DNA of 30,600 bases, taken from the IMG/VR virus record IMGVR_UViG_3300042479_000213, positions 1-30,600 of that record; one strand, written 5' to 3'. This DNA is from a virus. The notes beneath the pieces are model-generated. The model did not search any database. It saw nothing but the letters and a program-made list of their open reading frames with translations, and was not told the DNA's origin. This document shows, piece after piece, positions 1 to 30,600 of the stretch (its first letter is position 1; each line of letters begins with the position of its first letter). The position numbers and the translations under genes are program-made.

Positions 1-443
1 GGATTGCTTGAGATGGCATCTCGGACAAAACGCTGGTAATTTGTTGCTCGATGTGCTGTTAACCGATCTGCACTCTTGGGTCGTTCGGTCCAGTCAAATC
101 CCATCAGCAACACAACATCGCTTTGTCCAGACACTAGGTGTATGCTGATCAATTCGTCTTTGTTGTCTATTTCAAAAGTAAAACTACCTTCGTACAGTCG
201 CACCCCTCGGGGGCGATCTAGCTCGGCATAGATCGATGAAGGAACATACATATTGCACATTTCATTCATTTTGCGTTTTAACAACTCACGTGCTTTGCCT
301 GCGTCATCACAAACAACATTATCAGTGCTACACCCTCGCCATGTGCGCCAGCCACCCCATATGGCTGCAATGTCTTTGAGCACATTAACATCAACGTCTG
401 GAGGAAACACAGTGGAGTCTGCTACAACCCAATTGATTCTCAT
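1..443 (-). CDS. Conserved phage-type hypothetical protein, 3' part cut by window edge
   Basis: An open frame starts at the ATG at 443-441 and runs off the left edge without a stop (147 codons seen). The start overlaps the TGA of the fibre-like gene upstream as ATGA, so the two are probably translationally coupled in one operon. The protein begins MRINWVVADSTVFPPDVD and has a WGGWRTWRGC segment near residue 35 and a hydrophobic beta-like stretch (residues 97-118) ending VVLLMGFDW. I see no catalytic motif, signal peptide or membrane segment. The position beside a fibre-like gene would fit a virion or fibre-assembly role, but that is only context. Function unknown. Confidence 0.75.
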   Translation of the reverse strand, partial: MRINWVVADSTVFPPDVDVNVLKDIAAIWGGWRTWRGCSTDNVVCDDAGKARELLKRKMNEMCNMYVPSSIYAELDRPRGVRLYEGSFTFEIDNKDELISIHLVSGQSDVVLLMGFDWTERPKSADRLTAHRATNYQRFVRDAISSN

Positions 444-1717
444 TCAACAGCCTTTAGTGTTTTCCATTTATAGTTACCCAGGCACACCCAGGCAAAGGCA
501 CCATTGGGAGTAGGGTCAGCATTGAACACAATGTCGCCCTTGGTGCCAGAGTAGTTGGGAACTGTTGTTCCGTGTCCAATCATGTACTGTGCCACACGTA
601 ATTTTTTAACAGCAGTTATGCCATCTGTTCCAATGGTCAGTTGTGGTAGTTTGTTAACACCGATGTTCAGTGCTTGATCTCGACTGGTGCCAATGTATGC
701 TTCTTGATTCTTGTACTTGCCTGCGGATATACTGATTTCTTCATCCCATACATTCAGTGCAGAGTCTGGATGTTCTGTATTGACTCCCAGCCGCTTTTTA
801 ACCACCACAACAGTTTCGTTTAGACTGGTTTCGCCTTCCACTGTTAGATCTCGAAGACGACCTACTTTTTGTAAATTACTCTGTGTGATAGTTCGTGCCA
901 ACTGGTTGCCGGACACCAACAATTGGTCATCAACAGTGACATTGTCAAATTTAATACCGTTCTTTTTAATTTCTTCCGCAACCTGTTCAACCAACCGATC
1001 TTTCCAGTCTTGATTCAGTTGTGTTAGCGTCTTGGCACTTATGTCAGCAGCCAGCACATTCCAACTTTGATTATCTGTGTTTATAGATCCTGTGACTGCC
1101 AGGTCTTTAACTGTGACTGACTCTACAAACTTGGCAGCACGAGCAGTCAATGTATTTTCAACCACTGTGGTTTCATCTAAAATTGTCAGTTGGCAAGATG
1201 TAGCCTGGTCATCAATGCCAGTGCTGGAAAAATTCTTTAACAATTCAATTTTTAATTTGTCCATATTTTCATCTACACGCTGATGAATAACAGTGTTGAT
1301 GTCAATGGACCCAATGGTTGCTACTGTGCGGTGTACTACCATTTGATTAAGCGTTTTTTCAATCTTTTCTAACCATACAACGTCCGTGAACAATTCTGTA
1401 ACTGCGGTTCGTGTGATGCGATCTACTTCTTGGTCAACAGTAGTTTTAATAAGATTGTTGTTGACAAACTGTGCAACACCAGGAACTGTGCCTGCGGCAA
1501 ATAACTCAGCAACACTGGTTTTAACAGCTTCGAGAATTTCGGGCATGGTTGTTGAGTTGGCAAATTTTGAAAGTATACGATCTTGTGTGTACTTTAATAT
1601 CTTATCTTCAAGAGGTTTAGACCATTCAGTTGATGTAAGGACTCCGTACACATGATCATTGACTGTTTCAGCAATTTGCTGTTCTATCATGCGTGTTATT
1701 ACATCAGTATCAATCAT
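440..1717 (-). CDS. Tail-fibre-like virion structural protein
   Basis: 425 aa from the ATG at 1717. This start has GGAG five bases upstream, whereas the longer frame needs a TTG at 1735 without support. The first 170 residues are helical and rich in Val, Thr and Glu. The middle has repeated short strands (VKDLAVTGSINT, FDNVTVDDQLLVSG, RLRDLTVEGETSLN), a pattern typical of trimeric phage fibres and their VTG-type repeats. The C-terminus has LGVNTEHPDSALNVWD, then GTKGDIVFNADPTPNG and AFAWVCLGNYKWKTL, a module I recognise from tail fibre and virion proteins of T4-like phages. It overlaps the amidinotransferase stop by 8 bases. Fibre identity is inferred from the repeat style and C-terminal module; a baseplate or head-decoration role is possible. 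Confidence 0.6.
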   Translation of the reverse strand: MIDTDVITRMIEQQIAETVNDHVYGVLTSTEWSKPLEDKILKYTQDRILSKFANSTTMPEILEAVKTSVAELFAAGTVPGVAQFVNNNLIKTTVDQEVDRITRTAVTELFTDVVWLEKIEKTLNQMVVHRTVATIGSIDINTVIHQRVDENMDKLKIELLKNFSSTGIDDQATSCQLTILDETTVVENTLTARAAKFVESVTVKDLAVTGSINTDNQSWNVLAADISAKTLTQLNQDWKDRLVEQVAEEIKKNGIKFDNVTVDDQLLVSGNQLARTITQSNLQKVGRLRDLTVEGETSLNETVVVVKKRLGVNTEHPDSALNVWDEEISISAGKYKNQEAYIGTSRDQALNIGVNKLPQLTIGTDGITAVKKLRVAQYMIGHGTTVPNYSGTKGDIVFNADPTPNGAFAWVCLGNYKWKTLKAVE

Positions 1718-2627
1718 GTTTTCTCCGTGTGTCAAGTGTTACGCAATGAAACCCACCGCCTAGCGTACGGCTATGGCTTAGCGTATGAGGTATAGCATCA
1801 ATGCCTTTTGACTTTAATATAGTAATTAGTGCTGTTTGTGCGGCATCTACAATAACTGTTCGGGGATCCAGCACCAACATGTTCATGGCAATCCATTTGG
1901 ATGCATAGGGATATTGATAAAAGCCCTGTGGTACTACATCGTCGATGTAGATTTTTTCCCAGGAATCAAACGCCGCTGGACAGTTTGATTCAGTTACACG
2001 ACTGGCATTCAACAATACCAGTCCTTCTCTAACAGGCACAATGGTACTGTCAATGTGTACGCCTGAGTAAAAATTGCACAACTCAATATCAATGGCAGGG
2101 AATTGATTGCACAACCAGTCATATGCGGCCAAATTGCCACTGTGACTTTGTAGGTACAGCCAATGGTCTCCTAGTCTGCACACGTTGGCAGCATCTAATA
2201 TCATGCCTTGATCCCGGGGCATTGTTAACACTTTTTTGGCTTGACGTATGATTTGTTGCAGTGCTTCAGTTTCTTGATTGCGACAAGGATACATCATGTT
2301 CACATCAACCACTGTGTCACCACATACTAACAATCTATCACGTGGGCAATAGTTGTACATTCCGCCTAGTTCAACAAAATCCATTGGTTTAGGTCTGTAA
2401 ACCACTGCACCATAATCAACCAGTATCTCTGTTAACTGATCAAGTTCCGCATTGGCTTCTTCAACAATCCATTCAGGCACAGGACCGGCGGGCACAGGTG
2501 TTTCTGTCCATAATGTCTTTGATCCTTCTTCTGCAAACACAGGATCAGTGGTGGGCCAGTTGGCGTTGGTTGCACTGCCAACCACTATGGCTTCTAATGG
2601 ATCCCATTCGTTGCGACTGTCTATCAT
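1710..2627 (-). CDS. Amidinotransferase (glycine / inosamine-phosphate amidinotransferase family)
   Basis: 305 aa. Enzymes of this family move the amidino group of arginine to an amine through a covalent Cys intermediate. The family signature is clear: EWDPLEAIVVG at the N-terminus, CPRD with Asp97, LDAAN with Asp145, the GVHIDSTI motif with His191 and Asp193, and the nucleophile Cys295 in GGGFHC, followed by TLDTRR. These match the catalytic Asp/His/Asp/Cys set of human glycine amidinotransferase and streptomycin-type StrB1. It is shorter than the animal enzyme but compact and complete. The ATG overlaps the oxygenase stop as ATGA, so it sits in a translationally coupled operon with an oxygenase and a sugar dehydrogenase. 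The acceptor (glycine, an amino sugar or another amine) cannot be read from sequence. Arginine deiminase is less likely, because the HIDST and GGGFHC contexts fit amidinotransferases better. Confidence 0.88.
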   Translation of the reverse strand: MIDSRNEWDPLEAIVVGSATNANWPTTDPVFAEEGSKTLWTETPVPAGPVPEWIVEEANAELDQLTEILVDYGAVVYRPKPMDFVELGGMYNYCPRDRLLVCGDTVVDVNMMYPCRNQETEALQQIIRQAKKVLTMPRDQGMILDAANVCRLGDHWLYLQSHSGNLAAYDWLCNQFPAIDIELCNFYSGVHIDSTIVPVREGLVLLNASRVTESNCPAAFDSWEKIYIDDVVPQGFYQYPYASKWIAMNMLVLDPRTVIVDAAQTALITILKSKGIDAIPHTLSHSRTLGGGFHCVTLDTRRKHD

Positions 2628-3139
2628 AGGTGCCCTGTTATCTGCAAGGTATAACGATCTTCAAGTCCAATGTTGGCAGCCATGTGTGGTGCATCATACA
2701 CCCATTCTGACGTTTGCCCTGCTTTCCAATTGACATAAGGCACACCATCCACTTCAAGATAGTGCCCGGGCTTCCAGTCTTCTAACAACACCAATGCTCG
2801 ACGTATTGACTTCTCGCGACCTTGCAAATTAAACAGTTCAATATAACGTTTATACAGGTCTCTATGTACCGGCATCACTGTGCCTGTGCTCATGCGATAA
2901 AATGCCAGGCCAATGTCTTGCCAACCTTGTGCTCGGTACATATCTATAAATTTTGGTGCCCACTCTGGAAGTCTATGCCGCATGTCACATAGTTCGCCAC
3001 AAATTTTACTTTGGTATCCTTGACTTTGCCACAGTTCTAAACTTGCAGGATCATTGAAAGGCTCTTGAATGTAATCCAAGGTTTTAAATTCTTCGTCCCA
3101 GAATTTATACAACTGGTATTTCCGTGGATTGTATATCAT
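2624..3139 (-). CDS. 2-oxoglutarate/Fe(II)-dependent oxygenase-like protein
   Basis: 171 aa. The double-stranded beta-helix oxygenase facial triad is visible: His92-x-Asp94 in MPVHRDLYKRY, distal His152 in DAPHMAANIG, and Arg162 in EDRYTLQITG as the likely 2-oxoglutarate carboxylate ligand. The spacing fits the aspartyl/asparaginyl beta-hydroxylase-like branch common in T4-like phages. Such enzymes hydroxylate protein side chains or small molecules using oxygen and 2-oxoglutarate. The start overlaps the sugar-dehydrogenase stop (ATGA), and its own stop overlaps the amidinotransferase start. A joint pathway is therefore plausible, for example hydroxylation before or after amidino transfer, but the substrate is unknown. 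Confidence 0.72.
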   Translation of the reverse strand: MIYNPRKYQLYKFWDEEFKTLDYIQEPFNDPASLELWQSQGYQSKICGELCDMRHRLPEWAPKFIDMYRAQGWQDIGLAFYRMSTGTVMPVHRDLYKRYIELFNLQGREKSIRRALVLLEDWKPGHYLEVDGVPYVNWKAGQTSEWVYDAPHMAANIGLEDRYTLQITGHL

Positions 3140-4380
3140 TTTGTATTGCGTGTGTTTCCGTAGTGTATTACTTCAATGTTGGCTGTTGTTACTGGCATTG
3201 ATCGCCAAGGATCAACCACAACACTACCCTTAGGTATGTCGCAATAGAACCCATCCTTGACTGCGTTTCCAGTGTAGCCGTATGTTACCAGTCGATTGTG
3301 CGCCAGCAACAGCACACAAGGACCAATCAACTCTGACACTACTTCTGTTGGATCATCTGCTAGAGGATCAATATATCTAACATTAAATCCCATGTCTTTT
3401 ACAAAATGCCCAATCAGCGTTGAGTATGATCCGATGCAGTAGGCAACATCTGGCTTGTAGGCTTTGCCATGAATTACAATGCTCATGCCGCGTTCTTTTG
3501 CGGTGTCTGCTAAAAACTCAGCAAGATTTTTTGCTTGTATTTCACGAGCATGCATGATGGTATCAAACATGTCATAGCCAAGATCATATTCTTCAGCTAA
3601 CCAACGCAGGGCAATGTTGTCTCTGGGATGGCAAGCACCTGCATCGCCCATGCCTGCTGTCATGTATTTGGGACCCATGATACGCATGGTTGAACGAGCC
3701 AATGCATTTGTGACCACATCTACATTGATGTTGCCGATCTTCATGGCAAAGTCCTGTATCATGTTTGCCAGTCCAATCTTGGCCGAAATAAATGTGTTGT
3801 AAAAGATCTTAATTGCTTCGCATTCGTCCCAGGTGCCAATTTCGTAGCGTGGGTTGTTTTGCATAACTTGCCTGTAGATATCTACCAACTCTCCAGCCAG
3901 GGCGTTTGGATTGCCGTCTTCGGTGCCAATCATGATCATTTCTGGGTTGACCATATCCCATTTAACTGATCCCATGGCAATCAAGTAAGGGTTATACAAG
4001 AACTGATGCTGTTTATCCAGCAATGGTACAAAGTATTTGCGAGTGGTACCGGGCAATACTGTGGAAATCAACACAACTTTCTTAGGTGATCGGGCATACC
4101 GGTTGATGTTTGTAATGGCTTCCTTGACTGCATCATGTCCAAAATCTCGTGGAGTCAAATGACTGGATGGGGTGCTGCCATCATAGCCCTCAGCATGTGG
4201 GGTGGGCACAGCAACAAAGATCCACTCACTTTTGTTTATGGTTTCTTCAATCGTGCAAACTTGTACCAGGTCACTGGTTCTTGGGCTTATGTCGTAGCCT
4301 CGCACTGTGAACTTTTCTGCCAGCACTTCTGCACATTCCAGACCTAGTTTTCCAATGCCAATGAAGCCTATATTTTTCAT
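3136..4380 (-). CDS. UDP-glucose/GDP-mannose-type nucleotide-sugar dehydrogenase
   Basis: 414 aa from the ATG at 4380; the longer frame uses a TTG and would put 18 odd residues ahead of the Rossmann fold. The NAD-binding motif is GIGKLGLE at residues 8-15, followed by VAVPTP at 56-61 as in UDP-glucose 6-dehydrogenases. The conserved Lys191 and Asn195 lie in EAIKIFYNTF, and catalytic Cys250 lies in GACHPRD (family GGxCxPKD). A C-terminal domain follows, with GKAYKPDV near residue 322. These enzymes oxidise the C6 hydroxyl of a UDP- or GDP-sugar twice to the uronic acid. Length matches the family. There is no strong Shine-Dalgarno sequence before the ATG. It heads an operon with an oxygenase, an amidinotransferase and a fibre gene, suggesting a sugar-modification role. 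The exact nucleotide-sugar is not decidable here. Confidence 0.85.
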   Translation of the reverse strand: MKNIGFIGIGKLGLECAEVLAEKFTVRGYDISPRTSDLVQVCTIEETINKSEWIFVAVPTPHAEGYDGSTPSSHLTPRDFGHDAVKEAITNINRYARSPKKVVLISTVLPGTTRKYFVPLLDKQHQFLYNPYLIAMGSVKWDMVNPEMIMIGTEDGNPNALAGELVDIYRQVMQNNPRYEIGTWDECEAIKIFYNTFISAKIGLANMIQDFAMKIGNINVDVVTNALARSTMRIMGPKYMTAGMGDAGACHPRDNIALRWLAEEYDLGYDMFDTIMHAREIQAKNLAEFLADTAKERGMSIVIHGKAYKPDVAYCIGSYSTLIGHFVKDMGFNVRYIDPLADDPTEVVSELIGPCVLLLAHNRLVTYGYTGNAVKDGFYCDIPKGSVVVDPWRSMPVTTANIEVIHYGNTRNTK

Positions 4381-4573
4381 ACGATGATTATTCTTTCGGA
4401 TAGATTGTGTTCTTATGTTCTTTATACAGAACAAGTTTATATTGATTGTGTATTAATTTATCGGTTTACAGCACCATGCCCAAAAAAAGTAAACGGGTTT
4501 ATCTATGCCCACTGAATTTCATTGCTGTAGAGCAATAAATATTTGAATAATAATAACTATAAAGTGAGTAATA
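4381..4573. other. Divergent intergenic region, AT-rich
   Basis: This 193-base gap separates the minus-strand sugar operon from the plus-strand membrane-protein operon. It holds an AATAAATA late-type box facing right (4535-4542), a small inverted repeat ATTGCT-GTAG-AGCAAT just before it, and a GTTCT/AGAAC dyad near 4418-4433. A 20-codon plus-strand frame at 4476 has no ribosome binding site and is not called. No clear promoter for the minus operon was found. Confidence 0.5.
4535..4542 (+). promoter_or_regulatory. T4-like late promoter box
   Basis: AATAAATA, one mismatch from the T4 late box TATAAATA, 31 bases before the ATG at 4574. With T4 spacing the transcript would start near 4548 and give a leader of about 25 bases. 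Assigned by motif and position only. Confidence 0.4.
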
Positions 4574-4771
4574 ATGATAAAAAAAATCTTGCTAGGACTA
4601 GCCATCCTTACATGTCTAGCAGTTCCGTCGGCGCAAACTACTGTTGTCAGTACTTCTGGCAATACAACCACCAACGAGTGTGTGAAATGGACCTGGAGTG
4701 GAGATGTGTACAGTAGAAAAGTAACATGTTTAGAATGGCGTAAAAAAGAAAAAGAGGAGAAGAAAAAATGA
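4574..4771 (+). CDS. Small secreted protein with Sec signal peptide
   Basis: 65 aa. The N-terminus MIKKILLGLAILTCLAVPSA is a typical Sec signal with a likely cleavage after the Ala of PSA-Q. The mature part is about 45 residues, with Cys36 and Cys53 able to form a periplasmic disulphide and a very basic C-tail of alternating Lys and Glu (KKEKEEKKK). There is no lipobox next to the cleavage site; the Cys at residue 14 lies inside the hydrophobic core. The ATG follows GTGAGTAATA, a weak ribosome site, and the TGA overlaps the next ATG (ATGA). Position before membrane proteins raises the idea of a lysis or envelope function, but no known spanin or holin signature was recognised. Confidence 0.7.
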   Translation: MIKKILLGLAILTCLAVPSAQTTVVSTSGNTTTNECVKWTWSGDVYSRKVTCLEWRKKEKEEKKK

Positions 4772-5265
4772 TTGATCCAATCACAGCACTTGCTGGCATA
4801 CAGTCAGCAATCAGCATGGTCAAGAAGGCCAGCAAGGTGGCCAATGACCTAGGCTCACTTGCCCCAATGATTGGCAAGATGTTTGATGCTAAAAGCACTG
4901 CTACCAAAGCATTGATGGAGGCTAAAAAAGCTAAGAAAGGTTCCAACATGGGAACCGCACTTCAGATTGAAATGGCATTAGAACAGGCCAGAGCGTTTGA
5001 AGAAGAACTTAAGATGTTGTTTATGCAAACAGGCAAGATTGACGTATGGAATAAGATCAAAGCTCGTCAAGCCGAAATGGATGCAGACGATGCTAATGAA
5101 TTAAGAATGTTCAACGACCAAGAACGTAAACGTAAACAAAAAGAAGCAGAGATGAATGAGTGGGCAATAATCATAGGCGCAGTTTCATTTATTGTATTCA
5201 TATTTGCTATCGGTAGTTATGAACTGATACAATTTTGTCAGACAGGCAACAGGTGTGGAAGATGA
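4768..5265 (+). CDS. Tail-anchored membrane protein with helical cytoplasmic domain
   Basis: 165 aa. The start has AGGAG twelve bases upstream and overlaps the preceding stop. Residues 1-130 are predicted helical: a Gly/Ala-rich N-part (MIDPITALAGIQSAISMVKK), then Lys/Glu/Ala-rich coiled-coil-like sequence with QERKRKQKEAEMNEW. A single strong membrane segment lies near residues 132-152 (IIIGAVSFIVFIFAIGSYELI), followed by a short tail with two Cys. This gives an N-in, C-out tail-anchored topology. I recall similar proteins of unknown role in marine T4-like phages. A holin-like or internal virion membrane-active role is possible but unproven. Confidence 0.7.
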   Translation: MIDPITALAGIQSAISMVKKASKVANDLGSLAPMIGKMFDAKSTATKALMEAKKAKKGSNMGTALQIEMALEQARAFEEELKMLFMQTGKIDVWNKIKARQAEMDADDANELRMFNDQERKRKQKEAEMNEWAIIIGAVSFIVFIFAIGSYELIQFCQTGNRCGR

Positions 5266-5414
5266 ACGAATATCAAAAAACATTTGATATGTGTTTGAAA
5301 ATATTTGTATATGGAAGTGTAGCTTTATACTTCCTAGGGTTTTTAAAATTCTTACCAGACAATCTATCCGATAAAATAGTCAATGGGTTAATAGGTAGAT
5401 TTTTACCAGGTTAG
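5262..5414 (+). CDS. Small membrane protein, 50 aa
   Basis: A 50-codon frame starts with the ATG of an ATGA overlap with the preceding gene and ends at TAG 5412-5414. It reads MNEYQKTFDMCLKIFVYGSV and has one membrane-spanning hydrophobic segment of about 20 residues (IFVYGSVALYFLGFLKFL). The tight coupling, same strand and filled gap to the next gene support it as real. No family was recognised; its location among three other small envelope proteins suggests a shared role. Confidence 0.65.
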   Translation: MNEYQKTFDMCLKIFVYGSVALYFLGFLKFLPDNLSDKIVNGLIGRFLPG

Positions 5415-5427
5415 GAGTAACTTATAA

Positions 5428-6033
5428 ATGGATAAAATTAAAGATTTTTTTCTAGGTCTGTTGAACTTTGTAGGATCCAGCCCATTCCGATTGTTCACTG
5501 TGGTGCTGTTGTGTGTGCTCGGAATGGGTGGTTGGATAGTGTACTCTGAAAAAGATTCGTTCCTGGCCAGTTATCGTGCCCAGCAGGCGCTGCCACGTAT
5601 GAATAACAACTATGAGCAAGCTGTTAATTTTGTGCTTAAAAACTCTGATGTGGAGTTAGTGGCGGTGTTCGAAGTCAACACACTGCTGAACACACGAAAG
5701 TTAGTTTATCTAATTACTCGAGGCGCAGGAATTGACAAATCCTACAATGGAATTAATGTGGGATTACTAACAAAAAATCACAGCAACAATCAAGATGTAA
5801 TTGCACTGATGTCAGGACAGATTCCCTGCGGACCTTATCTTGCTCCACAAAGTTATATTGGATTTGCATACAAAGATGTTGGTATAAAGTACATGTGCCG
5901 TATTAGCGTGCCGTCTGATCCAGGTCTGTTTGTTGGACAAATAAGTGTGGGGTGGAAAGAGTCCCCAATAGACGAAGAATTAACAAAGACAGTATTGACT
6001 GTGGCATCAACATTATTGTTTGACAAAAAATGA
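5428..6033 (+). CDS. Single-pass membrane protein with large extracytoplasmic domain
   Basis: 201 aa, with TAGGAG sixteen to eleven bases before the ATG. A membrane anchor spans about residues 21-40 (LFTVVLLCVLGMGGWIVYS). The remaining 160 residues look like an alpha/beta soluble domain, with a patterned strand VELVAVFEVNTLLNTRKLVYLI, and Cys134 and Cys157 that could form a disulphide. A positive N-terminus predicts that the C-domain faces the periplasm. It closes the four-gene plus-strand cluster. No enzymatic motif was recognised. It could act in lysis, superinfection exclusion or envelope remodelling; these are guesses from topology. Confidence 0.7.
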   Translation: MDKIKDFFLGLLNFVGSSPFRLFTVVLLCVLGMGGWIVYSEKDSFLASYRAQQALPRMNNNYEQAVNFVLKNSDVELVAVFEVNTLLNTRKLVYLITRGAGIDKSYNGINVGLLTKNHSNNQDVIALMSGQIPCGPYLAPQSYIGFAYKDVGIKYMCRISVPSDPGLFVGQISVGWKESPIDEELTKTVLTVASTLLFDKK

Positions 6034-6091
6034 ATAAAATTTTATTAGATTTTTTTGTTTAGAAAAAATCATTAACAATCTATTTGTAAAA

Positions 6092-7207
6092 CTAATTAGC
6101 AGGGTCAAATGTTAAATTATAGTTGTTGCCTCTGATACCGTCAATCATGTTGGTATATCGGCGAAATTTATCATTTAAATCAGAATCATACTGGTAGTCT
6201 TTGATTACATTAAGCACGTATGATTTAACATCAGGTTTGATAGTCAACGACTGCTCGATTTGATCTTTAAACCGTGACATGTCAGCAGGTGGCACAGAAT
6301 TTATTCTCATGTAATCCTCGCCGCCAAGTAAAGAAAAGTGTATATTAAAATTTTGATCGTGACACCAATCTATTAACGCAGGAAGAGAATAAATGCTGGT
6401 GTGTTGGAATGTGTGATTAACATTTATGCATAAATTTTCTTTTATTATATTTTTTAGTTTTTTTAAATTGGCTTCGATGTCAGAAAAGTTACTGCCATAT
6501 CTTACATAATCATTATGTTTGCCAACCCCTTCAAGGCTAATGGCAAAATCCACTGATTTAAATTTATTCAATAGCAATAATATATTGTCATTGATTATTG
6601 TCATATTTGTCACAAACAACAAACGTACTTTTTCAGGGTGTGCTACACTATGTAATATATCACCAAGTCCCGGTACCATAAAAGGTTCACCACCAGTGAA
6701 ATGTAAGTATGTAACTGTGGGCAGAACTTTAAGATAGAACTCTTTAAATGCGTCAGAGTCCCACCACTTGTGCTCGCCCGACGCTACACTCCAATTGACC
6801 CCAACCGAATTATATTCTGCTTTATTTTGTATGAACTCTGACCAGATACTCGAACTTGAGTAAGGACTACACATTATACATCGAAGATTACAAAAATTTC
6901 CCAATTTAAATTCTACATGCCATGGATCTGTGTTGTCAGCAATGCCGTGACGTTTATTGGATGTTGTTCGTAAACTATCATAGCCTAAATTTTCATCGTG
7001 CCAACACTGACGGCATCTAGGATCTTCTATACCTGCATCAAGATCTACTGCTAGGCTGTCCATTTCTACACGCCATTCAGGGTAATCACGAATGGTGTAG
7101 GATTTATGCCCATCTTGAGGTCTTCCACTGAATTGACAACATGGCAGTAGAGCACCGTTGGTCTCCACACTCAATCCGTGTCGTGCCAATACACATGATT
7201 TAGTCAT
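6092..7207 (-). CDS. Radical SAM protein with N-terminal Cys-rich (SPASM/twitch-like) segment
   Basis: 371 aa. The [4Fe-4S]/S-adenosylmethionine site is the canonical CxxxCxxC at Cys106, Cys110 and Cys113 (NFCNLRCIMC), followed by the TGGEP motif at residues 171-175, which binds SAM. Before it, Cys5, Cys23, Cys24, Cys65 and Cys68 (LPCCQF and DPRCRQCW) look like an auxiliary cluster-binding region, which in most SPASM/twitch enzymes lies after the radical core. Related twitch-type proteins are familiar from T4-like aquatic phages, but their substrate is unknown. The start is two bases past the stop of the 120-aa gene, so the two are co-expressed. Role inferred: peptide or protein modification, based on the SPASM relatives. 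Confidence 0.88.
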   Translation of the reverse strand: MTKSCVLARHGLSVETNGALLPCCQFSGRPQDGHKSYTIRDYPEWRVEMDSLAVDLDAGIEDPRCRQCWHDENLGYDSLRTTSNKRHGIADNTDPWHVEFKLGNFCNLRCIMCSPYSSSSIWSEFIQNKAEYNSVGVNWSVASGEHKWWDSDAFKEFYLKVLPTVTYLHFTGGEPFMVPGLGDILHSVAHPEKVRLLFVTNMTIINDNILLLLNKFKSVDFAISLEGVGKHNDYVRYGSNFSDIEANLKKLKNIIKENLCINVNHTFQHTSIYSLPALIDWCHDQNFNIHFSLLGGEDYMRINSVPPADMSRFKDQIEQSLTIKPDVKSYVLNVIKDYQYDSDLNDKFRRYTNMIDGIRGNNYNLTFDPAN

Positions 7208-7208
7208 A

Positions 7209-7571
7209 CTATGCTGTGTGCTTTTCGATAACTCCGTCCCACTCAGGACCTGGGTCCGTTTCCATATATGTGTTAATACGATTACGAATGTCGTCGTAGA
7301 AACTATCTAGTTCTTTATTCCAACTGCCGATTAAATGTTCCAGTGCTTGATGGCAATAGTTCCAATCACGCTTGCGATAATTTATCAACAGATTGGCATG
7401 AAGATCCATTTTGCTTTCAGTCAGCGGCAACTCCATAATTGGAATCGTTTCAACCACACAGTATGCAGTTACCTGTGTATTTCCTGGGATGATGCGAATG
7501 GTATCCAATTCTAACACTGTATACTTTTCTCGATAACTTTCAATTTGATCAGGGTCAATAATAATGTTCAC
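7209..7571 (-). CDS. Hypothetical protein, partner of the radical SAM gene
   Basis: 120 aa with a GTG start, chosen because AAGGA lies seven to eight bases upstream and no ATG fits. The protein starts (M)NIIIDPDQIESYREKY, has beta-rich sequence to about residue 60, then a Trp/Tyr-containing helical region (RKRDWNYCHQALEHLIGSWNKEL). There are no membrane or catalytic motifs. Its stop lies two bases before the radical SAM ATG, so it may be the substrate, adaptor or accessory factor of that enzyme. This is context only. Confidence 0.7.
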   Translation of the reverse strand: MNIIIDPDQIESYREKYTVLELDTIRIIPGNTQVTAYCVVETIPIMELPLTESKMDLHANLLINYRKRDWNYCHQALEHLIGSWNKELDSFYDDIRNRINTYMETDPGPEWDGVIEKHTA

Positions 7572-7597
7572 GGTGTGTTTCCTTTTAAATATGTATC

Positions 7598-8389
7598 ATG
7601 CAATTTACGTTTGATTTAATTTCTGACTTACATCTAGGCTCTACGGACACATTCAACTGGACTGGGTTGGCCACCAGCCCATTGTGCGTTGTTGCCGGTG
7701 ATATTTCCATGGATGTTGAAATAGTACGAGAAACCCTGGAGCATCTTGGCCAATGTTATCAAGCGGTGTTTTATATCGACGGCAACAACGAGCATAGATA
7801 TAGTCTAGATTCACTTTCGGGCAGTTATAACATACTAGAAGAAGCCGTTGCTGATATCAAAAATGTAGTGTTTTTGCAAAACAATTGTGTTGTCGTTAAT
7901 AATGTTGCATTCATTGGCACCAATGGTTGGTGGACATATGATTTAGATCCGAGCATTGATGATGAACAATGCAGATTATGGTATTGCGATATTATGGATG
8001 TCAGCATGCCTGTTACCAGTGCTATACACAGCATGGCGTATAACGATGTTGCTTACTTAAGAAACAGTATTAAAACCCTTCAAACACATCCGGATGTTAC
8101 GTCCATTGTTCTTGTCACGCACACTGTTCCAACTGTAGATTTAATCGATCATGATATGGAAATTACGTCAACTTATAAGTTTAATGTAATGGGAAATTCT
8201 CTAATGCAATTGGCACTGGATGGCGATACAGAAAACAAAGTTAAAACATGGTGCTTTGGACATTACCACAATCCCATTGATCAGCATCAAAATGGCATTA
8301 GATACGTGAACAATTGCCGAGGCAGAGTTGAAGATTCTACAGAATGGACTCCAACATATTACCCCAAGCGCATTGTTATTGATCTTTAA
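7598..8389 (+). CDS. Calcineurin-like metallophosphoesterase
   Basis: 263 aa. The binuclear-metal phosphoesterase motifs occur in order: D10-L-H12 (SDLHLG), G34-D35 (AGDISMD), GNNEH at 62-66, His175 (VLVTHTVPT) and G221-H-x-H224 (GHYHNP). The third motif is normally GNH[DE]; here the His position is Asn, with a His two residues later. The substrate could be a nucleic acid, nucleotide or phosphoprotein. The gene lies alone on the plus strand, 26 bases from a divergent gene, and its TAA overlaps the clpS stop by 4 bases. The ATG has no Shine-Dalgarno sequence and is preceded by TTTAAATA (7584-7591), so a leaderless or very short late transcript is possible. Confidence 0.88.
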   Translation: MQFTFDLISDLHLGSTDTFNWTGLATSPLCVVAGDISMDVEIVRETLEHLGQCYQAVFYIDGNNEHRYSLDSLSGSYNILEEAVADIKNVVFLQNNCVVVNNVAFIGTNGWWTYDLDPSIDDEQCRLWYCDIMDVSMPVTSAIHSMAYNDVAYLRNSIKTLQTHPDVTSIVLVTHTVPTVDLIDHDMEITSTYKFNVMGNSLMQLALDGDTENKVKTWCFGHYHNPIDQHQNGIRYVNNCRGRVEDSTEWTPTYYPKRIVIDL

Positions 8390-8691
8390 CGTAGGGTTTC
8401 AGGTTCTAGTTTAATCTGCAACGGATAATCGTTACTGCGAGCATCCAGTGTAACTTCAATGCCTTTTTGTTCGGCAATTTCATACGGCAAGATTGCAACA
8501 ACTGCAGACCCAGAATTATGAATATCTTCTGTAATTGTTACAGCAGTTTCTGCGGTGTATTCAAAGTGTTGTATCAAACTTTCAACTACAAAATCCACAG
8601 ATGTTTTGTTGTCATTCAAGTAGATAATTTTGAATAATGGTGGCTCACGCAATTCTACTTTTGATTTTGACACTGTATTTGTATCTGCCAT
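8386..8691 (-). CDS. clpS: ClpS, N-degron adaptor for Clp protease
   Basis: 101 aa from the ATG at 8691, which follows AAAGGATATAAA; the longer frame adds nine unsupported residues. ClpS binds proteins with N-terminal Phe, Leu, Trp or Tyr and hands them to ClpAP. The core matches ClpS: PPLFKIIYLNDNKTSVDFVV, then EDIHNSG, then YEIAEQK. By recall against E. coli ClpS, the pocket residues Asn34, Asp35, Thr38 and His66 correspond to Asn26, Asp27, Thr30 and His58, all present. The second Asp of the NDD triplet is Asn. It is the last gene of the proteostasis island, and its stop overlaps that of the convergent phosphoesterase. No clpA is seen here, so it would act with host ClpA or compete with host ClpS. 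Confidence 0.88.
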   Translation of the reverse strand: MADTNTVSKSKVELREPPLFKIIYLNDNKTSVDFVVESLIQHFEYTAETAVTITEDIHNSGSAVVAILPYEIAEQKGIEVTLDARSNDYPLQIKLEPETLR

Positions 8692-8707
8692 TTTATATCC
8701 TTTATTA

Positions 8708-8730
8708 TGTGGGGGCACCGCGCCCCCACA
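8708..8730 (-). other. Perfect 9-bp hairpin ahead of clpS
   Basis: Arms TGTGGGGGC and GCCCCCACA with a 5-base loop, directly before the AATAAAGGA ribosome site of clpS on the minus strand. No T-run follows, so it is not a classic terminator. It lies where a late transcript from 8732-8739 would begin, giving a structured 5' end. Confidence 0.7.
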
Positions 8731-8731
8731 G

Positions 8732-8739
8732 TATTTACT
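8732..8739 (-). promoter_or_regulatory. Late-type promoter box for clpS
   Basis: AGTAAATA, two mismatches from TATAAATA, in the same box-hairpin-ribosome-site order seen before hsp20 and the 14-aa ORF. With T4 spacing, the transcript starts in the hairpin's left arm. Confidence 0.4.
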
Positions 8740-8745
8740 ATTATA

Positions 8746-9204
8746 TTAAGAAGTGTAAGTGATTGCAATAGCCTTTGGCTTGGCTTCTTCGGGAACTTCA
8801 CGTCGTAAGTGAATGCTCAAGATACCAAGTTCAAGATGTGCATTGCTGATTTCCACATGATCTGCTAATTGGAATTCTCTGCGGAAACTACGCTCACTGA
8901 TGCCTTTGTGTAAAAATGTATAAGAGGCATCGGGTGATTCTACAGTTTCGGCACTGTGTTTGCCTTCAATGATCAAGAACTTCTTGTCCTTGGTAACTGA
9001 AAGATTGTCAGGGCCAAAGCCAGCCACAGCCACACTGATCATGTACTCGTCTTCATTCACTTGTACAATGTTATAAGGTGGATAGTTAGTGGTGGATTGT
9101 TGAGCACTCACACGCATGAGTTCATCAAACATGTTGTCAAATCCAATACCAAATTTGTGAATTGCAGGAATATCAAAACTGCGAAGTGTTAATGTTTTAG
9201 TCAT
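8746..9204 (-). CDS. hsp20: Small heat-shock protein Hsp20 (IbpA-like)
   Basis: 152 aa, the usual size. Small heat-shock proteins hold unfolding proteins as oligomers until ATP-dependent chaperones act. An N-arm (residues 1-45, FDIPAIHKFGIGFDNMFDEL) is followed by the alpha-crystallin domain (YNIVQVNEDEYMISVAVAGF through GILSIHLRREVPEE). The C-tail has IAI near residues 146-148, the I-x-I motif that docks neighbouring subunits. The ATG has AAAGGAGAAAACAA upstream. Hsp20 genes are common in T4-like cyanophages, but here it lies between groEL and clpS under its own late-type promoter and hairpin leader. Confidence 0.93.
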   Translation of the reverse strand: MTKTLTLRSFDIPAIHKFGIGFDNMFDELMRVSAQQSTTNYPPYNIVQVNEDEYMISVAVAGFGPDNLSVTKDKKFLIIEGKHSAETVESPDASYTFLHKGISERSFRREFQLADHVEISNAHLELGILSIHLRREVPEEAKPKAIAITYTS

Positions 9205-9238
9205 TTGTTTTCTCCTTTATTAAGCAAGTTGACTATAC

Positions 9239-9268
9239 TGTGTGGACCCGACCATCGGCATCCACACA
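9239..9268 (-). other. Hairpin in hsp20 leader
   Basis: An 8-bp outer stem (TGTGTGGA/TCCACACA) and a 4-bp inner stem (CCGA/TCGG) with a 3-base loop, lying between the groEL stop and the hsp20 ribosome site. It starts three bases after the promoter box on the minus strand. No T-run follows. Confidence 0.65.
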
Positions 9269-9270
9269 TG

Positions 9271-9278
9271 TATTTATT
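9271..9278 (-). promoter_or_regulatory. Late-type promoter box for hsp20
   Basis: AATAAATA facing hsp20, one mismatch from the T4 late box. The downstream layout (hairpin, then AACTTGCTTAATAAAGGAGAAAA) is shared with the leader at 11375-11436. Confidence 0.5.
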
Positions 9279-9304
9279 ATCGCAAGATCAAATTATCTTG
9301 TGAT

Positions 9305-10951
<1,647 letters not shown>

Positions 10952-11248
10952 TTATTCTCCTTTATTTACAATTGCCATTACATCGGTTTCGTACACGATG
11001 TTAAATTCTTCGTTGTCGACTTTGACTTTTTGCACAGCAGTCTTGCTGAACAGAACACGATCGCCAACTTTGACTACCATTGGCACCAGTTTACCATCTT
11101 CGGCAATACGGCCAAGGCCAACAGCAAGTACATCGCCTTGGCTGGGTTTTTCTGCTGCCGCATCTGGAATAATCAGACCACTGGCAGTTTTAGTTTCTGC
11201 CTCGATCAAACGCACAACAATGCGATCACGGATAGGGATTAATTTCAT
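10952..11248 (-). CDS. groS: GroES co-chaperonin
   Basis: 98 aa, the lid of the GroEL cage. The fold is recognisable from [20 protein letters not shown], the mobile loop ([20 protein letters not shown]) with its hydrophobic LII that docks on Gro[13 protein letters not shown], and the terminal [10 protein letters not shown]. Length and order match bacterial GroES, unlike T4 Gp31, which is longer and very divergent. The loop resembles betaproteobacterial GroES. The ATG has AAGGA upstream. Together with groEL, it is driven by a near-consensus sigma70 promoter and probably also by read-through from a late promoter. Confidence 0.97.
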
Positions 11249-11281
11249 AGTTTTTCCTTATAATAAATGAATCAATAGAAT

Positions 11282-11310
11282 AGTATAACATAAGCCGATG
11301 GCTATGTCAA
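11282..11310 (-). promoter_or_regulatory. Strong sigma70 promoter for groES-groEL
   Basis: TTGACA at 11310-11305, a 17-base spacer and TATACT at 11287-11282, reading toward groES. The start codon lies 34 bases beyond the -10. The -35 is perfect and the -10 has one mismatch. The spacer lacks the AATTCCC element of the promoter family at 16.9-22.6 kb. This would give host-polymerase expression early in infection. Confidence 0.8.
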
Positions 11311-11329
11311 CTGAACTGGGTTAAAAAGG

Positions 11330-11374
11330 TTATGTGCTGATGCTGTGATCAGGTGGTGACAGGTTTTTGATCAT
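11330..11374 (-). CDS. Possible 14-aa leader peptide upstream of groES
   Basis: The ATG at 11374 is preceded by AAAGGAGAAAAA, one of the best ribosome sites in the window, and the frame MIKNLSPPDHSIST ends at TAA 11332-11330. The 20 or so bases before the ATG repeat the hsp20 leader (AACTTGCTTA[A/T]TAAAGGAGAAAA). It may be a leader peptide, or the stub of a duplicated hsp20 5' end (compare MTKTLTL). No conserved function is recognised. Confidence 0.45.
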   Translation of the reverse strand: MIKNLSPPDHSIST

Positions 11375-11404
11375 TTTTTCTCCTTTAATAAGCAAGTTAA
11401 TGTG

Positions 11405-11423
11405 ATGTAGCCCCGAAGGCACT
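11405..11423 (-). other. UUCG-loop hairpin at the 5' end of the late transcript
   Basis: On the minus strand GTAG..GCC-TTCG-GG..CTAC forms a 4-bp outer and 2-bp inner stem with a UUCG tetraloop. With T4 late spacing from the box at 11429-11436, its first base would be the transcription start. Confidence 0.45.
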
Positions 11424-11428
11424 ACAAA

Positions 11429-11436
11429 GATATTTA
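11429..11436 (-). promoter_or_regulatory. T4 consensus late promoter upstream of the groE region
   Basis: Exact TATAAATA on the minus strand in the gap after clpX. It drives the 14-aa ORF and probably groES-groEL by read-through, as no terminator is visible before groES. Confidence 0.65.
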
Positions 11437-11456
11437 TACCGGGAAATCAGAAACCG

Positions 11457-12656
11457 TTAAGAATTTTGTTGTTCTAGGTTAATAGGTGTAGCGACTTGTG
11501 TTTTATCAATGGCAATTTTTAAAATATTGCGCGATTGATAATCTTTTAAGTTGTACATATGGGGAAGTAGTACTCGTTCAAGTTCTGTGTGCAATCCGCG
11601 AGCACCTGTTTTTGTGGTAATTGTACGTTCTGCAATCAAGTCTATACTGTCAGCATCAAAGTCCAGGGCCACACCATCTTGATTAAACAACCATCTGTAC
11701 TGACTGACCAAGTTGTTTTTTACTTCTGTTAAAATAGTAATAAGTTGAGATTTAGTTAGTTCTTCCAACTGTATAATAGATGGGAACCGTCCTACAAACT
11801 CTGGAATCATTCCGTAACGTACCAAATCGTCAGGTGTGATTGCTTCGGATACAGTTTCTTTGACAGTGCTGGCGCCAAACCCAATCGACGTGCCTTGTGT
11901 ACGTGCTTTGATCACTTTGTCTAGTCCAACAAATGCACCACCTACAATAAACAGTATGTTGGCAGTGTCAATGTCAATTGTTTCACTGCTGGATGTTTTG
12001 CGCACTCCTTGATTTGGCACTTTACAACGTGTGCCTTCGATCAGTTTGAGCAGTGCTTGTTGAACACCTTCGCCACTGACATCACGTGATACAGTACTGC
12101 TTTCACCTTTGCGAGCAATCTTATCTACTTCGTCAAGAAAGACGATTCCACGTTGTGTGCGTTCAACATCGTTGCCGCTGGCGTGATACAATCTAGCAAT
12201 CAAACTGTCAACATCGTCACCTACATAGCCTGCTTCTGTCAGCGTTGTGGCATCTGCAATGACAAAAGGCACATCCAGGTATTTGGCCACTGTGCGAGCC
12301 ATTAGTGTTTTACCTGTGCCAGTTGGGCCGGTCATCAAGATGTTGGCTTTTTGTATTTCGTTTTCGGGATCTGCATTGCCAATACGTTTGTAGTGATTGG
12401 CAATTGCTACACTTAACACAATTTTGGCAGTGGTCTGGCCAATTACATATTGGTCCAGATACCGATGTATTTCACGTGGATCTAACACTGACTCTGTTGT
12501 GGGTTTCTTGTCGTGTTCTTTTGACAACAACAGTCCGTGACAAAATTCCACGCACTCGTTGCATATACCAACATTGTGTCCTACAATTAGTTTGCCCACT
12601 TGATCTTTGTGCTTGTTACAAAAATTACAATGCGTGGGTGTTGTTTTAGCGATCAT
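11457..12656 (-). CDS. clpX: ClpX, AAA+ unfoldase of ClpXP protease
   Basis: 399 aa. ClpX unfolds tagged proteins and feeds them to ClpP. The N-terminal zinc domain has Cys10, Cys13, Cys32 and Cys35. The Walker A motif GPTGTGKT is at 110-117, pore-1 GYVG at 143-146, Walker B FLDEVD at 173-178 and sensor 2 GAR at 351-353. The IGF tripeptide (258-260) that docks into ClpP is present, so it should work with host ClpP; no ClpP is encoded here. The pore-entry RKH loop reads RKT at 219-221, which could change substrate choice. The C-terminus is slightly shorter than that of E. coli. It lies one base after the 512-aa membrane gene (12658-14196) and ahead of groES-groEL. A role in degrading host regulators or freeing assembly factors is inferred. 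Confidence 0.96.
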   Translation of the reverse strand: MIAKTTPTHCNFCNKHKDQVGKLIVGHNVGICNECVEFCHGLLLSKEHDKKPTTESVLDPREIHRYLDQYVIGQTTAKIVLSVAIANHYKRIGNADPENEIQKANILMTGPTGTGKTLMARTVAKYLDVPFVIADATTLTEAGYVGDDVDSLIARLYHASGNDVERTQRGIVFLDEVDKIARKGESSTVSRDVSGEGVQQALLKLIEGTRCKVPNQGVRKTSSSETIDIDTANILFIVGGAFVGLDKVIKARTQGTSIGFGASTVKETVSEAITPDDLVRYGMIPEFVGRFPSIIQLEELTKSQLITILTEVKNNLVSQYRWLFNQDGVALDFDADSIDLIAERTITTKTGARGLHTELERVLLPHMYNLKDYQSRNILKIAIDKTQVATPINLEQQNS

Positions 12657-12657
12657 T

Positions 12658-14196
12658 TTATTGTCCGGTCAACCGGCGTTCAATTTGTTCTTGTTCTGCT
12701 TCGCTTAACAGATCTGGATCGTATTCGCCCGAGTCAATTTTCACAATCAAGTGATCGATGTAGGCTTCATTGTATGCATAGCGATTGTTTAATTGCTTGT
12801 CTACCTCTATCCAATTATTTCCATTGAACTTATACAGTACACTTGGCAACCGATCAACACGCAAGAAAGTATCGCCTTTCTTTGGACTTAACGGAAATGA
12901 CGTTCCGAACCCAGTGGTGTTTTCTTTTGCGGGTGCGTTGTCAGGAGTTGGTCCTAGGTAGTATTTGGAAGACATCCAAGGTAGCGTATCAATCTTACCA
13001 ATTTCGTACAAACGTTGCTGAGCTTTTAATGTTTGTCCAGGATTTTCTTCTTTCCATCGACGTGCGGCTGTTTTGGCTTCAGCATCCATTCCGTCCAGGT
13101 GATCATCTTCTGTATCGGGTGTTTGAATATCGGTGGTAACGACATTCGTGTTGACTTCTTCTGTTTTAACAATCCTGTCAGTAGGAACTTCTGCCACGGG
13201 TAAATCTTCGTTTGCGTCATGTTGCTCTCCATTTGTGTTACAATCTTTGTTGGGACAAAATAGTCCAATGCCTGGTGCGTCTACTAGTGTGGTGCCACAT
13301 TTGGCACAGTCAATGGCAGTGTCTTCTGGAAACAAGGTGCTTTTAACAACCAGGTCTCCAGTTGGTAAATCTTTTACTAGGTCTTGTAGCTGTTCAATTT
13401 GTTCGTCACTGAGTGGGCCGTCATCTGCTGGGTACTTTTTTTCTCTGTTCCACTTTAGACTCTCAGTAGCAGCCAACAGCATCATGATGGCCAATGGATC
13501 AAACACTGTGACCAATATTATAATAACCCATCGAACTGCTTTTTCTAATAGATTAGTATCAGGGTTGTCACCATAGATAAGTGCGGCTATGTATTTGATA
13601 GGGCCAACTTCGGCTTCTACTTTGCGTACTTCAGCCGCGATGGGCGCACGTTGTTCGTTGAGTGCTGTGATTTTTTGTTGTGCTGTTGCAATGTCTGCAA
13701 GGAGGCGAGCACGTTCTTTCTGCTGGGTTCTGCGTATGCTGACAGCTTTGTCTGCCCCTTTTTCGTCCTGACTGCGACCCATAACTTGGTCCACAGCCTC
13801 ATCCATCTGTTTGAGAGCTTTGCGATTAGCATCTATGTTTTCTTTTTCGACCTTGATCTTTTCGTCATACAAAGCAATTTTGGCTTGTACATCACCGGAT
13901 ACCATGCCTTGGTCCATGTGTGCTTTTGAAAGGAATCCAAAGATGCCCATACTGGTGATGACCATGAGCATGAACACTGCTGGCACCAAGTAAGCCTTCA
14001 TTAACCAACGGCATTGGCGCCAGTATTCATGTAGCCACAGTGTGACTACAATTTTTGCCAGTTCCAGTATGCCGCCCATGATTATAATAGGCACCACAGC
14101 GGCAGCAAATATGGCAGCAAGACCGGCAATTGAATACCAGGCCGCAATAACCGACAGGCTCAATGCTACTGCTAATGTAATCAAACTTAGAAACAT
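12658..14196 (-). CDS. Large multi-pass membrane protein with coiled coil and zinc ribbon
   Basis: 512 aa from the ATG at 14196. A GTG at 14253 would overlap the upstream gene and lacks a ribosome site. Hydrophobic segments lie near residues 2-27, 30-50, 68-90 and 212-235 (VIIILVTVFDPLAIMMLLAA). Between the third and fourth is a long charged coiled coil (about 95-195). A likely zinc ribbon follows (CAKCGTTL then CPNKDC), then an acidic linker and a C-domain with WKEENPGQTLKAQQRLYEIG and PKKGDTFLRVDRLPSVLYKF. I recall similar proteins in T4-like marine phages, with no assigned function. A late-type box sits seven bases before the ATG. It might be a virion or infection-stage membrane protein; unproven. 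Confidence 0.75.
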   Translation of the reverse strand: MFLSLITLAVALSLSVIAAWYSIAGLAAIFAAAVVPIIIMGGILELAKIVVTLWLHEYWRQCRWLMKAYLVPAVFMLMVITSMGIFGFLSKAHMDQGMVSGDVQAKIALYDEKIKVEKENIDANRKALKQMDEAVDQVMGRSQDEKGADKAVSIRRTQQKERARLLADIATAQQKITALNEQRAPIAAEVRKVEAEVGPIKYIAALIYGDNPDTNLLEKAVRWVIIILVTVFDPLAIMMLLAATESLKWNREKKYPADDGPLSDEQIEQLQDLVKDLPTGDLVVKSTLFPEDTAIDCAKCGTTLVDAPGIGLFCPNKDCNTNGEQHDANEDLPVAEVPTDRIVKTEEVNTNVVTTDIQTPDTEDDHLDGMDAEAKTAARRWKEENPGQTLKAQQRLYEIGKIDTLPWMSSKYYLGPTPDNAPAKENTTGFGTSFPLSPKKGDTFLRVDRLPSVLYKFNGNNWIEVDKQLNNRYAYNEAYIDHLIVKIDSGEYDPDLLSEAEQEQIERRLTGQ

Positions 14197-14203
14197 AATG
14201 TAA

Positions 14204-14211
14204 TATTTATC
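14204..14211 (-). promoter_or_regulatory. Late-type promoter box before the membrane/coiled-coil gene
   Basis: GATAAATA on the minus strand, seven bases before the ATG at 14196. With T4 spacing the transcript would start about one base from the ATG, which means an almost leaderless message, consistent with the missing Shine-Dalgarno sequence. Confidence 0.45.
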
Positions 14212-14215
14212 TGTG

Positions 14216-14614
14216 TTAGTTCCATGTCCGGTGTACTTCGGCAATCCACTCACGACCGTCGTATTCGTCTATTTGCCAGTCTACAGAGGCAGGAATCTCT
14301 ACAACTTTTAATTCAGCAAAATTGCCATTGGCTCGTTCTCCCAATTCACGCACAACGGACACTAGTACCGGATCATCACGTGGAATATCACTGCTGTACC
14401 AGATTTTTCCATTGACCAGAATTAGCGGACCATATCGTTCAGTGTCGAATCGACTTTCACGATCTTGTGTTGTATAGTCAGTTAGCGATCGTTTTAGATA
14501 CAACAGTTCGGCTTCTTGACTTAACCCGTAGCCACCGTGGCATGAGTTGATGACCACATACCGAACGCCTTTGAGATAGCGTATGAGTTTTTCTTGTTCG
14601 GTTTCTTGTATCAT
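14216..14614 (-). CDS. Conserved phage hypothetical protein
   Basis: 132 aa. It contains YVVINSCHGGYGLSQEAELL near residues 19-38, then SSDIPRDDPVLVSVVRELG and ELKVVEIPASVDWQIDEYDG near the C-terminus. I recognise this arrangement as a protein often found in T4-like aquatic phages and some other phages, without a known role. The ATG overlaps the GNAT-like gene stop (ATGA). There are no membrane or enzyme motifs that I can name. Confidence 0.8.
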   Translation of the reverse strand: MIQETEQEKLIRYLKGVRYVVINSCHGGYGLSQEAELLYLKRSLTDYTTQDRESRFDTERYGPLILVNGKIWYSSDIPRDDPVLVSVVRELGERANGNFAELKVVEIPASVDWQIDEYDGREWIAEVHRTWN

Positions 14615-15075
14615 TCATCGAATAGATATTCGTAATTGACCGATGTTGTGTTGACTTGTAATACCACTGCACCATTACGCAGATGAAAACGTCGAGCCAT
14701 TTCTGTTTGTGGGCTCAATGTTATAAATCGTTTGACTGGCATTGTATCTTTGATCAGTTTGGCAGCACCCAGCACAAGTTCACGACCAGCACCAGGCCGG
14801 TAACTCCATACTGTATAGAATACCACAATTTCACCAATAGGTTCGTCGGGTGTGGCAGGAGTAGAAAACTTTTCCAGTTCGCCTTCGTCAGTTGGCACTT
14901 GATTACAAAATGCCGCACAAATCACAGCCAGTACTTCGTTTGTGCTGTCATCTTCTAATACAAATACTTCTCTATTGGGATCCACACGCCAAAAGACCGG
15001 CAGATGCGGACGAACAGGATCGTCCTTGATAAAATTTAAATAATAGTCTGTTCTTACACTTTTTATTACGGCCAT
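14611..15075 (-). CDS. GNAT-like acyltransferase-fold protein
   Basis: 154 aa. The order fits the acyl-CoA N-acyltransferase fold: strand EVLAVICAAFCNQ (47-59), strand GEIVVFYTVWSYRPGAGREL (80-99) with the pyrophosphate-binding Arg/Gly pattern R-x-G-x-G, a following helix LVLGAAKLIKD, then FITLSPQTEMARRFHLRNGA with the C-terminal GNAT helix and strand. Donor and acceptor are unknown. It sits one base after the RHH-like gene and overlaps the next gene's start. Assignment to GNAT is from pattern alone. Confidence 0.65.
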   Translation of the reverse strand: MAVIKSVRTDYYLNFIKDDPVRPHLPVFWRVDPNREVFVLEDDSTNEVLAVICAAFCNQVPTDEGELEKFSTPATPDEPIGEIVVFYTVWSYRPGAGRELVLGAAKLIKDTMPVKRFITLSPQTEMARRFHLRNGAVVLQVNTTSVNYEYLFDE

Positions 15076-15076
15076 A

Positions 15077-15628
15077 TTATCCTAAATCTTGTGCGTAGTC
15101 ATTTGCAAACTTGTCCAACTTGTGTTGCTCAATTGCGGCTCTCAGTGCTTGCTCAACAAATTCATTAAATGTCATGTCCTGGTCATGTGCCAGCTTCATG
15201 TACTTCAACAGCTCTTCATCTGAAAAGTCCACTTGCATTTGTACGCGAGTGTCGTAGGCCTTGCCGGCCACAATGGCTTCTAACTTTTCCAAGAAATCTT
15301 GTTCAACATCCAAATCAATGTAGTCAACATTGTCCCAGGCTTGATTGGCCGACTCGCCACGTTGAGCAGCCTCGGCTGCATTCTTGTCCTGGTACTTGGG
15401 GTTGATCAAGCGATATGCACGTTCGTGTGTGTAGTCACACACTGTCACTTCATATACCTTTTGACTTTTGGTGCTGAACACAATATTGGCACTCCAGCCA
15501 CCTACCCCGTGAACACCGTTCCACGCACTCAGTTGATGCGAATTAGAACCGTAACAATTCCATCCGTAATCGCCGCCTTCGGAGATACGGTAATTAATAG
15601 CTTCCATAAATTGTTGCATTGTGATCAT
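15077..15628 (-). CDS. Hypothetical protein with C-terminal ribbon-helix-helix-like domain
   Basis: 183 aa from the ATG at 15628; the longer frame uses a TTG and overlaps the upstream gene. The N-part (residues 1-90) has Gly/Tyr/Trp-rich sequence (YGWNCYGSNSHQLSAW, then VYEVTVCDYTHERAYRLINP). The C-part (from about 125) reads TRVQMQVDFSDEELLKYMKL, then TFNEFVEQALRAAIEQHKL: a strand and two helices as in ribbon-helix-helix DNA-binding proteins. It may be a regulator or DNA-binding structural factor. The domain call is by eye. Confidence 0.6.
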   Translation of the reverse strand: MITMQQFMEAINYRISEGGDYGWNCYGSNSHQLSAWNGVHGVGGWSANIVFSTKSQKVYEVTVCDYTHERAYRLINPKYQDKNAAEAAQRGESANQAWDNVDYIDLDVEQDFLEKLEAIVAGKAYDTRVQMQVDFSDEELLKYMKLAHDQDMTFNEFVEQALRAAIEQHKLDKFANDYAQDLG

Positions 15629-15651
15629 TTTGTGTCTTTCATAAATTAAGG

Positions 15652-16146
15652 TTAATTTGTCGGAAAAGGCCAATTGGCATTGTTGCTTTGTGTTTTTTCT
15701 TTTGTTTTTAGCTTAATATTTTCTTCAATCACTGTGCCATCATCTTCGCACAGATCAACTTGGTATGGTGCAATGACGTGTACTGCGGCATCTTCTTCGG
15801 CCCAGTCATGCTCACCATCATAGAGCCAACCAGCACCACCTTCGTAGTAAAGTTCTTTGAGTTCTTGTTGTTCAAGTTCGCCGATATCATCGCTGAATTC
15901 CCATTCAATGCTGACACTGTCATCAAACTCACAGCCCCACCCTGCATCTGTTCGAGCATAGGCAACAGGATCACCGGACCAGGGAAGATTGCAGTCTAGG
16001 TCTTCTTCAATGAATCCTTGTCCCCAACGATATGTTTCATCTATGTTAAACCAACTGATGCTACCGTCTGGATTTTTACGATACATCTCTACATGCCAGA
16101 CAATGCTTTTCTTTTCCAGTGGTTTAATTAGATAAACTCGACTCAT
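15652..16146 (-). CDS. Acidic hypothetical protein, paralogue of the 137-aa protein at 16323-16736
   Basis: 164 aa, strongly acidic and Trp-rich. Shared landmarks with its neighbour are ETYRWGQGFIEED (compare EGYRWGEFYCESDE), a WEFSDDIGELEQQELKELYY block (compare DWTFPEDMTEAEQAEIEAAW), GW-containing acidic sequence and a terminal EDDGTVI (compare DEDGMVV). This indicates a duplication separated by the small membrane gene. It has a polar C-terminal extension (KLKTKEKTQSNNANWPF). Function unknown. Acidity and early position allow a DNA-mimic or inhibitor guess, nothing more. Confidence 0.75.
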   Translation of the reverse strand: MSRVYLIKPLEKKSIVWHVEMYRKNPDGSISWFNIDETYRWGQGFIEEDLDCNLPWSGDPVAYARTDAGWGCEFDDSVSIEWEFSDDIGELEQQELKELYYEGGAGWLYDGEHDWAEEDAAVHVIAPYQVDLCEDDGTVIEENIKLKTKEKTQSNNANWPFPTN

Positions 16147-16323
16147 TTAACTTCCCTGGAAAGCATCAAAAATAAGAGCGCCGGCAATTGTAAATCCCAC
16201 TATGGCAAGTGCATAGTTGCCATTAACCAATGCACTTATTCCAGATAGTACATTCAACCCGCCAATTGTAAGGCTGATTTCTTTTCGGTTACGACCAACC
16301 CATATAAAAAATTTATCTAACAT
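16147..16323 (-). CDS. Small membrane protein, 58 aa
   Basis: The ATG at 16323-16321 shares one base with the upstream stop (TGATG), and the TAA abuts the next ATG (TAAATG). The frame reads MLDKFFIWVGRNRKEISLTI and carries two short hydrophobic stretches with Gly and Ala (IGGLNVLSGISALV and ALAIVGFTIAGALIFDAF), likely a helical hairpin in the membrane. It sits exactly between the acidic paralogues. No family recognised. Confidence 0.7.
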   Translation of the reverse strand: MLDKFFIWVGRNRKEISLTIGGLNVLSGISALVNGNYALAIVGFTIAGALIFDAFQGS

Positions 16324-16736
16324 CAGTTTTCTCCTTGTGCTACTACCATACCATCCTCATCAGACAGTTCCAACGGACCTTGTAAGATGTATTCTGTATC
16401 ATCATTGCGCCACCCCAATTCTTCCATACCGTCAAAATAATCTTCATCCCAGGCTGCTTCAATCTCTGCTTGCTCCGCTTCCGTCATGTCTTCTGGAAAA
16501 GTCCAATCAGCCCAACAGCCGTCATCAAGACTGGTCAGTTCCCAGTCGTAGTCGCTTTCGCTTAGATTATATCCATCAGCATTGACCAAGTCAATCTCTG
16601 GTTGCTCATCGCTTTCACAATAGAATTCGCCCCAGCGATAACCTTCTTCGCGAATGATTGTTTTGCCGTCTTTGCACCAGAACTGTCGTTCAACAGCAGA
16701 CTTTTTGTGCAGGGTTTTTAATATCCAGGTTGCCAT
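16323..16736 (-). CDS. Acidic hypothetical protein, paralogue of the 164-aa protein at 15652-16146
   Basis: 137 aa, many Asp/Glu and Trp residues, no membrane segment. Residues 30-45 (REEGYRWGEFYCESDE), 73-92 (WADWTFPEDMTEAEQAEIEA) and the end (ELSDEDGMVVAQ) align in order with the other acidic protein downstream, showing common ancestry. It starts two bases after the preceding stop, so it is cotranscribed with the gene at 16739. Function unknown. Confidence 0.75.
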   Translation of the reverse strand: MATWILKTLHKKSAVERQFWCKDGKTIIREEGYRWGEFYCESDEQPEIDLVNADGYNLSESDYDWELTSLDDGCWADWTFPEDMTEAEQAEIEAAWDEDYFDGMEELGWRNDDTEYILQGPLELSDEDGMVVAQGEN

Positions 16737-16738
16737 GA

Positions 16739-16951
16739 TTAGTCATCCCGTTCCATCTCTGTAGTTTCTTTGATCAGGGCCTGCAATTGATCCAATGCAG
16801 GAACCATGAGCTTGACTGTTTTATAGTCGCCCTCACTGTCGCGCCCACCCACTTCAATCATGTATGCATTGTCATACATGTATACTTGAAACGATTCGCT
16901 GACCTTGACCAACTTGTCACTGATTTTGTTTACTGTTTTAGTTTTTGCCAT
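16739..16951 (-). CDS. Small conserved phage protein
   Basis: 70 aa. The pattern KVSESFQVYMYDNAYMIEVG, then GDYKTVKLMV and a terminal EMERDD, is one I recall from short proteins of T4-like aquatic phages, role unknown. AAGGA lies before the ATG, and a dedicated sigma70 promoter (16975-17003) ends 24 bases upstream. It is the first gene of an early-type unit that continues with the acidic paralogues. Confidence 0.8.
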   Translation of the reverse strand: MAKTKTVNKISDKLVKVSESFQVYMYDNAYMIEVGGRDSEGDYKTVKLMVPALDQLQALIKETTEMERDD

Positions 16952-16974
16952 GATGTTTTCCTTGTATTGTGTAT

Positions 16975-17003
16975 ATTATATGATATTTTAATCAACGTGT
17001 CAA
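16975..17003 (-). promoter_or_regulatory. Sigma70 early promoter 1
   Basis: TTGACA, 17-base spacer, TATAAT, driving 16739-16951. The TGA stop of the preceding gene (17002-17000) is embedded in the -35. The spacer is AT-rich but does not carry AATTCCC. Confidence 0.8.
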
Positions 17004-17323
17004 CTCTTAACGCTAAACTCTTCTTCTAAATCTTCATCGTTATAGAAGAAACCTTGTCCTTGATCGTATTTGTTCTGTGCCAGTTGTTCAAATGTTTCTC
17101 CGTTGTAAAATTTCCTAATGACCATACGCCATCGTTCTTCAGGATAATCAATTAGTTCAAATTCGTCAATTCGACCGTAGCCATCATAGGTGCCGCTGAC
17201 ACGATCGCCATTCTTAAACAGCACAACAACATCACTAGCAAATGCCCAAGGCGTATTTCTTACTGCAACCTCTGCCATTACTGGTTTGTCTGATTTGGCA
17301 CAACGCCAACTGAAGAATCCCAT
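17000..17323 (-). CDS. Conserved phage hypothetical protein (MGFFSW family)
   Basis: 107 aa beginning MGFFSWRCAKSDKPV, with VVVLFKNGDRVSGTYDGYGR in the middle, a barrel-like strand set, and an acidic tail YNDEDLEEEFSV. I recall this start and the SGTYDGYGR motif from phage proteins of unknown function. Four Cys-free strands suggest a small beta fold. GGAG lies seven bases before the ATG. Its stop is part of the -35 of the next promoter. Confidence 0.78.
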   Translation of the reverse strand: MGFFSWRCAKSDKPVMAEVAVRNTPWAFASDVVVLFKNGDRVSGTYDGYGRIDEFELIDYPEERWRMVIRKFYNGETFEQLAQNKYDQGQGFFYNDEDLEEEFSVKS

Positions 17324-17348
17324 TATTCAACTCCAAACTGTTGTTTGT

Positions 17349-18722
17349 TCACAATTTCTCTCCTGGTTCAAATCCACGGAATCGCACAAAGCGAGGAAAT
17401 CTCAAACTGTATGATCCGTCTTGGTTTTGAGTAACTGCGTCCGCTTCAACCTCAACCACCCGATCAAGAAGCTCATTGCGAGCGGTCCAATACTCATCGC
17501 GATTGCTATCAGACAAACCGCTACCAACATTAACACGAATATTTCTGTCATTATCGACTCCTTCACATATTATAGCACCCAACCGGCCTAGATTGCGACC
17601 GGTTCCTTCTTCAAAACCCACAATATTGAGATCAACTGTGATTGTGGGTTTCCATTTCATCCAGAAGTCCGAACGTTTGCACTCATATGGCGCATCCATG
17701 CTCTTGATCATAATGCCTTCGTAGCCTTCTTCTACACTGGCTTCAGCAAACCTACGCATGACGTCATGTCCTTCTGCTGTGTCCAAGTCCACATCCATGC
17801 CGGGCATCACACGCACACAACCATTTTCTGGCAGGTGTGCTTGTGTACGTTTCAACAAGTCAATGCGTTTGTGTTGCTGTAGATTACAGAAGCCTTCGCG
17901 GAACTCACTCAGTGGCATGATATCAAACACATGGTACACCATGTCTGTAGTTTTGGCATCTCGTTTGCGCTGTGCTTGCTTCATCAAGTCTTGAAAGTTC
18001 TTGCCTACAATCTCACCATCCAGCACAAACTGTCCACCAAAGCCTGAATTGTTTTGAAATGCTTTGCGATGTTCTTCAACGAAATCTGCAATCTGTGGAA
18101 AGTTCTCAAACTCTTTGCCATTGCGGCTGTACAATGTACACACATCTCCTGACACCACTGCTAACACACGCACACCATCCAGTTTGACTTCTAGACGTTT
18201 GATGCCTTTGAGTTTCTTGGGATGGTCTGTAGAATCCTGGGCCAGTTGGCAACTGAATACAGGAATCTTCCATTCAGTTTTACCCAACACCTTGTTTAGT
18301 GTTTTTTCTGATATACCGCAACGCAGGTCTTTGATCAACACACGCCGGGCCACGTTGTTCCATTCATCTGAATCAAACTGTTGGCTACATTCATCAATGG
18401 CCTCACGTGCTCGATTACCTGTGACGCTACGGGTACGCAGACTTTCTAACAACGCCCAAAACTTAGGCCACGGATTTGATTGACTGGTTAAGCCCTCAGT
18501 CTCGGGCACTTGCCGGATGCCAAACACATAAAAAGGATTGTAGGCTTGATAACAATTGAATAAGAATGCCTGCGCATCTGCACTGCCCAACTGGGAGGCT
18601 ATTAATGCCTTTTCAATAGTTTTTTCTTTATGTATTCGACTGTCCGAGCTTTCCAGGTCAAGAATCCAACCTGCTACCATTGTGCCCGCAAACCTTGGGT
18701 CTGAGAAGTTTGTTTCATTCAT
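17349..18722 (-). CDS. ATP-dependent DNA ligase
   Basis: 457 aa, near the size of T4 Gp30. It seals nicks through an enzyme-AMP intermediate. The adenylation Lys is Lys180 in EVKLDGVR (motif I), followed by YSRNGKEF (motif Ia/III area), FVLDGEIV with the Glu of motif III, EGYEGIMIKS (motif IV) and FWMKWKP (motif V). The N-terminal 170 residues form the helical DNA-binding part (RDLRCGISEKTLNKV-like sequence near 131-145). GGAG lies seven bases before the ATG. It is the only replication-repair enzyme in a run of small early-type genes and would support Okazaki-fragment joining or recombination. Confidence 0.95.
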   Translation of the reverse strand: MNETNFSDPRFAGTMVAGWILDLESSDSRIHKEKTIEKALIASQLGSADAQAFLFNCYQAYNPFYVFGIRQVPETEGLTSQSNPWPKFWALLESLRTRSVTGNRAREAIDECSQQFDSDEWNNVARRVLIKDLRCGISEKTLNKVLGKTEWKIPVFSCQLAQDSTDHPKKLKGIKRLEVKLDGVRVLAVVSGDVCTLYSRNGKEFENFPQIADFVEEHRKAFQNNSGFGGQFVLDGEIVGKNFQDLMKQAQRKRDAKTTDMVYHVFDIMPLSEFREGFCNLQQHKRIDLLKRTQAHLPENGCVRVMPGMDVDLDTAEGHDVMRRFAEASVEEGYEGIMIKSMDAPYECKRSDFWMKWKPTITVDLNIVGFEEGTGRNLGRLGAIICEGVDNDRNIRVNVGSGLSDSNRDEYWTARNELLDRVVEVEADAVTQNQDGSYSLRFPRFVRFRGFEPGEKL

Positions 18723-18734
18723 ATATTTACTCCG

Positions 18735-19157
18735 TTACCACGAACTATTATAAAACACTTTTAGTCCACAAAACAATTCTGCACGAGCGTCGCGAACAAA
18801 CTTGAGATCTTGTTCCTTATAGTGCTCATCTGCTTCATTGCCAAAAAAGAAACCTGACGTACTGGGCAGTGTACCACTCATGATATCCAGTTCAAGGATT
18901 TCAAGATCGTCCCATGTAATTTCTAATTCAATACCATTGAAGTTGGCGCTGTCACCCTTGCCGCCATTGCGACTTTTCCAAAGTTGTTCCATCCATCCGT
19001 GCAGATTAGGATGCTTGCGCCAGTAGGCAATCTCACGAGGCTGTTCTACTGTCTTGTTAACAAACTCTTTGGTATCATCGTCAAATTCGGCACTCTCATA
19101 AAACTCACGTTGTTGGCCTTCCTTTGCGGCCACGTATGCATACATGTCAAGTCCCAT
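18735..19157 (-). CDS. Conserved phage protein of the MGLDMY type
   Basis: 140 aa from the ATG at 19157, with AGGAGA upstream; 14 residues of the longest frame are dropped. Landmarks are MGLDMYAYVA at the start, REIAYWRKHPNLHGWMEQLW in the middle and LPSTSGFFFGNEADEHY near the end. This trio typifies a phage protein often labelled in databases with unreliable transferase names. No enzyme motif is visible. Function unknown. Confidence 0.85.
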   Translation of the reverse strand: MGLDMYAYVAAKEGQQREFYESAEFDDDTKEFVNKTVEQPREIAYWRKHPNLHGWMEQLWKSRNGGKGDSANFNGIELEITWDDLEILELDIMSGTLPSTSGFFFGNEADEHYKEQDLKFVRDARAELFCGLKVFYNSSW

Positions 19158-19199
19158 TATCTTTCTCCTGGTTTGTTGACGGAAACTAGGTGCAGGCAC

Positions 19200-19379
19200 T
19201 TACCTGTTCCGAACACGATTGATCACTTCATTGGCAGCTTGAAAGCCATTGTGCTGTTCTGTTTCTAAGAATATTTCTGTTACTTCATTTTGTAATTCAG
19301 AAAAAGCGGCACGGAACTGGGCCATCTCTTGTTCGGTCAAATGCATCTGCATTTTGTAGTTAAAGATCTTGTTGTTCAT
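19200..19379 (-). CDS. Small helical hypothetical protein, 59 aa
   Basis: The ATG at 19379 overlaps the preceding stop as ATGA, and the frame ends at TAA 19202-19200. It begins MNNKIFNYKMQMHLTEQEMA and is polar, Glu/Gln-rich and mostly helical, with no hydrophobic segment. The coupling to the 90-aa gene and the snug fit before the next gene support expression. No family recognised. Confidence 0.65.
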   Translation of the reverse strand: MNNKIFNYKMQMHLTEQEMAQFRAAFSELQNEVTEIFLETEQHNGFQAANEVINRVRNR

Positions 19380-19648
19380 GCCACTTCCAACATGTTGGCC
19401 GGCACATTGAATACACCGCCTGGCGTACTAACCAGTACAAATTTAATTTTAACTTTACGAACGTTGCCAACGTAGGTCAAGCCGTTGCGGTTGCTGGTAA
19501 ACTTTACTCGGTCACCAATGCCAAAGGCACGGGTCTTTTGTTTGGTCAACTGTGTGCGAGCAAACTTCACTGCATCGATCACTGTAGACAGTTCGTCATT
19601 GGTAAGATTACCAAACATAATAGCAGAGTTAATATCTTTGACATTCAT
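19376..19648 (-). CDS. Conserved phage protein with C-terminal SH3/KOW-like barrel
   Basis: 90 aa. The N-part MNVKDINSAIMFGNLTNDEL is helical and is a recognisable phage motif. The C-part reads FGIGDRVKFTSNRNGLTYVG, then KVKIKFVLVSTPGGVFNVPA, resembling small barrel domains that contact nucleic acid or protein. AAAAAGGAG lies before the ATG, and the sigma70 promoter at 19679-19707 is 30 bases upstream. Function unknown; a nucleic-acid role is inferred from the KOW-like pattern. Confidence 0.8.
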   Translation of the reverse strand: MNVKDINSAIMFGNLTNDELSTVIDAVKFARTQLTKQKTRAFGIGDRVKFTSNRNGLTYVGNVRKVKIKFVLVSTPGGVFNVPANMLEVA

Positions 19649-19678
19649 CTTGGGCTCCTTTTTAATTACTATACAAGT

Positions 19679-19707
19679 ATTATAGCAAATGGTGATTTAT
19701 TGGTCAA
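19679..19707 (-). promoter_or_regulatory. Sigma70 early promoter 2
   Basis: TTGACC, 17-base spacer, TATAAT, followed by the shared leader ACTTGTATAGTAATTAAAAA, whose next bases are GGAG. Drives 19376-19648. The spacer here is AATAAATCACCATTTGC, with an AAAT/ATTT dyad. Confidence 0.88.
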
Positions 19708-19716
19708 CCAAACTAA

Positions 19717-20169
19717 TTAACACTGGTCGATTCTGTGCTCTTCAATTTGGAAATTAACTTGTGAAATACATCTTCTTGTGGGGGGTTTGACATTGAGAAT
19801 AACATTGGCGAGACCCACACGTGCCTTTTCTTCCGAAGAATAAACTCCAAAAATATTGTCGTCTTCCATGGAGTTATTATCTAAGACTTTTATAACCCAG
19901 AATTTTTCTCCACCTTTTTTAGGTTTGTAAGGAGTATATTTGCCGTCAAATTCTAAATTAAACGGAACTATTTTCATTCTTGCTCTTGTTTGGTAACTCA
20001 TCATAGGATTATATGTTTCCTGCAACTTACAAGAAAGTTCTGCTCTTTCTTTCTTGGGATAAACAGCGTAAGTGTACCATTCTTCAAAAGGGTCTTTTGA
20101 AATTTCCTGTAACTCTACTACCCAAATGCCGTTTAACTGTATTTCTGCCGGTACTTTACTTGTTGCCAT
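19717..20169 (-). CDS. Hypothetical protein with internal repeat
   Basis: 150 aa with its own sigma70 promoter and AAAGGA upstream. Two similar beta-rich blocks can be seen: residues 14-44 (IWVVELQEIS, then YTYAVYPKKERAEL) and about 90-120 (FWVIKVLDNN, then IFGVYSSEEKARV). Each has an aromatic-Trp-Val strand, then [A/G]VY followed by a charged helix. This suggests an ancient duplication of a small alpha/beta unit. The C-tail has two Cys. No known family was recognised. Confidence 0.7.
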   Translation of the reverse strand: MATSKVPAEIQLNGIWVVELQEISKDPFEEWYTYAVYPKKERAELSCKLQETYNPMMSYQTRARMKIVPFNLEFDGKYTPYKPKKGGEKFWVIKVLDNNSMEDDNIFGVYSSEEKARVGLANVILNVKPPTRRCISQVNFQIEEHRIDQC

Positions 20170-20199
20170 CTCAGGTTCCTTTTTAATTACTATACAAGT

Positions 20200-20228
20200 A
20201 TTATAACAGTTTGGGAATTACAGGTCAA
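20200..20228 (-). promoter_or_regulatory. Sigma70 early promoter 3
   Basis: TTGACC, 17-base spacer TGTAATTCCCAAACTGT, TATAAT, with the conserved ACTTGTATAG leader. Drives 19717-20169. The -35 lies in the last codons of the preceding gene. Confidence 0.9.
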
Positions 20229-20694
20229 CTGAGTCCCAGGTCTTGCTCACTTCCATTTCGTCCACCAAGGCCTTCAATAACAATACCAACTTGCGGTAAT
20301 ACTTGGCGTCATTTTCATGTGTGTTACCCACATACCAGACACCGTCACGCATGATGTAGTACCACTCTGCCCCACAGTCGTTGGCACGATCTAAGAACGT
20401 TTCAAAGGTATGATCTGTTGCAAAATCTGTACCGTCTTCATCGCGGTCACGACCGTAAAACACAGTTACATTTTCCATAGGCGAACCAAAAGTATGGAAC
20501 TCACCATCTGGAAAATCAACATCGCGTTTCAAAGAAGACACATCGCCCAGTGACACCAGGTGGTTGGCCTTGGCACTGTCATAATAGTGCTCTTGCAATA
20601 TCACACCATTGTGTTCTAAATAACCGTCCCAGTGACAGTAGACTGATTTGCAAACGTCACCATGCATGACACCAATTCTTGAACGTGTACCCAT
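20218..20694 (-). CDS. Conserved phage protein (MGTRSRIGV family)
   Basis: 158 aa. It begins MGTRSRIGVMHGDVCKSVYC and continues HWDGYLEHNGVILQEHY, a signature I recognise from many phages and some bacteria, with no settled function. The middle has TVFYGRDRDEDGTDF, and the C-part has DCGAEWYYIMRDGVWYVGN followed by an acidic helix. The ATG lies one base after the stop of the 66-aa gene, so the two form one transcript from the promoter at 20927-20955. Confidence 0.88.
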   Translation of the reverse strand: MGTRSRIGVMHGDVCKSVYCHWDGYLEHNGVILQEHYYDSAKANHLVSLGDVSSLKRDVDFPDGEFHTFGSPMENVTVFYGRDRDEDGTDFATDHTFETFLDRANDCGAEWYYIMRDGVWYVGNTHENDAKYYRKLVLLLKALVDEMEVSKTWDSVDL

Positions 20695-20695
20695 T

Positions 20696-20896
20696 TTATG
20701 CTACCTCTTTCTGTTGTTGCAACCAAAAATATTCATTAATCAAATCTGAGGGGAAATCCTCATGGTACCAAAAATAGTACCGAGCAGATTTCAATCCTAG
20801 TGCCTTTTTTACAACATCAAATCCCAAGTCAAGAACATCATTCTCTGCTGTGATATTGGGATTGATTGCAAATACATCTTCGGCAAAACTTGACAT
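20696..20896 (-). CDS. Small hypothetical protein, 66 aa
   Basis: Begins MSSFAEDVFAINPNITAEND, with an aromatic C-half (ARYYFWYHEDFPSDLINEYF). AAAAGGAAAAAAAG precedes the ATG, and a sigma70 promoter lies 30 bases upstream. No membrane segment or known motif. It heads a two-gene unit with the MGTRSRIGV protein. Confidence 0.72.
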   Translation of the reverse strand: MSSFAEDVFAINPNITAENDVLDLGFDVVKKALGLKSARYYFWYHEDFPSDLINEYFWLQQQKEVA

Positions 20897-20926
20897 CTTT
20901 TTTTCCTTTTTTCTTACTATGTTTAC

Positions 20927-20955
20927 ATTATAGCAGTTTGGGAATTATCAGTCAA
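20927..20955 (-). promoter_or_regulatory. Sigma70 early promoter 4
   Basis: TTGACT, 17-base spacer GATAATTCCCAAACTGC, TATAAT. Drives 20696-20896 and 20218-20694. The leader is a variant (GTAAACATAGTAAG) of the common one. Confidence 0.88.
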
Positions 20956-21309
20956 TCAATCTAATCTGCTTCCAGCGTAGACCTGTGTCAGACCCAACTT
21001 GGTCTTCAGTACCTCTGCGTAGGCCTCAGCACCTGCTTCTAAAATGCTAATTGATTGGGTTGGGAAACCGCTGGGGTTCCACAGTTGGAGACTGCCAGTG
21101 TAGTCCTTACGGAAGCCCGCGGCCTGTAGCCACTTGCCCAACTTTGAGTTAGACCGTACGCCAAACACGTTGACCCAAGCAAAGCCACAAGCATCACGAT
21201 CGCCATGCTTGGCGTGGAATGCTTTGGCCGCTGAGCGGGCTTGGATACCTGCTTCGTTGGTTGCGTCTTGTACCAACTGCTCTGTGATCTGTGTTGCGAT
21301 TGCTGTCAT
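20956..21309 (-). CDS. Conserved phage hypothetical protein
   Basis: 117 aa from the ATG at 21309. The longest frame starts at a TTG at 21414 inside the upstream gene and would span the promoter, so it is rejected. Core features are DACGFAWVNVFGVRSNSKLG, WLQAAGFRKDYTGSLQLWNP and the end KLGLTQVYAGSRLD. I recall these from proteins shared by aquatic phages. AAAGGA lies upstream, after a family promoter. No function is known to me. Confidence 0.83.
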   Translation of the reverse strand: MTAIATQITEQLVQDATNEAGIQARSAAKAFHAKHGDRDACGFAWVNVFGVRSNSKLGKWLQAAGFRKDYTGSLQLWNPSGFPTQSISILEAGAEAYAEVLKTKLGLTQVYAGSRLD

Positions 21310-21339
21310 TTTGGAATCCTTTTTAGTTTCTATACAAGT

Positions 21340-21368
21340 ATTATAACAAATTGGGAATTTTGGGTCAA
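21340..21368 (-). promoter_or_regulatory. Sigma70 early promoter 5
   Basis: TTGACC, 17-base spacer CAAAATTCCCAATTTGT, TATAAT, with the ACTTGTATAG leader. Drives 20956-21309. The preceding gene's TGA (21367-21365) is inside the -35. Confidence 0.9.
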
Positions 21369-21655
21369 CCGTTTTTGCGGTCCATAATGTACTCAAAAAG
21401 CACAAATTTTGCACGATTTAACAGTTGACGCTGATCTTCAATGGTGTTAAAGTCCGGCTGTTCGTAGGCCATCATCTCTTGTGCGTCACTCATCATGCTG
21501 GCCACTACCATTGCGGGACCAGAGAATCGAAAAGTGCTGGACGATTCTACTGCTTCACGCATTTGAGCTTCGGTGGCGCCATACATACGAATTTCACGTT
21601 TTTCTTGCTCGTTTAAAGTAATCATTTCACCTAATGTATCGTATCTTAAACCCAT
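21365..21655 (-). CDS. Small conserved phage protein
   Basis: 96 aa from the ATG at 21655, which has AAGGAG seven bases upstream; a TTG two codons earlier is too close to it. The sequence has MGLRYDTLGEMITLNEQEKR, then STFRFSGPAMVVASMMSDAQ, and ends with a helix (NRAKFVLFEYIMDRKNG). The FRFSGP...MSDAQE pattern is familiar from small phage proteins without a role. Monocistronic under its own promoter. Confidence 0.78.
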   Translation of the reverse strand: MGLRYDTLGEMITLNEQEKREIRMYGATEAQMREAVESSSTFRFSGPAMVVASMMSDAQEMMAYEQPDFNTIEDQRQLLNRAKFVLFEYIMDRKNG

Positions 21656-21686
21656 TTTCAAACTCCTTTTTGTTAAACTATGCTAT

Positions 21687-21715
21687 ATTATAGCAAATTG
21701 GGAATTTTCGGTCAA
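21687..21715 (-). promoter_or_regulatory. Sigma70 early promoter 6
   Basis: TTGACC, 17-base spacer GAAAATTCCCAATTTGC, TATAAT. Drives 21365-21655. The TGA of the 33-aa gene (21714-21712) is embedded in the -35. Confidence 0.9.
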
Positions 21716-21813
21716 CCACGCAACCGCTTCATTAACAACTGATTTAGGGTTGGTTTGAGTCCCAACTTCTTGCGTAAGAGTTCACCCAGGGTTGGTTTTT
21801 TGGTTTTTTTCAT
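21712..21813 (-). CDS. Very small basic protein, 33 aa
   Basis: The ATG at 21813 follows AAAAAAGGAAAAAAAG, 30 bases after a family promoter. The frame MKKTKKPTLGELLRKKLGLK, then PTLNQLLMKRLRG, ends at TGA. It is highly basic (Lys/Arg at about a third of positions) and holds two similar PTLxxLL units (PTLGELLRKKLG and PTLNQLLMKRLR), an internal duplication. A nucleic-acid or host-protein binding peptide is plausible. Its own promoter and ribosome site make expression likely despite its size. Confidence 0.72.
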   Translation of the reverse strand: MKKTKKPTLGELLRKKLGLKPTLNQLLMKRLRG

Positions 21814-21843
21814 CTTTTTTTCCTTTTTTGTTTTCATACTCGT

Positions 21844-21872
21844 ATTATAGCAAATGGGAAATATTCGGTCAA
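21844..21872 (-). promoter_or_regulatory. Sigma70 early promoter 7
   Basis: TTGACC, 17-base spacer GAATATTTCCCATTTGC, TATAAT. Drives the 33-aa gene. The preceding gene's TGA (21871-21869) lies in the -35. Confidence 0.88.
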
Positions 21873-22102
21873 CCAAATGCTTTTACCAGCCCAGAAAGCC
21901 CAATTATTACACTTACAAGATTCACAAACATCTGTGGTTTATTTGCAACACGCACAGTCCAGGCTAAAAACAGTAAGGTTCCTATAAAAAATGTAAGGAT
22001 ATTGTAAGGATAAGCCTCAGGACCCACAGCGTTTAAACTGTGACCTGCTACTATAAAAATAGCCCCGGCCCACTGTAGTATTTCGTTTGTATCTAATTTC
22101 AT
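21869..22102 (-). CDS. Small three-helix membrane protein, possibly leaderless
   Basis: 77 aa. Hydrophobic segments lie near residues 10-24 (WAGAIFIVAGHSLNAV), 33-50 (YNILTFFIGTLLFLAWTV) and 58-74 (MFVNLVSVIIGLSGLV). The ATG at 22102 is only six bases after the TATAAT of its promoter, so transcription would start at about the A of the ATG, and the AAGGT before it may not be in the RNA. The next Met is far downstream and would remove two membrane segments. Role unknown; small early membrane proteins of T-even-type phages often act in exclusion, which is only an analogy. Confidence 0.7.
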   Translation of the reverse strand: MKLDTNEILQWAGAIFIVAGHSLNAVGPEAYPYNILTFFIGTLLFLAWTVRVANKPQMFVNLVSVIIGLSGLVKAFG

Positions 22103-22108
22103 ACCTTA

Positions 22109-22137
22109 ATTATAGCAGTTTGGGAATTATTGGTCAA
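22109..22137 (-). promoter_or_regulatory. Sigma70 early promoter 8
   Basis: TTGACC, 17-base spacer AATAATTCCCAAACTGC, TATAAT. Drives 21869-22102. The usual 30-base leader is missing: the ATG follows six bases after the -10. Confidence 0.88.
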
Positions 22138-22143
22138 CCAAAA

Positions 22144-22545
22144 TCACAGTTCAATAGCCCTGCGAAACACAATTTCTTGCCGGGCAAAAGCGTCTAATTC
22201 CCAGGGCTGTTGCAAATATGCCACATTACGTCCGTAGTATTTGCCGTTCCATTTTTTGCCTTTGGGCATGATTTTTAGGATGCCTCGTGCCATTTGTCGC
22301 ACATGCACCAACTCGTGTGCCAGGGTCACGCCCAGTGCATACAAATTTCTAGTGGGTTTTAATACCACCAAGTAAGTGTCAAGTCCTGTCAACGGCACAG
22401 TGGTGCCCATTTCCTCTAAATCTGAGTCCACTTTGATCATGAGCAATCGGCGATTTTTCACAAGCCCTAACTGGGCTAACATACTAGGAACCAGTGCTTC
22501 AATATACTGTTTGGTCTTTGGGCCCGCTTCAACATGCAATTCCAT
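22144..22545 (-). CDS. Zinc-metallopeptidase-like protein (HExxH)
   Basis: 133 aa. HELVH at residues 77-81 gives the zinc-binding His pair and catalytic Glu, set in TLAHELVHVRQMARG. Glu116 in QQPWELDAFARQE is a candidate third ligand, as in SprT-like and other gluzincin-type proteins. The sequence GKKWNGKYYGRN between the motifs recalls SprT-like families. It may be a small protease, or a nucleic-acid-associated peptidase like SprT/Spartan; no zinc ribbon is present. AAAAAAAGG precedes the ATG, and a family promoter lies upstream. It is the first gene of the minus-strand early-type block. Confidence 0.75.
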   Translation of the reverse strand: MELHVEAGPKTKQYIEALVPSMLAQLGLVKNRRLLMIKVDSDLEEMGTTVPLTGLDTYLVVLKPTRNLYALGVTLAHELVHVRQMARGILKIMPKGKKWNGKYYGRNVAYLQQPWELDAFARQEIVFRRAIEL

Positions 22546-22572
22546 ATGTGCCTTTTTTTACTATATGCCCAA

Positions 22573-22601
22573 ATTATAACAAAATACCAATTTTGTGTCA
22601 A
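22573..22601 (-). promoter_or_regulatory. Sigma70 early promoter 9
   Basis: TTGACA, 17-base spacer CAAAATTGGTATTTTGT, TATAAT. The spacer contains a near-perfect dyad CAAAAT-TGGT-ATTTTG. Drives 22144-22545. Confidence 0.85.
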
Positions 22602-22677
22602 CCGATGCTGAGGCTGTGGCGTTATATATGTGTAGCCAGGAAAGTCCGGGTCTACAGTTTCTAATCAAGGAGATACC

Positions 22678-22890
22678 ATGAAACAACTTATCGCTTTAAT
22701 CGCCACCACTGTTGCTCTTTCTGCATTTGCTCAAGCACCTGCTGCCAAGAAAGAAGAAAAGAAAGCAGAAGCCAAACCTGCTACCACAGCCCCTGCCGCT
22801 CCTGCGACAGCAACGCCTGCAAAAAGTGAGCCTGCTAAGAAAGACGCACCTAAAGCAGACGCCAAAGCCGCTACTCCGGCAGCGAAATAA
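22678..22890 (+). CDS. Small secreted Ala/Lys/Pro-rich protein
   Basis: 70 aa with AAGGAGATACC before the ATG. MKQLIALIATTVALSAFAQA is a Sec signal with cleavage after AFA or AQA. The mature part is low complexity (PAAKKEEKKAEAKPATTAPA and similar), strongly Ala/Lys/Pro and probably unfolded. Such short signal-plus-APK proteins are common in betaproteobacterial genomes as I recall, so it could be host-derived. It would sit in the periplasm; function unknown. No promoter of the minus-strand family faces it. Confidence 0.75.
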   Translation: MKQLIALIATTVALSAFAQAPAAKKEEKKAEAKPATTAPAAPATATPAKSEPAKKDAPKADAKAATPAAK

Positions 22891-23068
22891 TCTTGACGAT
22901 GATGACTTTGTCATAGATGATGAAGTCACATTTGGACGTAATCGCCGAAGCGCAGAGTTTGGACAACTAGTCCTGGACGACGAACTTTCCGATTATGTAA
23001 AATTTAGATTATGGTTGGCCAGAATGCTGGCACTCAAAAGGTATCATGAAACGCACGGTACCACATAA
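22826..23068 (+). CDS. Conserved phage-type ORF without a clear start
   Basis: The frame ending at TAA 23066-23068 has convincing protein sequence from CTT at 22892: LDDDDFVIDDEVTFGRNRRS, then DDELSDYVKFRLWLARMLAL and KRYHETHGTT, recalling small phage proteins. No ATG or TTG opens it. The only alternative in frame is a GTG at 22826-22828, inside the preceding gene and without a ribosome site, which adds a repetitive 22-residue head. It lies +1 relative to the secreted-peptide gene, whose stop is AAA-TAA-T. Options are the GTG start, a +1 frameshift fusion, or a lost start (pseudogene or base error). The true start is undecided. Confidence 0.5.
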   Translation: MSLLRKTHLKQTPKPLLRQRNNLDDDDFVIDDEVTFGRNRRSAEFGQLVLDDELSDYVKFRLWLARMLALKRYHETHGTT

Positions 23069-23093
23069 ACCCACTCTGAGTGGGTTTATTTTT
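23065..23093 (+). terminator. Rho-independent terminator
   Basis: An 11-bp perfect stem ATAAACCCACT / AGTGGGTTTAT with a CTG loop, followed by TTTTT. It ends the plus-strand unit that includes the secreted peptide and the start-less ORF; the TAA stop of the latter lies in the left arm. The lack of a T-run on the other strand makes it one-directional. Confidence 0.92.
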
Positions 23094-23137
23094 GGCTGTC
23101 TATATTAGTAGAAACCATTAGAGATATTGCGTTGCAA

Positions 23138-23145
23138 CATAAATA
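23138..23145 (+). promoter_or_regulatory. Late-type promoter box for the tiny-ORF operon
   Basis: CATAAATA, one mismatch from the T4 late box, 45 bases before the ATG at 23191 and after a terminator, which isolates a new unit. Confidence 0.5.
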
Positions 23146-23190
23146 ACTCAGTAGACACCACGAGTTTCTATAAAACTAAAGGAAAAAGCA

Positions 23191-23355
23191 ATGACAGCAA
23201 CAATAGCAAAACTAATTGAGCGTCTAGCCGAAATGTTCCCAAGACAGAACTATCAAAGCAAATTAGACGCTTATCTCGCGAGTAAAAACGTACAAGACAT
23301 CTGTGATGTAGACCACTGGACTAGAGAATTTGATCGTCGAGGAAGTTATCTATGA
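23191..23355 (+). CDS. Small hypothetical protein, 54 aa
   Basis: The ATG follows AAAGGAAAAAGCA. The frame MTATIAKLIERLAEMFPRQN, then YQSKLDAYLASKNVQDICDV, ends HWTREFDRRGSYL. The YQSxLDxYLASKN...DVDHWxREFDRR layout recalls short proteins of phages and betaproteobacteria (DUF3563-like by eye). Its stop overlaps the next ATG. Function unknown. Confidence 0.75.
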   Translation: MTATIAKLIERLAEMFPRQNYQSKLDAYLASKNVQDICDVDHWTREFDRRGSYL

Positions 23356-23456
23356 AAAACTTTATCAACACAGTTTATGACGGTCTAATTGCCTGGGCAG
23401 AAATAATTCACGAATATCGTCAAAGTTCTGCTAGCAAATTTCATTATTGGAAGTAA
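23352..23456 (+). CDS. Tiny hypothetical protein, 34 aa
   Basis: Starts in an ATGA overlap and reads MKNFINTVYDGLIAWAEIIH, then EYRQSSASKFHYWK. It is an amphipathic helix followed by a basic aromatic tail. The coupling to the 54-aa gene and a following gene two bases later support it. No known family. Confidence 0.6.
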   Translation: MKNFINTVYDGLIAWAEIIHEYRQSSASKFHYWK

Positions 23457-23458
23457 TC

Positions 23459-23542
23459 ATGGACATAGAATTAGTTACAATTCAGATCATTGTGTTTGGT
23501 ACAATCATTCTTATGTACCTAGCAGAGGAGTTTAATAAATGA
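23459..23542 (+). CDS. Tiny single-span membrane peptide, 27 aa
   Basis: Two bases after the preceding stop. MDIELVTIQIIVFGTIILMY is nearly all membrane span, followed by LAEEFNK. Its TGA overlaps the next ATG (ATGA). The size and layout recall small phage membrane peptides. Function unknown. Confidence 0.6.
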   Translation: MDIELVTIQIIVFGTIILMYLAEEFNK

Positions 23543-23640
23543 ACTATTTAAACACATTATTGATGTTACTACGCTGGTCAAAAGACGGTTGGGAAGTTCA
23601 TCCTATTGACTTATCTACCGACTTCAACGGCTGGGTTTAA
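23539..23640 (+). CDS. Tiny hypothetical protein, 33 aa
   Basis: Starts in an ATGA overlap with the 27-aa gene, with GAGGAG upstream. It reads MNYLNTLLMLLRWSKDGWEV, then HPIDLSTDFNGWV. It is hydrophobic at first, then polar with three Trp. The TAA overlaps the TAA of the opposite 673-aa gene. No family recognised. Confidence 0.58.
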   Translation: MNYLNTLLMLLRWSKDGWEVHPIDLSTDFNGWV

Positions 23641-25658
23641 TAAACCACTTGACTCTGCGCTTCTCTTTCGAAGATTCTAGAACTGCTTAACACAGCTTGC
23701 GGTGGCGGAGTTGATGGTATTGGGTCTACAGTAGTAGCTGATGTTCCTACTCCTGCAACATTAAGTCCTTCTGTTGTGCGGCCTTCGCGCAGTACTGCCA
23801 CAGTGGATTGCCCAGCACTTGCGGATGTAGCCACATTTTCTAAATATTGTGCAGAACCGCCAACCTTGGTATCAAGTCCATAGCCCGGCAACGAAGATAC
23901 AAAACTCATGATAGACGTTTGACTATTACCTATTACGTTGCCGATATCTATACCTGCTGTAACCTGCAATCCAGTTTCCTTTGTTATCTGTGCGCTGATT
24001 GCCAAAAAGTTTGTGTTGAGGCTGGCGGTTTCTGTTGGGTTAGCATTGGCAATATTTCCAATAACGTTTGCGGCGTCAGATATCAACGACAATACATTGC
24101 CATTGTCTGACACTATTGCATTTGCCAATATGCCATCATAGATAGTAATTAAATTATTCAACGATCCTGCATCGTACAATGTATCAATAATACTAATGCA
24201 GTTTCCAATGCTGTCAGTAACAGTGGTGCCAGCCGCAGTTCCCAGGATGTCGGTTAACAATATAGTACCATTTACACCAGATCCTGTTGCTATACTATTT
24301 GCATAGTAGCTCACTGCTGCCGTCGGTAATGGTTGGGTCTGTGCTTCGATCGCCAGCAAACCTTTGTTGGTTTCTGCCGCTAAAAACGCTTCAGACAACT
24401 GTGGTAAATTCATACGACTGATATTTGTAACCTGATCAAGTGAGCAGGACAATGCTTTGTTGACCAGTGCCAGCCCTGGGGTTGTCATAACGCTCAGTCG
24501 CTCATAACTTATTCCGGCCTGATCAGCAGCCACTATAGGTTCTAACGAACTATTTGGTGTGTATTGATTGCCGGAACCTGTGTTGCCGGAAGTGTCTCCT
24601 GTTACAGGACTAGCAGCGGAGCCTGCAGTGACTGGATTTTCACTTTGACGTATTTCGCAGGCCAGTGGTCGATCAATTGCTCTTACAGCAGCCTCTTCGT
24701 CAAGTATAGCCTGACTCTGTTCAGGAGTCAAGTTATCGTAGTCAATTGGTGGTTCTGGCGGGGTCGTAATGTAAATAGCACGTGGGCCATCTGCAGTTGG
24801 CATTGTTAAGGATGGATAACTGTTGGGCAACATCACAGCAGGATTCAACAAGTCTGCCAATGTGTTGATGTTTGGTGTCCAAACATCTAATATTCTTAAT
24901 ATATTTGCAAGCTCGTCGCCTGTGACACTACGTAATGCGTTATACATAATTTTTTGCACAGTGTCAGTTACTATCACAGCAGGATCATTGAGATTTAAAA
25001 TAATGTTGTCAGGCACGCCAGCCTGGCTCAGTATTCCTATCAACGGACTGATTGTTCCAGCACGACGTGATATCTGTTGTATCAGTGCCAATGGCGTTCC
25101 GTAATTGTCAAGATTCCCTAGATCTATGTAGTGGCCAGAATTGAACAAGTCATCGCCCATTGCAGCCGTGGCCCGATTGATTTCAGTAAGTCCTGCAGTG
25201 ACAAGATTGTCCATGCCGGTAAATGTAGGACCTAGATAACTGTTGGAGTTTACTGCACTGTTGATAAAGACATTTACAGTTGAACAATAACTGTCGGCTT
25301 GGGTAAACGTTTGTACAAATTTACTAAGGTCACCGTCGCCCATGTATGCTTCTGCTGTCAGTGTGACAATGCCTGTCATTCCGGGATTGGCCAATGTGGA
25401 TGTGACAATTGCTGTGGTGCCAGGAACTATAGAATCAGCCAATGCAGGGCAACTTGTATTGGCAAATGTTTGTAATAACAGTTGTGTTGATCCTGGCAAT
25501 CCACTTGCATTGCCAATAGCGTCTATCAAAGGAGTCAATAACAGGGTTGATTTATATGCATCAACTGTAGCAGTTAGATTTGCATTAACACTGTAGCCTT
25601 GATTTTGAAACAAGCCAGCGGCAGCTTGTAGTTGTAGTGGAGACAATGATCCCGCCAT
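23637..25658 (-). CDS. Large virion-type protein next to the PAAR tip
   Basis: 673 aa, Ala/Thr/Asn/Ser/Gly-rich with few charged residues, typical of secreted or virion proteins. It has alternating helical and strand segments (QTFTQADSYCSTVNVFINSA; DANPTETASLN-like regions) and a linker with TPPEPPIDYDNLTPEQSQAI near residue 300, followed by a disordered Ser/Gly/Thr stretch at about 340-365 (SPVTGDTSGNTGSGNQYTPN). Its ATG shares one base with the PAAR stop (TAATG). Coupling to PAAR suggests a baseplate or tail-tip part. No catalytic motif recognised. Confidence 0.7.
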   Translation of the reverse strand: MAGSLSPLQLQAAAGLFQNQGYSVNANLTATVDAYKSTLLLTPLIDAIGNASGLPGSTQLLLQTFANTSCPALADSIVPGTTAIVTSTLANPGMTGIVTLTAEAYMGDGDLSKFVQTFTQADSYCSTVNVFINSAVNSNSYLGPTFTGMDNLVTAGLTEINRATAAMGDDLFNSGHYIDLGNLDNYGTPLALIQQISRRAGTISPLIGILSQAGVPDNIILNLNDPAVIVTDTVQKIMYNALRSVTGDELANILRILDVWTPNINTLADLLNPAVMLPNSYPSLTMPTADGPRAIYITTPPEPPIDYDNLTPEQSQAILDEEAAVRAIDRPLACEIRQSENPVTAGSAASPVTGDTSGNTGSGNQYTPNSSLEPIVAADQAGISYERLSVMTTPGLALVNKALSCSLDQVTNISRMNLPQLSEAFLAAETNKGLLAIEAQTQPLPTAAVSYYANSIATGSGVNGTILLTDILGTAAGTTVTDSIGNCISIIDTLYDAGSLNNLITIYDGILANAIVSDNGNVLSLISDAANVIGNIANANPTETASLNTNFLAISAQITKETGLQVTAGIDIGNVIGNSQTSIMSFVSSLPGYGLDTKVGGSAQYLENVATSASAGQSTVAVLREGRTTEGLNVAGVGTSATTVDPIPSTPPPQAVLSSSRIFEREAQSQVVY

Positions 25659-25945
25659 TATCCTACCCTTACGTCAGGACTGCCGCCTGTTCGTGCATGT
25701 CCACAGGTGTCAACATTGCCAGTTCTAACAACAGGTTTTCCACCAGCACGTACTGTGCCGCTACCACCAGCAGTGCTTGCGGCAACATGTGGTGCATGTG
25801 CTTTTGCTGGCTTCCATGGCGCATGAGCAGAAACGCCTGTGCCATCAACCACAATAGGCTTGCCGTTAACTCGTACTGATGCCACACCTGCTGTGGCTGC
25901 ACCGCCTTCTGAGTTTGTATCACCTTGTCTTTGTACTGCTGGCAT
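25658..25945 (-). CDS. PAAR-repeat spike-tip protein
   Basis: 95 aa with the PAAR layout: MPAVQRQGDTNSEGGAATAG, then RVNGKPIVVDGTGVSAH, PHVAASTAGGSGTVRAGGKP and TGNVDTCGHARTGGSPDVRV. PAAR proteins form the metal-bound sharp tip of contractile tails, like T4 Gp5.4. His and Cys residues (His41, His49, His52, Cys80, His82) are available for metal. A late-type box 20 bases upstream fits a virion gene. It shares the operon with the 673-aa protein. Confidence 0.9.
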   Translation of the reverse strand: MPAVQRQGDTNSEGGAATAGVASVRVNGKPIVVDGTGVSAHAPWKPAKAHAPHVAASTAGGSGTVRAGGKPVVRTGNVDTCGHARTGGSPDVRVG

Positions 25946-25965
25946 GTTGTTCCGTTCTTGTCAAT

Positions 25966-25973
25966 TATTTATC
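25966..25973 (-). promoter_or_regulatory. Late-type promoter box for the PAAR operon
   Basis: GATAAATA on the minus strand in the 35-base gap before the PAAR gene, one mismatch from the T4 late box. The predicted leader is about 15 bases. Confidence 0.6.
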
Positions 25974-25980
25974 CAGCAAT

Positions 25981-26271
25981 TTACACCAATTTAATACCAG
26001 TGGTGCTTTGTATAAACTGATCAGCAAACATCTTGTCTGTGACTGCAACCACTGTAACTGTGCTTTTTGACAATTTAATATCTTTGTCTGGGCTCACTGT
26101 AAACAAGTAGGGCATCAGTCCTGGACCTTGGGCACCCATGGCAATCACCATTGGGCGTGATAGCTTGTAGTGTGCATCAGTTTCTTCCACTAATTTTCCA
26201 ATCAGCTCTTCACCGGACGTTAGTTTAAACGTCACTACTTCACCTACTGAGGCGCCTTTGTCAATTAACAT
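25981..26271 (-). CDS. Sm-like small barrel protein
   Basis: 96 aa from the ATG at 26271, one base after the glutaredoxin stop, with GGAG nine bases upstream. An earlier ATG overlaps glutaredoxin and lacks a ribosome site. The pattern VGEVVTFKLTSGEELIGKLV, then HYKLSRPMVIAMG and PDKDIKLSKSTVTVVAVTD, matches the strand order of Sm/Hfq-like barrels (an SH3-type fold). I recall similar proteins in T4-like marine phages. An RNA-related role is possible, but the Hfq-specific RNA-contact residues cannot be placed by eye. Confidence 0.6.
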   Translation of the reverse strand: MLIDKGASVGEVVTFKLTSGEELIGKLVEETDAHYKLSRPMVIAMGAQGPGLMPYLFTVSPDKDIKLSKSTVTVVAVTDKMFADQFIQSTTGIKLV

Positions 26272-26272
26272 A

Positions 26273-26530
26273 TTATAATACTCCATCGCCGTAGCCAACA
26301 GCGTTTTCCTGTTCAAATAACTTTTTAAGTTCTGTAAATCCGCCAACAAGTCTATCATCTAAAAATATTTGCGGCACGGTTCTGGCAGTCGGTACTGCTT
26401 CTAATAGTTGTTCTCGGGTCCAATCTTTACTTACATTACGTTCTTCAAACTCAATGCCATTTTGCTTTAACAATGCTTTTGCTTGGTCGCAATAGGGGCA
26501 CTGATCTTTACTCCATACAGTTGCTTTCAT
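26273..26530 (-). CDS. grx: Glutaredoxin
   Basis: 85 aa, a compact phage glutaredoxin. The redox site CPYC is at residues 11-14, the cis-Pro is in RTVPQIF near 53, and the glutathione-binding GGFTEL is near 63-68. It reduces the disulphide formed in NrdA during each turnover. AAAGGAAAAAT precedes the ATG, and the gene follows nrdB after 15 bases, in line with the NrdA-NrdB-Grx set of T4-like phages. Confidence 0.95.
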   Translation of the reverse strand: MKATVWSKDQCPYCDQAKALLKQNGIEFEERNVSKDWTREQLLEAVPTARTVPQIFLDDRLVGGFTELKKLFEQENAVGYGDGVL

Positions 26531-26545
26531 ATTTTTCCTTTTATT

Positions 26546-27646
26546 TTATAAATTTGGCAGTTCGTCGTAATCTAACGTGTCACTCATGATGCCAATAACA
26601 TAGTTAGTCGACTCGTTCTCCTGCAGTGCAGTTTGTTTGTTCGATGTGTTGACGTGTTTGTTAAACCAGGGAATCGGTGTGCTCTTGGGAGCAGGTGCTA
26701 GATATTTAATACCAATTTCTTTTAATGCGGCAGCGGCTGTGTAGTCCACAAAGTCACGCAGTATGTTGGCATTGAGTCCGATCACAGGCCCAAACTTGAA
26801 CAGGTATTCTGCCCATTCTTTTTCTTCACGAATAACATCCATGTACAGTTGATACACTTCTGCTTCGCATTCGCCTTTGATGGCTGCAAAGCGTGGATCT
26901 TCTTTCACAACTTGATTGATCAAAAATGCAGTCCACTCTTTGTGTAGTATTTCATCTTGCAGGATCAATTGAATAATATTACCATTGCCAATGAAGATCT
27001 TGTTCTCTACCATGGCTAGGCTTGTGGCAAACGATACCATGAAGCGAAATGCTTCCAATGCGTATGACGCATGCAGTGCCATCCAAATTGCTTTAATATG
27101 TTCACGTTCTGGAAAGTCTTCTAATAGTTCTTTACGGCAATTGATCATGTGTAGTCGATCATAGTACATTCCTACACTACTTGCCATGTCCACAATCTCT
27201 TTGGTGTCGTGGATTGTGTTGAACATTTCCTTAGGCACATTGTAGATGTTGCGAATGATGTGGCTGTAACTACGGCTATGAATGTTTGTTTCAAAGAATG
27301 TCCAGTTGTAGACCAGTGCTTCGAGTTCAGGCAATGATACCACTGGTGTAAAGATTTGACTTGGACCACGACCTTGTAAACTATCTAGTGCTGTTTGACG
27401 TAACAAGTTTGATGTAAAGATGTGCTTGACAGTATCCGACGCATCTTTAAAGTCTTGTGAGTCTTTGGTCAGGGAAATTTCTTCTGGTACCCAAAAAAAT
27501 CCACGTGCTTCTTGCTCGTACTTGGCAATCTTGTTGTACTTGACTTCTTCAAAGCGTTGGATGGTAACCGGACCTGCTGGGTCCAGGAACATCTTACGAT
27601 TGAGGTAGTCTGTTTTTGTTTTTAAATTGTATTGTGCTTGGCTCAT
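26546..27646 (-). CDS. nrdB: Class Ia ribonucleotide reductase small subunit
   Basis: 366 aa. It houses the diiron-tyrosyl radical for ribonucleotide reduction. Ligand and radical landmarks are WVPEEISLTKD (Asp), FFETNIHSRSY (Glu, His and the radical Tyr), ALEAFRF (Glu) and QDEILH (Glu, His). The C-terminus TLDYDELPNL resembles the tail that docks on NrdA. In E. coli the first motif is ETIHSRSY; here an extra Asn lies between the Glu and the His (E-x3-H instead of E-x2-H). All other parts look intact. Its start has no clear Shine-Dalgarno sequence; it lies five bases after the small membrane gene. Confidence 0.95.
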   Translation of the reverse strand: MSQAQYNLKTKTDYLNRKMFLDPAGPVTIQRFEEVKYNKIAKYEQEARGFFWVPEEISLTKDSQDFKDASDTVKHIFTSNLLRQTALDSLQGRGPSQIFTPVVSLPELEALVYNWTFFETNIHSRSYSHIIRNIYNVPKEMFNTIHDTKEIVDMASSVGMYYDRLHMINCRKELLEDFPEREHIKAIWMALHASYALEAFRFMVSFATSLAMVENKIFIGNGNIIQLILQDEILHKEWTAFLINQVVKEDPRFAAIKGECEAEVYQLYMDVIREEKEWAEYLFKFGPVIGLNANILRDFVDYTAAAALKEIGIKYLAPAPKSTPIPWFNKHVNTSNKQTALQENESTNYVIGIMSDTLDYDELPNL

Positions 27647-27650
27647 TGTA

Positions 27651-27842
27651 TTACCAGTGTCTAATTGTGTTGGCTATAATAAAGCCACAAGTTATAATAT
27701 GTATTATAACCCAAAACGTTTTGAAGAACAAGGCTATTCGGGCTTCTTGCAGTGTCAAGATAGGCACATCAGGGCGATCATGATCTGATTCTCCCATCAA
27801 GTGTCCTGTAGCCCGGGCCCAGATTTTTTCAACGCTGTTCAT
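27651..27842 (-). CDS. Small membrane protein between nrdA and nrdB
   Basis: 63 aa from the ATG at 27842, which overlaps the nrdA TGA (ATGA); an in-frame ATG at 27851 is also possible. The N-part is polar (MNSVEKIWARATGHLMGESD), and residues about 38-58 form one membrane span (FFKTFWVIIHIITCGFIIAN). Its place inside the nrd operon is striking, but no link to nucleotide reduction is visible. No family recognised. Confidence 0.68.
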   Translation of the reverse strand: MNSVEKIWARATGHLMGESDHDRPDVPILTLQEARIALFFKTFWVIIHIITCGFIIANTIRHW

Positions 27843-30163
27843 AGTTTGCATGATTCGCAGTCTTCATCGAGATCAAAATCAATTTCATCCAACGGTGCGA
27901 CTGCTTCATCTTCGGCCTTCATCTTACTGCCTGCTTTGTTGATCAGGCTGTAGTAGAATGTCTTCAGTCCCCAGTAATGTGCCTGCATCAAGTTCCGAGC
28001 AATCAGGGTTGTAGGAACTTTGCGATCAGCAAAGTGTGCCGGATTGTAAAATGTGTTTGTGCTGATACTTTGGTCAACATAGGCTGCCAACACCGCCGCT
28101 GTTTTCAAGTAACCATCGCAGTCCTTTTGTGCCCACATTTGTTGATATTTGTTTTTCAACTTGTGATACTCAGGCACAACCTGTGTAAGGCTGCCTGCTT
28201 TGGATTCTTTAACTGAGATTAAACTCATAGGCATTTCAATACCGTTGGTTGAGTTAATAACAACTGAACTAGACTCTACCGGGGCAATGGCCATTGATGT
28301 TGCATTGCGAACACCATAACTGCGCATCTCTGCACGTAGACTTTCCCAGTTCAGTTCTGGCGCAAAGTCTGCAAGTTCGTTCACACCTTTGGCACGTAGT
28401 TCCCAGGGAAAAACACCTTGGCCGTAGCGTGTTCGGTCTGAGTCTACACAACGACCACGTTCTTTGGCCAGTTCCACCGACATTTCTGTCAGGTAGTAGG
28501 CTTGATGTTCCATCCACGTCTTGACTTCAGCCAAGGAGTCTCGCTCTCCGTAGTTGAATCCACGTTTGGCGTGCCAGTAGGCAAGGTTGGTGACTCCGAT
28601 TCCCAGTGGTCTGATTTCGTCGTTGGATAGTTTAGACTGGATGGAAAGAAAGTCTTGATAATCAAGAATGTTGTTGAGGCTACGATGCAGTATGCGACAA
28701 GCACGGCGCATGTCTTCTGGATTGCGGAACGCACCCCAATTGATTGAGCCCAAGGTGCAAAGTGCGATACGACCGCTATCGTCATCCAGACGTTTAAAGG
28801 ACTTAGTAGGTAAAAGTATTTCACAGCAAAGATTACTCTGGTAAATGGTATGATATTCAGGATCAAACGGTCCTTGCTTCATCACGTTGTCAATGAACAC
28901 AAGATAGATACGTCCTGTGTCTGTACGCTCTTTTAAGATGCCCGACTTGAACACTTCTTCTGCTGCCATAGTTTTTGTACGCAAGTCCTTGCGTTTTTCG
29001 TACTTGACATACAGTTCTTCAAACAGTTCAGTGTTTGAGTAGAAAGCTTCATACAGGTCTGGCACTTCGTTGGGATCAAAGAATGTTATTTGTTCTTTGT
29101 TTTTAAATCGTCTCCAGAAGAAAGCACTAAGCACAACCCCATAATCCATATGACGGACTCGGGTTTCTTCTGTTCCTTGGTTGTTTTTAAGTACAATAAG
29201 ATCATCAAACTGATGATGCCAAATAGGATAGAATACAGTAGCACTTGCATTGCGGATACCTCCTTGTGAGCATGAGCGTAAGTCACCAAACCATTTTTTC
29301 AGGAATGGTATCATACCTGTGTGCATAATCTCACCACCACGTATGGGTGAACCTAGTGGACGTAGTCGTCCAATTTCTAAACCAATGCCTGCACGTTTGC
29401 TGGCATACTTGGCCATCATTTCTCCGCTAGCAAATATACTGTCCAAATCATCGTCACTGCGGATAAGTACGCAACTACTAAACTGTTTAGTAGGAGTCCC
29501 GAGACCAGCCAGCACAGGAGTAGCAAGAGTGAACAGGCCATCACTGGCTGCGTTGTAATATTCTTTGATATAACGCATGCGGGCTGCATTAGGTTCTTCT
29601 TTATGAAAGACTGTAGCGGCTGCCACCATGTATCTAACTTGTGGAGTTTCATATATTTCCTTTGTACTTCTGTTTTTTACCAAGTACTTCTCTATCAGTT
29701 GTTCTATGGCCGCATAACTGTACTGTTCGTCTTTGGAATGATCAATAATGTCATTCATTCGATTCCAGTCATCTTCTGTGTACCACTCCAGCAGTTCCGG
29801 AGTATACAAACCTGTGGCCACATTGGTTTTTACTATTTCGTATAGATGTGGCGGAGTGTAACTTCCGTATACATCTTTACGCAACATGCTTAGTCGTTGC
29901 TTGCCGGCCACAAACTGATAGTTGGTATGTCCTACATCGGGATTAGATTCAACATCAATTAAATCTACTATGGCCCGGAGGGTGATACCATCAATTTCTT
30001 TGGTGGTGATGCCGTCGTAAAAGTGCAGTTGAGCTTTGATCTCCACCATACTCTGACTGACATCTGCTATACCTTGACATATTTTTGCTATTTGTGATTG
30101 CCACTTTTCGATAGCAATGGGTTCACGGCGCCCACTGCGCTTTACTACTGTTATTGTTGACAT
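27839..30163 (-). CDS. nrdA: Class Ia ribonucleotide reductase large subunit
   Basis: 774 aa, normal length. An N-terminal ATP-cone (TVVKRSGRREPIAIEKWQSQ) comes first, suggesting allosteric activity control. Active-site elements are FSSCVLIRSDD (Cys225 equivalent), QSNLCCEILLPT (radical Cys439 and Glu441 equivalents), ALCTLGSIN (Cys462 equivalent) and LKTFYYSL (the Tyr pair of the radical path). The C-terminal DCESCKL carries the CxxC that relays electrons from glutaredoxin. It lies ahead of the small membrane gene, nrdB and grx on one strand. It probably supplies dNTPs for phage replication. I see no intein or intron. Confidence 0.98.
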   Translation of the reverse strand: MSTITVVKRSGRREPIAIEKWQSQIAKICQGIADVSQSMVEIKAQLHFYDGITTKEIDGITLRAIVDLIDVESNPDVGHTNYQFVAGKQRLSMLRKDVYGSYTPPHLYEIVKTNVATGLYTPELLEWYTEDDWNRMNDIIDHSKDEQYSYAAIEQLIEKYLVKNRSTKEIYETPQVRYMVAAATVFHKEEPNAARMRYIKEYYNAASDGLFTLATPVLAGLGTPTKQFSSCVLIRSDDDLDSIFASGEMMAKYASKRAGIGLEIGRLRPLGSPIRGGEIMHTGMIPFLKKWFGDLRSCSQGGIRNASATVFYPIWHHQFDDLIVLKNNQGTEETRVRHMDYGVVLSAFFWRRFKNKEQITFFDPNEVPDLYEAFYSNTELFEELYVKYEKRKDLRTKTMAAEEVFKSGILKERTDTGRIYLVFIDNVMKQGPFDPEYHTIYQSNLCCEILLPTKSFKRLDDDSGRIALCTLGSINWGAFRNPEDMRRACRILHRSLNNILDYQDFLSIQSKLSNDEIRPLGIGVTNLAYWHAKRGFNYGERDSLAEVKTWMEHQAYYLTEMSVELAKERGRCVDSDRTRYGQGVFPWELRAKGVNELADFAPELNWESLRAEMRSYGVRNATSMAIAPVESSSVVINSTNGIEMPMSLISVKESKAGSLTQVVPEYHKLKNKYQQMWAQKDCDGYLKTAAVLAAYVDQSISTNTFYNPAHFADRKVPTTLIARNLMQAHYWGLKTFYYSLINKAGSKMKAEDEAVAPLDEIDFDLDEDCESCKL

Positions 30164-30184
30164 CTGCTTCTCTTGTTATTTTTG

Positions 30185-30600
30185 TTACTGGTACTTCTCA
30201 TTAACCTGTAATTGGGTTAATTTTTTTACTATTTTTGCTTCTGGATTGATATTTACGACAGTTGACTTGTCCCAATTCAGTATATATTTTGATTTGTCGA
30301 CCAGGACTAAATTATGACCCGTTTTTGTTAAAACCAGTTCTGCAGAGTGTATATCCGCACGTTCCAACAAAGTTATAGTATACAGGATTCCCAGCCCGCG
30401 AGCAACCTCGCAGAATATATTGTCATCCAATAATTGCCAGGGATCAGGCCAATCTTCTCGATCGTCCCAGTGCAGGTGATATCCGGTCCACGGAGATGAG
30501 AACCACCAGGCATTAATGTCTTCCAGTGCTGCATCAATGGGCAGAGTTTTGGCTCGAGTGCGTAGTTGTGTCCAACTATCCAGCCGGGATTCAAATGTTG
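30185..30600 (-). CDS. Conserved phage hypothetical protein, 5' part cut by window edge
   Basis: Open from the right edge to TAA 30187-30185 (138 codons seen). Reading through the edge gives TFESRLDSWTQLRTRAKTLP, then DAALEDINAWWFSSPWTGYH, LHWDDREDWPDPWQLLDDNI and FCEVARGLGILYTITLLERA. This WWF...SPW...HWDDxxxWPDPWQLL pattern is familiar from T4-like aquatic phages, role unknown. The TTG at 30430 is not the start, because homologous-looking sequence continues upstream. Another frame at 30373-30594 is a shadow. It precedes nrdA by 21 bases. Confidence 0.85.
   Translation of the reverse strand, partial: TFESRLDSWTQLRTRAKTLPIDAALEDINAWWFSSPWTGYHLHWDDREDWPDPWQLLDDNIFCEVARGLGILYTITLLERADIHSAELVLTKTGHNLVLVDKSKYILNWDKSTVVNINPEAKIVKKLTQLQVNEKYQ

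Follow-up and report, generated by a model that had tools for sequence, protein, structure and literature searches.

Five protein-quality-control genes, clpX, groES, groEL, hsp20 and clpS, were found as intact open reading frames on the (-) strand between positions 8386 and 12656 of the window, i.e., the whole 30.6-kb stretch of viral DNA analyzed here. An earlier note had claimed that these genes lie together on one strand with their hallmarks intact, and this was borne out by the open reading frames, profile searches and residue comparisons. The genes and their neighbors were as follows:

7598 to 8389, (+) strand: metallophosphoesterase, convergent with clpS and forming the far boundary of the island
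8386 to 8691, (-) strand: clpS, N-degron adaptor of 101 aa if started at the more likely ATG (the longer reading frame spans 8386-8718)
8746 to 9204, (-) strand: hsp20, small heat-shock protein, 152 aa
9305 to 10948, (-) strand: groEL, chaperonin, 547 aa, 68% identity with E. coli GroEL
10952 to 11248, (-) strand: groES, co-chaperonin, 98 aa
11457 to 12656, (-) strand: clpX, AAA+ unfoldase, 399 aa, with a zinc-binding domain and the ClpP-docking IGF loop
12658 to 14253, (-) strand: membrane and coiled-coil protein, 531 aa, 1 nt upstream of clpX

For clpS, a start at the ATG at 8691, which is preceded by a plausible ribosome-binding site, is more likely than one at 8718. A PDB search with the 531-aa membrane protein returned no match at E 0.001 or better.

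In Pfam searches of the window, E-values were 1.5e-20 for ClpS, 8.2e-15 for HSP20, 1.3e-73 for Cpn60 and 1.9e-29 for Cpn10, and ClpX matched both AAA_2 (1.3e-31) and zf-C4_ClpX (2.9e-13). Model cut-offs were passed by ClpX (NCBIfam equivalog, 509.5 versus 359 bits), GroEL (TIGR02348, 814 versus 582) and, only just, GroES (NF001527, 120.1 versus 120). The curated NCBIfam cut-off was missed by Hsp20, whose best match was the IbpA model, and by ClpS (best 70.9 versus 149), for which the ClpS model was still the best match and the Pfam ClpS cut-off was passed (73.2 versus 23). ClpX retained the zinc cysteines, the Walker motifs, the GYVG pore loop and the IGF loop; the Gly-Phe of its docking loop was invariant in 12 of 12 sequences, and the RKH loop reads RKT. 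The ClpS residues N35, D36, T39 and H67, which we take to be those of the N-degron pocket, were invariant in all 23 aligned sequences. GroEL had the same ATPase residues as E. coli (D52, D87 and D398) and matched it at nine of the ten apical residues listed, with the inter-ring residues E434 and E461 altered. Compared with two relatives (74-96% amino-acid identity), dN/dS, which is a rough ratio here because dS was at or above 1 in several comparisons, ranged from 0.075 to 0.237 across the five genes, and these look to be under purifying selection.

The noncoding signals and the short reading frame observed around the island were:

9196 to 9272, (-) strand: ROSE-like leader of hsp20
11366 to 11432, (-) strand: second ROSE-like leader, with hairpin, anti-Shine-Dalgarno CTTGC and AGGAG
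11330 to 11374, (-) strand: leader ORF of 14 codons, behind the second ROSE-like element
11282 to 11310, (-) strand: sigma-70-like promoter TTGACA-17-TATACT before groES (11 of 12 matches)
8740 to 8768, (-) strand: sigma-70-like site TTGCAA-17-TATAAT before clpS (10 of 12 matches)
8708 to 8730, (-) strand: hairpin of 9 bp in the leader of clpS, lacking the anti-Shine-Dalgarno motif
11431 to 11438, (-) strand: TATAAATA, T4-late-promoter-like octamer just after clpX

The sigma-70-like scan gave 16 sites overall, a number that does not clearly exceed that in shuffled sequences (mean 12.9, sd 4.6).

Leaders were searched with R1, a model built from phage leaders; the training leaders were picked by the pattern TGCC, GGG, CTTGC, AGGAG, so these motifs are conserved by construction, and the 10 base pairs of the model all lie within hairpin I. 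R1 scored 80.9 bits on the hsp20 leader of the window, which belongs to its training set, and 54.8 bits (E 1.2e-9) on the second element. Among 40 phage records, 74 sites were found in 38, the two others being G010 (a record retrieved through its dnaK) and Vibrio phage 2.275.O. These sites preceded hsp20 (37), phasin-like genes (21), dnaK (6), groES (5), groES behind an ORF of 7-14 codons (4) and one gene left unassigned by the script but phasin-like by eye; all 74 thus precede chaperone-type or phasin-like genes. The leader ORF had 7 to 11 codons in the five relatives read, 34 in L011 and 14 in the near-copy L005.

Counted as a motif, CTTGC..AGGAG was present upstream of hsp20 in 135 of 179 dereplicated loci (0.0 in shuffles) and missing from 44. 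It also occurred upstream of dnaK (38 of 67), groES (10 of 27) and groEL (2 of 26), and was near-absent before the membrane protein (0 of 153), clpX (0 of 112), S21 (1 of 144) and clpS (0 of 176), with shuffled controls at 0.0-0.6. Phasin-type leaders carried CTCGC or CTTGC in six of the eight compared. Stem pairs 1 to 5 of hairpin I were kept in 90, 90, 90, 90 and 89 of 90 leaders, respectively (shuffle means 36-68). Judged from sequence, a single type of two-part 5' leader is common to hsp20, groES, dnaK and the phasin-like gene, and none was found upstream of clpX, clpS or the membrane protein; this sharing is new here.

The hsp20 leader of the window matched the Rfam ROSE_3 family (RF02523) with 31.8 bits against a cut-off of 43 (E 0.0056, whole window). 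At the gathering cut-off, ROSE_3 had no match in 18 other loci, and even at E 1 none was obtained for PA5oct, Phosso and one dnaK leader; in 121-base searches it also matched the leaders of one groES (E 7.4e-6) and one phasin-like gene (E 0.0025). Run on 36 bacterial genomes, R1 gave four matches (34.7-37.2 bits), in three of four Pseudomonas and one of 32 others (Sheuella), each upstream of a small heat-shock gene whose best-matching family was IbpA. The ibpA leaders of P. putida and P. aeruginosa are experimentally proven RNA thermometers, according to the consulted part of PMC3669281. As described there and in RF02523, the Pseudomonas element has in common with the phage leaders a two-part organization, a U(U/C)GCU anti-Shine-Dalgarno, a hairpin GAUGCC...GGGUC and a small heat-shock gene downstream. 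The phage leaders differ in that they also precede groES, dnaK and a phasin-like gene and, with an Rfam score under the curated cut-off, represent predicted thermometers. They thus resemble, in predicted structure as in sequence, IbpA-type leaders of the proven ROSE-type kind, from which we infer a thermometer function in the phage.

The conserved leader could instead be a general 5' mRNA stabilizer or a late-gene translation element that senses no temperature. Predicted melting was indeed weak: with ViennaRNA, openness of the ribosome-binding site rose mildly in 90 leaders from 0.36 at 5 °C to 0.46 at 50 °C, compared with 0.46 to 0.52 in up to 60 shuffled leaders, and from 0.33 to 0.67 in the window leader. 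Moreover, clpS is also preceded by a hairpin, without the anti-Shine-Dalgarno, and the T4-late-like TATAAATA occurs exactly upstream of hsp20 in 47 of 179 loci versus 2.0 when shuffled (in the window it has a single exact match, yet one is expected by chance). However, all 74 sites of the full element, one of them judged by eye, precede chaperone-type genes, and the element has the same architecture and motif as the ibpA thermometers proven by experiment in the part of PMC3669281 consulted; we therefore regard this alternative as unlikely.

ClpP and ClpA were not seen in the window itself, and their presence in this phage is proposed from its relatives. A ClpP-family gene was detected in 23 of 24 long relatives (20 strong, >200 bits). 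Of another 32 records, 18 had one (15 >200 bits), and the 14 without it were all contigs of at most 58.6 kb. Among the long contigs, G023 had none, G012 a weak match with an internal stop, and G021 and G022 weak matches only; the three nearest contigs reaching far enough (G026, G027 and G015) had two ClpP-family genes each. A ClpA-type ATPase (Clp_N match) was found in 16 of the 24 long relatives and 7 of 15 records, with the IGF loop in seven of seven compared; the one scanned was below its own NCBIfam cut-off (797 versus 993) and above its ClpB score (649). DnaJ was present in 16 of the 24 and GrpE in none, and DnaK therefore still needs a host partner. Catalytic residues, the ClpP cut-off and docking loops were all kept in relatives with ClpP, ClpA and ClpX together. 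With ClpP, a ClpA-type ATPase and DnaJ encoded elsewhere in the relatives, the phage can supply every component of ClpXP and ClpAP-ClpS itself.

These data did not support, as the main reading, the proposal of the earlier note that the host ClpP and ClpAP are steered by phage ClpX and ClpS, which would dock on them and redirect them, with GroE and Hsp20 protecting phage proteins. The ClpP-docking loop of ClpX, the N-degron pocket of ClpS and the lack of ClpP and ClpA in the window agree with host steering, as do the long contigs missing a strong ClpP (4 of 24) or Clp_N (8 of 24), mostly of ≤112 kb, and mixed phage-host complexes are possible. Nevertheless, it is not favored and appears improbable, as ClpP, ClpA and DnaJ are encoded by the majority of the long relatives, and the three nearest contigs long enough carry two ClpP-family genes each.

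It is very doubtful that the phage ClpP-like proteins are capsid maturation proteases, with the Clp genes serving head assembly. They are annotated so in PA5oct (NC_071039) and Paride (OR805295), a ClpP-related head protease family exists (NF045542, 95.4 on the G027 ClpP, cut-off 120), and no T4-type prohead protease was found in 15 of 29 records, four of them >200 kb. Yet the G027 ClpP passed the ClpP cut-off PRK00277 (309 versus 249), the 11 ClpP1 sequences retained the catalytic Ser and His and were 53-64% identical to E. coli ClpP in ten cases and 46% in PA5oct, and 14 of 29 records, PA5oct included, had a distinct T4-type prohead protease that lay >95 kb away from all of their ClpP matches. 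The head-protease annotation is likely a misannotation, and the same holds for ClpX, which is labeled a porphyrin-biosynthesis product in the PA5oct record and hypothetical in that of Paride.

All five genes recurred, in the same order and on one strand within 4.1-6.0 kb, across 10 dereplicated groups of viral contigs, including the near-copy L005 (GroEL 99%; dS 0.07-0.14 in island genes). The phage proteostasis island of the earlier note is thus real and conserved, and neither of the findings that would have spoken against it, unrelated neighbors in all relatives or a chimeric assembly with host DNA, was obtained. A chimera or recently captured host DNA, to which the single contig and the mostly Burkholderiales origin of the nearest cellular GroELs among the matches listed (best listed 75%) might point, is refuted by this recurrence and has almost no probability left, 62 of 69 phage GroELs, including all 25 island ones, forming one clade apart from 80 bacterial sequences (SH-aLRT 91).

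The larger locus reads membrane protein-clpX-bS21-(groESL and/or dnaK)-hsp20-clpS; on the gene orders compared, the core consists of membrane protein-clpX-bS21-hsp20-clpS, and groESL, dnaK or both are insertions in front of hsp20. Hsp20 accompanied clpS in 174 of 174 clpS-bearing groups (within 300 bp in 169), and the membrane protein was found in 157. The groESL part is a minority variant: the close relative G026 (77-91% nucleotide identity in the main aligned blocks) has groES, and groEL is absent from its whole 42-kb contig. NrdA, NrdB, ligase, clpX, hsp20 and clpS are shared with PA5oct, and we take the window to carry the groESL form of a proteostasis locus conserved among large tailed phages that are probably related to PA5oct.

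The usual view is that phages rely on the chaperones and proteases of their hosts. T4 Gp31 and the phage EL chaperonin are phage-encoded chaperone parts; to our knowledge, these and the J-domain protein of RB43 are single genes and do not belong to a locus with its own protease system. The RB43 protein is mentioned as a phage chaperone part in the consulted portion of PMC12619734. That paper describes moraphages, large T4-like aquatic phages with ClpA, DnaK, DnaJ and HSP20, which differ in that their hosts are mostly predicted in Bacteroidota and most of their DnaK are flavobacterial in origin; "groel", "thermometer" and "PA5oct" are absent from its main text. For bS21-encoding huge phages, Hsp20 (n = 127) and CLP (n = 50 and 47) families lie ≤10 genes from bS21 among 900 published phages, and the term "proteostasis network" is used, in the sections consulted of PMC9723584; these sections give neighbor counts only, without "groel" in the main text and without mention of clpS pairing or an RNA element. 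The Pseudomonas phages PA5oct and Paride (Arenbergviridae, Wroclawvirus) have clpX, bS21, hsp20 and clpS in one run, one R1 leader before hsp20 and ClpP, ClpA and FtsH nearby. Unlike the window, they lack groEL and the membrane protein in the sequence pieces examined, additional genes separate bS21 from hsp20, and the shared PA5oct proteins are 27-43% identical to those of the window. The view that such a phage locus was not known therefore held for the groESL form, as none of the papers listed in our literature searches dealt with this form or with thermometer leaders in phages, but not for its parts, which were known from both papers (PMC9723584 in part) and from the PA5oct record, annotated with clpX, hsp20 and clpS.

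Overall, we consider it probable that the island, in the groESL form of the PA5oct-related locus, represents a heat-shock regulon of the phage next to a Clp system that the phage itself owns; with chaperone genes behind RNA switches resembling bacterial heat sensors, these giant phages may run their own heat-shock response. In the phage mRNA, CUUGCUU would pair with the AAGGAG ribosome-binding site, and warming would loosen this second hairpin and increase translation of Hsp20, GroES/GroEL, DnaK and the phasin-like protein. These could hold and refold the large protein load of late infection, while ClpXP and ClpAP-ClpS, outside thermometer control, would clear away proteins of host and phage that are damaged or unwanted. 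On balance, we lean toward one RNA thermometer copied within phage genomes before hsp20, groESL, dnaK and the phasin-like gene, probably captured with an ibpA-like gene of a proteobacterial host, so that temperature would co-control translation of the folding arm beside a ClpXP/ClpAPS arm outside the thermometer. In the window, groESL may be partly uncoupled from heat, since the second element precedes the 14-codon ORF and a sigma-70-like promoter. Phages of this lineage seem to arrive with almost all of a quality-control system, including temperature-sensing RNA on its folding genes, and whether giant phages carry chaperones to cope with heat, with the protein load late in infection or with slow hosts becomes a testable question. 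According to the consulted part of PMC10761892, dormant P. aeruginosa cells are killed by Paride; this phage carries the same core without groEL, and the idea can thus be tested in a cultivated phage.

All five genes of the island (clpX, groES, groEL, hsp20 and clpS, window 8386-12656, minus strand) correspond to open reading frames of the window (a 30.6-kb virus record) that were matched by Pfam and PHROGs. The clpX, groEL and groES products scored over the curated NCBIfam cut-offs; clpS and hsp20 gave sub-threshold NCBIfam matches only, the best being ClpS and IbpA, respectively. Residues for catalysis and docking were kept in the window proteins, and dN/dS of the five genes against two relatives ranged from 0.075 to 0.237; in several of these comparisons dS was close to 1 or higher. 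Together with recurrence in viral records, these data bear out the earlier note, which had described a run of five genes with intact hallmark motifs. Other phage genes in the window encode NrdA, NrdB, glutaredoxin, PAAR and DNA ligase. Near-identical DNA was absent from the phage collection queried with window bases 1-25000.

IMG/VR was scanned with GroEL, ClpS, ClpX and DnaK; 80 loci were taken per scan from a maximum of 600 candidates, so that the frequencies below are not population values. Loci from the four scans formed 226 dereplicated groups, ten of which carried all five genes on one strand within 4.1-6.0 kb. One of these ten, from a separate record (L005), was a near-copy of the window, with a 99% identical GroEL and dS of 0.07-0.14 (six genes compared). 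Hsp20 was present in all 174 groups with clpS, at 300 bp or less in 169; in the DNA examined of these groups, we also found clpX (112), bS21 (140), the membrane protein (157), dnaK (67) and groEL (25). The usual order was membrane protein-clpX-bS21-(groESL, dnaK)-hsp20-clpS, and one locus (L081) had the order clpX-dnaK-groES-groEL-hsp20-clpS. In G026, a record that is near kin of the window, groEL was absent from the 42-kb contig:

L166:10640-11090 (record G026): groES without groEL

Given this variable gene content (dnaK plus groESL in L081, groES alone in G026), chaperone cassettes seem to come and go at one place. In another record, G001, over 200 kb separates hsp20 from a groES-groEL pair, which is preceded by a leader of its own.

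In the GroEL tree (midpoint root), 62 of the 69 phage GroELs, including all 25 from islands, formed one clade apart from 80 bacterial sequences (SH-aLRT 91), while seven fell outside it. Inside the clade, the window GroEL grouped in an 11-member phage set that included 10 island sequences (SH-aLRT 98). The island label needs six changes inside the tree, and island GroELs are therefore not one clade. Among the matches listed, the closest cellular GroEL was that of Polynucleobacter (75%). The cassette seems to have been carried by phages for a long time; their hosts are probably Pseudomonadota. A chimeric assembly with host DNA, named in the earlier note as a possible refutation, and recently captured host DNA were both rejected on the basis of the same run in 10 groups, the near-copy L005, the dS values and the phage GroEL clade. 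The locus is real and recurrent, and made of known parts.

What is most surprising about the locus is the putative regulon of thermometers, which is directly testable. A candidate ROSE-type leader was detected in the window below the Rfam cut-off:

Window 9199-9267, minus strand: match to ROSE_3 (heat-shock thermoregulator), Rfam 31.8 bits, cut-off 43, E 0.0056

Leaders of relatives had in common a hairpin, the motifs CTTGCTT and AAGGAG, and the start codon. Among dereplicated loci, the anti-Shine-Dalgarno plus Shine-Dalgarno pattern preceded hsp20 in 135 of 179 cases, dnaK in 38 of 67, groES in 10 of 27 and groEL in 2 of 26; the same pattern was found before the membrane protein in 0/153, clpX in 0/112, S21 in 1/144 and clpS in 0/176. 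Hairpin I, the upstream hairpin of the leaders, covaries: of 90 leaders, 90, 90, 90, 90 and 89 could form its inner five pairs, compared with means of 36-68 after shuffling. Many of the leaders are related, so that these counts are not independent. At the curated threshold, Rfam gave no match in 18 loci, and the leaders of PA5oct, Phosso and one dnaK gave no ROSE match even at E 1. ViennaRNA predicted a mild opening of the leaders, which is weak support for melting; this and the unmatched leaders count against the thermometer reading. A start-codon pairing, GTCA:ATGAC, was also considered: all 67 leaders with GTCA start with ATGAC, versus 16 of 23 without it (p 3e-5). This may reflect shared ancestry, and the pairing was set aside as evidence.

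Model R1, built from 48 hsp20 leaders, was searched against 40 phage records; 38 of them had one to three sites each, 74 in total. The genes behind them were hsp20 (37), a phasin-like gene (21), dnaK (6) and groES (5); four further sites preceded groES behind an ORF of 7-14 codons, and one was left unassigned by the script, its next ORF being phasin-like by eye. The label "phasin-like" stems from a sub-cut-off Phasin_2 match (E 0.0066) of one protein.

L344:6234-6578 and kin: small phasin-like gene, preceded by a ROSE-like leader (CTCGC form in most)

This gene sits 2-3 kb ahead of the divergent second ClpP (ClpP2) in G027, G003 and G014. No R1 match was obtained before the groES of G026 (L166:10640-11090). 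In 36 bacterial genomes, R1 gave four matches, in three of the four Pseudomonas and in Sheuella (one of the 32 others), all preceding a small heat-shock gene whose best NCBIfam match was IbpA (119-150 bits, cut-off 212). The search covered 137 candidates per bacterial genome and up to 133 per phage record, so that missing matches are not evidence of absence. Bacterial groESL flanks, used as a negative control (80 loci), gave one weak match (E 0.38). The lambda cIII thermometer is a known phage case; none of the papers listed in literature searches was a report of ROSE-type thermometers in phages or of a joint chaperone-Clp locus. The ibpA leaders of P. putida and P. aeruginosa are described as experimentally proven two-hairpin thermometers, in which the second hairpin melts (PMC3669281).

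Concerning transcription, a sigma-70-like promoter (11 of 12 matches) precedes groES in the window; upstream of this promoter is a ROSE-like element, followed by a 14-codon ORF. A separate promoter-like site and a plain hairpin are present before clpS. Scanning the whole region for promoters gave 16 sites versus a shuffle mean of 12.9 (sd 4.6), which is not clearly higher. Among relatives, the octamer TATAAATA was found before hsp20 in 47/179 (shuffle 2.0) and before dnaK in 22/67 (shuffle 2.0); for clpS, a sigma-70-like site preceded the gene in 97/176 (shuffle 2.5). It is plausible that a late-type signal, which we take to be like that of T4, is combined with optional early transcription.

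The window does not extend far enough to reveal ClpP or ClpA. We used 24 long contigs with the locus, picked partly for GroEL or DnaK content, so that GroEL in 9/24 is not a frequency. A ClpP-family match was present in 23 of them, exceeding 200 bits in 20, with two matches in 11; the four contigs outside these 20 had none (G023), a weak one with an internal stop (G012) or one weak match each (G021, G022). Sixteen contigs encoded a Clp_N ATPase, and the same 16 encoded DnaJ, with a spacing of 0.6-1.2 kb in all (G001-G011, G013, G014, G018, G020, G024). GrpE was found in 0/24. In a second set of 32 records, ClpP was detected in 18 (15 over 200 bits), and none of the 14 contigs that lacked it exceeded 58.6 kb; Clp_N was detected in 7 of 15 records.

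Identity to E. coli ClpP was 53-64% for ten ClpP1 proteins and 46% for that of PA5oct, and the G027 ClpP1 scored above the NCBIfam cut-off PRK00277. A T4-type prohead protease was found in 14/29 records, always at a distance of over 95 kb from any ClpP match; ClpP1 therefore need not be the head protease, a role that was rejected for ClpP1 on this ground together with the PRK00277 score. Seven ClpA-like proteins (from 6 of the 16 Clp_N contigs and PA5oct, excluding an unrelated 1197-aa PA5oct ORF that had been included for its length) shared 39-43% identity with E. coli ClpA and retained an IGF loop; the one scanned scored higher for ClpA than for ClpB. The nearest kin of the window with long enough contigs (G026, G027, G015) had two ClpP-family matches each. 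Going by G027, the ClpP genes of the window's phage would lie some 10-12 kb outside the low end of the window, and clpA together with dnaJ would also be expected. Identity to E. coli ClpP in the aligned part was 26-33% for five ClpP2 proteins, including:

L344:8614-9183 and L339:5163-5741: divergent ClpP2, 26-27% identical to E. coli ClpP

A 530-aa gene adjoins both on the opposite strand.

Among cultivated phages, PA5oct shows the order NrdA-NrdB-PAAR ... clpX-bS21 ... hsp20-clpS ... FtsH-ligase, which is generally that of the window, except for the ligase and phosphoesterase; groEL and the membrane protein were not found in the pieces examined. Paride has the same run as PA5oct, with proteins identical to those of E. 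coli at 44.5% (ClpX), 37.8% (ClpS), 46.3% (ClpP) and 43.5% (ClpA), and an FtsH-like protein carrying HEAGH and a Walker A motif. In Sinorhizobium phage Phosso, clpX is followed about 15 kb on by genes for a small heat-shock protein and thymidine kinase, and by clpS. ClpP is annotated as head maturation protease in PA5oct and Paride, and ClpX as porphyrin biosynthesis and hypothetical protein, respectively. Chen et al. give a table of the Hsp20 and CLP families that occur near bS21, and also refer to proteostasis (PMC9723584); ClpA, DnaK, DnaJ and HSP20 are listed for Moraphages (PMC12619734), and the MIJ3 paper reports FtsH (PMC6892783). A term search for "clp", "chaperon" and "heat shock" gave nothing in the main texts on Paride (PMC10761892), huge phages (PMC7162821) and PA5oct (PMC6950013).

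Around the island, the gene directly before clpX was as follows:

Window 12658-14253: membrane and coiled-coil protein, 531 aa

Its N-terminal 260 residues are conserved and its C-terminus is variable. The predicted structure (pLDDT 74.9, pTM 0.37) gave nothing at E 0.001 or better in a PDB search for a known fold. Further along, a 46-nt repeat occurs in eight spaced copies, 61-100% alike (window 19667-22606). These are likely early promoters before small genes, because the reverse strand of the first copy reads TTGACC-17-TATAAT. On the other side, a UDP-glucose-dehydrogenase-like gene (window 3136-4434) has neighbours at 1710-2627 and 440-1735, and the genes at 440-4434 recur close to the locus in several relatives.
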